Source: Progne subis subis (taxonomy: Eukaryota > Chordata > Aves > Passeriformes > Hirundinidae). From it: a stretch of 64,000 nucleotides of DNA. Shown here one piece after another: positions 1 to 64,000 of this stretch (position 1 is the first letter of the stretch; every line of letters begins with the position of its first letter). Where the stretch lies: the NCBI GenBank assembly GCA_022316685.1, contig JAKJHU010000385.1, forward strand, positions 62,001-126,000, in the 5' to 3' direction. The notes under the pieces were generated by a model. It was not told the DNA's origin and did not search any database. It saw only the letters and a list, made by a program, of their open reading frames with translations. A program made the translations under genes and the position numbers.

Positions 1-355
1 TCCAGTATGGAATCAGGGAATCCCTGCTTCTCGGGAACAGGGAATTGCTGAGAGGTTTTGCATGGCTGTCTGCTGTTTTCTGCTTCTAACAGCTTCTTGC
101 GTACTTGTAAGAATATTGGAATAAATAAAGAAATTTTGGTTTCCCCATTTTCAACTTCTGAAGTTATTAATTTTCCCACATCATCCCAAAATGGAACCGA
201 ATTTATATCTTGTAAAGTACTGTCTGGAATCTCAGCTGACAACCAGGAAATAAATTTGATTAAGAGCTTATCAGGAAATTTTAGATCTGTTGAAATGTTT
301 CTAAGTTGTTTAAAAGCACTCACTCTTTTGATTTCTCGATAAACGTATGCCCATG
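1..355 (-). pseudogene. gag: gag matrix start, class II ERV (partial)
   Basis: A methionine-glycine start (ATG at 355-353), suited to N-myristoylation, opens a matrix-like reading frame. After about seven codons the frame must shift to continue into a long open stretch (roughly 340-1) with amphipathic helices typical of betaretroviral matrix. Matrix targets Gag to the plasma membrane. The frameshift marks it as a relic, and the 3' part lies outside the window. Class II assignment rests on the primer site and general matrix pattern, not on a database search. Confidence 0.6.
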
Positions 356-922
356 TTTAAAAGGCAAACTGTTCGAAAAATTTTAACCTCTGATGTGAAA
401 AACCAAAGACGCCACTGCGCCCGCTCGCTCCCGAGGTATCAGAGGCACGGCGGGCTGGCTGCGGCTCGGGGCGGCTCTCTGTAGCTGATTTTCCCGACTG
501 CGGGGACATGGGCAGGGGCGTGTCCCGGTGCCGGCTTCTGTCCCGGGACCCTCCCGTGGCTAGCCCCACCCCAAAAATGCACGGTTTTCCCCGGTACACG
601 GAACTCCAGCCATTCCGTAGGGAAAAAAAAATCTCTAACCGCGTTACGCAACACACTGCAGCGCAGGGTCCTAAAGCCCTCTCACTATTAAACTATAGGG
701 ATCTTCTAGCGGACCCTGGGGCACGTGTTCCAACGTCAGGGTTTTCTGTCTAAAGGTCGACTCACTTTTGTAGTAAAAGCGAACTCCCGACCCTGTCCTG
801 GCACCCCGAGCTGCTCGAAAGCAGCCGATAGTGGCCAGGTAGTTGCACCTCCCAAAGAGCTTTATTAACCCCTGAAATAGGGAGTCCCGCTTCATGCGTG
901 GGCTTATTAATATTTCATAACA

Positions 923-940
923 AACCGACGTTGGGGGCCA
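923..940 (-). other. Primer-binding site, tRNA-Lys-like
   Basis: The minus strand reads TGGCCCCCAACGTCGGTT directly after the LTR. By my recall of primer sites this matches the tRNA-Lys(1,2) type at about 14 of 18 positions. The position, two bases past the LTR, is what makes the call. Confidence 0.65.
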
Positions 941-942
941 AC

Positions 943-1237
943 TGAAACTATACTTCCCTCTAGCCACCCCCCCAGCACTCTCTAGCTCAGTTATTCAGGG
1001 GTTTTAGGGAAATATATTTCAGAGAGACAGAATAGAGATTTCAAAAGAGTGGCTCTCACCCCCAGCTTCCGTCCAAGCTTTATTCTTGATGTGATGTTCC
1101 AGGAGGCCGAGAAAGAGAGAGTGAACCAGGAAGAAATAGGGGTATATCTAGTTTTGGGCCAAGGAAAGATATTGGCCCTGAGCCAATAGGGTCAGGACTA
1201 GGTATGATAGGGAAAAAGGGTTGAACTACATAGCACA
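943..1237 (-). repeat. 5' LTR of class II provirus
   Basis: The 295-bp element starts TGTGCTATG and ends with CA on the minus strand. A polyadenylation signal AATAAA (plus-strand TTTATT near 1080) sits in the expected R region. It is followed two bases later by the primer site. Retroviral LTRs are bounded by TG...CA, as here. Confidence 0.75.
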
Positions 1238-1282
1238 GGTTTCAGGGGGACTCTGAGGGGAAAAAACATTCCTCAGAGGAAC

Positions 1283-2373
1283 ACAACAGCAGAACGCCTC
1301 TGCAGCTCCCTTGGAGCTCCTGGCAGACACTGCAAGGCACTGGGAGGCCTCCGCACAACCTTCTCTTCTCCAGCCTGAGCAGCTCCAATTCTCTCTCAAG
1401 CTGTCTCCACAGGAGAGCTGCTCACCTTCGCAACCCGCTGGCCTCCTCTGCACTTGCTGCAACACTTGCATGGCCTGATGTGCTGGCCACAGCAGGAGTG
1501 GAAGCCCTGCTCCAGGTCTGGCCCTGCCTGAGCAGCTTCATTCCACAGGCTCAGGCGACGTGTCTGGCTGCTCAGTCCCAGCTGCTGTAACTGGGCAGGA
1601 TGAGTGCTGCCGCTGGATCACCAGAGTGATGGCCACGGCTCGCATGGGCCCGGCCCCATCCCTTGGGCATCTCTGGTGAGGGCAAGCCCAGTCCTGCGTG
1701 GGCCACCTGCAGTCTGGCAAGAGGCTGCCCGTGCCAGCCTCTGCTGTCACCAGGCAGGGGCAGCAGCCGGCCGTGCTAGCGCTGCTTCCAGCCTGCTGCG
1801 AGTCACACAGCGGGAGAGGGACAGCTTGGCTCCGGGCACTGGCCACTCCCAACCCATTGCTGCAAGGCAGCGATGAAAGCGCACGCACCCTGGCAAGCAG
1901 CTGCGGCAGCTGTGCTGTCCTTCCCCTCAAGGGAAAGAGGGACAGCGTGCCCTCAGAGCCCCTGGCTCTCATGGCAGCAGCTCACACAGCTGCCCACGCA
2001 GCAACAGACACATGTTCTCTGGACACATAATGAGCTCTGCGTGTCTTTGTTTCCCATTGCTTCACGTGCTCAGGTTGCCGGTCCCTCTGAGGCACCGGCA
2101 AAAGGCCAGCACACACCTTCAGCCCCCACTCCTCATGTGCAACAAGTTCTTCTGCTCTCTTTGGCCTTTCGGCTGTCCTCAGCTGTTGATTTCAACTTCC
2201 CCACTCGCAGCGTCCTGCGTCCCTTCACTCTGCCCGCTCTTCCCACACAGGCTAGCCCTTCAGTGGAGGCCTGCCTTGTGTCCCCTCTACTCCCCAAAAT
2301 GTGCTCTGCATCCCACCGTGCCGGCAAGGCAGCCGCCGTAGCCTTTCGTGGCAGTGGGGGGTCACAGCCCCAG
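1283..2373 (+). repeat. Duplicon segment X, copy 1
   Basis: This roughly 1.09-kb segment recurs in inverted orientation at 6495-7580 with high identity. Its first 200 bases resemble the 3' part of a CR1 LINE in antisense. The rest is GC-rich, with long open frames in several phases on both strands, which is what GC-rich low-stop sequence produces; no frame has a recognisable domain. In the second copy X lies upstream of paralogue B, so it may belong to the ancestral promoter side of the gene family. Confidence 0.7.
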
Positions 2374-3509
2374 CACCCCTGCACCAGCCCCAGAGCTGCC
2401 ACTCGCTGCCTGCAGGTGAGCCTGAGGACACTCTGCAGTGGGCAGCATCAGCTCCTGAGCCTGCACTTGCCTGCCCTTGAGCCTCCCTGGGCAAAGGGGA
2501 AATCGGGCAGGGACGGGACTGCAGGGAGCGGCCATGACCCTCACTCTTGGGAAATCCACAGCCAGAACCAGGCAGCCCCTGCCTGCAGCATGGCGCAGGC
2601 ACGGCCACGGCCACACAGGCTGGGCCCTGTGGCCACCCAAGTCATTTCCTCCCCATCAACTGCTGCCAGGCACCAGGCTGCTGTGAAGCGCTGGAGAGGC
2701 TGCTCTTGCAGCGGGGCTGCCCTGGCCACGTGCAAAGTCATAGTTCCACGTGGTTGCCCCATCCCTGCTTGTGCTGGTTCTTTTTGAGAGACCCAGATGA
2801 GCGTCGATGGCAAAAGGCACCACACTTGCCCTCTGTCCTGGGGCATATCATGGCTTTATTCTGGGCTCCTGCCCTGCCGGCCGCAGCTCTTCCTTAGCTC
2901 CTTCCCTGTCCCCACCGGTGCCAGAGAGACAGAGCTGCCGGCAGTCACAGGCCTTTTTCCCAGAGCGGGGAAGGGCCTAGAGGCAGGTCCAAGCCACTCC
3001 CCAATCAGGGAGAAGGTGGGAGTGGAACAGAGTTGGGTTCCATTCCAGCCTGGGGAGTGGACGCAGCGAAGCAGGGACAAACAAGGTGCTCCACTTTCCA
3101 AGGGGAACAGGGAAGAAAACATCACAAACACCAAGATCAAAAGGAAACACAGTATCAACCAAATGAACACACTTTAACACTTGCTCCCACAAGGATGGGC
3201 AGCAGAGTGTTTGGAGAAGCAGAATGGAGCCGTAACTGTGTCTCTACAAAGCCTCCAAGCACTGGTATATGGGTCAGCCCCGCAGGCATCTCTCTCAGAA
3301 GGATGTCAGTGGAAATGGCAAAAACACGGGTGAGGGTTGCACAGTGATACTTGCTCAGCCTCAGAGGACAAACAGGAGTTTAAAGCGAGTCGTTGGGAAT
3401 GGCCCAGGATCCCCGGCCCGTAGTCAAGCCCTGCAATGAGCCAGTTCCTGGGAAGAAAAGAGCCCTCTCCCAGCAGGAACACTGCCACAGCTCTTTGTGG
3501 AAAGGCTAA
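2374..3509. other. GC-rich stretch without a recognised gene
   Basis: This holds the 3' flank of the minus-strand gene ending at 3515 and the continuation of segment X. Open frames exist on both strands, but none has a start context, domain or paralogue conservation that I can support. Confidence 0.5.
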
Positions 3510-3515
3510 TTTATT
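3510..3515 (-). terminator. Polyadenylation signal of paralogue A
   Basis: The minus strand reads AATAAA and overlaps the last base of the TAA stop codon at 3517-3515. The implied 3' untranslated region is very short. Confidence 0.5.
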
Positions 3516-4756
3516 TAACACCTAGGGTGGAAGGGCCCTCCGAGGCCTGTGACCACCTGCCTGGGCTGCAGGGACCGTCTCGGGGCAGCCTCCTGGAGAC
3601 GACGCAAGCGCCATGGTCTCGTGGGCGCTGTCTGTGCCACCGAGCTGGGGCTGTTGCTGCCTGAGTCAGGCACAGCATCCTGGGAGCCCTGAGCTGGACA
3701 CTGGTGGCTGCAGGATGTTTGTGGCTCAGCCACCTGCTCCTGGGAATGCCTCTCCTTCTCCAACTGGGCTCCTGTTTGTGCTTCCCAGCTTTCCCTGGCT
3801 GTGTCAGTGTCCTGGGACACGCTGGGGCTCTCCATGTGCACGGGATGCTGTTGATGTGGAGGAAAGCAGGAGGAGATGTCCAGCGCTTGCCCAGGGTGCG
3901 CAAGCGCGGAGGCTTTCTTGAGAGGCTGGGAAGGCTGGAGCCCTCCAGGAGGGAATGTGTGGGAGAGAGGCAGGAACTGGGTGCCAGGGACGGGTCTTGG
4001 CAGGCGCAGGATCTTGAAGGGCTGGGGGCTCTCAGCAGGGATGGAGGCTGTGGCAAGCTGCTGGCAGGGAGGCGGCGTCTCGGCGCTGGGGAGGTTCTGC
4101 GAGGGAGGGAGGCGCTTGAGATCAGGGAGGGACTTGCAGGGTTGGAGGCCGTCAGAGGCGGTGGAGGCTCCCGGAAGGCTGGATGTGGGCCAGGCCGAGC
4201 TTCTCCCAGGGATGGTTGGTGTCCAACACAATCTCCTGGAAGGGCTGGAGGCTGTGCCAGGAATGGCCCCTCTGGCTGGGAGGAGCCTGCCGGAGGCACG
4301 GAAGCGCCCGGAGCAGTGGGATGAGGCACAGCAGGGCAGGTGGCCTCGCTTGCCCAGCTGCTTCAGGTGCGCCCACAGCGCCCGCCACATGGCAGGATGA
4401 AGCGTAGCCCATGTCCCACGGTGAGCCCGGAGCAGCAGCATCAGCCCCTGCAGCTCCTTGGCCACGGTGATGCAGGGGCCGCAGCTGCCGGGTCTCTTGG
4501 AGCAAGTGGCAGGAGCATCGGGACCCCTCCGAGGGCTTGCGCCAGGCCCTGAGGCCCTGGCAGCCACAGGGGCTCCTGGGCTCCTGCCTGGGCCCCTGGC
4601 CCGGCCCCCGAGCTGCTTGCCCGGCCTCCGAGTCCCGGCCTGCCGGCCCTGCCGTGCCCGGTGGCCAATGACCCAGCGGACAGCCACCGTGGCCAGCAGC
4701 TGGGCAAGTGCAGCCAGCAGGACGCTGACGTCGCTCACGGCTCCGACACGTGCCAT
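3515..4756 (-). CDS. Unrecognised basic/proline-rich protein, paralogue A
   Basis: A 413-residue open frame. I chose the ATG at 4756 because frames starting further upstream would run through the TATA box at 4791-4798. The protein begins MARVGAVSDV, has one hydrophobic segment (about residues 8-30), then an Arg/Gly-rich stretch (about 30-75), a more helical region with several cysteines (about 85-150), and a long Pro/Ser/Leu-rich tail. The stop TAA overlaps an AATAAA signal (3510-3515), supporting a real transcript end. Paralogue B (8039-8761) shares the first roughly 170 residues and the promoter. The layout of a signal anchor plus Arg-rich segment plus Pro-rich tail loosely recalls SPATA31-type spermatid proteins, but that is a weak analogy and I assign no function. 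An intron in the tail cannot be excluded. Confidence 0.55.
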   Translation of the reverse strand: MARVGAVSDVSVLLAALAQLLATVAVRWVIGHRARQGRQAGTRRPGKQLGGRARGPGRSPGAPVAARASGPGASPRRGPDAPATCSKRPGSCGPCITVAKELQGLMLLLRAHRGTWATLHPAMWRALWAHLKQLGKRGHLPCCASSHCSGRFRASGRLLPARGAIPGTASSPSRRLCWTPTIPGRSSAWPTSSLPGASTASDGLQPCKSLPDLKRLPPSQNLPSAETPPPCQQLATASIPAESPQPFKILRLPRPVPGTQFLPLSHTFPPGGLQPSQPLKKASALAHPGQALDISSCFPPHQQHPVHMESPSVSQDTDTARESWEAQTGAQLEKERHSQEQVAEPQTSCSHQCPAQGSQDAVPDSGSNSPSSVAQTAPTRPWRLRRLQEAAPRRSLQPRQVVTGLGGPFHPRC

Positions 4757-4891
4757 CGCCACTGCACTGGCGACTGTGGGGCCGGCCCGCCTTATATAGG
4801 GATGGCCCGGTGACCTCACAATGCTGGGGCCAACACACAGCGTGACATCACAGCCCAGCCTCAGGCCGCTGTCACGCCATTTGTGACCTCA
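4757..4891 (-). promoter_or_regulatory. Promoter of paralogue A: TATA box and three CRE-like sites
   Basis: On the minus strand TATATAAG (4798-4791) lies about 35 bases before the ATG. Upstream are three CRE-like elements: TGACCTCA (4811-4818), TGACATCA (4843-4850) and TGACCTCA (4884-4891), written on the plus strand. The same three sites at nearly the same spacing precede paralogue B. CRE plus TATA promoters with short leaders are common in genes expressed late in spermatogenesis; that expression pattern is inference here. Confidence 0.55.
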
Positions 4892-5057
4892 CAGCACCGC
4901 CTGCCTCAGGGCCAGCAAGACCCACTCAGGCACCAGGGCGCTGATGGCCAGGAAAGGCCTGCCACTGAAAATGGGAGCCCAGGCCGTGGCAGCCAAGCTC
5001 TCCCAGGAGCACGGGCCACATCAGGAAGAGGTCAGGTGCCACCAATGCCTAGGCCCT

Positions 5058-5577
5058 TGTAGAAAAATGCCTTCTTCCCTCCTGCTGCTGAGGACTCCAG
5101 GACGGTGTAGATGAATGTAGACAAGAGATCTCTGAAGTTGGGTCTTAGAAGAACAGGTTTATTTTGTAGAGTGTGAGGCCTTGCTTGGAGCTGCCAGGCG
5201 CAGCTGTGGCATGGCCTTGGAAGGTGGGGGCAAGTAACAGATAAAGAAATTCCAAGAGCAAGATGCAAGAGGCAAGAGAGAGGAGCAAAGGAGAGAAGAG
5301 AACAGAAGCGCGGCCCACTCTCGCAGCCCTCTGATAAGGGGTCTCGAGGTGGGCTGTAACAGGCTTGTGCCAATGGGGTTACAGATACTTGCTACTTCAG
5401 GGGGGGTTACATGTGTGGGATGAATTATACATTGGGGGTTGTTTTTGCAGGCACCTAGTAGCTAGGACATTTTAAACATCAAAAGTTACTTTCAATTCTA
5501 TCTCAGTTACACGTTTCACATTCTCAGAGTCTAAGCAATCATATTTATAGGGCTTTCTGGTTTCATCCTTCCCAACA
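5058..5577 (-). repeat. LTR of alpharetrovirus-like remnant (3' LTR)
   Basis: The 520-bp minus-strand element starts TGTTGGGAAGG at 5577, directly after a polypurine tract ending in gggggaga (about 5578-5590). It ends in CA at 5058. AATAAA is read from plus-strand TTTATT near 5158. It belongs to a different LTR family from the 293-bp LTR at 6202-6494 on the other side of the env relic. Confidence 0.7.
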
Positions 5578-5618
5578 TCTCCCCCGTTCTTATTAGCAAC
5601 TAAAACGCTAGACACTCT

Positions 5619-6165
5619 CTAAATCATTACTTTTTGCACACACTGAAGTATGCAGGGAACCGCTACTAAAACTACAATTACTACTATTAGAACAATCTAA
5701 CCTATCTTACAAAGTTCCTCTAGCCAAGGTGCAAAGCTCAAACCATCAAACAAATTGTCCAGCCAAGATGGGTCATCTATTGTAATTTGGCCAGCTAAAT
5801 CTCTCAATTCTTGCAATTGTTTATGAATGGAAACAGAGTGATTGGATAAATTCATTCATCACAAACCTTCAAAATCCTCACAACCATGTCCATGTGCCAG
5901 AAGAAGGTAATCAATAGCAGCTCTGTTTTTTAAAATGGCATGTCTGATTGCTTCTTCATCTGTCAGCAAGTCACTGATCATAGTAGAGGCAGCATTTACT
6001 TCTTTGCTGAGCCAGCATCTTAACTTGTTCAGTTGTTTTAGGGCAATTGAATAGCTTAGCTGAGGCAGGAAAATGCTAGCAGCAATTGACTCTCCTGAGT
6101 TCCAAGGATGGAAATTACTATCACAGTTGCCCTCATATTCATGTCCCCAGGAGGATCTAATCCTT
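5619..6165 (-). pseudogene. env: Alpharetrovirus-like env transmembrane subunit, broken
   Basis: The minus strand carries an ectodomain open from about 6160 to 5859, with the long helical region and the immunosuppressive-domain-like stretch that precedes the disulfide motif of alpharetroviral TM subunits. The motif starts with Cys in HGCEDFEG, but the two following Cys codons are both TGA (5856-5861). After these the frame continues to a hydrophobic membrane anchor (about 5640-5700) and stops at 5621-5619, about 40 bases before the LTR. TM mediates membrane fusion in intact viruses; the paired stops and the lost surface subunit make this a relic. It is 5'-truncated where it meets another LTR at 6202. 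Confidence 0.75.
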
Positions 6166-6201
6166 CTGCTTTTTTTTGACTGCTTTTTTGACACTGGGAG
6201 C

Positions 6202-6494
6202 TGCTGCCTCCCCTGAGGCGTAGCGACCTGTTTCGGGTACAACACGGCAGCCACACCCAGGCTGCTCGGGCCACCAGCTCACAGACACCAATGTGGTGGA
6301 CGGCTAATGGCATTTATTAACTGATTACATGGAGTTACAAAACCTCTGTTTACTACATCATATCCGTCTGCTTACGTTGCAAGTTATGTGTTGCTTACCT
6401 TATCAGGGACACTAAACAACTAAGTGTTGAGGGAGGGGGTCTCTCTGCCCGTACAACGCGATATCTTCCGACCGCCTGTCCCTACTCTCCGACA
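6202..6494 (-). repeat. LTR of the 293-bp class II family, inverted
   Basis: It starts TGTCGGAGAG at 6494 and ends GGCAGCA at 6202 on the minus strand. It matches the two LTRs of the provirus at 9160-13161 throughout, including AATAAA (plus TTTATT near 6316). No primer site follows it; the next bases belong to the alpharetrovirus-like env relic. No target duplication is seen. Confidence 0.85.
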
Positions 6495-7580
6495 GGGCTG
6501 TGACCCCCCACTGCCACCAAAGGCTATGCCGGCTGCCTTGCCGGCACGGTGGGCTGTGGAGCACCCTTTGGGGAGCAGAGGGGACACAAGGCAGGCCTCC
6601 ACTGAAGGGCTAGCCTGTGTGGGAAGAGCGGGCAGAGTGAAGGGACGCAGGACGCTGCGAGTGGGGAAGTTGAAATCAACAGCTGAGGACAGCCGAAAGG
6701 CCAAAGAGAGCAGAAGAATTTGTTGCACATGAGGAGTGGGGGCTGAAGGTGTGTGCTGGCCTTTTGCCACTGCCTCAGAGGGACCGGCAACCTGAGCACG
6801 TGAGGCAATGGGGAACAAAGACACGCAGAGCTCCTTATGTGTCCGGAGAACATGTGTCTGTTGCTGCGTGGGCAGCTGTGTGAGCTGCTGCCATGAGAGC
6901 CAGGCGCTCTGAGGGCACGCCATCCCTGCTTCCCTCGAGGGGAAGGACAGCACAGCTGCCGGAGCTGCTTGCCAGGGTGCATGCGCTTTCATCGCTGCCT
7001 TGCAGCAATGGGTTGGGAGTGGCCAGTGCCTGGAGCCAAGCTGTCCCTCTCCCCGTGTGTGACTCGCAGCAGGCTGGAAGCAGCGCTAGCACGGCCGGCT
7101 GCTGCCCCTGCCTGGTGACAGCAGAGGCTGGCACGGGCAGCCTCTTGCCAGACTGCAGGTGGCCCAGGCAGGACTGGGCTTGCCCTCGGCAGAGATGCCC
7201 AAGGGATGGGGCCGGGCCCATGTGAGCCGTGGCCATCACTCTGGTGATCCAGCAGCAGCACTAATCCTGCCCACTTACAGCAGCTGGGACTGAGCAGCCA
7301 GACACATAGCCTGAGCCTGTGGAATGAAGCTGCCCAGGCAGGGCCAGACCTTGAGCAGGGATTCCACTCCTGGTGTGGCCAGCACATCAGGCCATGCAAG
7401 TGTTGCAGCAAGTGCAGAGGAGGCCAGCGGGTTGCAAAGGTGAGCAGCTCTCCTGTGGAGACAGCTTGAGAGAGAGTCGGAGCTGCTCAGGCTGGAGAAG
7501 AGAAGGTTGTGGGGAGGCCTCCCCGTGCCTTGCAGTGTCTGCCAGGAGCTCGTAGGGAGCTGCAGAGGCATTCTGTGACA
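6495..7580 (-). repeat. Duplicon segment X, copy 2 (inverted)
   Basis: This is the reverse complement of 1283-2373 with scattered substitutions. The homology is cut at 6495 by the 293-bp LTR. It lies between the head-to-head paralogues A and B. No domain is recognised in any frame. Confidence 0.75.
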
Positions 7581-7889
7581 GCAATTGTAGGGATAGGCTA
7601 AGGGGTTGGAGCTGGCAGGCAGGTGGGGAGAGCTGCCTGGGCATGGGGAACTGCAGCCGCCTTTGTGTCTGCAGGATCTTCTCCGGCATAGGGCAGAGGC
7701 TGTTCCCAGCCAGCAGTTCCACAGCCTTGGGGGAGCCATGGGCTAGGCATTGGTGGCACCTGACCTCTTCCTGATGTGGCCCGGGCTCCTGGGAGCGCTT
7801 GGCTGCCACGGCCTGGGCTCCCATTTTCAGTGGCAGGCCTTTCCTGGCCATCAGCGCCCTGCTGCCTGAGTAGGTCTTGCTGGCCCTGA

Positions 7890-8038
7890 GGCAGGCGGTG
7901 CTGTGAGGTCACAAATGGCGTGACAGCGGCCTGAGGCTGGGCTGTGATGTCACGCCGTGTGGCGGCCCCAGCATTGTGAGGTCACCGGGCCATCCCTATA
8001 TAAGGCGGGCCGGCCCCACAGCCGCCAGTGCAGTGGCG
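7890..8038 (+). promoter_or_regulatory. Promoter of paralogue B: TATA box and three CRE-like sites
   Basis: TATATAAG at 7997-8004 lies about 35-42 bases before the ATG at 8039, so the leader would be only some 10-15 nt. TGAGGTCA (7904-7911), TGATGTCA (7945-7952) and TGAGGTCA (7977-7984) mirror the promoter of paralogue A. Conservation extends upstream to about 7745, then stops where copy A meets the LTR at 5058. Confidence 0.55.
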
Positions 8039-8761
8039 ATGGCACGTGTCAGAGCCGTGAGCGACGTCAGCGTCCTGCTGGCTGCACTTGCCCTGCTGCT
8101 GGCCACGGTGGCTGTCCGCTGGGTCATTGGCCACCGGGCACGGCAGGGCCGGCAGGCCGGGACTCGGAGGCCGCGCAAGCAGCTCCGGGGCCGGGCCAGG
8201 GGCCCAGGCAGGAGCCCAGGAGCCCCTGTGGCTGCCAGGGCCTCCGGGCCTGGTGCAAGCCCTCGGAGGCGTCCCGATGCTCCCACCACTTGCTCCAAGG
8301 GACCCGGCAGCTGCGGCCCCTGCGTCAGCGTGGCTGAGGAGCTGCAGGGGCTGATGCTGCTGCTCCGGGCTCACCGTGGGACATGGGCTACGCTTCATCC
8401 TGCCATGTGGCGGGCGCTGTGGGCGCACCTGCAGCAGCTGGGCAAGCGAGGCCATCTGCCCTGCTGTGCCTTGTCCCACTGCTCCGGGCGCTTCCGTGCC
8501 TCCGGCAGGCTCCTCCCAGCCAGAGGGGCCATTCCTGGCACAGCCTCCAGCCCTTCCAGGCACCTGTGGGGCTGCGCAGACAGCCCTGCCCCGTGCTCTG
8601 ATGGGCTCTGGGCCTGCAGAGAGGCCGGGCAGGGCTGGCCATGGCCGGGAACATGCCCGGAGCCCCGCAGGAGGATGGAGCTGGGCCACAGCCAAACTGC
8701 CCTGAAAACCTGGGCTGAGCAGCCAGGGCTGGCAATGGCTGGGGACAGAGGCTGGCGCTGA
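8039..8761 (+). CDS. Unrecognised basic protein, paralogue B (3'-divergent)
   Basis: A 240-residue open frame starting MARVRAVSDV. It has the same hydrophobic segment (about 8-30), Arg-rich stretch and Cys-containing middle as paralogue A, with few differences up to about residue 172 (base 8556). The remaining residues are unrelated to A, so the original Pro-rich tail has been replaced or deleted. No polyadenylation signal is obvious close to the stop. The frame has stayed open in the shared part in both copies, which together with the conserved promoter argues for a real gene, though GC-rich sequence also has few stops. It may be a truncated, still transcribed copy or a pseudogene. Function unknown. 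Confidence 0.5.
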   Translation: MARVRAVSDVSVLLAALALLLATVAVRWVIGHRARQGRQAGTRRPRKQLRGRARGPGRSPGAPVAARASGPGASPRRRPDAPTTCSKGPGSCGPCVSVAEELQGLMLLLRAHRGTWATLHPAMWRALWAHLQQLGKRGHLPCCALSHCSGRFRASGRLLPARGAIPGTASSPSRHLWGCADSPAPCSDGLWACREAGQGWPWPGTCPEPRRRMELGHSQTALKTWAEQPGLAMAGDRGWR

Positions 8762-9159
8762 CAAATGTCCTGGGCCGTGTTCCTGCTCTGTCCATGCCAC
8801 CAAGGGCACAGAGCAGAGTCCTCTCTGGGCCACTTGCCTGTTTTCAATGCCTTCCACAGGCTCTGGCCTTGCCCCACAAGGCCTGGGCTGAGTCCTGCCC
8901 CTGCACGCTCACACGGGCTGAGATGGACACTGATGGTTTCTGTGGCAGGCTCTCTCAGCCCAGCCCAGCTCCCTCCAAGCTCTGCCAGCTGCCCTGAGCT
9001 CTCGGCAGCACCAAGGGCCTCTCCCCAGCACAGCCCAGCCGGCTCTGGCCCCACAGCTCTGCTCAGGGCAGGCTGCTCTGGGCTGGGCCCCACGGCCTCA
9101 GCCCCTTGCAAGGGCACAGCAGCAGCTGCAGCTCAGACAGAACTCAGCCATGGGGAAGG
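8762..9159. other. 3' flank of paralogue B, no gene seen
   Basis: GC-rich sequence with open frames on both strands but no recognisable domain. It ends exactly where the 5' LTR of the next provirus begins. Confidence 0.5.
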
Positions 9160-9452
9160 TGTGGGAGATTAGGGACAGGCAGTCGGAAGATATCACGTTG
9201 TACGGGCAGACAGAACCCCTCCCTCAACACTTAGTTGTTTAGCGTCCTTGATAAGGTAAGCAACACGTAACTTGTAACGTAAGCAGACGGATGTGATGTA
9301 GAAAACAGAGGTTTTATAACTCCATGTAACCAGTTAATAAAAGCCATTTGCCATCCACCACACTGGTGTCTGTGAGCTGGTGGCCCGAGGAGCCTGGGTG
9401 TGGCTGCCATGTTGTTCCCGAAACAGGTCGCTACGCCTCAGCGGAGGCAGCA
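9160..9452 (+). repeat. 5' LTR, 293-bp class II family
   Basis: It begins TGTGGGAGATTAGG and ends GGAGGCAGCA. AATAAA lies near 9331. Two bases after its end the primer site begins. The same family occurs at 12869-13161 and, inverted, at 6202-6494. Confidence 0.9.
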
Positions 9453-9454
9453 AG

Positions 9455-9474
9455 TGGTGCCGAAACCCCTGGGA
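9455..9474 (+). other. Primer-binding site, tRNA-Phe-like
   Basis: TGGTGCCGAAACCC begins two bases after the 5' LTR. This matches the tRNA-Phe 3' end as I recall it, apart from a two-base difference (ct) before the final GGGA. Confidence 0.6.
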
Positions 9475-9556
9475 GTCGCCCGGGAGATCGGCAGTCGCCT
9501 GGACGGGTGAACAACGGCCGAGCTGCGAGGGGGACGCCCCAGGACCCGTGAGGAGG

Positions 9557-9892
9557 ATGGAAGCCCTTATGAAGTTCGTATCTGAGATTCATAAACAGTG
9601 GGGAATTGATTGTAAAGCAAAAGGTTTTACCCTCGCAGTGACGAGGCTTTTGCAACTTAGTATCATCAATAGTCCGGTGGAAATTCTCCACCCAGATATT
9701 TGGGATCGGTGTACGAAAGCTCTAGCCAAGGAAACTACGTTTTCAGGGTCGGCAAAGTATCTTAAGTCATGGGGGAGGGTTGTGCAATCTTTGCAGAAGG
9801 CTTTGCAGGAACAAGAGACCTGGAAAGCTGCACAGAATTGTCTAAAATTTACGCCGCAGCTCAGTGTAGGAGCTGCGACACAAACTGTTTAA
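9557..9892 (+). pseudogene. gag: gag matrix domain, class II ERV
   Basis: An ATG at 9557, just after the leader, opens 111 codons with the helical pattern of alpha/betaretroviral matrix. It starts MEAL, so it lacks the Met-Gly myristoylation start. A TAA at 9890-9892 ends the frame prematurely; gag continues in other frames downstream. The upstream extension of this frame into the LTR is non-coding. Confidence 0.7.
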
Positions 9893-10705
9893 GAAGAAAC
9901 TTTTTCAGAGGAAAATTTTAAAGGGCATTATCAGAGTGTAGGAAAATGTGGTCTGAAAGACAATGAGTCTGTTCAGACTGCTGATAAAGTTTGTCCTAAT
10001 GACTGTGGAGGCTTGCAGGAACAAAATCTTCCTTCAAAGCCTTCAAGTCCAGAGTTAGCTGCTGAAGAAAAAAATCAGGCAAAATTGTTTTATGATCAAT
10101 TAACTGAGGAAGCCAGGAATATTGCCAAAAATTCTGCCGGGGGGTCACTGGTAGAAGGGGCTGAGGGGGGACCTCCACCCTATACGGCAGGAGATTGCAT
10201 TGAATTGCTGGGAGAAAATAAGAATGTAACTAAATCAGAATATTTGGCAGACAACCAAGAATCAGCAAACAAAGAAAGTTTTTTACACAGTGTGTCTGCT
10301 GCGAACAGCTTGTTTGATAGCGCAGGCACACGCGAACAGAAGAAAGAGGGAATTAAAGCTAGTTAGAACGCTTGCCAAAAAGCACATTTTTTAAGGAACA
10401 CAGTTTAAAGGGGAGAAGAAAGGGGAGGCTCAGCCCTGAGGGAAAGGGGCGGGGGCCCAGAGGGAAGGGATGGCCCAGCCCTGAGGGAAAGGGGCGAGGT
10501 CGGAGCCCGACCAAAAGGGTCCAGAGCCCGGAAGCAGCCAGTCAGTCGACTTCCGGCTCTGAATCGGACTCCAGCTCAGAGGACTGGGACAGCCAGTCCT
10601 CCGCTGCCGGCTCTGGCTCTGACTCCGACAGAGAAGAAGTAACAGTATATAAAATCAGTAACAACAATGTTTCTACTCGGGTTGAAGGGAAGTCAGAAAA
10701 ATAAT
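9893..10705 (+). pseudogene. gag: gag linker with late-domain PPPY and Ser/Asp-rich stretch
   Basis: Two shifted open stretches (10013-10366 and about 10372-10704) carry the region between matrix and capsid. The first contains PPPY, the late-budding motif that binds NEDD4-family ligases in retroviruses. The second has near-repeated Gly/Lys/Arg units (about 10405-10510; the 26-base text 'gcccagccctgagggaaa'-type block occurs more than once) followed by a Ser/Asp/Glu-rich run. At least two frameshifts or stops separate these pieces. Confidence 0.6.
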
Positions 10706-11570
10706 GAGCGCCTCTCACAGACTGGAGGAAAATAAAAGTAGCATGGGCCAATTGGGGTCCGTCAGCCACACTGGCTTTTCCAGTCCAAGTGGGGGCGGGG
10801 GCAGGTGGAAACCAGAGAACATACTCCCCAGTAAATCCTAAGGATGTTCAAGCAATTGTTAAAGCAATCACTGACAGAGGGATCAATTCAGCTATGGTTT
10901 CCACTCTCATTGATAGTGTTTTTGGAGGGGATGACGTGCTCCCATTTGACATAAAGCAAACCTGCAGATTGATTTTTGATGGGGCAGGGATGATAGTTTT
11001 TAAACAAGAGTGGGAGGATAATTGTGCAAAGCAACTAGCTCTGGTCACTGGTCCGGATCATCCTCTATATGGCTCCAGCCTGCAGCTGCTCATGGGCACG
11101 GACCCAACCATGATCACCCCCCAGGCACAAGCCGAGGGCCTACGGGCCCACGAGGTCATGACAACTACCCGTGCTGCCAGGGAAGCTATCTGCTCTGCTT
11201 CCATGGTCATTGCTAAACCATCATTATGGTCCACAATAAAGCAAAGTGAGAGTGAGAGTTTTACACAATTTGTAGATCGGCTCCAAGCATCACTTGACTC
11301 CTCAGCTTTGCCCTCAGAGGCAAAGGGTCCTGTGTTAGCGGAGTGCTTGCGCCAACAATGCAATTCAGCCACTAAGGACATTTTAAGATCATTACCACCA
11401 GGTCCAACCTCGCAGACATGATCAGGCATGTTGCAAAAGAGGAACATTTTGCCCCAATCCAAGCAGCCGTCCGTACCGCAATAACTAGTGAAATGGCATG
11501 CTTTAATTGCAGCCAGGCATTTAAATTGGGTGAACATGCAAATTATCAGATTCCTACCTTCAGTACCCTG
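10706..11570 (+). pseudogene. gag: gag capsid and remnant nucleocapsid
   Basis: About 210 open codons (10789-11421) encode a capsid with an N-terminal domain and, near 11250-11290, a major homology region-like stretch (SESFTQFVDRL). After a TGA the frame shifts into a short stretch with one zinc-knuckle-like start (CFNC) whose His/Cys ligands are no longer in place. Capsid forms the virion core. The downstream gag end and all of pol are deleted at about 11570. Confidence 0.75.
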
Positions 11571-11571
11571 A

Positions 11572-12741
11572 TCAATTAGACCCCATCAGATTCTCACAGC
11601 ATGCAGACACAGGAGAGAGGCCACACCTGGCACCTCCTCCTCATTCAGTCCTTTAGCTATCTACCAAAAACCTAAGTCAGATCCTTACAATCCATTTCTT
11701 AGTGTGTTAAATGCTACCTTTTTGTCGTTGAACCAATCCAATCCAAATTTTACAAAATCATGCTGGTTATGTTATAATGCAGAACCTCCTTTCTATGAGG
11801 GTGTCGCCCTTGATGTTCCTTTCGATTATTCTGCAGCAGATAATCCACACAACTGTAGATGGGACACCCCTCGGAGAGAAATTACCCTGAGTCAAGTCAC
11901 AGGCCGAGGCAAGTGCTTTGGCAATGTAACCTTAGCAAAGCAGATGGGAAACATTTGTGCTGAGTTCATCCAACCTAGCCAAAAGACTGATAAGTGGGCA
12001 GTCCCATTCGTACCAGGAATGTGGGTTTGTCAACAATCTGGAATAACCCCCTGTGTGTACCTTGGTAAATTCAATAACCTTGCTGACTTTTGTGTCCAAG
12101 TTCTGATTGTTCCTAGAGTCCTGTATCACCAAGAAGAGGAAATGTATCGCTTTTTAGAAGAAACCATCCAGCTCCACAAAAGAGAAGTGATGACAGGTAT
12201 AGCCATTGCAATGCTCCTTGGCCTAGGATCTGCTGGTACAGCCACAGGTGTTTCAGCTCTCGTGACCCAACACCAAGGACTTTCTCAGCTGCACATGACA
12301 ATTGATGAGGACTTGTTAAGAATTGAAAAATCCATCTCCTCTCTGGAGGAATCTATCTCCTCTCTTTCAGAAGTCGTCCTGCAGAACAGGCGAGGACTGG
12401 ACCTCTTGCTCATGCAGCAAGGAGGCCTGTGTGCTGCCTTGAGAGAAGAATGCTGTTTTTATGCAGACCATACCGGAGTCGTGCGAGACTCCATGGCCGA
12501 ACTGAGAGAAAGACTGGCCCAGAGAAAGAGAGAGAGAGAGGCCCAACAGGGATGGTTCGAGTCATGGTTCAATCAGTCCCCATGGCTGGCCACCCTTGTT
12601 TCCACCCTAATAGGCCCTCTCACCATGATACTCTTGGTATTGATTTTTGGGCCTTGCATTTTGAACAAGTTAGTGTCGTTTGTTAAGACCCGTTTAGAGA
12701 AAGTCGACATCCTGTTTGTCAAATGTCTGCAATTACCATGA
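11572..12741 (+). pseudogene. env: env: SU C-terminal part plus complete TM, open throughout
   Basis: The frame is open from 11572 to 12741. The first 40 codons have no clear viral match; from about 11690 it follows an env pattern: a CWLC isomerase-type motif (about 11763), a fusion-peptide-like hydrophobic run after the cleavage region (about 12190-12265), a heptad-rich segment, an immunosuppressive-domain-like stretch with CX6CC (about 12430-12460), a membrane anchor (about 12590-12665) and a short tail. There is no in-frame ATG at its start, and the signal peptide and receptor-binding half are gone. About 345 codons without a stop is notable in an element whose gag is broken. Expression would need splicing or an outside start. 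Confidence 0.8.
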
Positions 12742-12853
12742 AGTGCACTTATTACTAACATGTTATATCACTTTTGTATCCTATTATACTAACTGTAAGA
12801 GCTTTTGCATTTTTTATAACATTTATACTTTTATAGGTGTTTTACTTAATCAT

Positions 12854-12868
12854 GAGGGGAGGGGGAGA
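12854..12868 (+). other. Polypurine tract
   Basis: gaggggagggggaga lies directly before the 3' LTR and would prime plus-strand synthesis in an active element. Confidence 0.8.
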
Positions 12869-13161
12869 TGTGGGAGATTAGGGACAGGCGGTCGGAAGAT
12901 ATCGCGTTGTACGGGCAGACAGAACCCCTCCCTCAACACTTAGTTGTTTAGTGTCCTTGACCAGCTAAGCAACACGTAACTTGTAACGTAAGCAGACGGA
13001 TGTGATGTAGAAAACAGAGGTCTTATAACTCCATGTAACCAGTTAATAAACACCATTAGCCGTCCACCACACTGGTGTCTGTGAGCTGGTGGCCCGAGCA
13101 GCCTGGGTGTGGCTGCCGTGTTGTTCCCGAACCAGGTCGCTATGCCTCAGCGGAGGCAGCA
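12869..13161 (+). repeat. 3' LTR, 293-bp class II family
   Basis: It starts TGTGGGAG directly after the polypurine tract and ends GGAGGCAGCA. The 3' flank continues a low-copy repeat also present at 42341-42610, whereas the flank of the 5' LTR does not. Confidence 0.9.
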
Positions 13162-13425
13162 CCTTTGGCAGCTGTAGAGCCATTGGAAATGCAGACCCTC
13201 AGCCCACAGGGGAGAAAAGAGCTCTGAATTCCCCTCCCCTCACACATAAACCCCTCTCCCAGACTGCTTCACACACAAGATCCTTCTGGAGGACTGTGGA
13301 AAGCTGAGAGGCAGCTCTGCCTTCTCCATGTTCTGTGCCCTAAAGCTGCCTGGGAGAAGAAATTTAGCCTCAGCTCTGGTGGCACAATCCTTCCTGGCCC
13401 AGGGCACAGCACCGGGAAAGTCTTT
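13162..13425 (+). repeat. Low-copy repeat D, copy 1
   Basis: This stretch matches 42341-42605 with moderate divergence, including a well conserved core (13288-13417 against 42473-42602). Homology begins exactly at the outer edge of the LTR. No protein is recognised in either copy. The remaining sequence to 13784 is unremarkable. Confidence 0.7.
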
Positions 13426-13784
13426 GTGTGCTGCTGCTCCTGGGCACAGCTGCTGTGCCAGCACTGATCTGCCCCCAGCTCTGCACACAGACATTGCTGC
13501 TGCAGCTCCAGAGGAGGGAACAAAATGGGGATCTCTGCAGAAAACTTGGCTGAGAGATCCCTTAGTTCCTTTAAAGTCACCAACAGCGCAGCCCCTCATG
13601 GGCACAGTCTGTGGCCACAGGGAAGGTGGAGAGAAACAAAATGAGAAATGGCACAAACAGTGACATATCTTTGTGGAGAAGATTAAAGGAGTAAAACAAA
13701 GAAAAAGAACCTCCAAAATGAAACCAACAAGAAGTATCAAGGATGACTTTCATTACAAGTGATTTGCAGAAATTTGCCAGCAGT

Positions 13785-14717
13785 TTAATGTTTTTTAAAC
13801 CACACAGTCATCAGTCTCCACACTGCAGCCTTGAGCTCCTGGTTCCTCAGGCTGTAGATGAGGGGGTTCAGGGCTGGAGGCACCACCGAGTACAGAACTG
13901 ACAGGGCCAGATCCAGGGACTGGGAGGAGATGGAGTGGGGCTTCAGGTAGGCAAAAAAGCCAGTGGTGATGAACAGGGAGACCACAGCCAGGTGAGGGAG
14001 GCAGGTGGAAAAGGCTTTGTGCTGTCCCTGCTCAGAGGGGATCCTCAGCACAGCCCTGAAGATCTGCACATAGGAGAAAACAATGAACACAAAACAACCA
14101 AATGCTAAAGAGATGGAAAATACAAGAAGCCCCAGTTCCCTGAGGTGGGATTTGGAGCAGGAGAGTTTGAGGACTGGGGGGATTTCACAGAAGAACTTGC
14201 CCAGGTCCTTGCCATGGCACAGGGGCAGGGAAAATGTATTGGCTGTGTGCATGAGAGCATTGAGAAAGGCACTGGCCCAGGCAGCTGCTGCCATGTGGGC
14301 ACAAGCTCTGCTGCCCAGGAGGGTCCCGTAGTGCAGGGGTTTGCAGATGGACACGTAGCGGTCATAGCTCATGACGGTCAGGAGGGAAAACTCTCCTGAC
14401 ATAAAGAACAGAAAGAAAAAGAGCTGTGCAGCACACCCTGTGTAGGAGATGTTCCTGGTGTCCCAGAGGGAATTGTGCATGGCTTTGGGGACAGTGGTGA
14501 GGATGGAGCCCAGGTCGGTGAGGGCCAGGTGGAGCAGGAAGAAGAACATGGGCGTGTGCAGGAGGTGGCCGCAGGCTACGGCACTGATGATGAGGCCGTT
14601 GCCCAGGAGGGCAGCCAGGGAGATGCCCAGGAAGAGGCAGAAGTGCAGGAGCTGCAGCTGCCGCGTGTCTGCCAATGCCAGCAGGAGGAAGTGGCTGATG
14701 GAGCTGCTGTTGCACAT
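13785..14717 (-). CDS. Olfactory receptor, OR14-like, intact
   Basis: A 310-residue single-exon class A GPCR, the usual olfactory receptor length. It has an N-terminal glycosylation site (NSS), TM1 with GNG, PMFFF at the TM2 boundary, MSYDRYVSIC at the end of TM3, the KAFSTC stretch entering TM6, and PPALNPLIYSLRN in TM7. These place it in the avian gamma-c expansion usually annotated OR14. It would bind odorants in cilia of olfactory neurons and signal through G-olf. No stop or frameshift is present, so it may be functional. Avian OR14 genes undergo frequent gene conversion, so a one-to-one orthologue is not assignable. The ATG at 14717-14715 gives the normal N-terminus. Confidence 0.95.
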   Translation of the reverse strand: MCNSSSISHFLLLALADTRQLQLLHFCLFLGISLAALLGNGLIISAVACGHLLHTPMFFFLLHLALTDLGSILTTVPKAMHNSLWDTRNISYTGCAAQLFFFLFFMSGEFSLLTVMSYDRYVSICKPLHYGTLLGSRACAHMAAAAWASAFLNALMHTANTFSLPLCHGKDLGKFFCEIPPVLKLSCSKSHLRELGLLVFSISLAFGCFVFIVFSYVQIFRAVLRIPSEQGQHKAFSTCLPHLAVVSLFITTGFFAYLKPHSISSQSLDLALSVLYSVVPPALNPLIYSLRNQELKAAVWRLMTVWFKKH

Positions 14718-16200
14718 TTGCTGTGCCTGCCCATGGGGACCTGTTCATGGATAAAGGACAGTGACGAGTCAGCAGAGGCTGCTTTGAGCCAAACCTGGGC
14801 CATTCCCTGTAGACTGTCCTGCTGTGACTCACCCACCCTTGTTCCTGCTCTGGGAAAACCTTCACCCAGGTCCCTGACTGAGCTCCAGCTGTGCTGTCTG
14901 AGTGTGCCAGGAGCAGCCAGGCCTGTGTGTGGGGACTCTCCTGGAGCCAACCCTGCCCTGCTGCCCTGGGTTTGTGGCCATGTGGCAGAGGGACAAGGCT
15001 GGATCTTCAGGATTTGTCAGTGGAATCACTCCTAATGCAGGCGGGCTCGGTAGCATCTGCACTTCAACTTCTAAAGGGCATGGGGAGCAGGAAGGAATTT
15101 TAGCCATTATTTTCCTACACATGCATCATTACTGTTTCTCAGGTGTCAGAAATCCCCACCATTTCTGCTGCACTGAGATTTTACCACTGAGAGATGTGAG
15201 AGGCAAAGGATTCCCTGTGGCTCAGGGAAGGTGAGGGGCTGGATGGGCTTGTTCCCAACTGCCCTGGGTTTGCACCTTTGGCTGCAATCAGAGCACAATC
15301 ACACTCCCGTGTCACCCTGGGATAAACCAGACCCTACCCAGAGCAGAGGGATCCCTGAATGTCTCAGCCTCTCCAAAGGTCTCTGGGCAAGGGCTCAGCA
15401 CCCCCTTCTGCCAAGGACACTCACGGCTCCCTTGGCAAACCCAACAGCATTTCCTCAGCTCTGGCATCTCTGCACTTCCCCATGGGACATTCAGGGCACT
15501 TCCAGAGGCTGTGGCACAGATTTGCAGCCAGGAGGGCAGCTCAGAGCTTGGAAGGACACAGCAAGGAGATCCCCAGGTGTGCCCATGATGGGATCTCAGG
15601 GAGAGGGCTCAGCTCATTCCCCTTTCCCATGGATGCTTTGCCCACAACCCCACAGGTGACAGGCAAGCTTGGACACCCCATTCCCATGGACACAGCTGCC
15701 TGGCAGCAATCCCAAGGGCAGTGCCTGACTCAGCTGCTGCAAATGCCAGAGCCTCCCTGAGAGCACCAGATGACAGTGACAATATCAGGGGAGGGCAGAA
15801 AGAAGAGAAGATGTTGTGGTGCTGTGTCTGGGAGGGCAGGGCACAGATAGCCGGGCACTCAGGACAGTGTTCCCATAGCCAGCTGTGCACGGCTCCTCCC
15901 ACACACCAACAGTGCCCTCCTGCCCCCAGCACTGCTCTGTTCAGCCCCCTCTCCTTCCCTGAGCATCTCCCTGTGCCTGGACATTTCCCTGCTGAGAGGA
16001 GCCTTGTCCCTGCCAGGGCTCACAGAGCCCATCCCACCCTCTGTGCCCTGGGCCCGGCCCTACAGAAACCTGCCTGTCTGCAGGGCCCTGCCTGGGGCAG
16101 GCTCTGTCTGCAGGGGGCAAGGGCAGCTCAGGAGAGCCCTGCTGGGCCCTGCAAAGGTGATGCTGGAGCTGTCCAAGGCTGAGGAGTGGCTGAAGGCCCT
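14718..16200. other. 5' side of the olfactory receptor, no gene seen
   Basis: Moderately GC-rich, with short overlapping open frames on both strands that lack domains. It probably contains the non-coding 5' exon and promoter of the receptor gene, but I cannot point to them. Confidence 0.4.
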
Positions 16201-16332
16201 TTAGGAGCCTCCCAGCAGAGAGACTGACCACCCAAAGTTACAGTTCTGGAGTCTCTGTAAATGTTCAAACATTTACTTTGATGATGCCGTGTGTCCCTTT
16301 CAACTCAGAATGTTCTGTGATTCTGTGATTTC
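16201..16332 (+). repeat. CR1 LINE 3' end
   Basis: The segment ends with the ATTCTGTG-type octamer repeat (gttctgtgattctgtgattt) that closes CR1 elements. Upstream CR1 homology fades quickly. CR1 is the main LINE family of birds. Confidence 0.7.
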
Positions 16333-18005
16333 AATTCCTATTTTGCTTCACTCATCCTCCTGTTGCCTGTAATCAAAAGAGAAAAAAACCCACCTTGTAA
16401 CATCATTAGGACAGAAAAGTAAAAACCAGACCTTAATTGAAGCTTCCAGGTGTCCCAGTGGGGATGGGGCATACCCAGGATCTGATTTTAAAATGTATTA
16501 ATGTTGATTAGTTAGGATATTTACCAGGGACATCCAATAGGAGATTCAGTTGCCCCACTTACACACCCCTGGGTAAACCCGTTGGAGGAGGACCATTTCT
16601 TCCACAGAAGCCTTCAAAGGTCTTCTTTGGCTCACTTTTTTTTTTTTTTTTTTAATGACTGCTCACACTCTGGTTAAAAAACAAAATGTTCTTCTTGCAG
16701 GTTTTCTTCCTTATAGTAAAACTATACAGTATTTCTGGAATGTATTTAGAAGGTCTGCTTATTGTTCTAAAATCTAAGAGAAAGAGAGAAATGCACTAGA
16801 GTTAATCAAGGATAACACTGATATAAATATGTAATAGTGGTTGAATAGAGTTAATTAAGCATTATAAATTTATAACAATATAATAGTAGTTAACAGAGCT
16901 ATGCATATATGAAAAATGTATAAAAAGCAAAAATCTTTTTGTCATCACCCCAACTTTCCAATCCTTCTCCAAGCAGGAAATTGAAAACACTCTCAGGAAA
17001 GCTCCTGATCTTTACAGCAATCCCAGGCTTACCTTCTTTTGGGAAGTGTCCTCCAGAGCTGTGCCCAGGCTGGTCTGGAGCTGGGAGCAGCCCTGCCCCA
17101 CACAGCACCTCTCAGCAGCAGCACCTGCCCTTTTCAGGGCGGCTCCTTCCCCCCACAGCTTCTCCCCATTGCTGTAAGCAGCTCCCAGGGCTGGCTGAGA
17201 GCTGTCCCTGGCAGGCAGCAGAGTCCCTGGCCCAGCACAGCGCCCTGGGCTGCAGGACCCTGCTCTGCAGGACAGCCCTGGGCACCCCTGGCTGCTCTCC
17301 ACAAGAGAGAATCAGAGAATGTACTCACAGAGTCTGTAGGCTTTGGGATGTTGCAGCTTTAGGAGATCCCTGCAGGAGCTGCAGCTGCCTTGTCCTGCAG
17401 GCAGAGGTTCCTGTGTCAAGGGCTGGGAGTGATTCTCCCGCAGTCACTTCTCAGCTCCTTCCCAGTCCTGAGTGACTGAAGCTCTCTGTGCCTGTGTGCT
17501 GTGCCCGGGGTGGCTGCAGGCAGTGCCCCAGCCCTGCTGGGCTGGGAGAAGAGTTGCTCATCAAGAGAGATGTGTTTTTGAAGCTTTTCTTGGCTTCCAG
17601 GAGCTTCCTCTGTGCCAGGAGCCCAGCCCAGCTCAGCAGCACAGACACAGCACAAGGACTTTAATGACCCTCTTGGGCTTTGTGCTGAGGCACCTGAACA
17701 TCAGTCCCTGAGAGAGAGCTGAAGAAACCTCTCAAGAATTCCAAGTTAGAATCCAACTCCAAAGTTTCTTGAAGTTTTAATGGGTCCCACTGAGGGACAG
17801 GACAGAGAAAGTGTCCCCAGGCCCCAGCCAGAGCAGAGAACTGGAGGCAGTGATGACAGGTGGGGACAAAGAGAAGCCAAGTCCTGGTGCTCTGGGGCAC
17901 AGCAGCCTCTGTGCCACCAAGGGCTGTGAGGAGACACCTTGTCCTGAGGCCCTGGGGCCTCCTGGCACAGCCTCAGCAAGGCTGGGCACTGTCAGCCCCT
18001 TGTGC
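16333..18005. other. Intergenic, AT-rich then GC-rich, no gene seen
   Basis: It holds a T18 run near 16640, an AT-rich stretch (16640-16960) and GC-rich sequence (17000-18000) with short overlapping frames only. Nothing can be supported as coding. Confidence 0.5.
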
Positions 18006-18009
18006 TGCC

Positions 18010-18840
18010 CTCAGCATCCCCCTGACATCCCAGTGGCCTCAAGGATGTGCTGGAAGGAGTCCCTGGGGAGCCTTGGTCAGCAATGGCCATGGGGGGCTCC
18101 TCAATGCTCCCAGGGACTGCAGGTTTTTCAAAGGGCATTTTGCTTTTGCCTTGGATTCTCTGAGAGGTTTATGCAATCATGTCCTCCAATTATCTGCTGT
18201 AATGAGTCCCTTGAGAGGTTTTGTTGGTAATGACACTCAGTGTGGCTCATTAATACTTCAAGGAACTTCAGGTTTTTAAAGGCACTTGGTGTTTTCCTTT
18301 TAAACCTGACTCTGTGAGAGACTATGCAATCATGGCTCCAATTATCTACTTTAGTAAATCCCTTGGGATTCTCTTTCAGTAAAAACATTGGGGCTCATTA
18401 ATACTTCAGGGTAGTCAAGGTATTGAAGAACTTTTTTTTGGCAGAAAACTGTAAAAAAAGAGTCTGAGAGGTTTGTGCAATCATGGCCCCAATTATCTGC
18501 TTTAATTAGTCCCTTGATATTCTTAGCCTGTAACCACACTCAGTGGGGCTCATTAATGCTTCAAGGTACTCAGGATTAATTTAAGTATTTTTTTTTTGCT
18601 ACTGACTCTCTGAGAGGTTTTTGTGCAATCCTGACCCTCCAGTTCTCTCCTTCATGGACTCCAGGAGGAGCCTGTGTTGGCGATGGATCTCTGTGGGACC
18701 CATTGATGCATTGAGACACTCTGGGTTTTTCTTCTGACTTTGACTCCTGGAAAGGTTTGTGCAATCTCCTCTCAGGCCCGGAGGTTCCAGGGCTCAGCAC
18801 CGAATGCACCATGGGGCTCATCAGGATCAAGTAAATCCCG
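18010..18840 (+). repeat. Array of about 145-bp tandem repeats
   Basis: Five to six degenerate units recur, each with a block like 'ctgagaggtttgtgcaatc', an 'aattatctgct' block and a 'ggggctcattaatgctt' block. Unit starts lie near 18160, 18309, 18463, 18606 and 18744, with a weaker unit before. Units differ by many substitutions and small indels, so the array is old. Open frames inside it are incidental. Confidence 0.75.
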
Positions 18841-19495
18841 ACAAACCATGGATTTGCCTTGATTTCCCTCTGGTCCGGTGCCTTTCATTAGGAAGTTTTC
18901 CTGCTGCAGTTATGGAGAAATATTTCAAAGAGCTTCTAAGAAATATGTATTCCTATTTTCAAGGGTGTATTTCATTACTGTTCTCATTATACAAGAGGTG
19001 GTTGCAGCATTCTGTGGTTGATACTGAACCAGGGTCTCCCAAGGAGGTCTGGCCTGCTCAGAGAAGCTGTGCTTTGGGATCTGACCCAGTGGGGACAACC
19101 TTGCTCCACATTCCCAAAGCACATCCTATCTCTTCTCACCCACCTGGGACCTGCTTTCCTTGGAGACCTGGCTGCACTTAGCCAAAGAAGGATTTTCTTC
19201 TTTTCTTTTTAAAGCAATCTAAAACTTCTGAGTTTCCCCAGTGAAAACAGAAACCCTCCTCAAGTGTGGGCCAAGCCCAAGGTGCCACCAAGAGCACTGC
19301 AGCCCTGCCCTGGGCCAGGAGTGAGGGTGGATCATCATCCCAACCTGCCCTGGGCCATTGCAAGGGGCTGTGGCCATGGAACACTGCACTGACCCCACTG
19401 CTGGCTTGGGATCCCTCATCCCTTCAAGTTTCCTTGGAAAGCACCCCAAGGACCCATTTCTGCAGCCAGGTTCCATGGCCAGGGGAGATGTGGGG
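18841..19495. other. Intergenic, no gene seen
   Basis: Unique-looking sequence. Short frames carry no domain or splice context that I can support. Confidence 0.4.
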
Positions 19496-19600
19496 GGCTG
19501 CAGGAGGTCAATGCCCCATCCCTGGAAACATTCAAGTCCAGCTGGGACAGGGCTCTGAACAACCTGATGTGGTGAAAGATGTCCCTGCTCATGCCAGGCC
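19496..19600 (+). repeat. CR1 LINE fragment
   Basis: The wording 'ccctggaaacattcaagtcc' and the following 100 bases match the CR1 3' untranslated region in sense orientation. Confidence 0.6.
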
Positions 19601-19761
19601 TGGACAAGAGGCCTGAGTGAGGCCTGAACAGCAGGCCCTGAGCCAAAGGTGACCTCTGCATCAACCTTCCAGCCAAAGGTTATCTTTGTATCTGCTCATT
19701 AGTGAAATATGCAGGGTCATTAGCACTGTGATATATGTATCCACTCATTAGTGAAACATTT

Positions 19762-20406
19762 TGTCCTGGTTTAGGGCAAATCTGGGAAAAAATCTCTGAA
19801 TGGAGTCCCTCTGGAAAAGCAAACCCAAACGGCCGCTTCCCCAACTGGTCCAGGAAAGAACTTCCTCGGAGAAAAGTGGAAAAAACTATTTAACCAACCA
19901 AGTGCCCACAAGCATAAAAAATGTATAGCATGAAACAACAAAACCTCTCACTGCTCTGAAGAGAGATGGCAAAATAGAGAAAGTCCTTGCTGTGGGTGAA
20001 TCTTGGCTCACTCAGTCTCTTATCAGTCCCTCCGGTGCTGGAAAATGCCATCCTGGGCCCCAGTGGGCTGCAGACATGACGTCCTGGCTTTTTTCCACGT
20101 TTTCAGTCTAGAACAGGTTTAAACAGTTCCAAGAAAAAGAAAAATACCATCCAGGGAACTTCTCTGCCTCAGCTACCTAAAAACCTACTAAAAAGCAAAG
20201 GAGAGCTCTCTCTCGCTGTCTGTCCATAGACAACGCGGTCCAGGAGCAGAATGTGGAGCAGTGATTGCAGTTTCTGCAAACAAACCCCGTGCTTCTTTTT
20301 TCTCCCCTTCACTTTCACAACCAGTCTTAAAGGTGTAGAACTTAATATCCGGCATAAACAGAACAGACAGCTGGGGATACAAGCATCAGAAAGTCACGCC
20401 AGGACA
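19762..20406 (-). repeat. Solo LTR, class III (ERV-L-like) family
   Basis: This 645-bp element on the minus strand starts TGTCCTGGCG at 20406 and ends in CA at 19762. It aligns with the LTRs at 28959-29631 and 49176-49835, including the block 'cctttaagactggtt' near its start and the Phe/Gln-coding-like end that reads tgtcctggttt on the plus strand. I see no target duplication at its borders. Confidence 0.75.
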
Positions 20407-20830
20407 AGTGCCCAGGGAAGGACAGCAGTGTCCCAGTGCCCAGCGTCCCCAGGGCTGCAAGGACACAGCCCCGGTGCCACGAGGACAACCTGTCCCCTCA
20501 CAGACCTCACTGGGGCAGACGACTGCCATGGCCAAGGGCACCAAGAGCTCAGGCACGTGCAGGCAGCTTCAAAGCTCTAGGGGAAGGACCCTGTGGGCAG
20601 GCAAGGATGGGGAGTCCTCTTTCCTCCTCCTCCTCCTCATCCTCCTCTCTCAAGCACTCAGCCCAGCCTTGTTTCTCTTTCACCACTGGCCTGGGTTTGG
20701 CTTCCCTTGCCCCACCTGCAGCCCTTGCTGAGCCGTGATAATTCTGCCCAGGCCAGCAGTGCCATGAAATGAGTCTCTTCCTTCCAGGAGCTCTGCTGGC
20801 CTGCTGCTCCTCACACTGTCATCCAGGGGA
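20407..20830. other. Intergenic, no gene seen
   Basis: A CTC-rich tract near 20620 and short frames only. Confidence 0.4.
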
Positions 20831-20990
20831 TCCCACCATCGGGCAGACATTTTATACAAAGGGTGGTGAGAGCAAGGAACAGGCTGCTCAGGGAGGGGCT
20901 GGATGCCTCATCCTTGCAAACATCCAGAGCCACGTTGGATGGGGCTTTGAGCAGCTTGCTCTGCTTGAAGATGTCCCTGTCCATGAGCTG
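20831..20990 (+). repeat. CR1 LINE fragment
   Basis: It contains CR1-like text such as 'gggtggtgagagcaaggaac', followed by 'gatgtccctgtccatg'. It is diverged and truncated. Confidence 0.6.
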
Positions 20991-21039
20991 CCTCTGATGA
21001 TTTTTAGCCTCTTGCAGGAAACTTTATCCTCCTGGATTC

Positions 21040-21720
21040 ACTGAGATTCCTCCCAGAATTCCACTGAAGTCTTTTGACCTCTCATTCTGGGACCTGAGTT
21101 GATAACCACCGGCCCACAATCTTCCAGGGAAGGTTTCCAATGTCTTTTCTCCTTTGGAGTTACATTTTTGATCTGGGATTAACCTGAGACTCCTCCCAGG
21201 TGTGTTCCAGAGTCTTCACAGCCTACTTCAGGAAGCTGAGATCCCAGGAAGCAGCCTCAGATTCCTCCAGGGAAGCTTCCCAAGATGTTTTTGCTCATTT
21301 GGAAGTATTTCTCTATGCCCTGGAGACTCCTCCTGGCATTTGACAGAGTCTTTTCCTCACAGGTTTAGGCCCTTGATAACCCAGGCAGCAGCTCCAAGGC
21401 AGGTACCTGTGGTGATTTTTGTCTTTTTGTGGAAATTGGATCTTGTGTGATCTACCTGAGATTGTTCCAAGGAATCTCCCAAAGACTTGTCCTCCAATTT
21501 CAGGATGATAAAAATGTAAAGCAGCCCCAGATTGCTGCAGGGAAGCTGACCTTGATCCATTTTTGCTCTTGCAGTGAACCTGCATCTTCCAGGACCTTCC
21601 TGAGATGCCTTCCAGGCATCACCTGGAATCTTTTCCAGCCTTCAAAAATGAGCTGAGATCCCAGGTAGCAGCCCCAGAGTGCTCCAGGGAAGCTGCCCAA
21701 GGGCATTTTGTGCCAGGAAG
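21040..21720 (+). repeat. Second array of about 140-145-bp tandem repeats
   Basis: Five degenerate units recur with blocks 'gagatcccaggaagcagc', 'ccagggaagcttcccaag' and 'tttttgctc'. Unit anchors are near 21100, 21235, 21365, 21505 and 21655. The period resembles that of the array at 18010-18840, but the unit sequence differs. Confidence 0.7.
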
Positions 21721-21959
21721 GAGGGAGCTGTGCTGGCCTGCACAGGGGAGCACAGGAGCACAGGGGCAGCCCCGCTGTGGCGACTCAGCAGCAGCTGAAT
21801 GTGGCTCCTCTTGTGCCGGGTGCGTCTGTGTGCTCTGCTTGGCACCTTGAGGAGCAGCTGGATGTGCCCGTGGCTGCAGGCTCTGTGTCTGGGCTGCTGC
21901 TGGCCACAGAGGCCACCTTGGCCTCGGGGTGTGGGGAGGGAGAACAGCACTCACTGCCA

Positions 21960-22235
21960 TTATGATCTCAGTGGCCCCCACTATAGACTCAGTTGCTCCC
22001 AGTTGCCCTCAATACGGTCCCAGTTGTTCCCAGTGTTGTCCACTCCAGTATCAATCCAAACACTCCCAGTATATCCCAGCTGCCCCCAGCAAGCTCACTC
22101 CCAGTCACCCCAGTTGCCCCAGTATGGTTCCAGTTGCCCCCAGCGTGATCTCATTCCTTCCCAGTGCACCCAGTTGCCTCCAGCACACACCCACTTGCTC
22201 CCATTAGCCCTCAGTGGGGTCCCAGTATTTCCATG
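21960..22235 (+). repeat. CCCAGTTGCCCCCAGT-type minisatellite
   Basis: Degenerate repeats of about 14-28 bp built on CCCAGT and GTTGCCCCCAG. Similar tracts are, to my recollection, found near avian class II MHC genes, which fits the MHC fragments that follow. Confidence 0.65.
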
Positions 22236-22439
22236 TCTGTGCTCCAGGTGCTGCTCCCAGCCCTGATCCGTGGGGATGGGAATGTCCCGCTCCCTTCCCG
22301 AGCAGGGTCACACCTGAGCCAGGTGTGCAGGGCAGGACCTTGCCCTGACCCCAAGCCCTGTCCCACCTGCAGGATCTGCTTCCCCTCGGCCTCTTCCTCC
22401 TGTGGCCCCAAGCCCAGCTTGGTGCTAAACAAAGGGGCT

Positions 22440-22700
22440 GGGGCGGGGTCATCCCCCGGCGGGGGCTGCGCACCCCCTCTGCCCCCTCCCCAAATTCCCT
22501 CCCGTGGGCAGCAGGAGCTGGGGCAGGAGCCCTGTGGGGAGGGAAAAGGGGGAGACACTGGGATGGGGGTTCACACATGCTCTGGGGGGACACACACGGC
22601 CCCTGGGGAACCCCCTCACCTTCTCCTGCAGCACCAGGAGGATGAACCCCAACACGGAGCCCCCAAACCACAACAGTATCTTTGGGGCAGGGTCTGGTGC
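22440..22700 (-). pseudogene. MHC class II beta 3' exons, fragment
   Basis: On the minus strand a stretch ending at a GT donor (22619-22618) encodes GGSVLGFILLVL in a context like the class II beta membrane-anchor exon. After a roughly 86-bp intron, an acceptor CAG (22534-22532) leads into a short exon like the cytoplasmic tail. No Ig-like beta-2 exon is seen upstream on the same strand before 23240. Class II beta chains pair with alpha chains to present peptides to CD4 T cells. The similarity is at DNA and pattern level, and I rate it tentative. Confidence 0.5.
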
Positions 22701-23038
22701 GAGCTTTGGGGATATGGGGGAGTCACAACTGCCCCAAAATGCTTTTCCAGCCCCACAGCTACTCCCAGACCCCTTAAACCAACCCATAGCTCCTGCTCAG
22801 GACACCCCCAACCACTCCTGAAAACATAAATGCTCCCAAAAACCACAAAACCCCCTTCCCATCTCCCCCAAGACCTACCCAAATAATCTCCAAGCCACAC
22901 AGCCCTGCCAGGACCCCAAAACTCCATCACAACCCTCTCAGAAGGACCCCCAGCCCCCTCCCAGAAACACAAAGGCCCCCAAGAGCCACAAAAGCCTCTC
23001 TCAGTGCCCCCAGGAGTCCCTAAAACCCCTCCCAGCCC

Positions 23039-23250
23039 CCATGGCACTGAGCAGGAGAGGTTGGTGGACAGGAACATCCACAGCCAGGAGCAGCTCGGGC
23101 ACTTCAGCAGTGATTGGGCACTTTGTGGGGGACATCCCAGATGGGGAGACCCAGGCCTGGGACTGGGACAGACAACCGGAAAGCCTGGAGAACAGACGGG
23201 CTCAGGTGGACACGTTCTGCTGCAACAACTATGAGATCATGGCCATGTCC
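23039..23250 (+). pseudogene. MHC class II beta-1 exon, frameshifted
   Basis: The plus strand reads a class II beta-1 domain in two frames: VDRNIHSQEQLGHF (about 23065-23106) and then VGDIPDGETQAWDWD, ending in VDTFCCNNYEI (about 23125-23237). These are the conserved strand and helix segments of the peptide-binding domain, including the Cys near the exon end. A one-base shift near 23110-23120 breaks it. The exon runs opposite to the tail exons at 22440-22700, so the locus is a rearranged relic, not one gene. Confidence 0.75.
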
Positions 23251-23736
23251 CTTGGCTTGGGTGGTCCCAGAACACCTAAATCCTCCTGAATATTCTCCTG
23301 AACTCCAAATTCACACTCAGATCCCCAAAAAACAATGCAGCTTTAGATGTCTCCTTGATTTCTATATTTTTACCCCAATGGGAATTATTCAGATAGGGAA
23401 ATATCTCCAAGATTATCCAGCATTGCTTGGTGCCACCAAAAGAAACAACTGGGTAGAGCAGATCAGATTTTTGGGCTGTAAAGTCAACAAATCATCTCTT
23501 CACAATTAATTTTCAATGTCAGTTAGAGTCACGATGGATGTTCTTGCCCCTGCATTCATCCAGGTGCCTATGGGGATCCAGGAGGACGTGGAGGCCACCA
23601 GCCAGGTGTCTTCTCAACCTGGATCATCAGGAATGTGGATCACCAAGGGGGTGACCAATGTGGGTCCTCTGACGGGGATGGAGTTGGAGCAATGCACAAA
23701 GCTCTTCCCACATTTGAGGCACTTGCAGGGCTTCCA
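23251..23736. other. Intergenic, no gene seen
   Basis: The sequence between the MHC relic and the zinc-finger gene. It includes the presumed 3' untranslated region of the latter on the minus strand. Confidence 0.4.
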
Positions 23737-24978
23737 TTACTGGAGCCTCCGTTCATGTTGGATCAAGTGAGAGGTGTCAGAGAAGCTCTTCCCACACTGG
23801 GGACACTCGTAGGGCCTCTCCCCAGTGTGGATGCACCGGTGCCTGATGAGGGTGGACTTGTGCTTGAAGCCCTTCCTGCAGTCAGGGCAGCGGAAGGGCC
23901 TCTCCTCTGTGTGAATCTGCTGGTGCACGAGGAGAGTGGAGCTGGTCTGAAACCTCTTCCCACACTCGGGACCCTGGTAGGGCCTCTCCCCAGTGTGGAT
24001 CATTTGATGGATGATCAGTTGGGACCTCTGGTTGAAGCCCTTCCCACATTCCCCACACTTGTATGGCCTTTCCTCAGCGTGGATGTTCTGGCGACAGATC
24101 AAGTGGGAGCGCTGGCTGAAGATTTTCCCACACTGCTCACACTCGTAGGGCCATTCCCTGGTGTGGATCCTCTGGTGGCAGATCAGTCTGGACCTCTGGC
24201 TGAAGCTCTTCCCACATTCGTCACACTCGTAGGGCCTCTCCCCTGTGTGGATGCGCCGGTGCCTGATGAGGTGGGAGTTGTGCTTGAAGCCCTTCCTGCT
24301 GTCGGGGCAGCTGAAGGGCCTCTCCTCTGTGTGAATCCGCTCATGCTGGAGGAGATTGGAGCTGGTCTGAAACCTCTTCTGACACTTGGGACACTCGTAG
24401 TGCCTCTCCCCAGTGTGGATCCGCTGGTGTCTGATCAGGAGGCAGTTCCAGCTGAAGCTCTTCCCACACTCCAAGCACTTGTGGGGCTTCTGCCCATCAT
24501 GAGGCTGTTCAGGGACCACCATTTCAGAGCCCCGGGTGAAGCTCTGTCCACCTTCCTGGCACAGGGTGGGTCTTTCCTCCTCAGAGCACCCTGGGATGGG
24601 CTTGGAGCCCCTCAGTGTGTGAGATCTCTGGGGCTTTTCCTCCCTTTTGGATTCCTGCACCATGGAGCTGCTCAAAACCTGTTCCATGAGGTTCAGCTGC
24701 AGGGATTTGTCCTCCCTCATCTCCATCCTCAGCTCCTTGTCTGGGGGAGGAAGGACAAGGACAGGATGGGATTTGCCTCCATGCCACAGGGAAGAGGAAG
24801 GAGATCCCTCCAGTCCATTCCTGGCAGGAGGGCATTGGCAGCAGAGTTGTCCTGCAGCCAGGGGCCATGCTGGGCTGGGAGATGGAGCAGGAGAGAGGGG
24901 GAAAGGGGCACTGACTTCCTCCTCACCTGCCTGGCTGTCCTGGGGCATCTTTCTCTTCCTCACAGCCTTCTCCTCCAT
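23737..24978 (-). CDS. C2H2 zinc-finger protein, two exons, nine fingers
   Basis: The 413-codon open frame hides a small in-frame intron. Exon 1 is 24978-24927 (start [13 protein letters not shown]), the donor is GTGAGG at 24926, the acceptor CAG at 24743-24741, and exon 2 is 24740-23737. Without the intron, [11 protein letters not shown] follows exon 1, which is the usual start of this avian zinc-finger family. Nine C2H2 fingers follow from about codon 168 with TGER/TEER linkers. Four lack a zinc ligand: finger 3 (second Cys is Ser), finger 5 (first His is Arg), finger 7 (first Cys is Gly), and finger 9, which ends at HERRLQ before its last His. No KRAB domain is visible. It probably binds DNA in the nucleus, with five intact fingers. 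Target unknown. Confidence 0.8.
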
Positions 24979-25011
24979 CCAGCCAAGGTTTGGGAATGGG
25001 AAATCCTGGTT

Positions 25012-25665
25012 TTAGGCAAAAAGCCGGTGGGTGATGAGGGTGGAGTTTTGCTTGAAGCCCTTCCTGCAGTCAGGGCAGCGGAAGGGCCTCTCCTCTGTGT
25101 GAATCTGCTGGTGCTTGAGGAGATCTGAGCTGGTCTGAAACCTCTTCTGACACTTGGGACACTCGTAGGGTCTGTCCCCAGTGTGGATGACCTGGTGCTG
25201 GACAGTGGTGTTGCTCTGGCTGAAGCTCTGTCCACCTTCCTGGCATAAGGTTGGTCTTTCCTCCTCAGAGCACCCTGGGATGGGTTTGGAGTCCTTCCTT
25301 GTGTGGGATCTCCATCGCTTTTTCTCCTGATTTGATTCCTGTGCCGTGGAGCCACTCAAAACGGCCTCTTCCATGAGGTCCTGCTGTGGGGATTTGTCCT
25401 CCCTAGTCTCCATCCTCAGTTCCTTGTCTGGGAGAGGAAGGACAAGGACAGGATGGGATTTGCCTCCATGCCACAGGGAAGGGGAAGGTGATTCTCCCAA
25501 CACATCCCTGACAGGACGCCGTTGGCAGCAGGGTTGTCCTGCAGCCAGGGGCCATGCTGGGCTGGGAGATGGAGCAGGAGAGAGGGGGAAAGGGGCACTG
25601 ACTTCCTCCTCACCTGCCTGGCTGTTTTGTGGCATCTTCCTCTTCCTCACAGCCTCCTCCTCCAT
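25012..25665 (-). pseudogene. Truncated tandem copy of the zinc-finger gene
   Basis: Same organisation: exon 1 25665-25614 ([13 protein letters not shown]), GT donor at 25613, acceptor CAG at 25430-25428, exon 2 25427-25012. The finger array is cut after one complete finger; the next finger stops at LITHR and runs into LFA and a TGA-type end. The break lies at GGCAAAAA, a sequence that also occurs in the 5' flank of this copy (about 25700), so the next gene's upstream region is fused directly to the finger. It begins 34 bp before the start of the downstream gene. With at most two fingers it is probably non-functional, unless its exon 1 splices onto the downstream exon 2. Confidence 0.75.
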
Positions 25666-26245
25666 CTGGCCAAGGTTTGAGAATGTGAAATCCTGGTTTT
25701 AGGCAAAAACAAGGGATGAGTATGTTAAGTTTGAATGTCCCACTGCTCAAGTCCATCTCTATAAGTCACCAGACATCTGGAGTCCCTAATAGCCTATCAA
25801 ACACCAAGAGCAGCCCTGAAAATTCCTTTGTGGAGTTCCCTGTCTCTGATCTCCCTGCCCTCCCCAGACTGCTGAGAATCCCAAGAATCTGAAAAGCTCC
25901 CCCCTTTTCCATTTTCTATTTAGGAATGCTGGGGATTTGGGGGTCCCAGGGTCCCTTCTCCCCTTATTCTCTGCTTTGAGGTGCAGGGGCTCCAAGGAGT
26001 CCCCTCGGCCCCTCTCCAAGCTGTTGAGGGTCCTGCAAATTGCAGTGCTCCTCAGCGTCTGGGTTTCTGGGGGACACAGGGCTCTGCTCCTCCAGGCTGC
26101 CTCTGCCAGCAGCCACCACTGGGACCCCCCATTGTCACCCCAAGGGGCATTTTCCACACAGCTTTGGAGTTCTTACTTCTCCAAACATCCCCACCCCAAA
26201 AAATCCCAATCCAGGGACCACTCAGGATATCTGAGCTGAGCTCCC
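25666..26245. other. Upstream of the zinc-finger pair, no gene seen
   Basis: It should hold the promoter of the minus-strand pair. No TATA or other definite element is identified. Confidence 0.4.
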
Positions 26246-26943
26246 TGTCTTGGGTTGGTAAGACAAGGGTCTGCTACAGATGGCAGGAGCCTCCATTGAA
26301 ATGGAAAATACAGCCCCTCTCTCTTTGGTTTATAATTTTGAAATTAATGGGCTTTCAAGCAAAAATATGGCAATAGGAATATCAGTTCTTCAGTAGGAAA
26401 ATTAAACTAAAAATGCAGTATTAAAAAACACCACCACCAACAAAGCCCAAAAAATAAGAATCAGAATCCAACCTGACACCCGGGTAGTCAGGGTGTTGCT
26501 TGCAGTCCAATCAAATTGTGGCTGCAGTCCTCCTGGGGTGACAGATGTGGTTTTGTAGAAGCAGTGCTCCTGCAGAAGGGTGTAGTTTTCCTCTGAAGGT
26601 CCAGTGGTGGCGTAGATGGGTCTGGTCTTCCTCTGGGAATCCAGTGGAAACTGGCTGGTCCTGGTGCTTTAAATCTCAGATTATATCCAGATGGGAATGC
26701 TTGGCTCCTCCCTCTGGGTGGAGCATCTCACAATGGGATGATGTAATTGTATCAGTCATGCAGTGAGAGGCAATGGCCCATTACCAGAAGATATCTCCCT
26801 GGAGGGAGGATGGGTCATGGAAGAGATAAGGAACACTTCCCTATTTGTTTTTGTACAGCTGGCCCATTAAGAGAAGATCCCCCTCAGAGATATGAGGAAT
26901 GGGTCATGGAAGAGATAAACAACCTGCCCTCCTGGTTTTAACA
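26246..26943 (-). repeat. LTR, class III family related to 55101-55764
   Basis: Minus-strand element from TGTTAAAACC (26943) to CA (26246). Its outer 70 bases correspond to the last 70 of the LTR at 55101-55764 (plus strand here: tgtcttgggttgg, then tctgct and ggcaggagcctcc). An internal tandem duplication of about 65 bp (ggcccatta ... atgggtcatggaagagat) lies at 26771-26925. No target duplication is seen. Confidence 0.6.
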
Positions 26944-27261
26944 GATGGTAATAGAATACATTTTTTTTGCTTAAATCTTGCATTGCAAGACAGGGCTTGA
27001 GGTTCCTTGCCCAGGCTCTCTCCAGAACACGCCCAGGCCAATGCTCAGCAGAGAAAAGCCCCGTGAGCAGCCCCAGGGTGGCCGTGGGCAGGCTGGGGGC
27101 AAACAGCATGGCTGGGGCTCTGCAAGGTCCCTGGGGGAGATGGGAAGGAGCAGCAGAGCAGGGGCTGATCCATCCCCACTGCGCTGGACACCCCAGGGCA
27201 GCGTCCCAGAGCGTCCTCATGCACCTGCCAACAACATCCCCCCTCTGCAGCCCTGGCCTCT
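26944..27261. other. Intergenic, no gene seen
   Basis: GC-rich, short frames only. It ends with GCCTCT, the left target duplication of the next LTR. Confidence 0.4.
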
Positions 27262-27958
27262 TGTCGCAGTGTCCGACATGCGCTTACCAGCGCAGCCGCA
27301 CGCTAGCTCAGTTCGGTTCTCCCACTGCGGCAACGTGGAAGGTCGGAGCGGCACGCTTGGCGAGCCGCTTCCTCCCTGTGGGGACTTGTTTCCCCCACGT
27401 AGCGACGGGCACGACAATGGCAACACGACCGCGGCAGCTGAATGAAGGCCGACTCCTTTGAGCAGAGTGAAACGATGGTTTATTCAAGGGAAGGGAGCAC
27501 AGAGCTCTGCACTTCACCACCTGCTGCCCAAAAGGAGCCCAGAATGCAGGCATGCACGAGCTTTTGAATGAGGGTGTACACAGGGGTGGCGACAACCGGT
27601 CAGCCAATCACAGGGTAGGTGGGTGTAAACCAGGGGTGTAACTGTATAACCGGGGACCAATCACAAAATGACAGGAGGGGATTTCCAGGGCCCCAGCCTA
27701 TCACTCGACATCCTCCCTGGAGCTTTCCAGAAGCCAGGGAAGGGTTCTAAAGTGATAGACAGGGCGCCCAAGGGGAGAGAGAGGGGATTGACAACTCGGA
27801 CAGGAGGGGGAGGGATGATTGGCACAAATCGAACTGGAATCCCTTTTACAATAAACAAGTTTAAACCATTACCAGAACAGTGGGTACAGGGAATGAACCA
27901 TTACAGCAGTCCACATAAAATTACATATAACAAATAAAATAAACTGCACACCGCCACA
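27262..27958 (-). repeat. Solo LTR, class II, with 6-bp target duplication
   Basis: The 697-bp element starts TGTGGCGG at 27958 and ends in CA at 27262 on the minus strand, with AATAAA (plus TTTATT near 27479). The hexamer GCCTCT flanks it on both sides (27256-27261 and 27959-27964). A 6-bp duplication is typical of class II ERVs. A perfect duplication means the LTR pair collapsed by internal recombination without other rearrangement. Confidence 0.85.
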
Positions 27959-27964
27959 GCCTCT

Positions 27965-28741
27965 CCCCCAGCTCACACAGGTGCCACATCCTTGCAGGCA
28001 CAGACACGGCAGCACTGGCTCAGGAGCCCCTGTTTGCACTGCCCAGAGCAGGCGTCAGCACCCCCATGGTGTTGGTGTGGGGAGATGAACCTGAGGGAGC
28101 ACAAATGCCATCATCAGCCCCTGGGGCCAGGCAGGGCTGGGGGACAGCAGGGAAACCACTCAGGTTTGTGGTGGCCTCTGAAGTCAGCCAGAAAATTTGT
28201 TCCCATGAGCTGTGAGTTTCCTATGCCACTGCAGGTGTTGTTGCTCAGAGCCAGGGTTGCCTGGCAGCCACCTCCCAACTCCCTTGAGCATTTCCTTTGC
28301 CTCACCTTGGCTTTCTTTATTCTTCCTGCTACAATTTCTTCCAATTGCCCACCCCTGTTCCCTTCCATGCAAACAGCCCATCCCTGGTTGCCCATCCCTT
28401 TTTGGCCCCGCTCCCCATTTCAGTTCCTGAGTTCCCAGCACCATGGGAATGCTCCTTTGGGAGCAGGATCATCCTCCAAGTGCACAAGGAATTGTCTGGA
28501 GGTCCCTGCAGTGCCTCGTGCTGCTCCCTTGCCAGAGGCACCACAGGCCAGGGGGGCACATCTGGGCTGCTGTGTCTGGCTCTGGGGCTCCTTGTTCTGG
28601 GCAAGGAGGAGGAGCTGCAGAGGCTCTGCAGGACTGACAGGATGGGCTTTGGGGCTGTGAGGAGAAGCTGAGGACCTGGGCTGCTGGAGCTTCTGAAGAG
28701 GAGGCCCAGGGCTGATCCTGCAACTGCTGCAAGGGTGGTTT
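27965..28741. other. Intergenic, no gene seen
   Basis: Unique-looking sequence. Overlapping frames on both strands lack domains. Confidence 0.4.
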
Positions 28742-29755
28742 CAAAGAATCACAGAATCAGCAAGGTTGGAAAAGACCTTGGACTTCATCAAGTGCCATGA
28801 CACTGCCTTGTCTTCCCTAAGACTCCTCTTCTCGAGGAAAAACAACCCCAGCTCCCTCAGCCGCTCCTCACAGGACTTGTGTTCCAGAGCCTCACCAGCC
28901 TTGTTGTCCTTCTCTGGACATGCTCCAGCTCCTCCATGTCCTTCCTAAACTGGGGAGCTTTCCTAGGGTAACTTTATGATGCTTGTATCCCCAATCGTCT
29001 GTTCTGTTTGAACTCTGTATATTGAGTCCTGTGCCTTTAAGACTGGTTCTAAGAGCAAGGAGAAGCGCGGAGTTTGTTTTGAGAAAACTGCCTGACTCCT
29101 CCACATTCTTCTGTGGACGGGGGTGTTCGGCGGAGGCTTGGAGAGACTGCAGGACAGAGATTTTTTTGCGTTTAGTTAGTTTCAGCTAGCTAGGGCAGAG
29201 AAGTTCCCTGGATTTTTTTCTTTTTTTTTTTTTCTTTTTTCCCTTTTCCTTGGAACTGTTTAAACCTGCTCTGGACTGAAAACCCAGGGGAGCACTGGGG
29301 GCTGCACCTGTGGCCCACCGGGGCCTGGACCTCGGCATTTTCCAGCAGCACCGGAGGGACTGGGACTGATCAGAGACTGAGAGAGCCGAGCTACACCCAC
29401 AGTGAGGACTGTCTCAATTTGCCATCTCACTCCAGAATGAGAGGTTTTATTGTTTCATATTATTCATTCTTTATATTTGTATGTATTTTATTTGTTTAGT
29501 AAATAGTTTTTTCCACTTTTCTCCAAAGAGGTTTTATTTTCGGACTGGTTGGAGCAGGGGCCACTTGGGTTTGCTTCCCAGAGGGACCCTATTCAAGGGT
29601 TTTCTCCCAAATTTGTCCCCAAACCAGGACAGGAGCCCAGAACTTCACACAGCACTCGAGGTGCTGCCCAACTAGTGCCGAGCACAGGGGAAGAATCACT
29701 GCCCTGCTCCTGCTGGCCACACTGCTCCTGATGCATAGGAGTGCCAAGGGTTGGA
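28742..29755 (-). repeat. CR1 LINE 3' part, split by an LTR
   Basis: Antisense CR1 starts with the ATTCTGTG-type end (aaagaatcacagaatcagc) at 28742 and runs to 28958. It resumes after the inserted LTR at 29632-29755 (ctgccctgctcctgctggcc). Small internal deletions are present. Confidence 0.75.
28959..29631 (+). repeat. Solo LTR, class III, nested in CR1, 5-bp target duplication
   Basis: The 673-bp LTR begins TTTCCTAGGG (first G of TG changed to T) and ends CCAGGACA. GGAGC flanks it on both sides (28954-28958 and 29632-29636), the 5-bp duplication expected for ERV-L-type elements. It is close to the LTR at 49176-49835. Confidence 0.85.
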
Positions 29756-29900
29756 TGACGGAAATAGTGGCAAGGGGGTGGGGACAAAGTCTGATTTATC
29801 ATCAGCCATGAAGGGTCTTGATTTTCATGTCAATTTAGATTGCATTTAATGTGCTGAGGATCAATATCAATTGGACATTGTAGATATAAATCTATAAATA
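29756..29900. other. Flank between CR1 and class I provirus
   Basis: AT-rich, no gene. Confidence 0.5.
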
Positions 29901-30744
29901 TGTACTAAATGAAAATTTTTCATGCTAATTGTAATCGTATCAATATTTTAAAATATATATATTTTTAAGAATATTTGTGATAAAGTAGTAAAGGAAAAAG
30001 TAGGTGTGAGTAGTGTTACAAAGCAGATGGGCCCCTTGGCAGATGCTACATGAGGAAAATAAGATACAGGATGCAGTTTGAGATAAGCAAGAGTTTCAAA
30101 GCTGGATTGGCCAAAGCTGGGACTACTCCAAGGCAGGGAGATGGGCCCTTTGCAGATGTGATGGGATACAGGATGTCTTAAGATAGAACTGGCCTTGAGA
30201 TGGACAAAGTTGGGACTATTCCAAGGCAGGGAGTTTGGGTGGTGGTTTGATCCATGAAATAATTACTTCTTGGAACATAATGCTTAGTTATGTATAACAC
30301 AAAACTTATAGTGCACACACAACCAGTAAGGTGATTCATAGGATGTGAGGAAGATGCTGAGCCTTCATCTGAAGAAGACCACCAAAAAGCCAAGAAGACC
30401 CCCTAACAACAAGTGGAGCATGCGCTATGTAGTATAGTGACGTAGATTTTACAAATTGAAAATAGGAGATTCACAGGAAATATTAATGAATATGCATTAG
30501 CATACAGTATATAAGTTTAAGTTGGATTACATTGTTTTGTACATGAAGTAGGGAGAGAAACTCCCTTTAATACTCTGGTCGGTTTTGCTTATCCTTTAGT
30601 TGAACGTTGCTTATCTTTAATTAATCACTGCCAAATTTTTTTGTATATGCTTGATTATAAAATGCTACTTAAAAAAGATTGCATTGCTGCTAAATTCAAC
30701 TTTGTTGCTTATTAAAATAGACATATAGAGCTTCATTGATAACA
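29901..30744 (+). repeat. 5' LTR of class I provirus, copy 1
   Basis: It runs from TGTACTAAATG to ...GATAACA. TATATAAG lies at 30508-30515. U3 contains a degenerate tandem pair built on 'gggactactccaaggcaggga' (about 30096-30235), which copy 2 has in single form. The LTR is close to that at 39686-40524. Confidence 0.85.
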
Positions 30745-30747
30745 AAT

Positions 30748-30765
30748 TGGTGCTGAAACTCAGGA
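30748..30765 (+). other. Primer-binding site, tRNA-Phe-like
   Basis: TGGTGCTGAAACTCAGGA, three bases after the LTR. It differs from the recalled tRNA-Phe complement at three sites, each a C-to-T or G-to-A change. Confidence 0.6.
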
Positions 30766-31560
30766 ACTCCAGCCTGGGGAAGGACGGCTAGTCTCGGGAA
30801 GGAGCTCCCCACCAGCTCTTTTAAGGTGGTCCCGAGGTTAAACCAAGCTCCTTTGGAGAAGGAGTTCCAATTACGATAATGCATAAGCAAAGCAAGCCAG
30901 CAATAGGAGGCACGCACAAGGGCTGCCATTGGAGTGCCGGCTAAAGGTAAAGGTCCTGTAAAATGTCTTCTGCACAAGAACCGTGTGGAGAAATGGACTG
31001 TGTAAGTACCACGGGGTTGGGCAGGCGGGCAGCTGTATGTTTGTGTGTGTGTAGAATATCTAAAATGGGGGCTGGTAGCCCGGACCCCTGAAGCAAATGT
31101 AAACCTCCCAGTACCACGTTTTCAGCTTTCTGTGCGGAGACCAGCTGGGAAAGGATGGAAGTGAAAAGACAGAACGAATGAGGATCCCTGGGAGGGACTG
31201 GCAGGGAGGGTCCCAGCCCGAGAACCCAGGGGAAGTTCCTCGAGGAGAAGGGAGCAATCTGATCACTGGGTGAGGTGAATAAGGAGGGGAGCAATTGAGT
31301 CAAGTTCAATTTTCTTTGAGAAGAAAATACTCGGTAACTTAAGTACGAGACTAAGAGAGATTGCGAGGGGAAGTGGCTAGAAGGATATAGTCAGGGAAGA
31401 CAGATTGGGAGAAAGATTGGAATTCCGTGTGAGGCAAACAGTAGGCAAAAGACAAGATAGTGCAACAGAATAATAAGTGAGAGGATTGAACCATGAAGTG
31501 AGTGAGGGAGACCAAGATTCTCCTGGTACCAGGGGGTTTCTTGCTTTGTTGCCACCAAAA

Positions 31561-33190
31561 ATGGGTCCAAAGAAAAGTAACTCCTTAGAACCAGGAGCTG
31601 CGAATTATGAAAGAAATTTACAATAGCCTGGTATAGCTGGGAACTGTGAGGGGGGTTCACAGAAGGGGAGCATCCCTCAGGACAGTCCATTGGGGATAAT
31701 GTTACGATTCTGGGATGCATGTGAATCCTGAAGAGGAAAAAGTAAGCAGAAAATTATTAATAATTGAATGTTTAAACGGACAAAGGAAATGATCTGGAAA
31801 GATAATTTATATTGGCCAAAGTTTGGACTGTTTGGAGATTGGATTTGCCAGTCTTTGAATTTGTATGTGAATTCAAAAGAACCTTTTGTTCAGGAAGAAA
31901 GCAAATATGCTGCTCTGTGGCTTCCCAGGGGAAAGGGTGAATTTGTCACTCAAAGGCAAGGAATCAAGGGTTTTCCATTCTATCCTTTACAAACCAGAGG
32001 GCAAGCAGCCAAAAAAGACAGACACGAGCCCTAGGATCCGTTAGATCACCTCCTACCCCCTTATAGGCAACCTAATCAGCCCGTTCAACCCCAAGCCCCC
32101 GAGGGTCCTCCTGTAAATGCAAACACACCCCCTATTCAGGAGGAGCCAGTAGCACATAGAACTAGAGGTGGGGGGATGGGGAGAAGTGATGATGGGGATG
32201 GGAAGCAAAAATGGAAGATGGACTACAGACGCTTAGAAAAGTTCCAATGGCAAACCCAGAACAGAGACCTATTGGTGATGGGAGTGTTCCCCTGAGCACA
32301 GGGGATGTCAGGGAGTTTAAGAAGGAGATGGGCAGGCTGCTAGAGGATCCTCTTGGAGAGGCAGAGAGATTAGATCAGTTCTTGGGGCCAAATATATACA
32401 CCTGGGTGGAACTGCAGTCTATCTTAGGAATCTTGTTTACAATGGAAGAAAGAGAAATGCTGAGACATTCAGGAATGAGGGTTTGGGATAGAGAATGTCA
32501 GGGGCCAGACCAGGAGGATCAGAAATGGCCTATGCAAGATCCAGGTTGGAATAATCAGAATGAAAGACACAGACAGAATAGGAGTGATCTCCGGTGGATG
32601 ATTATCCGAGGAATCCAGGAAGCAGTGCCCAAGGGGCAGAATATAAGGAAAGCTCTAAGTGAGCACCAAGGGAAGGATGAACCACTGGCACACTGGTTAG
32701 AAAGACTAAGAAAAGTCTTGGAGTTATATTTAGGTGTAGACCCCAACACTGCAGCAGGACAGGTCCTTTTGAAAACACAATTTGTAGCTAAGTCCTGCGG
32801 GCACATCAGGAAGAAGCTGGAAAAAGTAGAAAATTGGCACGATAGGGGGCTTCAGGAATTGTTAGGAGAAGCACAGAAAGTGTATGTGAGAAGGGATGAG
32901 GAGAGGCAAAAGACAAACCCACAGATTTTAATGGCAGCAGTCAAGGAAACACAGACAACCATGAATACAGAGAAACACTCAGGAAAGAAAAAACAAGAGA
33001 AAAAGGCAGGTCCACCTCTGGGGATATGAGATCCACGTGTTTTTCCTGTCACCAGAAAGGACATTTACAAACTTCTTGTCCTGCCTCTAGAAGAACAGGA
33101 CCCACTTGTTTTTATTGCCACAAAAAGGGACACCTACAAAAATTCTGTAGAAAGAGGCAGCAAGATGAGAAAATGTTTCAAGAGGACTAG
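31561..33190 (+). pseudogene. gag: gag of class I provirus, copy 1
   Basis: ATG at 31561 in a good context (gccaccaaaaATGG) starts Met-Gly, suited to myristoylation. A matrix of gammaretroviral pattern follows with three in-frame stops before 31768-32034. Next are a Pro-rich linker (LPPY-like, about 32050) and a long open capsid stretch (32211-33029). A one-base deletion near 33010, compared with copy 2, shifts the frame into nucleocapsid. There, two zinc knuckles are intact: CFSCHQKGHLQTSC (about 33039) and CFYCHKKGHLQKFC (about 33105). Gag ends at UAG 33188-33190. Confidence 0.85.
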
Positions 33191-35727
33191 GTGGGTCAGG
33201 GGCTCTGTTTAATGAGGACTGAACACCTAGAGGAGCCCTTGATAAAACTGAAAATAAGTCCTCAAAAGGAAGAAATCACATTTTTGGTGGACACAGAAGC
33301 TACTAGGTCCACAGTAAGAAAAATACCACAAGGATGTGAAGTAAGTCATGAACGTGTCCCTGCAATTTGGAATATAAAGTTTTTTAGGTTCCTGCAATTA
33401 AGAGTGCAGATTGAATTGGATAAAAAATTTGGACTGAATGATTTGTTATTACTATCAGAGGCTGATAGAAATTTATTAGGAAGGGACTTAATAATAACCT
33501 TGGGGATTAAAATAACACCCTGTGAAGGAAAACTTATAATCCGTTCCTTAACTGAAGATCATTTCGACATTAGCGACACAGTTTGCTATACTGGGGAAGC
33601 AGGAAAATTAAACATTCAGCCCATTAGCATTGAAATACAGAACCCAGAAATCCCCATTCGAGTAAAACAATATCCGATATCACTGGAAGGTCGGAAGGGA
33701 TTGAAACCGGTCGTTGAGAATTGAGTACATCAGGGGGTGTTGGAGTCCTGTGTGTCACCACATCATACCCCCATCCTGCCGGTAAAGAAGCCTGATGGTA
33801 GCTACCGACTAGTGCAGGATCTCAGAGCGGTAAATCAAAGAACCATTACCCGCTGTCCAGAAGTAGCTAAGCCAGATACCTCCTAATTACATTTGGTACA
33901 GTGTCATGGATTTAAAGGATGCCTTTTGGACTTGCCCTCTGGATGAGGGCAGTAGGGATTGCATTTGAGTAGGAGGACCCAGATACAGGTAGGAGAGAAC
34001 AATTAAGGTGAACGGTGCTACCGCAAGGTTTTACAGAGGCACCGAATCTTTTTGGGAGGGCATTAGAAAATCTTTGGAAGTCCTTTGAGTTACCCAAAGG
34101 AATTAAGCTGCTACAGTATGTAGATGATTTGTTAGTAGCAGGAGAAACTGAAGAGGAAACTAGAAAGGGTACTATTAAGCTTCTAAATTTTCTGGGAGAA
34201 AACGGGCTGGAGATATCAAAGTCAAAATTGCAGTTTGTAGAGTCAGAAGTGTGGTATTTAGGTCATTGTAAGTAAAAGTAAGCAAAAGTAAAAGTAAGCA
34301 AAAGAAAAAGCTAGACCGTGAAAGCGTTTCAGGAATAGTGAACATGGGACCACCAAAGTCTAAAAGAGAAATAAAGCTGGTTTTGAGTCGCTTGGGTTAT
34401 TGTAGGCAGTAGATAGAAGGGTTTAGCAGAAAAGTAAAATTTCTGTATCAGAAATTAACTACCAATTGCTTGAAATGGTCTGAAACGGATCAGGAAAATT
34501 CTGAGCAAGTTGAATAAGCCCTACTGCAAGCTCCTGTACTGAGTCTTCCCAGTTTAGACAAGCCTTTTCAATTATTAGTTAATACAGTTCATCAAACACC
34601 TTATGAAGTATTGACTCAAGATCGGGCAGGAAGCCAAAAGCCAGTAGGATATTATTCCAAATGATTGGATCCAATTAGTAAGAGTTGGCCAACATGCCTG
34701 CAAGCTCTGGTAGTCACTGCTGTGTTAGTAGAAGAAGCCTGAAAAGTAACCTTTGGGGCACCACTGGAAGTGTACACACCCATAATATTAGGGGAATCCT
34801 TGCTAAAGAGGCCAAAACATGGTTAACATAGCAGAATATTAAAATATGAGGCTATCTTGATAGACTCCTCTGAATTAGAGCTGAGAGTGACAAATATACA
34901 AAGCCCCACTCAATTCCTTTAGGGGACCCAGGGGAAGAATTAATACACGATTGCACAGAGGTCATAGAGTTACAAACAAAAATATGCCCAGATATGAGAG
35001 AACAAGAATTAAAAACAGAAGAAAAATTATTTATAGATGGATTATCCCCAGTGGCAAAAGGAAGAAGGAAATCTGGGTATGCCATAATTTGTGGAGAAAA
35101 ACTGGAAGTAAAAGAATCTGGTCCCCTTATAAGGCCCATCCTGCTCAGCACAAGCCTGTGAACTCTATGCATTATTCGGTGCATTGCTGTTATTAAAAGG
35201 ATCGAGAAGGGACCATATACAGCAACTCAAAATATGCCTTTGGGGTAGTGCACACATTTAGAAAAATTTGGAAAGAGAGGGGACTTATAAACACTCAAAG
35301 AAAAGGATTAGTGCACCAAGGATTGATAATTCAAATTCTTAAAGCTTTGAAGAGCCCAAAAAAGATAGCAGTGGTTCAGGTGAAAGGCCACAAGAGGGGG
35401 AGAAACATTAAAACAAGAAGAAACAATTTGGGTGATGATGAAGCTAAGAAAGCTTCCCTGAGGGAAAACAGCAATGTAATTATGACTTTTCAGGAAGCAG
35501 GAACACGAAATCAAACACCATATGTTTCTTTAGCAGAAGTAGAAGGCATGAAAAACCTAGGAGCAACTCTAAAAGAGGGACAATGGATTCTCCCTGACAA
35601 AACCACAGTTCGAACGGCAGAAAAAGGATAGACTCATGCTTCAAGGGTAAAAGCACCTATACCCAATAAAGACTGGAAAATTATTTAGACACCAGGAGAC
35701 CTGAAAGTAAAATTTAAAAAGGCTTAA
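33191..35727 (+). pseudogene. pol: pro-pol of class I provirus, copy 1, integrase core deleted
   Basis: After the UAG a protease opens (33191-33727), but its active site reads D-T-E-A (Glu codon 33296-33298), not the universal DTGA. Reverse transcriptase follows in broken frames with LPQGF (about 34019) and YVDD (34117-34128). RNase H-like sequence lies at about 35000-35470, including KGHKRG. Then, at about 35615-35632, the chain jumps directly to a short stretch like the far C-terminus of integrase (HASRVK), ending near 35727. The integrase HHCC domain and DDE core, roughly a kilobase, are absent. The same junction is in copy 2. Confidence 0.85.
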
Positions 35728-35820
35728 ATTTGATTTAAACTTTTTATTATAAAAAAGGTTTAATTTATTAAAAAACTGTGTCCTAAACAGTTTAAAGTAA
35801 AATTATAATTAATCCCCAAC

Positions 35821-36384
35821 ATGGCTGAACAGAGCATTTGGTGCCCAGAGGCTATAGCTCACCTGGAAAATAGTTTTTGGCTGTGGATTTCACATAATGC
35901 TGCAACAGATTTGGTGTGCCACCCACATATGGAAAGAATAACCCAGCCCCAGGATATTCAAGATATCCTTAGTACAGAAAGGTCAGAAGCTGCCATCCCA
36001 CAGAGAGAAGTTTCCATGTTTCAGCAAGGTTGCTGCAAACACGGTCATCAGTGTGAGCGGTGTAAAGCAGTGACCATGAAGTGGCTGAGACAAAGACATT
36101 GGCACAGAACAACTGTACCTTGGGACCAAAGCGATGTAGCTTTTATGATTAATTCTATACGATGTTTTAGTAGAGTAGAGCAAGACTTTAGAATGCACAA
36201 ATGGGTTTTAGCACAGATCAACATTGATACTTATGCCATAGAAGATCAAGTACAAAGAGCATTGATTTATTTAGCGTATCACATGGAACGATTAGTGGCT
36301 TTGAGAACACTGCAGGAACAACAAAGGATAATGAAAGTAAGATGTGGATGTAATAGGATACCCAGAAACAACAGAAAAAGGTAA
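35821..36384 (+). CDS. Accessory frame 1 of class I provirus (copy 1), Cys-rich
   Basis: A 187-codon open frame with an ATG in good context (caacATGG), lying between pol and env. It has acidic and Trp-containing N-terminal text (MAEQSIWCPEA), then GCCKHGHQCERCK (about residues 71-83), a possible zinc site, a basic Trp/His-rich stretch, an amphipathic region and a basic end. Sequence just past the stop in another frame reads CLTC, so the original protein may have been longer. I recognise no known retroviral protein; it is not dUTPase, integrase or env. Copy 2 carries it at 60163-59786, where it stops after 125 codons. It could be a regulator, a capsid- or host-factor-binding protein, or a captured gene; none is shown. 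Confidence 0.6.
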   Translation: MAEQSIWCPEAIAHLENSFWLWISHNAATDLVCHPHMERITQPQDIQDILSTERSEAAIPQREVSMFQQGCCKHGHQCERCKAVTMKWLRQRHWHRTTVPWDQSDVAFMINSIRCFSRVEQDFRMHKWVLAQINIDTYAIEDQVQRALIYLAYHMERLVALRTLQEQQRIMKVRCGCNRIPRNNRKR

Positions 36385-36443
36385 ATTGTCTTGCTTAACC
36401 TGTTCAGGTTATAAAACTCCTTTGATGGTTAACAATTAGAGGT

Positions 36444-37164
36444 TTGTGGTTTGTAATTGCAATTAACTTTAATTTATTAGAAAAATTAGGCATTCTGGAT
36501 TGGCTGTCAACAGCAACTCCATTGAGTTTGGAGGCAGAACAATGCCAATGGGAAGGGATCAGACACTTCCTTGATCAATGGGAACAGCCTGAACAGATTG
36601 AAAATCTTTTAAGAGACCCTGAGCAACTAACACTAACAGATTTCATTGAGGAACTACAATTCCAGAAAAAGAGACTGGAATCACCAGTTACTAAAAGAGT
36701 CCAAGAACAAGTAATGCACTGGGAGTGTACTAAGCATGGCTTAGAGTGTCGCCCATGGGTTTGTGTTATTTGTACACTTTGCCTTAATTTGTGGTGGAGA
36801 ATAACAAGAGAAGAAGAAAGAGACTTGTTTTACTTAATTGATTTAATTTCTTTAATTGATTTGTTTAACTTTCTTAGATTGCATTCGTGAACAGTTAACT
36901 TTAAAAAGACTCATCAGTGGTTTTTTTGGAACACCTTTGAGATATGAAGATGGAACCTTTTATGCAGCGGTTCAATTAATAGAAAATTTAGACCAATGAG
37001 TTTTTACTATATTAGCTTTTGAGCAAGTGAGAGAGCAAACAATTCATAGTATTATAGACCAGTGTATCGTAATTAACAGTTGCTGTGGAGAAGGAATTTG
37101 TGTGCCACGCTATAGACACATTTCTGATGTGAATTGGCATTGCGAGTGTGACTGTTGGTGGTGA
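36444..37164 (+). pseudogene. Accessory frame 2 of class I provirus (copy 1), Cys-rich
   Basis: Open from 36444 to 36890 without an ATG. An acceptor-like tttaatttattag at about 36469-36481 suggests it was reached by splicing. It begins helical, with LSTATPLSLE, and a run of Glu/Gln/Leu, then ECTKHGLECRPWVCVICTLC (about 36715-36790). After a frame change near 36830 related text continues to a Cys-rich end CECDCWW at 37164, with one internal stop near 37000. The C-x-KHG-x2-C pattern is shared with accessory frame 1, so the two may be ancient duplicates. Copy 2 has it at 59476-59087. Confidence 0.55.
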
Positions 37165-37383
37165 TGAAGACTAAATAAACTGTCCCTGACACCAGAGAAA
37201 AAAAGTGACCAACAAATCAAGTTGTTAACTGAAGGAGTGAAAAAGCAAATCTTATTGTGGTTGGCACATCTCTGGAGCTTTGGTTTAGACTAAAAGAGGA
37301 AGTAGCTGACTAACCCAGAGAGAGAGAGAGAGAGGGCAGTGCTGTGAGAACTGTGAGTGATCTGTGCCATCCTTGAAACAAAC

Positions 37384-39653
37384 ATGAGGCCAAGGGTACC
37401 AGTGAGACCAAAGGCACCAGTGACTAGATCCCAGGATATAAACTTTGCTGCCAAGAATCCTGACATCTTGGCCCTTGGCTGCAACACAAGGGGCCTTGAG
37501 GACGGTAGAAAGTCAAAACTCCTGAGGATTATTTTCACTGTGTTTGTGGTGATGCCCTTGGCAACTGGCCAAAACTATGGAGCCACTCTGGACAGAGTCC
37601 ATGAGAGAAGGGAATGAGCAACGCAGGAACAAACAAGAATAAAACAAGCAGCACAAGAGTGGGCAATGAGAGAACAATCTATGCAAAAACAAAGTCCCAA
37701 TAATGTTGATCCCTGTAATAAATGCCATCACTTCATATGGGTCAAGGGCAAGATGGAATTTGTGTTTGTGGCATATCCACATGTTAGTGCTGCCTGCTAC
37801 GATCACAGCAATTTTATAGATGTTTGTGTTAAAAATAGAAAAATGGATTGGGTATGGAAAACATTAGGATTCAATGGACCAGCTCCTTATCCTTATAGTG
37901 ATCAAATCTGTCCTAAGTATGATTTTTTTGTTGTTGTTTTGAGAAAGATGAGAATGGGAATGATCCAAGTATAGGTATAGGGGGTACAGCACTAAGGAAA
38001 AAGAAGAAAACCCAAAAGAAAACAAAGAAATATGTAAAAAGGGCATAGGGAAAGAATTAAAGGAACTAGATAAGCTGTATGAACAATTCAAACAGCAGTA
38101 TAGCCACTGGGATTTGACAACCTCAACTAAGAACCTTTTTGTAGCTTTGATGCAAGAAATTGCTATGGAATTAGGATTATCCAAATGCTGGATCTGTGGG
38201 AATGGCTGAAAGGTGGCTGTGGAGAGGTGAGAGTCTAGCTCCAGAACAATTTTTCAAATGGAATCATACTCAAATTTTCAAGACATTAAAACGACCTGAA
38301 GGATGGATTTTGAGTCATCAAGTAATTGGAACAGTCTGTATGACTCAAGAAGGAAGGAAATATAATAAAGTAGCAGGATATACTCCTTGTATATCTACTT
38401 TAGTAGTTAATTCGGATAATAAAACTAAGATCTGGCAACCAAAATCTTTTACTGGGTATTGGGGAATAACAAAGGAAATGAATTGTGAGTGGAAAAATCA
38501 AACTGATTTGTGATGGCATAAAAGTCCTGGAGCTAACCCCTACCAATCCAAAAAAAGTCCTAAAATTTACTGGGAACAACAAGAAAAAACAGACAGTAAA
38601 TGGAAAGCCCCTGATGGAATATATTGCATTTGTGGGCAATGAGCATAGAGTGAATTACCTCAAAAGTGGGAAGGAACCTGTACCTTAGGAGTTATACGAC
38701 CCTCCTTCTTTGTCATCCCAAGGTCTAGGAGCAATATGCTGGGAACACCACTTGATGAGACTCTGGAAAGGAATAAAAGAGATTTAGACCTCAACTTCCC
38801 AAAGGCAGGGGGAAACCAGGAATGGGGGGAAGAAGAATGGCCTGCAGAAAGAATCACAGCATATTATGACCCAGCAACTTAGGCTGAGGGTGGATCTTGG
38901 GGATATAGGACCCCAATTTATCTATTGAATCGGTGGATAAGACTCCAGGCAGGAGTGGAGGTTGTATCAAACCATACTTCTGATGCCCTAAAGTTACTGG
39001 CCAAGCAGCATTCACAAATGTGAGCATTTGTATATCAAACCAGAATTGCAATAGATTATCTGTTGGCTGAAGAAGGGGGAGTTTGAGGAAGATGTAACAA
39101 ATCTGAGTGCTGTGTGGAGAGAGATGATCATGGGGAAGCCATCACAAAACTTGCTGAAGAAATTAAAAGGGTGGCACACGTACCTGTTCAAAAGGGGAAT
39201 TCTATTCTAAAAATGGATTGGTGGGATAACCTCCTTGGAGGAGCCTGGTGGAAGAAGGTGGAATTTATGCTGTTATGTTCTGGATTAGGATTGTTATTCT
39301 TACCATGCATGATTCCATGTCTTCTTAGACTAATCCACCCAGTGATACAAGGAGTGTAAAATGACAGCAATGCCCATGGATCCAGAATTGGCAGCAAAAA
39401 GGAAACCAGATGCTTTGATGATATTAAAAGCTAAACTTACATTCAAAAGAAAGGACCCGAAGAGATGTTGACTGAACATAAAGAGACGACTGTTGCCCAA
39501 GAGATGTCAACCAAATTTGAGAAGGAATGCAAAAAGTTTGGTGAAGCATGGGAGATGTTAGAAAAATTAGAGGCTGAAATGAGAGAGCATGAAAACCTGG
39601 ATTATTTGGAATATAGAAGAAATCGAGATTCAGTATTAATTAAAAAGCATTAA
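37384..39653 (+). pseudogene. env: env of class I provirus, copy 1
   Basis: ATG at 37384 starts a protein with a long, basic N-terminal leader (about 45 residues) before a hydrophobic signal (LLRIIFTVFVV). SU runs in several frames to a CWIC motif (38186-38197) and on to about 38900. TM (about 38950-39357) has an immunosuppressive-domain-like stretch followed by a CX7CC-type motif whose first Cys codon is TGA, as in copy 2. A membrane anchor lies at about 39260-39330. In copy 2 the tail continues in frame for about 100 more residues with a charged heptad-rich segment; in copy 1 a TAA at 39357-39359 and a shift separate this tail (39465-39653). Confidence 0.85.
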
Positions 39654-39663
39654 TCAATAGGAT

Positions 39664-39681
39664 TAAAAAGAGAAAGTGGGG
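39664..39681 (+). other. Polypurine tract
   Basis: aaaaagagaaagtgggga lies four bases before the 3' LTR start. The matching site in copy 2 is read on the minus strand near 56320-56335. Confidence 0.75.
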
Positions 39682-39685
39682 AAAT

Positions 39686-40524
39686 TGTAATAAGTGAAAA
39701 TGATTTATGCTAATTGTAACTGTATCAATATTTTAAAAGTATTTACTTTATAAAACATTTGTTATAAAGTAGTAAAAGAAAAAGCAGATGTGAGTAGTGT
39801 TACAGAGCAGATGGGCCCCTTGGCAGATGCTACATGAGAAAAATCAGATACAGGATGCAGTTTGAGATAAGCAAGAGTTTCAAAGCTGGATTGACCAAAG
39901 CTGGGACTACTCCAAGGTCGGGAGATGGGCCCTTTGCAGATGTGATGGGACACAGGATGTCTTAAGATAGAAGTGGCCTTGAGATGGACAAAGTTGGGAC
40001 TATTCCAAGGTAGGGAGTTTGGGTGGTGGTTTGACCCATGAAATAATTACTTTTTGGAACATAATGCTTAATTATGTATAATACAAAACTTAGAGCGCAC
40101 GCACAATCAGTAAGGTTATTCATAGGAGGAGAGGAAGATGATGAGCCTTCCTCTGAAGAAGACCAACAAAAAGCCAAGAAGACCCCCTAACAGCAAGTGG
40201 AGCATGAGCTATGTAGCATAGTGACATAGATTTTAAGAATTGGAGATAGAAGGAGATTCATGAGAAATATTAATGAATATGTATTAGCATACAATATATA
40301 AGTTTAACTTGGATTACTTTGTTTTATACGTGAGGTAGGGTGAGAAGCCCTCCCTCCGTACCCTGGTCAGTTTTGCTTATGCTTTATCTAAACAGTACTT
40401 ATCTTTAATTAATCACTGCCCAATTTTTTGTATATGTTTGATTATAAAATGCTACTTAAATAAAATTGCATTGCTGCAAAATTCAACTTTGTTGCTTATT
40501 AAGTTAGACATATAGAGCTCCACT
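39686..40524 (+). repeat. 3' LTR of class I provirus, copy 1
   Basis: It starts TGTAATAAGTG after the polypurine tract and aligns with 29901-30730. AATAAA is near 40459. Its last 15-20 bases diverge into pyrimidine-rich repeat, so the exact end is unclear. Confidence 0.8.
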
Positions 40525-40612
40525 TAAAACCCTTCCTTCCTTCTTTCCATCCTTCCTTCCTTCTTTGCTTCTGTCTTTCTCTCTCATTTCTTTCTTTCTT
40601 TCTTTCCTTCTT
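40525..40612 (+). repeat. CTTC/CTTT microsatellite at junction of unit 1
   Basis: Imperfect CTTC, CTTT and CTCT repeats between the LTR and tandem unit 1. Confidence 0.8.
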
Positions 40613-42950
40613 GGAAGCAGGTACCCTTACCCTCCCAAAATCACTGCCCCTCCACCTCAGCCCTGCACAGGACAGTACTTTAAATTCAGCCTTCCCAATT
40701 TCACAGCAATCTCCCACAAGACACTTCCAGTTCTCAAAATTCCTAAAAGCACCAGCAGCCTTTAAAAACTGCTTCTTGCTTTCCCTCCCTCTACTCCCCT
40801 ACTCCATGAGCACACACGACCTCATCCCCTCACTGCAATCCCTACCCCTCCCAACTTTCCTGCCACCCTCACAGTGCAATTACACCCCAAATTACACTGC
40901 CCCATCCCATCCCATCCCATCCCATCCCATCCCATCCCATCCCATCCCATCCCATCCCATCCCATCCCATCCCATCCCATCCCATCCCATCCCATCCCAT
41001 CCCCTCTGGGCAGGAAGTCCCCCCCAACCAGCCCTTGCACACTTCCAGGGATTCCAGGCTGCCACAGCTTTTCCTCCCACTCTGTGCCAGGGCCCCACCG
41101 CCCTCCCAGGGAACAAGTCCATCCCCACATCCCAGCTCACCCTGGCCCCAAGCAGCGTCCAGCCATGGTCTGTGTCCTGGCGCTGCAGGCCCTTGGCAAG
41201 AGTCTCTCCCAGCCAGCAATTCCTGCTCTTCCCTGCTCTGGGGCAGCAGCTGCAAGTTGATTTGCTGCCGGGGCTCTGGCCCAGCCCCAAGCCAGGGCCG
41301 GGACCTTTCCCCAGAGCTCTGCCGGCACTGGCTCGCTTCGGCCGCAGCCCAGCAGCAGACGGAGCTCAGAGCTCCCCGGGGGCTGCGCCTCCTGCCCAGG
41401 GACAGCAGCAGGGGCAGCTGAGACTTCTGCCCCGGGGCCAGCAGGGAATGCACCCCAGGGAACGGCTGGGGCTGGGCCAGGCCAGCTGCGGGCTGGAGAC
41501 CAGCAAAAGCTTCTTCCCCTGCAGGGGCCTTGACCACTCACCAGGCTCCCCAGGGAATGGTCACAGCTTTGAGGCTGCCGCAGCTCCAGGAGCCTTTGGA
41601 CACCGCTCCCGGGAATGCCCAGGCTGCCACTCTTAGCCTGTCTGTGCAGGGCCAGGGCCTGTACTCCATGATCCCGCTGCCTCCCTCCCAGCTCAGCCCC
41701 TTCTGCAGTTCTCACCCTTGGGCTCAGCCTTTGTGCCTCCTCCAGGCACTGGCAGAGCTCTTGGGGCCGGGGCAGGAGCGGCACAGCCCCAGCGTTCCCC
41801 TCTCTGTGACACCACGGTGGTGACAGCTCCAACGTTCCCTGCCGGGAGACGCTCCAAGGGAAGTGTCCAGAGCCACAGCCAGACAGCAAAACTGAGCGGG
41901 CACTGAGCACCCCCGGCCTGGGCTGATGTGCATTGCTGTGCACACAGCTCGGGGAAGGTCCCCCTGGCCACCTCCACAGTGCCACAGGCAAGTGTCACAT
42001 AGAGTTACAGAGCTCTGCCCAGGGCTGACAGGAGGAGTTAATAAAATAACAAACAAAACTAAAACCATAACCAAATCCAAACAAAACACCCCAACGAAAA
42101 AAAAGAAAAAAACACAACCAATCAAAACCCAAAACAAACAAACTAATGAAATAAAACCCCACCAAGAAAAAGACAACTCCGCCCCCAGGAGAGCTGCTGC
42201 CTCTTTCAGTGCTTTCAGCTGCGCTCACACACAGCACTGAGACTGCAAGCAATGACCATTCCTCAGGCACATCTGCTGCAAAAGCAGCTTGAGGACAGCC
42301 CTGTAGCAGGACTCCTCTCATGCCAGTGAAAAAGGCCCCTTGGCAGGCAGCTCTAGAGCTCTTGCAAAGAGCAAGGGCCAGAGCCTCAGGCCACAGGGGA
42401 GAAAAGGGCTCTCAATTACCCGCCCCTGGCACATCAAGCCTGCTCCCAGGCTGCTTCCCACACAGCATTCCTCTGGAGGACTGTGGAAAGCTGAGAGTCA
42501 GCTCTGCCTTCTCCATGTTCTGTGCCCTGAAGCTGCCTGCAAGAGGAAATTCAGGCTCAGCTCCTGTGGCACAATCCCTCCTGGCCATGGGCACAGCTCT
42601 GGGAAGGTCGTTGCACAGCCAGCCTTTGCTGCAGCCAAGGAAAGCTCCTGGCTCAGGCTCAGCTTTACCCTGCCCATCCAGACCCCTCGTGTGCCCCAGC
42701 AGCAGGAAATTGCTGGATCTGGCTGATGGCAAACAGCTGCATCTGGAGTCCTGGCACCGGCAATGGACCAGATCTGGGTGGTGCCAGTGCTGGCGCTAGG
42801 AAATTGCCGCAGTTTGGCTTTTTGTGACAGCAAATTGCTGGACTTAGGCCGTGCCAGCACCGGGGCATTTCTGGATCTGGGCTCCGGCTTTGCCAGGAAA
42901 CACCAGATTTCAGGCTCCAGATGCTGAAAAACCTGATTTCTTTCTTTCTT
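40613..42950 (+). repeat. Tandem segment unit 1
   Basis: The first of three tandem units. Anchors shared by all three: 'ccagcccttgcacacttcc' (41030, 43421, 45460), 'aacaagtccatccccaca' (41112, 43504, 45546) and 'gagcctttggacac' (about 41590, 43757, 45800). Long open frames on both strands reflect GC-rich low-stop sequence and are not conserved in frame between units. Its 3' part (42341-42610) is the partner of low-copy repeat D at 13162. Confidence 0.75.
40901..41000 (+). repeat. (CCCAT)20 satellite-like tract
   Basis: Twenty perfect CCCAT units. In tandem units 2 and 3 the same place holds only non-repeated 'cc(a/g)tg'-like text, so the expansion is specific to unit 1. Confidence 0.95.
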
Positions 42951-42968
42951 TCTTTTTTTTTTTATTTT

Positions 42969-43151
42969 TCTCTTTTCTTTTCTTTTCTTTTCTTTTCTTT
43001 TCTTTTCTTTTCTTTTCTTTTCTTTTCTTTTCTTTTCTTTTCTTTTCTTTTCTTTTCTTTTCTTTTCTTTTCTTTTCTTTTCTTTTCTTTTCTTTTCTTT
43101 TCTTTTCTTTTCTTTTCTTTTCTTTTCTTTTCTTTTCTTTTCTTTTCTTTT
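42969..43151 (+). repeat. (TCTTT)n microsatellite
   Basis: About 36 nearly perfect pentamers at the junction of units 1 and 2. The poly-Lys/Glu and Phe/Leu-rich frames across it are artefacts. Confidence 0.95.
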
Positions 43152-44065
43152 TTCTCTTTCCCAGCTGCCTGCACCTTCCCAAACTAACTGCTACTCCACC
43201 TCAGCCCAGCTACACAATTGCTACAACCACCAGCACCCCACATCCCCAAAACTGCCTCTTGCTTTTGTGCCCCCTGCTCCAACGGCCCAAAACACCCCAT
43301 CCACCACTGCCAACTCTACCCCTCCCTACTTTCACAAAACTCCTCACACTGCAATCCCCACATTATACAGGCCACATGAGACCAGACTATGCTATGTCTT
43401 CAGGCCAAGTCTCCTCCAACCAGCCCTTGCACACTTCCAGCCATTCCAGGGCAGCTGCAGCTTTTCCTCCCACTCTGTGCCAGGGCCCCACCGCCCTCCC
43501 AGGGAACAAGTCCATCCCCACATCCCAGCTCACCCTGGCCCCAGGCAGTGTCCAGCCATGGCCTGTGTCCTGGCACTGCAGGCCCTTGGCAAGAGTCTCT
43601 CCCAGCCAGCAATTCCTGCTCTTCCCTGCTCTGGGGCAGCAGCTGCAAGTTCATTTGCTCCCTGGGCTCTGGCCCAGCCCCAAGCCAGGGCCGGGACCTT
43701 TCCCCAGAGCTCTGTGGCCACTGCAATGCTCACAGCTGCAACGCCGCCACAGCTCCAGGAGCCTTTGGACATCGCTCCAAGGGAATGCCCAGGCTGCCAC
43801 TGTTGGGCTGTCTGTGCAGGGCAGGGGCCTGCAGTCCATGATCCTGCTGCCTCCCTCCCAGCTCAGCCTTCATGTTTCCTCCAGGTGCAGCCAGAGCTCT
43901 TGGGGCTAGGCAAGGAGTGGCACAGCCCCAGCGTTCCCCTCTCTAGGACATCACCGTGCTGGCAGCTCCAAGGTTCCATTCTCTGTGACACCATGGCTGG
44001 GGGCAGCTCCAACATTCCATGCCTTGGAGATGCTCCAAGGGAAGCTTCCAGAGCCCACCCAGTCA

Positions 44066-44696
44066 GCTGAGACACTAAATTTGAAGAATTAGGGATTTTT
44101 AGGAAAGTTAAGATAATAAGTTGCTGAAAGAGCTGAAGTAGATAGGCAAGCTTTGTTCACAGTTAACAGAAGACGGATCTTAGATAAGATACCCTGGATT
44201 TAGTAACTCATTGCTTGTCAGGTTTATGTTTATGTAGCTGTGCTTGTAATGAAAAACAAAATGTGGTCAATAAGATATAACTGCAGAATTCCTGCTTGAA
44301 GAACCCATTCAATGCAGGAAATTATAAGTTTTACCAAGAATTCTTCATCACGAATGCATTGAAAAGGTAGAAATAGGTCAGGACAAGGAAGACTCATCTT
44401 ACTTCCTCATTTTGGGTGACCCCTCCCCAGAACAGACCCCCGACTCATTTTAAGAAACAAAGTACGCATGCTTAATAGCATTTTTGCCAATTAACATATG
44501 AAGCGAGGAATGGGAGGTGACAGGGGTATGAATATGCATTTGTATTTTGGGTATTCAACACTTTTGTAAATAAAAGGCTTTGTAATTACCTGTGAATTTT
44601 GCAGTGCGAATTAGGGAAATATCCCACGTGCTGCCTGGCCGTAATAAACATACACTTTCTAACTTAAAACTGTTAGAGAGTTTTTGTCCATCACAG
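44066..44696 (+). repeat. Probable solo LTR in unit 2
   Basis: AT-rich insertion with AATAAA signals near 44570 and 44643, ending ...GTCCATCACA. The start is uncertain (TGAGACAC at 44066 or TGAAGAAT about 18 bases later). The family is not recognised, and no flanking duplication is clear. Confidence 0.5.
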
Positions 44697-44697
44697 T

Positions 44698-44724
44698 TGG
44701 GTATTGATACTAGATCAATACCCA
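44698..44724 (+). other. Perfect 11-bp inverted repeat
   Basis: TGGGTATTGAT, five-base loop ACTAG, ATCAATACCCA. It lies immediately after the probable LTR and has no counterpart in units 1 and 3. Confidence 0.9.
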
Positions 44725-45122
44725 TATTTCTTTAATAAGTCACAGCAAACTGACCAGCCACTGAGCACCCTGGCCTGGGCTGATGTGGAATCTTCTGAAC
44801 ACAGCTCAGGGAAGGTCCTCCAGGCCACCTCCACTGTGCCACAGACAAGTGGCACATAGACTTACAGAGCTCTGGCCAGAGGCGACAGGAAAAGTTCAAA
44901 AAAGAACAAACACAAACAAAAGAACCCAACAACAACAACCACCAAGGAAAATACCACTCTTCCCCCAGCAGAGCTGCTCCCTCCTTCAGGACTTTCAGCT
45001 GCACTAACACACAGCACCGGAAACTGCAAGCAATGACCATTCCTCAGACACATCTGCTGCACAAGTACCTTGAGGACAGCCTAGTAGAAGGATTCTTCTC
45101 TTCCCAGTGAAGGAAGGCCCCT

Positions 45123-45124
45123 TG

Positions 45125-45156
<32 letters not shown>

Positions 45157-45195
45157 TGTTTCTTTCTTTCTTTCTTTGTCCTTCCTTCCTCTTTT
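45123..45195 (+). repeat. (GCTT)n/(CTTT)n microsatellite
   Basis: Eight GCTT units, then CTTT and CTTCC repeats, at the junction of units 2 and 3. Confidence 0.9.
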
Positions 45196-45893
45196 CTTTC
45201 TCCTGCCCTTACCCTCCCAAACTCGCTGCCACTCCACCTCAGCCCTGCTACACAATTGCTACAGGCACCAGCACTTGCGCAAAACTGCGTCTTGCTTGCT
45301 GCCCTCTACACCAACAGCCCAAAACACCCCATCCACCACTGCAATCCCTACCCCTCCCAACTTTCACAAAACCCCTCACACTGCAATCCCCACGTTACAC
45401 TGCTCCATGCCGTACCAGGCCATACCATGTCATGTCTTAGGCCACCAAGTCCCCTCCAACCAGCCCTTGCACACTTCCAGCAATTCCAGGGCAGCCGCAG
45501 CTTTTTCCACCCACTCTGTGCCAGGGCCCCACCACCCTCCCAGGGAACAAGTCCATCCCCACAGCCCAGCTCACCCTGGCCCCAAGCAGTGTCCAGACAT
45601 GGCCTGTGTCCTGGTGCTGCAGGCCCTTGGCAAGAGTCTCTCCCAGGCAGCAATTCCTGCTCTTCCCTGCTCTGGGGCAGCAGCTGCAAGTTGATTTGCT
45701 CCCTGGGCTCTGGCCCAGCCCCAAGCCAGAGCTGGGACCTTTCCCCAGAGCTCTGCAGCCACTGCAATGGTCACAGCTGCGAGGCTGCTGCAGCTCCAGG
45801 AGCCTTTGGACACCACTCCCAGGGATGCCCAGGCTGCCACTGTTGGGCTGTCTGTGCAGGGCAGGGGCCTGCACTCCATGATCCCGCTGCCTC
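45196..45893 (+). repeat. Tandem segment unit 3, truncated
   Basis: Matches the first 700 bases of unit 2, then stops after 'gctgcctc', where the next retroviral element begins. Confidence 0.75.
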
Positions 45894-48800
45894 TTATTAC
45901 GATCTGCTCTTACAAGTGGGGGTCATAATGGTTCATTTACTGATCTCAGAGTGCAAAACACAGCACAGAGGGGATTTCAGTATGATTCAAAACAAATGCA
46001 CTTTTTATTGGTTGACCATAGCAAATGTGACAGAGGGATGAAGAGTGAGAGAAAGAGACAGAGAGAGAGAGGAAAAAGGGGATAAAGCTACCAAAGGTGG
46101 AGATGAAATCCTGGTGTTCCACTTGATGGGTGTGCTTTTCACATTGGGGACAGTCTCTCTCAAAATCTCTGGTTTACTCAGGGGTTTTTATTATAGTCCT
46201 CCATTTTGGAGGGAACAAGAAATACAAATAAGTCTACTGAAGCCACCAAGGGGGAACAGGTAGTCCATGTTCTCAGCAGTAAGCGAGAGCCATTATCTTC
46301 TTGGTCCAACGACCATACCTGCAGGCAAATATCTCGCTTTGGTTAAGTCAGCCCCAGCCCCCCACACTGGGGTTATAGGGGTCTCATGTCTCAGTCCTTG
46401 AGAGGGGCTTTATACAGAGGTCTCAATCTCAGTCCTTGGGAGGGGGCTTTGATCTCCGTCTGTCACGGTGGTTGTGGAGCAGATGAAGGATTTTCCGTGG
46501 GGGACCACCAAAGTTACCCCAGAAAGTTCCCTTGGCCAAGAGGTGGGGAAATTCATAGCCTATTTTCGTGAAGCAGGGACCGTACAGCAGGTGTAATCTT
46601 CAGGTACAGAACTGCCATTACACTACTCAAAGCCAGTGTACCGTGGTGTGGTGACACAGGAAAACGCATCTGCAGACGATTGGCAAGCATCCACCTCAAG
46701 CAGGCCAGAACTGCAGTGGGGTCCTCGGGGTCCTTATGTCGATTGTGAGGCAAATGAGGGGAACTTCAGACAGACTCTTACATCACCCTGTGACTCATGA
46801 TTTTCTTTAAGGGAGCTTCACAGTGTCCTTCAGGACTCGTCAATGTTGGTAGTATATCCTGAAGAACAGAGACAGCATGTAGAGAGAGAGAGAGAAAGAA
46901 GGGAAAGGAAAAATAGAAAGGGAAAAGGAAACAATAAACAAATATCTAATTATTAAACAGAACATAAATAATCAAAACAATTATAACAATCAGTATTAAT
47001 TAAAATAATTCTTTCAAAACAAATCACAAAAAATCAAAAGTTATTTTCCTGAGATTACAAAAGAAAATCATTTCAAAACATACATTCAAATTTTATATTC
47101 GCCTTGTGTCAATAGCCTTGGGGATGTCCATAGGGGAGAGGATATCTGCCAAGTTATGAGCATTAATTATGGACGTCAACCGTGTTAACCGTTTCATCAT
47201 TCTCCAGTTCATCATTAATAAAATTGCTGATAAAAGAAAACCAATTAAAACTAAAATCAAAAGGACAATGATGGGATGACACAATTTGTTCAAGGCACTT
47301 GTGGCAGTAGGTGACCACCCAAAAAGAGTATCCCACCTCCTGTGCTCGACATCTTTTCTTACCCTTCCTATAACACAATGTTTTTCTTTCACGTTATGAT
47401 GAACAGTTATCAGGGTTTTCTGTCCGACTTTCTTGATCTTTTCCAAAATTTCTATTAAGTCCTGGTGCAGCAACAATTGCTTTACCAAAGCAATTGTTCA
47501 TTCCAATGGGAGTAGGTGATAGTTTGTGAATCAATGTGTAATTTGATTGCAAAAGGTAATGAGAGGTAACTGGAGTTTATAAGAAAAGTCGCATCCTGTG
47601 ATTTTAGTAAAATTGCAAGCACAAAAATTTGAATGATTTTTAGTATCTACTACTACATTTTTGACAAATACAATATCACAAGTAGTTCTAAAGCATGCAC
47701 AACCATTACCTATATATATAAGGACTGTTTCAGGACCCTCGTTAGGATGAATTTCAAAATGACAGATATTTTGCTCAGTGTCCAGACAAATATCTTGAGC
47801 TATAACTGCATTACTTTCACAGATAAACCCCTGTTGTTCTCAGACAATACAGGATTCTAAGTTAACAGTTTGCCATTTCTCACCAATTTGTTGGGCCCAT
47901 TCCCTATGCTCGGAAGGGTAGAGAATAGCTCCATCATGATTCAATCCTAATGCAAGGATAGGGAATATCAAATGACCTGAGGCATTACATATGGATAACA
48001 CAAAAGCTGTGGCTGTGTTTGTAATGGGGTTGTAAGTAAAATTCACTAAGTTCCACCAGGATTGGAATTCTCTTTCAAAGTCAGTGGCATTGTCCCAAAT
48101 TATTTTCCATATTTCAGTAGGAAAAGTGCCTTCTTCACCTTCTCTTATAATAGAGGCAGCAACTGACTGCATCCACAATTGAGCCTGGATACAGCTGAGG
48201 GCCAAAGAAACATTGTTTTGTGTAGCACTGAGTGCATCAATTACCAATTTATGGTCATTCACATTTACCTTTTCCTAGTTTGGTAATATGTTTGATAACA
48301 ACCACTGATGTGTTCCCAAAGCCAAGAAGGACAACTGTAGTGGTTGTTGTAATTTAGTCAAGTCTCTAGTTGTGGCACCCAATTTATTCATTATTACTTC
48401 TAAATCAATACTATTTAGAATTCCCAATCCTCTTCCCATAACACCAGTTATGTCTCTAAGTGTCTGCTTTTTAAAAGAGTTCCACTTTCGCAACCAGACT
48501 GTCCAACCGTCAAAGGAAGTCTGCAAGAAAGGTGAACAAGCTGGCTGAATTTCTGAGGTATTATTTTGCAGCAGCAATTTGGCTTGCTTTGAGAGACCAT
48601 GCTGGATTGAACAGTATTTGTTGTTGTCCTGTCTTCCTAATTATATATGGTCCGATTTCAGAAATTCTCGGGCTAAGCATAACCAGTGGTTGGGTTGGAG
48701 TGATGGTAATATGAGCTGTAGTGAATTGGGCTATAACATTTATTTTAAATTTAAAAGAAAACCCTTGAGTATTTTTGGCCCAAAGACAAACTACTTCTAT

Positions 48801-49175
48801 AGTTTGTGCTAGTGTGAAATTGTGCCAACAATCCTGCACGCTTGGGTGTGTGCAGACCTCTTTGTGCTTATATATTTGGTTTGTCAGAACACTGATGGAG
48901 GTTGCCTTCCCATAGGTGGTTCCATTAATCATTTGACACCCTGTACTAATTTTTTCCTCCCACTATCCCTTGAAGCTACCAAGTTTTTTGTTTTTCCCAT
49001 TCTTGCCTAGTATATACCTGATTTTAATGCATAACAACAGCTGAGAGGTTTAAGTCTTTCACATTTCCCATGGAGCCAGTAAAATGAGGAAAAGCTTGGG
49101 ACCAGGGCCATTCAGTATCATATTGAAAAAAGGGTTTTTCAGTCTCTTTCACCTGTTGGGGGATGACTACTGTAC
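45893..49175 (-). mobile_element. Class II-like provirus remnant: env and 3' LTR
   Basis: On the minus strand: a partial env (49175-47093), a 3' untranslated stretch, and a probable LTR whose polyadenylation signal is read from plus TTTATT near 46008. The 5' part of the element is absent; its env is cut at 49175 by the class III LTR. The LTR borders are uncertain: the inner edge is somewhere near 46790, the outer edge near 45893 where tandem unit 3 breaks off. A stretch of 'ctcagtccttg' repeats lies at 46386-46450. Confidence 0.65.
47093..49175 (-). pseudogene. env: env of class II-like remnant
   Basis: Successive open stretches on the minus strand (48932-48561, 48577-48275, 48262-47840, 47488-47093), with few stops between, encode a glycoprotein of at least 680 residues. 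It has many N-x-S/T sites, a Cys-rich part (about 47640-47840), a membrane anchor (HPIIVLLILVLIGFLL, about 47270-47215) and a basic tail. The hydrophobic, helix-rich stretch near 48400-48250 may be the fusion-peptide region. It lacks the CWLC and CX6CC signatures of the gamma-type envs elsewhere in the window and looks like a betaretroviral-type env. At least four stops or shifts disrupt it. Confidence 0.6.
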
Positions 49176-49835
49176 TGTCCTAGGGTAACTTTATGAAGCT
49201 TGTATCCCCAATCGTCTGTTCTGTTTGGACTCTGTATATTGAGTCCTGTGCCTTTAAGACTGGTTCTAAGAGCAAGGAGAAGCGCGGAGTTTGTTTTGAG
49301 AAAACTGCCTGACTCCTCCACATTCTTCTCCGGACGGTGTTCAGCGGAGGCTTGGAGAGACTGCAGGACAGAGATCTTTTTGCTTTTAGTTAGTTTCAGC
49401 TAGCTAGGGCAGAGAAGTTCCCTGGACTGGTTTTTTTCTTTCTTTTTTCTTGGAACTGTTTAAACCTGCTCTGGACTGAAAACCCAGGGGAGCACTGGGG
49501 GCTGCACCTGCAGCCCACCGGGGCCTGGACCTCGGCATTTTCCAGCAGCGCCGGAGGGACTGGGACTGAGGAGAGACTGAGAGAGAGCCGAGCTCCACCC
49601 ACGGCAAGGACTGTCTCAATTTGCCATCGCACTCCAGAACGAGAGGTTTTATTGTTTCGTATTATTCATTCTTTATACTTGTATGCACTTTATTTGTTTA
49701 CTAAAATAGTTTTTTCCACTTTTCTCCACAAAGGTTTTTTTTTCGGACTGGTTGGAGGGAGGGGCCACTTGGGTTTGCTTCCCAGAGGGATCCTATTCAA
49801 GGGTTTTCCCCCAAATTTGTCTCCAAACCGGGACA
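49176..49835 (+). repeat. 5' LTR of class III provirus
   Basis: 660 bp, from TGTCCTAGGG to CCGGGACA. Close to the solo LTR at 28959-29631 in sequence and length. Confidence 0.85.
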
Positions 49836-50352
49836 TACCTTTAATTGGCGCCTACTGCGGGGCAAAAGAGAGTGGAAAAAACTTGTATTGATTACTATTA
49901 ACTGCATTTTTTTTGTTGTCCTTTGGGTAGGGATTAAACAGACAGTAGCCATGCTACTTCTTGAAGTCCTAACGTCTCTTAGAATAGAGTCTTTTCTGCA
50001 TTTCTGTTCCCTAGGCTTTTTTGAGGTCTTAATACCTTTCTCGTCCCTAGGTTTGTTTTCCTACCCAGAAATAGCTCCAATATTGTCCCTAACATACAGC
50101 TTTTACACTAGAGATGCACAAATTAGAAAATTTATTTTGCTGGGTTCGGTGATTATGGTTTACAAGAAGCTTATAAAGATACTGGAGTTTGTTCTGGGTA
50201 TGTTCAGTTTATGGTTTTTTCGTCCTACCCTGCGTCCTAGTTCCAGCAGCATGTTTTAGGGATTTATCAATAATTGCACCCAGTTTGTTAGAGGGGATGA
50301 GGCTCTTCAGCCTCTTTTTTCCTTCTTCTCTTTTGAGTCAGTTACATCACTT

Positions 50353-51830
50353 TTGGAGAATGTTCAGGGTCTCCTGAATGTTAAAGACACCACCTCCCTG
50401 GTATTTCACCTAGTGACTTTCCTCTATATGGCTTATAGCTTTTCTAGAATGAGTCACACACTGCTAAACACTGTAGGGCAGCAGATAGAGGCAAGGGAGC
50501 AGGGAGATAAATCAGTCACTCAGGCTGCAGCCAACCCCACAGCTATTCAGGCTGCAGCTAAACCAGACAGTGAGGCTAAGACACCGGCAGTTGCTGCAGT
50601 AAAGAAGGGAAAGAAGCACACGGACAAAACCGATCGACCAGTAGACGATGATTCAGGTGAAGGATCCTCAATGCCTCCTGACACCCAGTCGGGAGTCAAA
50701 CCAACTGACACACAATCAGAAGCTGAAGCAACTGATGATACACAGTCAGAAGCTGAACCAACTGATACGAAATCAGAAGCCCAACCAACTGGTACAAGAT
50801 CGGAAGTCCAACCAACTAGCACACGATCAGAAGCCCAACCAGCTGCTACAAGATCAGGAGCCCTACCAACTGCTACAACATCAAGAGCCCGACCAACTGC
50901 TACAAGATCAGGAGATACTATTGAGTCCTTTTCCCTAAAGGACCTTCGTGACCTAAGAAAGGATTATACTCGACGACCTGATGAATCTATAATTATTTGG
51001 TTAGTCCGTCTTTAGGATGCTGCAAGCGAGGCTACAATACTGGATGGCACTGAAGCGAGACATCTTGGATCCCTATCACATGATCCAGTTATTGACCAAG
51101 AAATTATGAGGGAGGCTAGTCCTTGCAGTCTCTGGGAACGGGTCTTGAGAAGCGTGGCACAAAGATATCTGTGTGCCGACGATCTCTATCTGCAGCAAAC
51201 TCAGTAGAAAACTATTGAACAAAGGATTCAGTGCTTGAGAGAAATAGCAGTAGCGGAGATTGTCTTCTCAGATGACCTAAACACTAGGAACCCCGACTTG
51301 GTACCATGTACACCTGTAATGTGGCGAAAACTTGTACAACTTGGGCCACAAGAATACTCCTCTGCTTTAGCAATAATGAAGCGAGATGAGACAGAGGAGA
51401 CTGTGCTTGATATGGCAAAGAAGCTCCGAACATATGCAGATGCCGTGCATAGTCCAACACATGCAAGAATCGCAGCTTTGGAAACACAGGTGCGGGGATT
51501 AGCAGACAAAATAAAAGAGGATCTCAAACAACTCAAGGAGAACATTCTCCAGATCTCTGCAGTACAAGTTAGGGGCTCTGGCGCCACACGCAAACGTTCC
51601 CTAGATAGAGAGGGGAAAGGCATCCCACGGGCTAAGCTGTGGGTCCTCCTGCGTGAATGTGGAGAAAACATGAAAAGATAGGATAGAGAATCTACTAATG
51701 CTATGACACAACAGCTGCATGAATTGTTAGATAGCAAGACTGTGAGAAGAAGTTCTAGCAAGAAAGAAGCAGCTCCAGTTACCCAAAGAAATAAAGATAA
51801 TCAAGCTTAGAGGGGCCCTGCCTCTAGCCA
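50353..51830 (+). pseudogene. gag: gag of class III provirus with 9-residue repeats
   Basis: The first open stretch (50353-51015) has a helical N-terminal region, a Lys/Asp-rich linker and about eight tandem copies of a nine-residue unit of the form xPTxTRSEA (about 50698-50925). After a stop, capsid-like sequence continues (51016-51681, with an internal TAG near 51207) and ends in a coiled-coil-like, Lys-rich part. The start codon is not certain. Repeats of this kind are not a standard gag element. Confidence 0.65.
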
Positions 51831-51869
51831 GGTAGAGGTTAAAGAAAACCGTGTTTTTTACACTGTGTA

Positions 51870-52152
51870 GATTTGTTGGCCTGGCACATCAGAACCACAA
51901 AAATATAAAGCCTTAGTTGACACCAGTGCACAGTGCACATTACTCCCATCAAAACATGTGGGGGAAGAATCTGTTTCCATTGCTAGAGTGACAAGGAGTT
52001 CACAAGATTTTACTTTAGTGAAAGCTGATGTGAGCCTGACTAGAAATGAGTGGAAGAGACACCCTATTGTAACTAGCCCAGAAGCTCCATGCATTTTAGG
52101 CATAGACTTCCTCCAGAATAGCTATTACAAAGACCCGAAGGGATTTAAGTAA
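51870..52152 (+). pseudogene. pro: Protease of class III provirus
   Basis: An aspartic protease-like stretch with ALVDTSAQ at the active site (Ser in place of the usual Gly; about 51914-51937) and the ILGIDFL segment near 52095. A TAA at 52150-52152 separates it from reverse transcriptase. Confidence 0.65.
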
Positions 52153-52194
52153 GCATTCGGGATAGCAGCTGTAGAGACAGGAAATGTTAAGCAG

Positions 52195-53280
52195 TTGAAT
52201 ACCTTGCCTGGACTATCAGAGAACCCATCTGCTGTAAGTCTTCTGAAGGTAAAAAAGCAACAAGTGCCAATTGCCACTTCAACAGTGCATCGCCGACAGT
52301 ACAGAACAACTCGAGATGCTGTGATCCCCATCCACAAGATGATCCGTGAGCTGGAGAGCCAAGGGGTGGTCAGCAAAACCCACTCACCCTTCAACAGCCC
52401 CATCTGGCCTGTGCGCAAGTCTGACGGAGAATGGAGATTGACTATGGACTACCGTGCCTTGAACGAAGTGACTCCACCATTGAGCGCTGCTGTGCCGGAC
52501 ATGCTGGAACTCCAGTACGAGCTGGAGTCCAAGGCAGCAAAATGGTACGCCACTATTGACATTGCTAACGCATTTTTCTCCATTCCTCTGGCTGCAGAAT
52601 GCAGGCCTCAGTTTGCCTTCACATGGAGGGGCGTGCAGTACACCTGGAACCGACTGCCCCAGGGGTGGAAACACAGCCCCACCATCTGCCATGGACTGAT
52701 CCAGGCTGCACTGGAAAAGGGTGAGGCTCCGGAACATCTACAGTATATTGATGACATCATTGTGTGGGGAAACACAGAAATGGAAATGTTTGAGAAAGGA
52801 GAGAAGATCATCCAGATTCTCCTGAAGGCTGGCTTTGCTATCAAGAAGAGCAAAGTTAAGGGACCTGCTCGAGAGATCCAGTTTCTAGGAATAAAGTGGC
52901 AAGATGGAAGGCATCAGATTCCCACTGAAGTCATCAACAAGATCACAGCAATGTGTCCACCAACCAACAAAAAGGAAACACAAGCTTTCCTAGGCGCCAT
53001 AGGTTTCTGGAGGATGCGCATTCCTGAGTACAGCCAGATTGTGAGCCCTCTCTACCTGGTCACCTGCAAGAACGATTTCCACTGGGGCCCTGAACAGCAA
53101 CAAGTCTTTGCCCAGATCAAGCAGGAGATCGCTAATGCAGTAGCCCTTGGCCCAGTCAGGACGGGACCAGATGTGAAGAACGTGCTCTACTCAGCAGCCG
53201 GGAGCCATGGCCTGTTCTGGAGCCTTTGGCAGAAGGTGTCTGGGGAGACTCGGGGCCGACCACTGGGATTCTGGAGCTGA
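52195..53280 (+). pseudogene. pol: Reverse transcriptase of class III provirus, open
   Basis: A 361-codon uninterrupted stretch with the RT blocks in order: WRLTMDYRALN, TIDIANAFFSIPL, FTWRG...LPQGWKHSPTICH, and YIDD (52744-52755) followed by FLGI and the thumb region. The PQGWKHSPTI block and YIDD are typical of ERV-L/spuma-related RT. A TGA at 53278-53280 interrupts the link to RNase H; homologous text continues at once in the same frame (SYRGSKANSTPTEKEIL). Confidence 0.85.
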
Positions 53281-54090
53281 AGCTACCGAGGGTCCAAAGC
53301 CAACTCCACTCCAACAGAGAAGGAAATCTTGGCCACCTATGAAGGAGTTCAAGCTGCCTCAGAGGTGATTGGCACAGAAGCACAACTCCTGCTGGCACCT
53401 CGACTACCGGTGCTGGGGTGGATGTTTAAAGGAAAGGTTCCCTCCACTCATCACGCCACCGATGCCACGTGTAGCAAATGGATTGCCCTCATCACTCAGC
53501 GCGCCCGCATTGGAAACCCAAATCGCCCTGGGATTTTGGAGATAATTACAAACTGGCCGGAAGGTGAAAACTTTGGTCTCACAGATGAAGAGGAGCAGGA
53601 ACAAGTGAACACATGCTGAAGAAGCTCCACCATACAACCAACTACCAGCAGAAGAAACACGCTATGCTCTTTTCACTGACGGTTCCTGCCGCATCGTTGG
53701 GATGAACCGGAAGTGGAAAGCAGCCGTATGGAGCCCCACACGACAGGTTGCAGAAGCCACTGAAGGAGAAGGTGGGTCAAGCTAACTTGCTGAACTCAAA
53801 GCTGTTCAACTGGCCCTGGACATTGCTGAAAGAGAGAAGTGGCCAAAGCTCTACCTCTACACTGATTCGTGGATGGTGGCCAATGCTCTGTGGGGATGGC
53901 TGGACAGGTGGAAAAAAGCCAATTGGCAGCGTAGGGGAAAGCCAATCTGGGCTGCAGATGAGTGGAAGGACATTGCCACTTGGGTAGAGAAGCTACCTGT
54001 CAAAGTCCGTCATGTAGATGCCCATGTCCCCAAGAATCGGGCTAATGAGGAACACCGAAACAATGAGCAGGTAGATCAAGCTGCAAAGAT
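53281..54090 (+). pseudogene. pol: Connection and RNase H of class III provirus
   Basis: The connection domain is open to 53619. RNase H follows in shifted frames, with FTDGS-type text near 53672, a TDSW-type block near 53860 and the HVDAHVPKN block near 54010. At least two frameshifts are needed. Confidence 0.7.
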
Positions 54091-54992
54091 AGAGGTGTCA
54101 AAGATAGACTTAGATTGGCAACACAAGGGAGAACTGTTCCTAGCTCGATGGGCCCATGATGCCTCAGGTCACCAGGGCAGAGATGCCACCTATAAGTGGG
54201 CACGAGACCGAGGGGTGGATCTAACCATGGACAGTATTTCTCAGGTTATCCATGACTGTGAGACGTGTGCTACCATCAAGCAGGCCAAGCGGGTGAAGCC
54301 CCTATGGTATGGCAGGCGATGGTGCAAGTATAAGTACGGGGAAGCCTGGCAGATTGACTACATCACCCTTCCCCAAACCCGCCAAGGCAAGCGCTACGTG
54401 CTGACCATGGTGGAAGCCACCACTGGGATGGCTGGAGACCTACCCTGTGCCTCACGCTACTGCCCGGAACACCATTCTGGGCCTTGAAAAGCAAATCCTG
54501 TGGAGACATGGTACCCCTGAGAGGATTGAGTCTGACAACGGGACTCATTTCAAGAACAGTCTTATAAACACCTGGGCTAGAGAACATGGCATTGAGTGGG
54601 TGCACCATATTCCTTATCATGCGCAAGCAGCTGGGAAAGTTGAACGGTGCAATGGCCTGCTTAAAACCACTTTGAATGCACTGGGTGGGGGGACTTTCAA
54701 GAACTGGGAGATTAATTTAGCAAAGGCCACCTGGTTAGTGAACACTCGAGGTTCCACCAACCGAGCAGGCCCTGCCCAATCTGAGCCCCTGAGAACAAGA
54801 GATGGAGATAAGGTTCCAGTGGTACACATGAGAGGAATGGTGGGAAAAACTGTCTGGATTAATTCTGCCTCCAGCAAAGACAATCCCGCTCGTGGGGTTG
54901 TTTTTGCTCAGGGACCTGGCTGCACATGGTGGGTGATGCAAAAGGATAGAGAGACCCGCTGCATACCTCAAGGGGACCTTGTTTTTCGGTGA
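54091..54992 (+). pseudogene. pol: Integrase of class III provirus
   Basis: The HHCC zinc domain is present: WAHDASGHQG and CETC (about 54145-54280). The catalytic triad is visible: Asp in QIDYI (54355-54357), Asp in ESDNG (54534-54536) and Glu in GKVERC (54642-54644), with 35 residues between the last two, the canonical D,D35E. One frameshift near 54450-54485 separates the first Asp from the rest. It ends TGA at 54990-54992 with an intact C-terminal part. No env follows. Confidence 0.85.
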
Positions 54993-55100
54993 ACACTGTG
55001 ACTGTGTCTGTATTTATATTCCCATGTATATATATGTATATTATTTAAAGGTTTAAATTCAATATAATATGTTAGTGTGGGAAAAATTCGGGGTGGATAA
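54993..55100 (+). other. 3' untranslated region of class III provirus
   Basis: AT-rich; a weak purine run (gtgggaaaaattcggggtgg) precedes the LTR and may be the polypurine tract. Confidence 0.5.
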
Positions 55101-55764
55101 TGTTGAGGGTTAAGTTCTCCTGTAGAATTTTTCCCCCCCCATGAGTTGCTAGATTTTTTAAGTAGTGATAGTTAAGCGGTGCTTAACCTGACAAAAGAAG
55201 TTGATCACTTGGTTTTGGGAGAGGGAGGAGGCTCCCGGGAGAGCTGAGGTGTGGTCTCACTGCTCTCAGTCTTCCGGGGAGCACAGTTCGAGCGACTGCT
55301 GGCTGCCTGGAGTCCACGGTTAACAGAGGAGTTTGGTCCTGGGAATTCTACCATCTGTTGGAGTGCTCAGGAATTCGGAGTTTCTTCGCTGTCCTGCTGG
55401 ATTTTGGGTCAACCCTGGTAGAGCCGCTGCGGGTTCTCCGGCACTGCCCACTCCATCTGCCAGGACACCCCCTGCCTGCCGAGGACAATCCACCGCTTCC
55501 AGACATCAGCGCTGGAGTTCTCACCGTTTGCTCTCGGGGTTCTTGGTTCTGTTTTACTGTTATTATAAGTGCTGTTGTTGTTTATCTGTCCTGTTATATT
55601 TACTAGTAAAAGACTGTTATTCCTTTTCCCCATAGCTCTGACTGAAAAGGTTTTTTTTTTAATCTTCCAAATTATAATAACACGGAGGGAAGGATTTGAA
55701 TTCCTCATTTCCTGGAGAGGCCTGCCTCTCCTTAGCAGACACCTGTCTTTTTCAAACCAAGACA
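55101..55764 (+). repeat. 3' LTR of class III provirus, different family
   Basis: 664 bp, TGTTGAGGG to CCAAGACA. Unrelated in its first 400 bases to the 5' LTR at 49176. Its end corresponds to the minus-strand LTR at 26246-26943. Confidence 0.75.
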
Positions 55765-56314
55765 CTCACATGCAAAACAAAGTAATCCAACTTAAACTCA
55801 TATACTGTATGCTAATATATATTCATTAATATTGCTAGTAAATCTCCTATTTTAATTCATAAAATCTACGTCACTATACTACATAGTGCATGATCCACTT
55901 GTTGTTAGGGGGTCTTCTTGGCTTTTTGGTGGTCTTCTCAGATGAAGGCTCATCATCTTCCTCTCCTCCTATGAATAACCTTACTGATTGCGCGTGCGCT
56001 CTAAGTTTTGTGTTATACATAACGAAGCATTATGTTCCAAAAAGTAATTATTTAATGGATCAAACCACCACCCAAACTCCCAACCTTGGAGTAGTCCCAG
56101 CTTTGGCCAATCCAGCTTTGAAATTCTTGCTTATCTCAAACTGCATCCTGTATCTCATTTTTCTTATGTAGGAGCTGCCAAGGGGCCCATCTGCTTTGTA
56201 ACACAATCACATCTACTTTTCCTTTTACTACTTTATCGCAAATATTTTCTAAAATATATATTTCTAAAATATTAATATAATTACAATTAGCATGAATATT
56301 TTTCATTTATTACA
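55765..56314 (-). repeat. 3' LTR of class I provirus copy 2, truncated
   Basis: Starts TGTAATAAATG at 56314. It lacks the duplicated U3 block seen in copy 1 (about 97 bp shorter there) and lacks everything downstream of the TATA region, ending where ERV-L LTR 55764 begins. Confidence 0.8.
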
Positions 56315-56377
56315 ATTTCCCCGATTTCTCTTTATAATCCTATTGATTAATTTTTAATTTTTAATTAAAACTGAATC

Positions 56378-58638
56378 TCAATTTCTTCTATATTCCCAAT
56401 AATCCAGGTTTCTACACTCTCTCATTTCAGCCTCTAATTTTTCTAACATCTCCCATGCTGCATCAAACTTTTTGCATTCCTTCTCAAATTTGGTTAACAT
56501 CTCTTGTGCTACAGTCGTCTCTTTATGTTCAGTAAACATCTCTTTGGGTCCCTTCTTTTTAGTGCAAGTAGGTCTAGCTTTTAATATCATCAAAGAATCT
56601 GGTTTCCCTTTTGCTGCCAGTTCTGGATCAATGGGCATTGCTGTCATTTGCATTCCTTGTATCACTGGGTGGATTAGTCTCATAAGACATGGAATCATGC
56701 ATGGTAAGAATAACAATCCTAATCCAGAACATAACAGCATAAATCCCACCTTCTTCCACCAGGCTCCTCCAAAGAGGTTATCCCACCAATCAGTTTTTAG
56801 AATAGAATTCCATTTTTGAACAGGTATGTGTGCCACCCTTTTAATTTCTTCAGCAAGTTTTGTGATGGCTTCCCCATGATCATCTCTCTGCACACAGCAC
56901 TCAGATTCATTAAATCTTCCTCAAACTCCCCCTTCTTCAGCCAACAGATAATCTAGGGCAATTCTGGTTTGATATACAAATGCTCACATTTGTGAATGCT
57001 GCTTGGCCAGTAACTTCAGGGCATCAGAAGTATGGTGTGAAACAACCTCCACTCCCGCCTGGAGTCTTATCAACCGATTCAATAGATAAATTGGGGTCCT
57101 ATATCTCCAAGATCCACCCTCAGCCCAAGTTGCTGGGTCATAATATGCTATGATTCTTTCTGCAGGCCATTTGTCTTCCCCCCATTCCTGGTTTCCCCCT
57201 GCCTTTGGGAAGTTGAGGTTTAAATCTCTTTTATTCATTTCTAGAGCCTCATCAAGTGGTGTTCCTAGCATATTGCTCCTAGACCTTGGTATGATGAAGA
57301 AGGAGGGTCATATAACTCCTATGGTACAGGTTCCCTCCCACTTTTCAGGTAATTCACTCTATGATCATTGCCCACAAATGCAATATATTCCATCAGGGGC
57401 TTTCCATTTACTTTCTGTTTTTTCTTGTTGTTCCCAGTAGGATTTTAGGTCTTTTATATACTGGTAGGGGTTAGCTCCAGGACTTTTATGCCAGCACAAA
57501 TCAGTTTGATTATTCCACTCACAATTCATTTCCTTTGTTATTCCCCAATACCCAGTAAAAGTTTTTGGTCACCAGGTCTTAGTTTTATTATCCGAATTAA
57601 CTGCTAAGGTAGATATACAAGGAGTATTTCCCACCACTTCATTATATTTCCTTCCTTCTTAAGTTATACAGACTGTTCCAATTACTTGATGACTCAAAAT
57701 CCATCCTTCAGGGTGTTTTAATGTCTTGGAAATTTGAGTATTATTCCAATTTTAAAAATTGTTCTGGAGCTAGACTCTCACCTCTCCACAGCCATCTTTC
57801 AGCCATTCTAAGTCCCCCACAGATCCAGCATTTGGATAATCCTAATTCCGTAGCAATTTCTTGCATCAAATCTACAAAAAGTTTCTTAGCTGAGGTTGTC
57901 AAATCCCAGTCACTATACTGCTGTTTGAATTGTTCATACAGCTTATCTAGTTCCTTTAATTCTTTCCCTATGCCCTTTTTACATATTTCTTTTGTTTCTT
58001 TTTGTATTTCTTCTTTTTTTTCCTTAGTGCTGTACCTCCTATATCTATACTTGGATCATTCCCATTCTCATCTTTCTCAAAACAACAACAACAAAAAATT
58101 CATACTGAGGACAGATTTGATCCCTATAAGGATAAGGAGGTGGTCCATTAAATAATAAATTTTTCCCTATTCAATCCATTTTTCTATTTTTAACACAAAC
58201 ATCTATAAAATTGCTGTCATCGTAGCAGGCAGCATTAACATATGGATATGCCACATACACAAATTCCATCTTGTCCTTGACCCACATGGAGTGCTTGCAT
58301 TTATTACAGGGATCAACATTATTGGGACTTTGTTTTAGCATAGATTGTTCTCTCATTGCCCACTCTTGTGCTGCTTGTTTTATTATTGTTTGTTCCTGCA
58401 TTGCTCATTCCCTTCTCTCATGGACTCTGTCCAGAGTGGCTCCATAGTTTTGGCCAGTTGCCAAGGGCATCACCACAAACACAGTGAAAATAATCCTCAG
58501 GAGTTTTGACTTTCTACCGTCCTCGAGGCCCTTTGGGTTGCAGCCAAGGGCCAAGATGTCAGGATTCTTGGCAGCAAAGTTTATATCCTGGGATCTAGTC
58601 ACTGGTGCCTTTGGTCTCACTGGTACCCTTGGCCTCAT
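56378..58638 (-). pseudogene. env: env of class I provirus, copy 2
   Basis: Starts at 58638 with the same long N-terminal leader and hydrophobic signal as copy 1. SU is broken into several frames. The first Cys of the CX7CC-type motif is again TGA (about 56920). From 56893 to 56378 a 171-codon stretch is open: TM ectodomain end, membrane anchor, then a roughly 100-residue cytoplasmic tail with a Glu/Lys/Leu-rich heptad segment (TKFEKECKKF... EMLEKLEAEM). This tail is much longer than the usual gammaretroviral 30-40 residues. Confidence 0.85.
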
Positions 58639-58639
58639 G

Positions 58640-59480
58640 ATTGTTTCAAGGATGGCAGAGATTAATCACAGTTCTCACAGCACTGCCCTCTGTCTCTCTC
58701 TCTCTCTCTGGGTTAGTCAGCTACTTCCTCTTTTAGTCTAAACCAAAGCTCTGGAGATGTGCCAACCACAATAAGCTTTGCTTTTTCACTACTTCAGTTA
58801 ACAACCTGATTTGTTGATAGATTTTGCTCCGATGTTGGGGATTATTATTAAGTCTTCATTGCCAGAAATAGACACATTCACAATGCCAATTCACGTAAGA
58901 AATGTGTCTATAGCGTGGCACGCAAATTCCTTCTCCACAGGAACTGTCTATTATGATACACTGGTCTATAATATTATGAATTGTTTACTCTCTTACCTGC
59001 TCAAATTCATTGGTCTAAATTTGCTCTTAATCGAACTGCTGCATAAAAGGGTTCCATCTTCATATCTCAAAGGTGTTCCAAAAAAATCACTGAAAAAGCT
59101 TTTTTAAATTTAACTGTTCATGCACACCATCTAAGCAAGTTAAACAAACCAATTGTCTGTCTCTCTCTTCTGCTCTTGTTATTCTCCACCATGAATTAAG
59201 GCAAAGTGTACAAATAACACAAACCCATGGGCGACACTCTAAGCCATGCTTAGTACACTCCCAGTGTGTTACTTGTTCTTGGACTCTTTTAGTAACAGGT
59301 GTTTCCAGTCTCCTGTTCTGGAATTGTAGTTCCTCAAAGAGATCTGTTAGTGTTAGTTGCTGAGGGCCTCTTAAAATATTTTCAATCTGTTCAGGCTGTT
59401 CCCATTGATCAAGGAAGTGTCTAATCCCTTCCCGCTGGCGTTCTTCTGACTCCAAACTCAGTGGAGTTGCTGTCAACAGC
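58640..59480 (-). pseudogene. Accessory frame 2, copy 2
   Basis: Open 59476-59087 with the same ECTKHGLECRPWVCVICTLC block. After it, text reads LVCLTCLDG in the same frame, so the CLTC motif is in frame here. The remainder towards env (to about 58870) is broken by stops. Function unknown; see copy 1. Confidence 0.55.
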
Positions 59481-59619
59481 CAATCCAGAATGCCTAATTT
59501 TTCTAATAAATTAAAGAGAGTTGCAATTACAAAACAGAAACCTTTAATTGTTAACTATCAAAGGAGTTTTATAGCCTGAACAGGTTCAGCAAGACAATTT
59601 ATCTTATTCTGTTGTTTCT

Positions 59620-60163
59620 GGGTATCCTACTATATCCACATCTTAATTTTATTATGCTTTGTTGCTCCTGCAGTGTTCTCAAAGCCACTAATCGTTCCAT
59701 GTGATATGCTAAATAAATCAGTGCTCTTTGTACTTGATCTTCTATTATACTAAGTATCAATGTTGATCTGTGTTAAAAACCAATTTCACATTTTAAAGTC
59801 TCGCTCTACTCTACTAAAACATTGTATACAATTAATCATAAAAGCTGCATCTCTTTGGTCCCAAGGTACAGTTGTTCTGTGCCAATGTCTTTGTCTCAGC
59901 CACTTCATGGTCACTGCTTTACACCGCTCACACTGATGACCGTGTTTGCAGCAACCTTGCTGAAACATGGAAACTTCTCTCTGCGGGATGGCAGCTTCTG
60001 ACCTTTCTGTACTAAGGATATCTTGAATATCCTGGGGCTGGGTTATTATTTCCATATGTGGGTGGCACACCAAATGTGTTGCAGCATTATGTGAAATCCA
60101 CAGGTGAAAACGATTTTCCATATGAGCTATAGCCTCTGGGCACCAAATGCTCTCTTCAGCCAT
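59620..60163 (-). pseudogene. Accessory frame 1, copy 2
   Basis: ATG at 60163, MAEESIWCPEA start, 125 codons to a stop at 59786. It keeps the whole GCCKHGHQCERCK block. About a dozen residue differences from copy 1 over the shared part. Past the stop, homologous text continues towards 59620. Confidence 0.6.
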
Positions 60164-60255
60164 GTCATGGATTAATTATAATTTTACTTTAAACTGTTTA
60201 GGACACAGTTTTTTATTAAATTAAACCTTTTTTAATAAAAAAGGTTTTATCAAAT

Positions 60256-62726
60256 TTAAGTCTTTTTTAACTTTATTTTCAGGTCTCCTGGTGTCGAAAT
60301 AATTTTCCAATCTTTATTGGGTATAGGTCCTTTTACCCTTGAAGCATGAGCATAGCCTTTTCCTGCCATTTGAACTGTGGTTTTGTCAGGGAGAATCCAT
60401 TGTCCCTCTTTTAGAGTTGCTCCTAGGTTTTTCATGGCTTCTACTTCTGCTAATGAAAAGTATGGTGTTTGATTTTGTGTTCCTGCTTCCTGAAAAGTCA
60501 TAATTACATTGCTGCTTTCCCTCAGGGCAGCTTTCTTAGCTTCATCATCAGCCAAATTGTTTCTTGTTGTTTTAATCCCTCTCCCCCTTTGGTGTCCTTT
60601 CACATGAACCACTGCTATCTTTTTTGGGCTCTTCAAAGCTTTAAGAACTTGAATTATCAATCCTTGGTGCACTAATCCTTTTCTTTGAGTGTTTATAAGT
60701 CCCCTTTCATTCCAAATTTTTCTAAATGTGTGCACTACCCCAAAGGCATATTTTGAGTTGGTGTATATGGTCCCTTCTCGAACCTTTAATAACAGCAATG
60801 CACAGAATAATGCATAGAGTTCACAGGTTTGTGCTGAGCAGGACGGGGACCAGATTCTTTTACTTCCAGTTTTTCTCCACTAATTACGGCATACCCAGAT
60901 TTCCTTTTTCTGTCTACCAGTTGGGATGATACATCTACAAACAATTTTTCTCCGCTTTTTAATTCTTGTTCTCTCAAATCTGGGCATTTTTTTTTGTTTG
61001 TTTGTTTGTAACTCTATTACCTCTGTGCAATCATGTATTAATCATGTATTAATCATATATTAAATCAAGATAGCCTCATATTTTAATATTCTGCTATCAG
61101 TTAACGATGTTTTGGTCTCTTTAGCAAGGATACCCCTAATATTGTGGGGTCTGTACAAGCCCAGTGGTGCCCCAAAGGTTACTTTTCAGGCTTCTTCTAC
61201 TAACACAGCAGTGGCTACCAGAGCTTGCAGGCATGTTGGCCAACTCTTACTAATTGGATCCAATAATTTGGAATAATATCCTACTGGCTTTCGGCTTCCT
61301 GCCCAATCTTGAGTCAACACTACATAAGCTGTTTGATCAACTCTATTAACAAATAATTGAAAAAGCTTGTCTAAATTGGGAAGACTCAGTACAGGAGCTT
61401 GCAGTAGGGCTTCTTTAACTTGCTCAAAATTTTCCTGATCCCTTTCATCCCATTTCAAGTGATTGGTAGTTAATTTCTCATATAGAAATTTTACTTTTCT
61501 ACTAAACCCTTCTATCTCTTTCCTACAATAACACCAAAGACTCAAAAACTGCTTTATTCCTCTTTTAGACTTTTGGGTCCCATGTTCAATATTCCTGAAA
61601 CCCTTTCAGGGTCTAGCTTTTTCTTTTGTTTACTAACCCAATGACCTAAATACCACACTTCTGACTCTACAAACTGCAATTTTGACTTTGATATCTTCAG
61701 CCCGTTTTCTCCCAGAAAATTTAGAAGCTTAATAGTACCCTTTCTCGTTTCCTCTTCAGTTTCTCTTGCTACTATCAAATCATCTACATACTGTAGCAGC
61801 TTAATTCCTTTGGGTAACTCAAAGGACTCCCAAAGATTTTCTAACGCCCTCCCAAAAAGATTCGGTGCCTCTGTAAAACCTTGCGGTAGCACCGTTCACC
61901 TTAATTGCTCTCTCCTACCTGTATCTGTGTCCTCCTACTCAAAGGCAATCCCTACTGCCCTCATCCAGAGGGCAAGTCCAAAAGGCATCCTTTAAATCCA
62001 TGACACTGTGCCAAATGTAATTAGGAGGTACCTGGTTTAGCTACTCCTGGAAAGCGGGTAATGGTTCTTTGATTTACCGCTCTGAGATCCTGGACCAGTC
62101 GGTAGCTACCATCAGGCTTCTTTACCGGCAGGATGGGGGTATGATGTGGTGACACACAGGACTCCAACACCCCCCTGATGTACTCAATTCTCAACGACTG
62201 GTTTCAATCCCTTCCGACCTTCCAGTGATATCGGATATTGTTTTACTCGAATGGGGATTTCTGGGTTCTGTATTTCAATGCTAATGGGCTGAATGTTTAA
62301 TTTTCCTACTTGACCAGTATACCACACAGTGTCGCTAATCTCGAAATTATCTTCTTTGGTTAAAGACTAGATTTTAAATTTTCCTTCACAGGGTGTTATT
62401 TTAATGCTCAAGGCTATTATTAAGTCCCTTCCTAATAAATTTTTATCAGCCTCTGGTATTAATACCAAATCATTCAGTCCAAATTTTTTATCCAATTCAA
62501 TCTGCACATTTTAAATTACAGGAGCCAGAAGAACTTCTCCTTTAACTCCAATTCCTGGGACACGTTCACAACATACTTCACATCCTTGTGGTAGTTTTCT
62601 TACTATCGACCTAGTAGCTTCTGTGTCCACCAAAAATGTGATTTCTTACTCTTGAGGACCTATTTTCAGTTTTATCAAGGGCTCTTCTAGGTGTTCAGTC
62701 CTCATTAAATAGAGCTCCTGACCCCC
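60256..62726 (-). pseudogene. pol: pro-pol of class I provirus, copy 2, integrase core deleted
   Basis: Follows the UAG at 62729-62727. The protease site is again D-T-E-A (Glu codon 62621-62619), and a TGA at the end of the protease is the same as in copy 1. RT has an open stretch 61892-61554 with LPQGF and YVDD, then 61545-61186. RNase H lies at about 60980-60430. The jump to the C-terminal integrase scrap (HASRVK) at about 60375-60345 is at the same place as in copy 1. Confidence 0.85.
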
Positions 62727-64000
62727 CTAGTCTTCGTGAAACATTTTCTCATCTTGCTGCCTCCTTCTACAGAATTTTTGTAGGTGTCCCTTTTTGTGGC
62801 AATAAAAACAAGTGTGTCCTGTACCCCTGGAGGCAGGACAAGAAGTTTGTAAGTGTCCTTTCTGGTGACAGGAAAAACACATGGATCTTGTATCCCCAGA
62901 GGTGGGACCTGCCTTTTCCTGTTGTTGTGCTTTCCTGAGCACTTCTCTGTATTCATTGTTGTCTGTGTTTCCTTGACTGCTGCCATTAAAATCTGTGGTT
63001 TTGTCTTTTGCCTCTCCTCATCTCTTCTCACATACACTTTCTGTGCTTCTCTTAACAATTCCTGAAACCCCCTATCCTGCCAATTTTATACTTTTTCCAG
63101 CTTCTTCCTGATGTGCCCCCAGGCCTTAGCTACAAATTGTGTTTTCAAAAGGACCTGTCCTGCTGCAGTATCGGGGTCTACACCTGAATATAACTGCAAG
63201 GCTTTTCTTAGTCTTTCTAACCAGTGTGCCAGTGGTTCATCCTTCCCTTGGTGCTCACTTAGAGCTTTCCTTATATTCTGCCCCTTGGGCACTGCTTCCT
63301 GGATTCCTCGGATAATCATCCACCAGAGATCACTCCTATTCTGCCTGTGTCTTTCATTCTGATTATTCCAACCTGGATCTTGCACAGGTCATTTCTGATC
63401 CCCCTGGTCTGGCCCCTGACATTCTCTATCCCAAACCCTCATTCCTGAATGTCTAATCATTTCTCTTTCTTCCATGGTAAACAAGATTCCTAAGATAGAC
63501 TGCAGTTCCACCCAGGTGTATATATTCAGCCCCAAGAACTGATCTAATCTCTCTGCCACTCCAAGAGGATCCTCTAGCAGCCTGCCCATCTCCTTCTTAA
63601 ACTCCCTAACATCCCCTGTGTTCAGGGGAACACTCCCATCACCAATAGGTCTCTGTTCTGGGTTTGCCATTGGAACTTTTCTAAGCGGGTATAGTCCATC
63701 TTCCATTTGTGCTTCCCCATCCCCATCATCACTTCTCCCTGTCCCCCCACCTCTAGTTCTATGTGCTACTGGCTCCTCCTGAATAGGGGGCTGTGTTTGC
63801 ATTTACAGGAGGACCCTCAGGCGCTTGGGGTTGAACGGGCTGATTAGGTTGCCTATAAGGGGCTGGGAGGTGATCTAACAGATCCTAGGGCTCGTGTCTG
63901 TCTTGTTTGGCTGCTCAACCTCAAGTTTGTAAATGATACAATAGATGACCTTTGCTTCGCCGCCTTCAAGTAACAAATTCACCCTTTCCCCTGGGAAGCC
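62727..64000 (-). pseudogene. gag: gag of class I provirus, copy 2 (5' end outside window)
   Basis: Capsid stretches at 63802-63389 and 63385-63086, then nucleocapsid 62942-62727 with both CCHC knuckles in frame up to the UAG. The frame lacks the one-base deletion that copy 1 has before the knuckles. The Pro-rich linker and the end of matrix lie at 63800-64000. Confidence 0.8.

Follow-up and report, generated by a model that had tools for sequence, protein, structure and literature searches.

Accessory genes are typically few or absent in retroviruses with a gamma-type Env, with the exception of deltaretroviruses (PMC9967133), and the question raised by this locus is what occupies the interval between pol and env in two related endogenous retroviruses (ERVs) of Progne subis subis. 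Both copies lie in the window, that is, the whole stretch of 64,000 nucleotides analyzed here. The spacing of about 1.65 kb and the two Cys/His-rich frames that a sequence-only reading had placed in it hold at their coordinates in both proviruses. The block in copy 1 (35728-37383, plus strand) aligns to 60255-58641 of the minus strand in copy 2 with 88.9% identity, gaps included. We propose, with a probability of roughly 60%, that this block represents what is left, after decay, of the accessory region of a class I retrovirus that was once complex, whose genes would have encoded zinc-binding proteins with regulatory or host-directed roles. The features on which the argument depends are collected in Table 1.

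Table 1 Features of the two proviruses and of the block between pol and env (positions in the window)
Feature	Position	Strand	Remarks
5' LTR, provirus 1	29901..30745	+	end approximate; 89.6% identity to 39686-40519
gag, capsid (p30) part	32211..33029	+	Gag_p30 PF02093 E 1.4e-19, above Pfam cut-off
Nucleocapsid, two CCHC zinc-knuckle-like motifs	33038..33148	+	read by eye
Protease frame and its in-frame continuation	33191..33724	+	PF00077 E 7.5e-05, above cut-off
RT piece	34015..34275	+	RVT_1 E 1.4e-16
RNase H C-terminal part and short remainder to pol stop	35248..35727	+	copy 1 RNase_H E 0.0019, below cut-off
Candidate splice acceptor before ORF1	35771..35790	+	rank 65/847 AGs in provirus; 20 nt identical in copy 2
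ORF1, 187 aa	35821..36384	+	Cys/His-rich core GCCKHGHQCERC at 36028-36063; from ORF list and Markov null
Candidate splice donor, ORF1 end	36381..36382	+	rank 10/431 in copy 1; lost in copy 2
Candidate splice acceptor before ORF2	36388..36407	+	rank 10/847, best in block; AG conserved in copy 2
ORF2, 148 aa in its present form	36444..36890	+	listed from TTG; C-terminus out of frame
ORF2 C-terminal stretch, other frame in copy 1	36880..36999	+	matches C-termini of P0001 and P0002
Cysteine-rich stretch, possibly a third ORF or exon	37000..37164	+	no in-frame ATG; partly kept in copy 2
env	37384..39653	+	broken by stops and frame changes, several common to both copies; read by eye
3' LTR, provirus 1	39686..40530	+	end approximate; paired with 5' LTR
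Copy 2 ORF2, listed open part	59087..59476	-	tblastn traces it from 59533
Copy 2 ORF1	59786..60163	-	125 codons open, then stop
Copy 2 RNase H and pol end, single open frame	60256..60798	-	RNase_H E 3e-10

Provirus 1 is bounded by its two LTRs on the plus strand and has gag, protease, an RT piece and an RNase H piece inside. The minus strand carries copy 2, which extends from about 55773 up to the window end and is truncated there, its 5' end falling outside the window. The sequence-only reading had assigned these elements to class I, and the Gag p30 domain (E = 1.4e-19) and the top PDB matches of RT and RNase H support both copies being class I (gammaretrovirus-like) ERVs. The best match of the RT piece is a p80 entry (one titled reverse transcriptase/ribonuclease H p80; E = 3e-12), along with an MMLV RT entry (E = 5.7e-12). 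Residues 8-96 of the 180 in the copy 2 RNase H frame match a p80 entry best (E = 4.8e-17) and an XMRV RNase H entry with E = 9.6e-09. The second CCHC motif of the nucleocapsid, the one put to Pfam, reaches zf-CCHC at E = 0.11, below the cut-off.

The two copies are both defective. They are 92.7% identical across 7264 ungapped internal columns, and the three LTRs in the window (both of copy 1 and the 3' LTR of copy 2) share 90.0, 91.3 and 90.4% pairwise identity over 542 columns. The private differences of these LTRs (22, 27 and 20) draw a star, a pattern that would fit two separate insertions from near-identical sources. Since the copies differ about as much as the LTRs do, most of their differences represent decay after insertion. 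The dN/dS comparison advocated by the sequence-only reading could be made between the two window copies and gave values of 0.6-1.5 throughout the nine regions compared (among them pieces of gag and pol; two of the regions overlap in ORF1). As nearly all the divergence is post-insertional, ratios near 1 everywhere say little for or against any gene; the gene question is left undecided by them, gag and pol giving the same picture. The differences between copies are unevenly distributed (variance/mean = 3.41 in 70 windows of 100 nt). Between 32211 and 39610, four 100-nt windows contain no substitution and others contain up to 27.

The pol frame of copy 1 stops with a TAA at 35725-35727, and an aligned TAA is found in copy 2, where the open frame comprises RNase H and then 84 more residues up to this common stop. 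Integrase is a protein of several hundred residues. The 84 residues left after RNase H, and the lack of any integrase among the pol pieces of either copy scanned with Pfam, imply that both copies have lost most of the integrase; the stretch upstream of the block had rightly been called an integrase remnant, even if most of the protein is absent. Searches for the integrase termini with two short copy 2 pieces gave neither a PDB match up to E = 10 nor a Pfam family. The motif AHASRVK at the pol end is presumably the C-terminus of a class I pol. The block begins after the pol stop codon and the integrase gap lies upstream of that stop; with AHASRVK read in this way, the block comes after the genuine end of pol and does not fill the integrase gap.

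Evidence for a gene in the block comes from ORF2. Two relatives of this frame, P0001 and P0002, were found among 5.8 billion proteins (168 and 165 aa; E = 1.3e-54 and 4.7e-46; 72% and 61% identity over 86% and 84% of the query). P0001 stands for three sequences on three contigs, the longest of 1833 bases, and P0002 for a single sequence on a 1034-base contig. Both relatives, available as protein sequences only, extend past the point where the window copies leave the frame (from 36880 in copy 1), and their continuation into another frame indicates that ORF2 has lost its frame at the C-terminus in both copies. Neither copy has an ATG at the listed start: copy 1 begins with TTG and its first in-frame ATG is residue 92. 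In P0001 numbering, the two relatives agree at Cys 95, 102, 110, 113, 132 and 135 and at His 98, and position 107 carries a Cys in one sequence and a His in the second, giving the pattern C-x2-H-x3-C-x4-[CH]-x2-C-x2-C-x18-C-x2-C. A RING/FYVE-type cross-brace zinc finger calls for eight ligands, in four pairs with the spacing of the family, and for a profile match. Eight Cys/His places are present in the relatives; the corresponding Pfam matches (FYVE, E = 0.042; zf-C3HC4, E = 0.79) concern P0002 only and are both below the cut-off. In the fully filled columns of the four-row ORF2 alignment, 9 of 17 C/H/W columns are invariant versus 38 of 110 others, a comparison given without a significance figure. 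A profile search over 2653 candidates yielded no further relative, nor did the ORF2 alignment find any in viral or GTDB contigs, and the eight PDB matches of the profile (E = 0.79 or worse) include no viral accessory protein. On the basis of the two outside relatives, the data support the view that ORF2 is a genuine protein-coding gene belonging to a real protein family.

The case of ORF1 is built differently. This frame had been described as open for 187 codons with a good ATG context, and both points stand: its context, AACATGG, is strong by the start-context rule, and ATG frames in 3000 first-order, composition-matched Markov sequences (forward frames only) reach at most 138 codons, with 187 or more in none of the 3000. 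The start and the TAA stop are common to both copies, copy 2 being broken at codon 126 and changing frame later. Its length, the frame and stop found in both copies and its codon usage make the coding nature of ORF1 partly supported. No relative emerged from the 5.8 billion proteins, where none of seven candidates had E = 1 or better; ORF2 is the sole positive control of that database. ORF1 had no relative in viral contigs, its copy 2 version had none in GTDB contigs, and its sequence matched a single unrelated PDB chain (E = 0.85). Since gag and the RNase H piece were equally blank as viral-contig queries, these contigs are a poor place to look for such elements and the silence of ORF1 there means little; the viral and GTDB scans start from six short peptide patterns at most and can detect none but close relatives. 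Across the 7264 columns, the longest run without a substitution between the copies (131 nt from 36001) spans the Cys/His core of ORF1, and exceeds the simulated expectation (n = 1000; median 86 nt, 95% point 122 nt). Nevertheless, runs of 124 nt from 37498, near the env leader, and 123 nt from 32593, in gag, show that it is not unique.

That neither frame could be matched to a known family held true for Pfam, which returned none at cut-off for the copy 1 frames, copy 2 ORF1, P0001 or P0002. The scans covered E-values up to 1 for ORF1 of copy 1 and up to 10 for that of copy 2, with filters that discard most matches above E = 0.1. Pfam contains the lentiviral Vif, Vpr and Tat, deltaretroviral Tax and foamy Bel families, and none of them was listed for ORF1, ORF2, P0001 or P0002. 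No published description of the block was recognized in the open-access literature, Repbase lying outside this search. A codon-usage score trained on the gag, pro, pol and env pieces of this provirus peaks in the ORF1 and ORF2 frames of both copies; it is a weak measure, as the wrong frame won in four of eight known pieces when each was left out. A third cysteine-rich stretch (37000-37164) may possibly be another gene or exon: in copy 1 its later part reads QCIVINSCCGEGICVPRYRHISDVNWHCECDCWW, and in copy 2 it has a stop, a gap and fewer cysteines, with a higher codon score in another frame.

The ranked splice sites are candidates and serve as leads only. The candidate acceptor ending at 36407 lies 37 nt upstream of the listed ORF2 start. 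An acceptor near 36481, which the sequence-only reading had singled out, did not fare well in this ranking, as it stands at 158/847 and is thus weaker than the one at 36407 (10/847). The candidate acceptors before ORF1 and ORF2 are both outranked by other sites of the provirus, which counts against accessory genes.

Several scenarios may explain these observations. If the block is a decayed accessory region, it would have held at least two genes for small proteins of about 190 and 170-180 aa, perhaps with the third cysteine-rich stretch in addition. Each protein would combine a helical part with a Cys/His cluster, probably zinc-binding, and would probably be produced from spliced mRNAs with acceptors just upstream of each frame. 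From the clustering of cysteines and histidines and the position of the frames, we infer that the products may have acted as other retroviral zinc-binding accessory proteins do, as adaptors or regulators of host factors or of viral transcription. The frames, their position downstream of pol and the similarity between ORF2 and two outside sequences are direct observations, and zinc binding, splicing and a regulatory or host-directed function are what they would suggest. The AlphaFold models are too poor to be used (mean pLDDT 39.1 for the ORF2 relatives and 40.7 for ORF1), so that zinc binding receives no support from the fold and the helical part rests on these same models. Other points weigh against accessory genes: ORF1 has no relative, ORF2 has only two on short contigs and lacks an ATG at its listed start, dN/dS is near 1 in all regions, half of the codon-usage controls (four of eight) failed and other long identical runs exist. 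The complex class I lineage proposed by the sequence-only reading is supported as far as the class and the extra gene ORF2, with its two relatives, are concerned, and is less secure for ORF1, which has no outside relative.

A version of the accessory-gene explanation, rather than an alternative to it, is that ORF1 and ORF2 are diverged tandem duplicates of one gene. Duplicated accessory genes have precedents in vpr/vpx and in the OrfA/OrfB pair of walleye dermal sarcoma virus (WDSV). A KHG-x2-C core is present in both frames after a stretch modelled as helices, and a collinear local alignment joins residues 2-113 of ORF1 to 31-135 of ORF2 with a score reached by 18 of 4000 ORF1 shuffles and 1 of 1000 ORF2 shuffles; nearly the same alignment is obtained with P0002 (180/4000 and 19/1000 shuffles). 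Yet P0001 does not give it (848/4000 and 139/1000), and a four-sequence ORF2 profile scores ORF1 at -1.0 bits, a value reached by 1025 of the 1804 shuffles reported out of 2000 made. Likewise, hhalign finds 10 columns (E = 0.059, probability 0.9%) and BLASTP aligns nine residues of ORF1 with P0002 (E = 0.11). A common origin of the two frames thus appears rather unlikely, albeit worth keeping in mind. A more ambitious proposal is that a class I lineage independently evolved a lentivirus-like cassette between pol and env. Its two or three zinc-binding proteins, a pair of which would stem from tandem duplication, would represent families not described from any other virus. This proposal is tentative and on balance doubtful.

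Alternatively, the block could be a segment of host mRNA captured by one ERV lineage, in which case the frames would be decayed pieces of a host protein devoid of any viral role. Such capture is documented: PMC4299795 describes crocodilian ERVs that acquired KIT-ligand and nectin3, and states that capture usually deletes part of the viral coding domains. The absence of most of the integrase here and the lack of any viral family match would be congruent with this origin, and it has to be considered that the protein database may not hold the complete set of bird proteins in which a host match would be sought. Nevertheless, the integrase gap lies upstream of the pol stop codon and not at the block, and distinct short frames, spaced by short gaps and accompanied by acceptor-like sites, do not resemble a single mRNA. 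Moreover, Pfam gave nothing above cut-off. No PDB match was better than E = 0.79. The extra frames of the crocodilian ERVs are recognizable host genes (PMC4299795). A host capture seems improbable.

The frames might also be open by chance in a spacer that codes for nothing, or be fragments of pol or env. The location of the block in a defective element, the lack of an outside relative of ORF1 and dN/dS values near 1 agree with such an origin, but the frames are long for the Markov null (only 3 of 3000 sequences, forward frames only, have a stop-to-stop frame of at least 148 codons), no Pfam integrase, RT or Env family is listed for either frame, and the block is flanked by the pol stop on one side and the env leader on the other. 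The relatives of ORF2 leave chance strongly disfavored for this frame, and very little probability remains for the explanation as a whole. Least credible of all is that the host kept the core of ORF1 as a co-opted gene at one or both loci: the 131-nt identical run and the intact frame of copy 1 are what would be expected, but runs nearly as long at 37498 (124 nt) and 32593 (123 nt), the stop in copy 2 and the plausibility of a luckily intact frame at such divergence argue against it.

A decayed accessory region may be compared with known systems. The Gag p30, the RT and RNase H matches to p80, MMLV and XMRV entries and the env motifs read by eye liken these elements to gammaretroviruses and class I ERVs; unlike these, about 1.65 kb and two extra frames part pol from env here. 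Lentiviruses have vif, vpr/vpx and tat between pol and env. The position and size of the extra genes and the Cys/His clusters are reminiscent of theirs, but gag and pol are class I here and no lentiviral accessory family was listed by Pfam. The extra genes of WDSV sit elsewhere than between pol and env, a difference from the present block, and no family of this kind was listed by Pfam for its frames. The epsilonretroviruses to which WDSV belongs are nonetheless similar in being grouped with class I and in carrying accessory genes, Orf1, 2 and 3, as stated in PMC1224870, which also presents the recognition of unknown accessory genes in ERVs as a difficult problem. OVEX1 of chicken is likewise an avian ERV, but its three ORFs are gag, pro-pol and an env-like third according to PMC2717909. 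If true, a class I lineage with its own cassette would mean a renewed origin of complexity within class I, and would offer new probes for host factors; the two frames suggest that, in a virus group noted for its simple genomes, one lineage formerly possessed additional genes of a regulatory or host-directed kind.

An env-like ATG at 37384 immediately follows the block. The long leader, a CWIC motif and an immunosuppressive-domain-like stretch are presumably env features, named here after familiar motifs. The env pieces scanned matched no Pfam family above cut-off, and a copy 2 piece had a single unrelated PDB match (E = 0.76). In the transmembrane part read by eye, the immunosuppressive-like stretch is followed by a CC pair; the place of the first Cys reads as a stop in both copies, and the spacing would be 7, versus CX6CC. 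In-frame stops at 37615, 37972, 37978, 39021 and 39084 are common to both copies, suggesting either a common source whose env was already disrupted or parallel decay. The leader frame (37384-37614; 77 codons) has a basic N-terminus and a long signal-like stretch, and differs by three substitutions in its 77 codons between the copies, among the least diverged parts.

Other elements surround the two proviruses. An array of CCCAT units occupies 40901-41000, about 0.4 kb past the 3' LTR. Another ERV fragment at 10789-12741 has, by eye, a gag-like frame and an env transmembrane frame with a CX6CC-like motif, and a further ERV near copy 2 (50353-54992) contains RT-, RNase H- and integrase-like frames of another type, again by eye. 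Near-identical frames read by eye at 1873-4838 and 6420-8761 have opposite orientations and probably form an inverted segmental repeat. Finally, inspection by eye revealed an olfactory-receptor-like frame at 13785-14717 and a C2H2 zinc-finger-like frame at 23737-24978.
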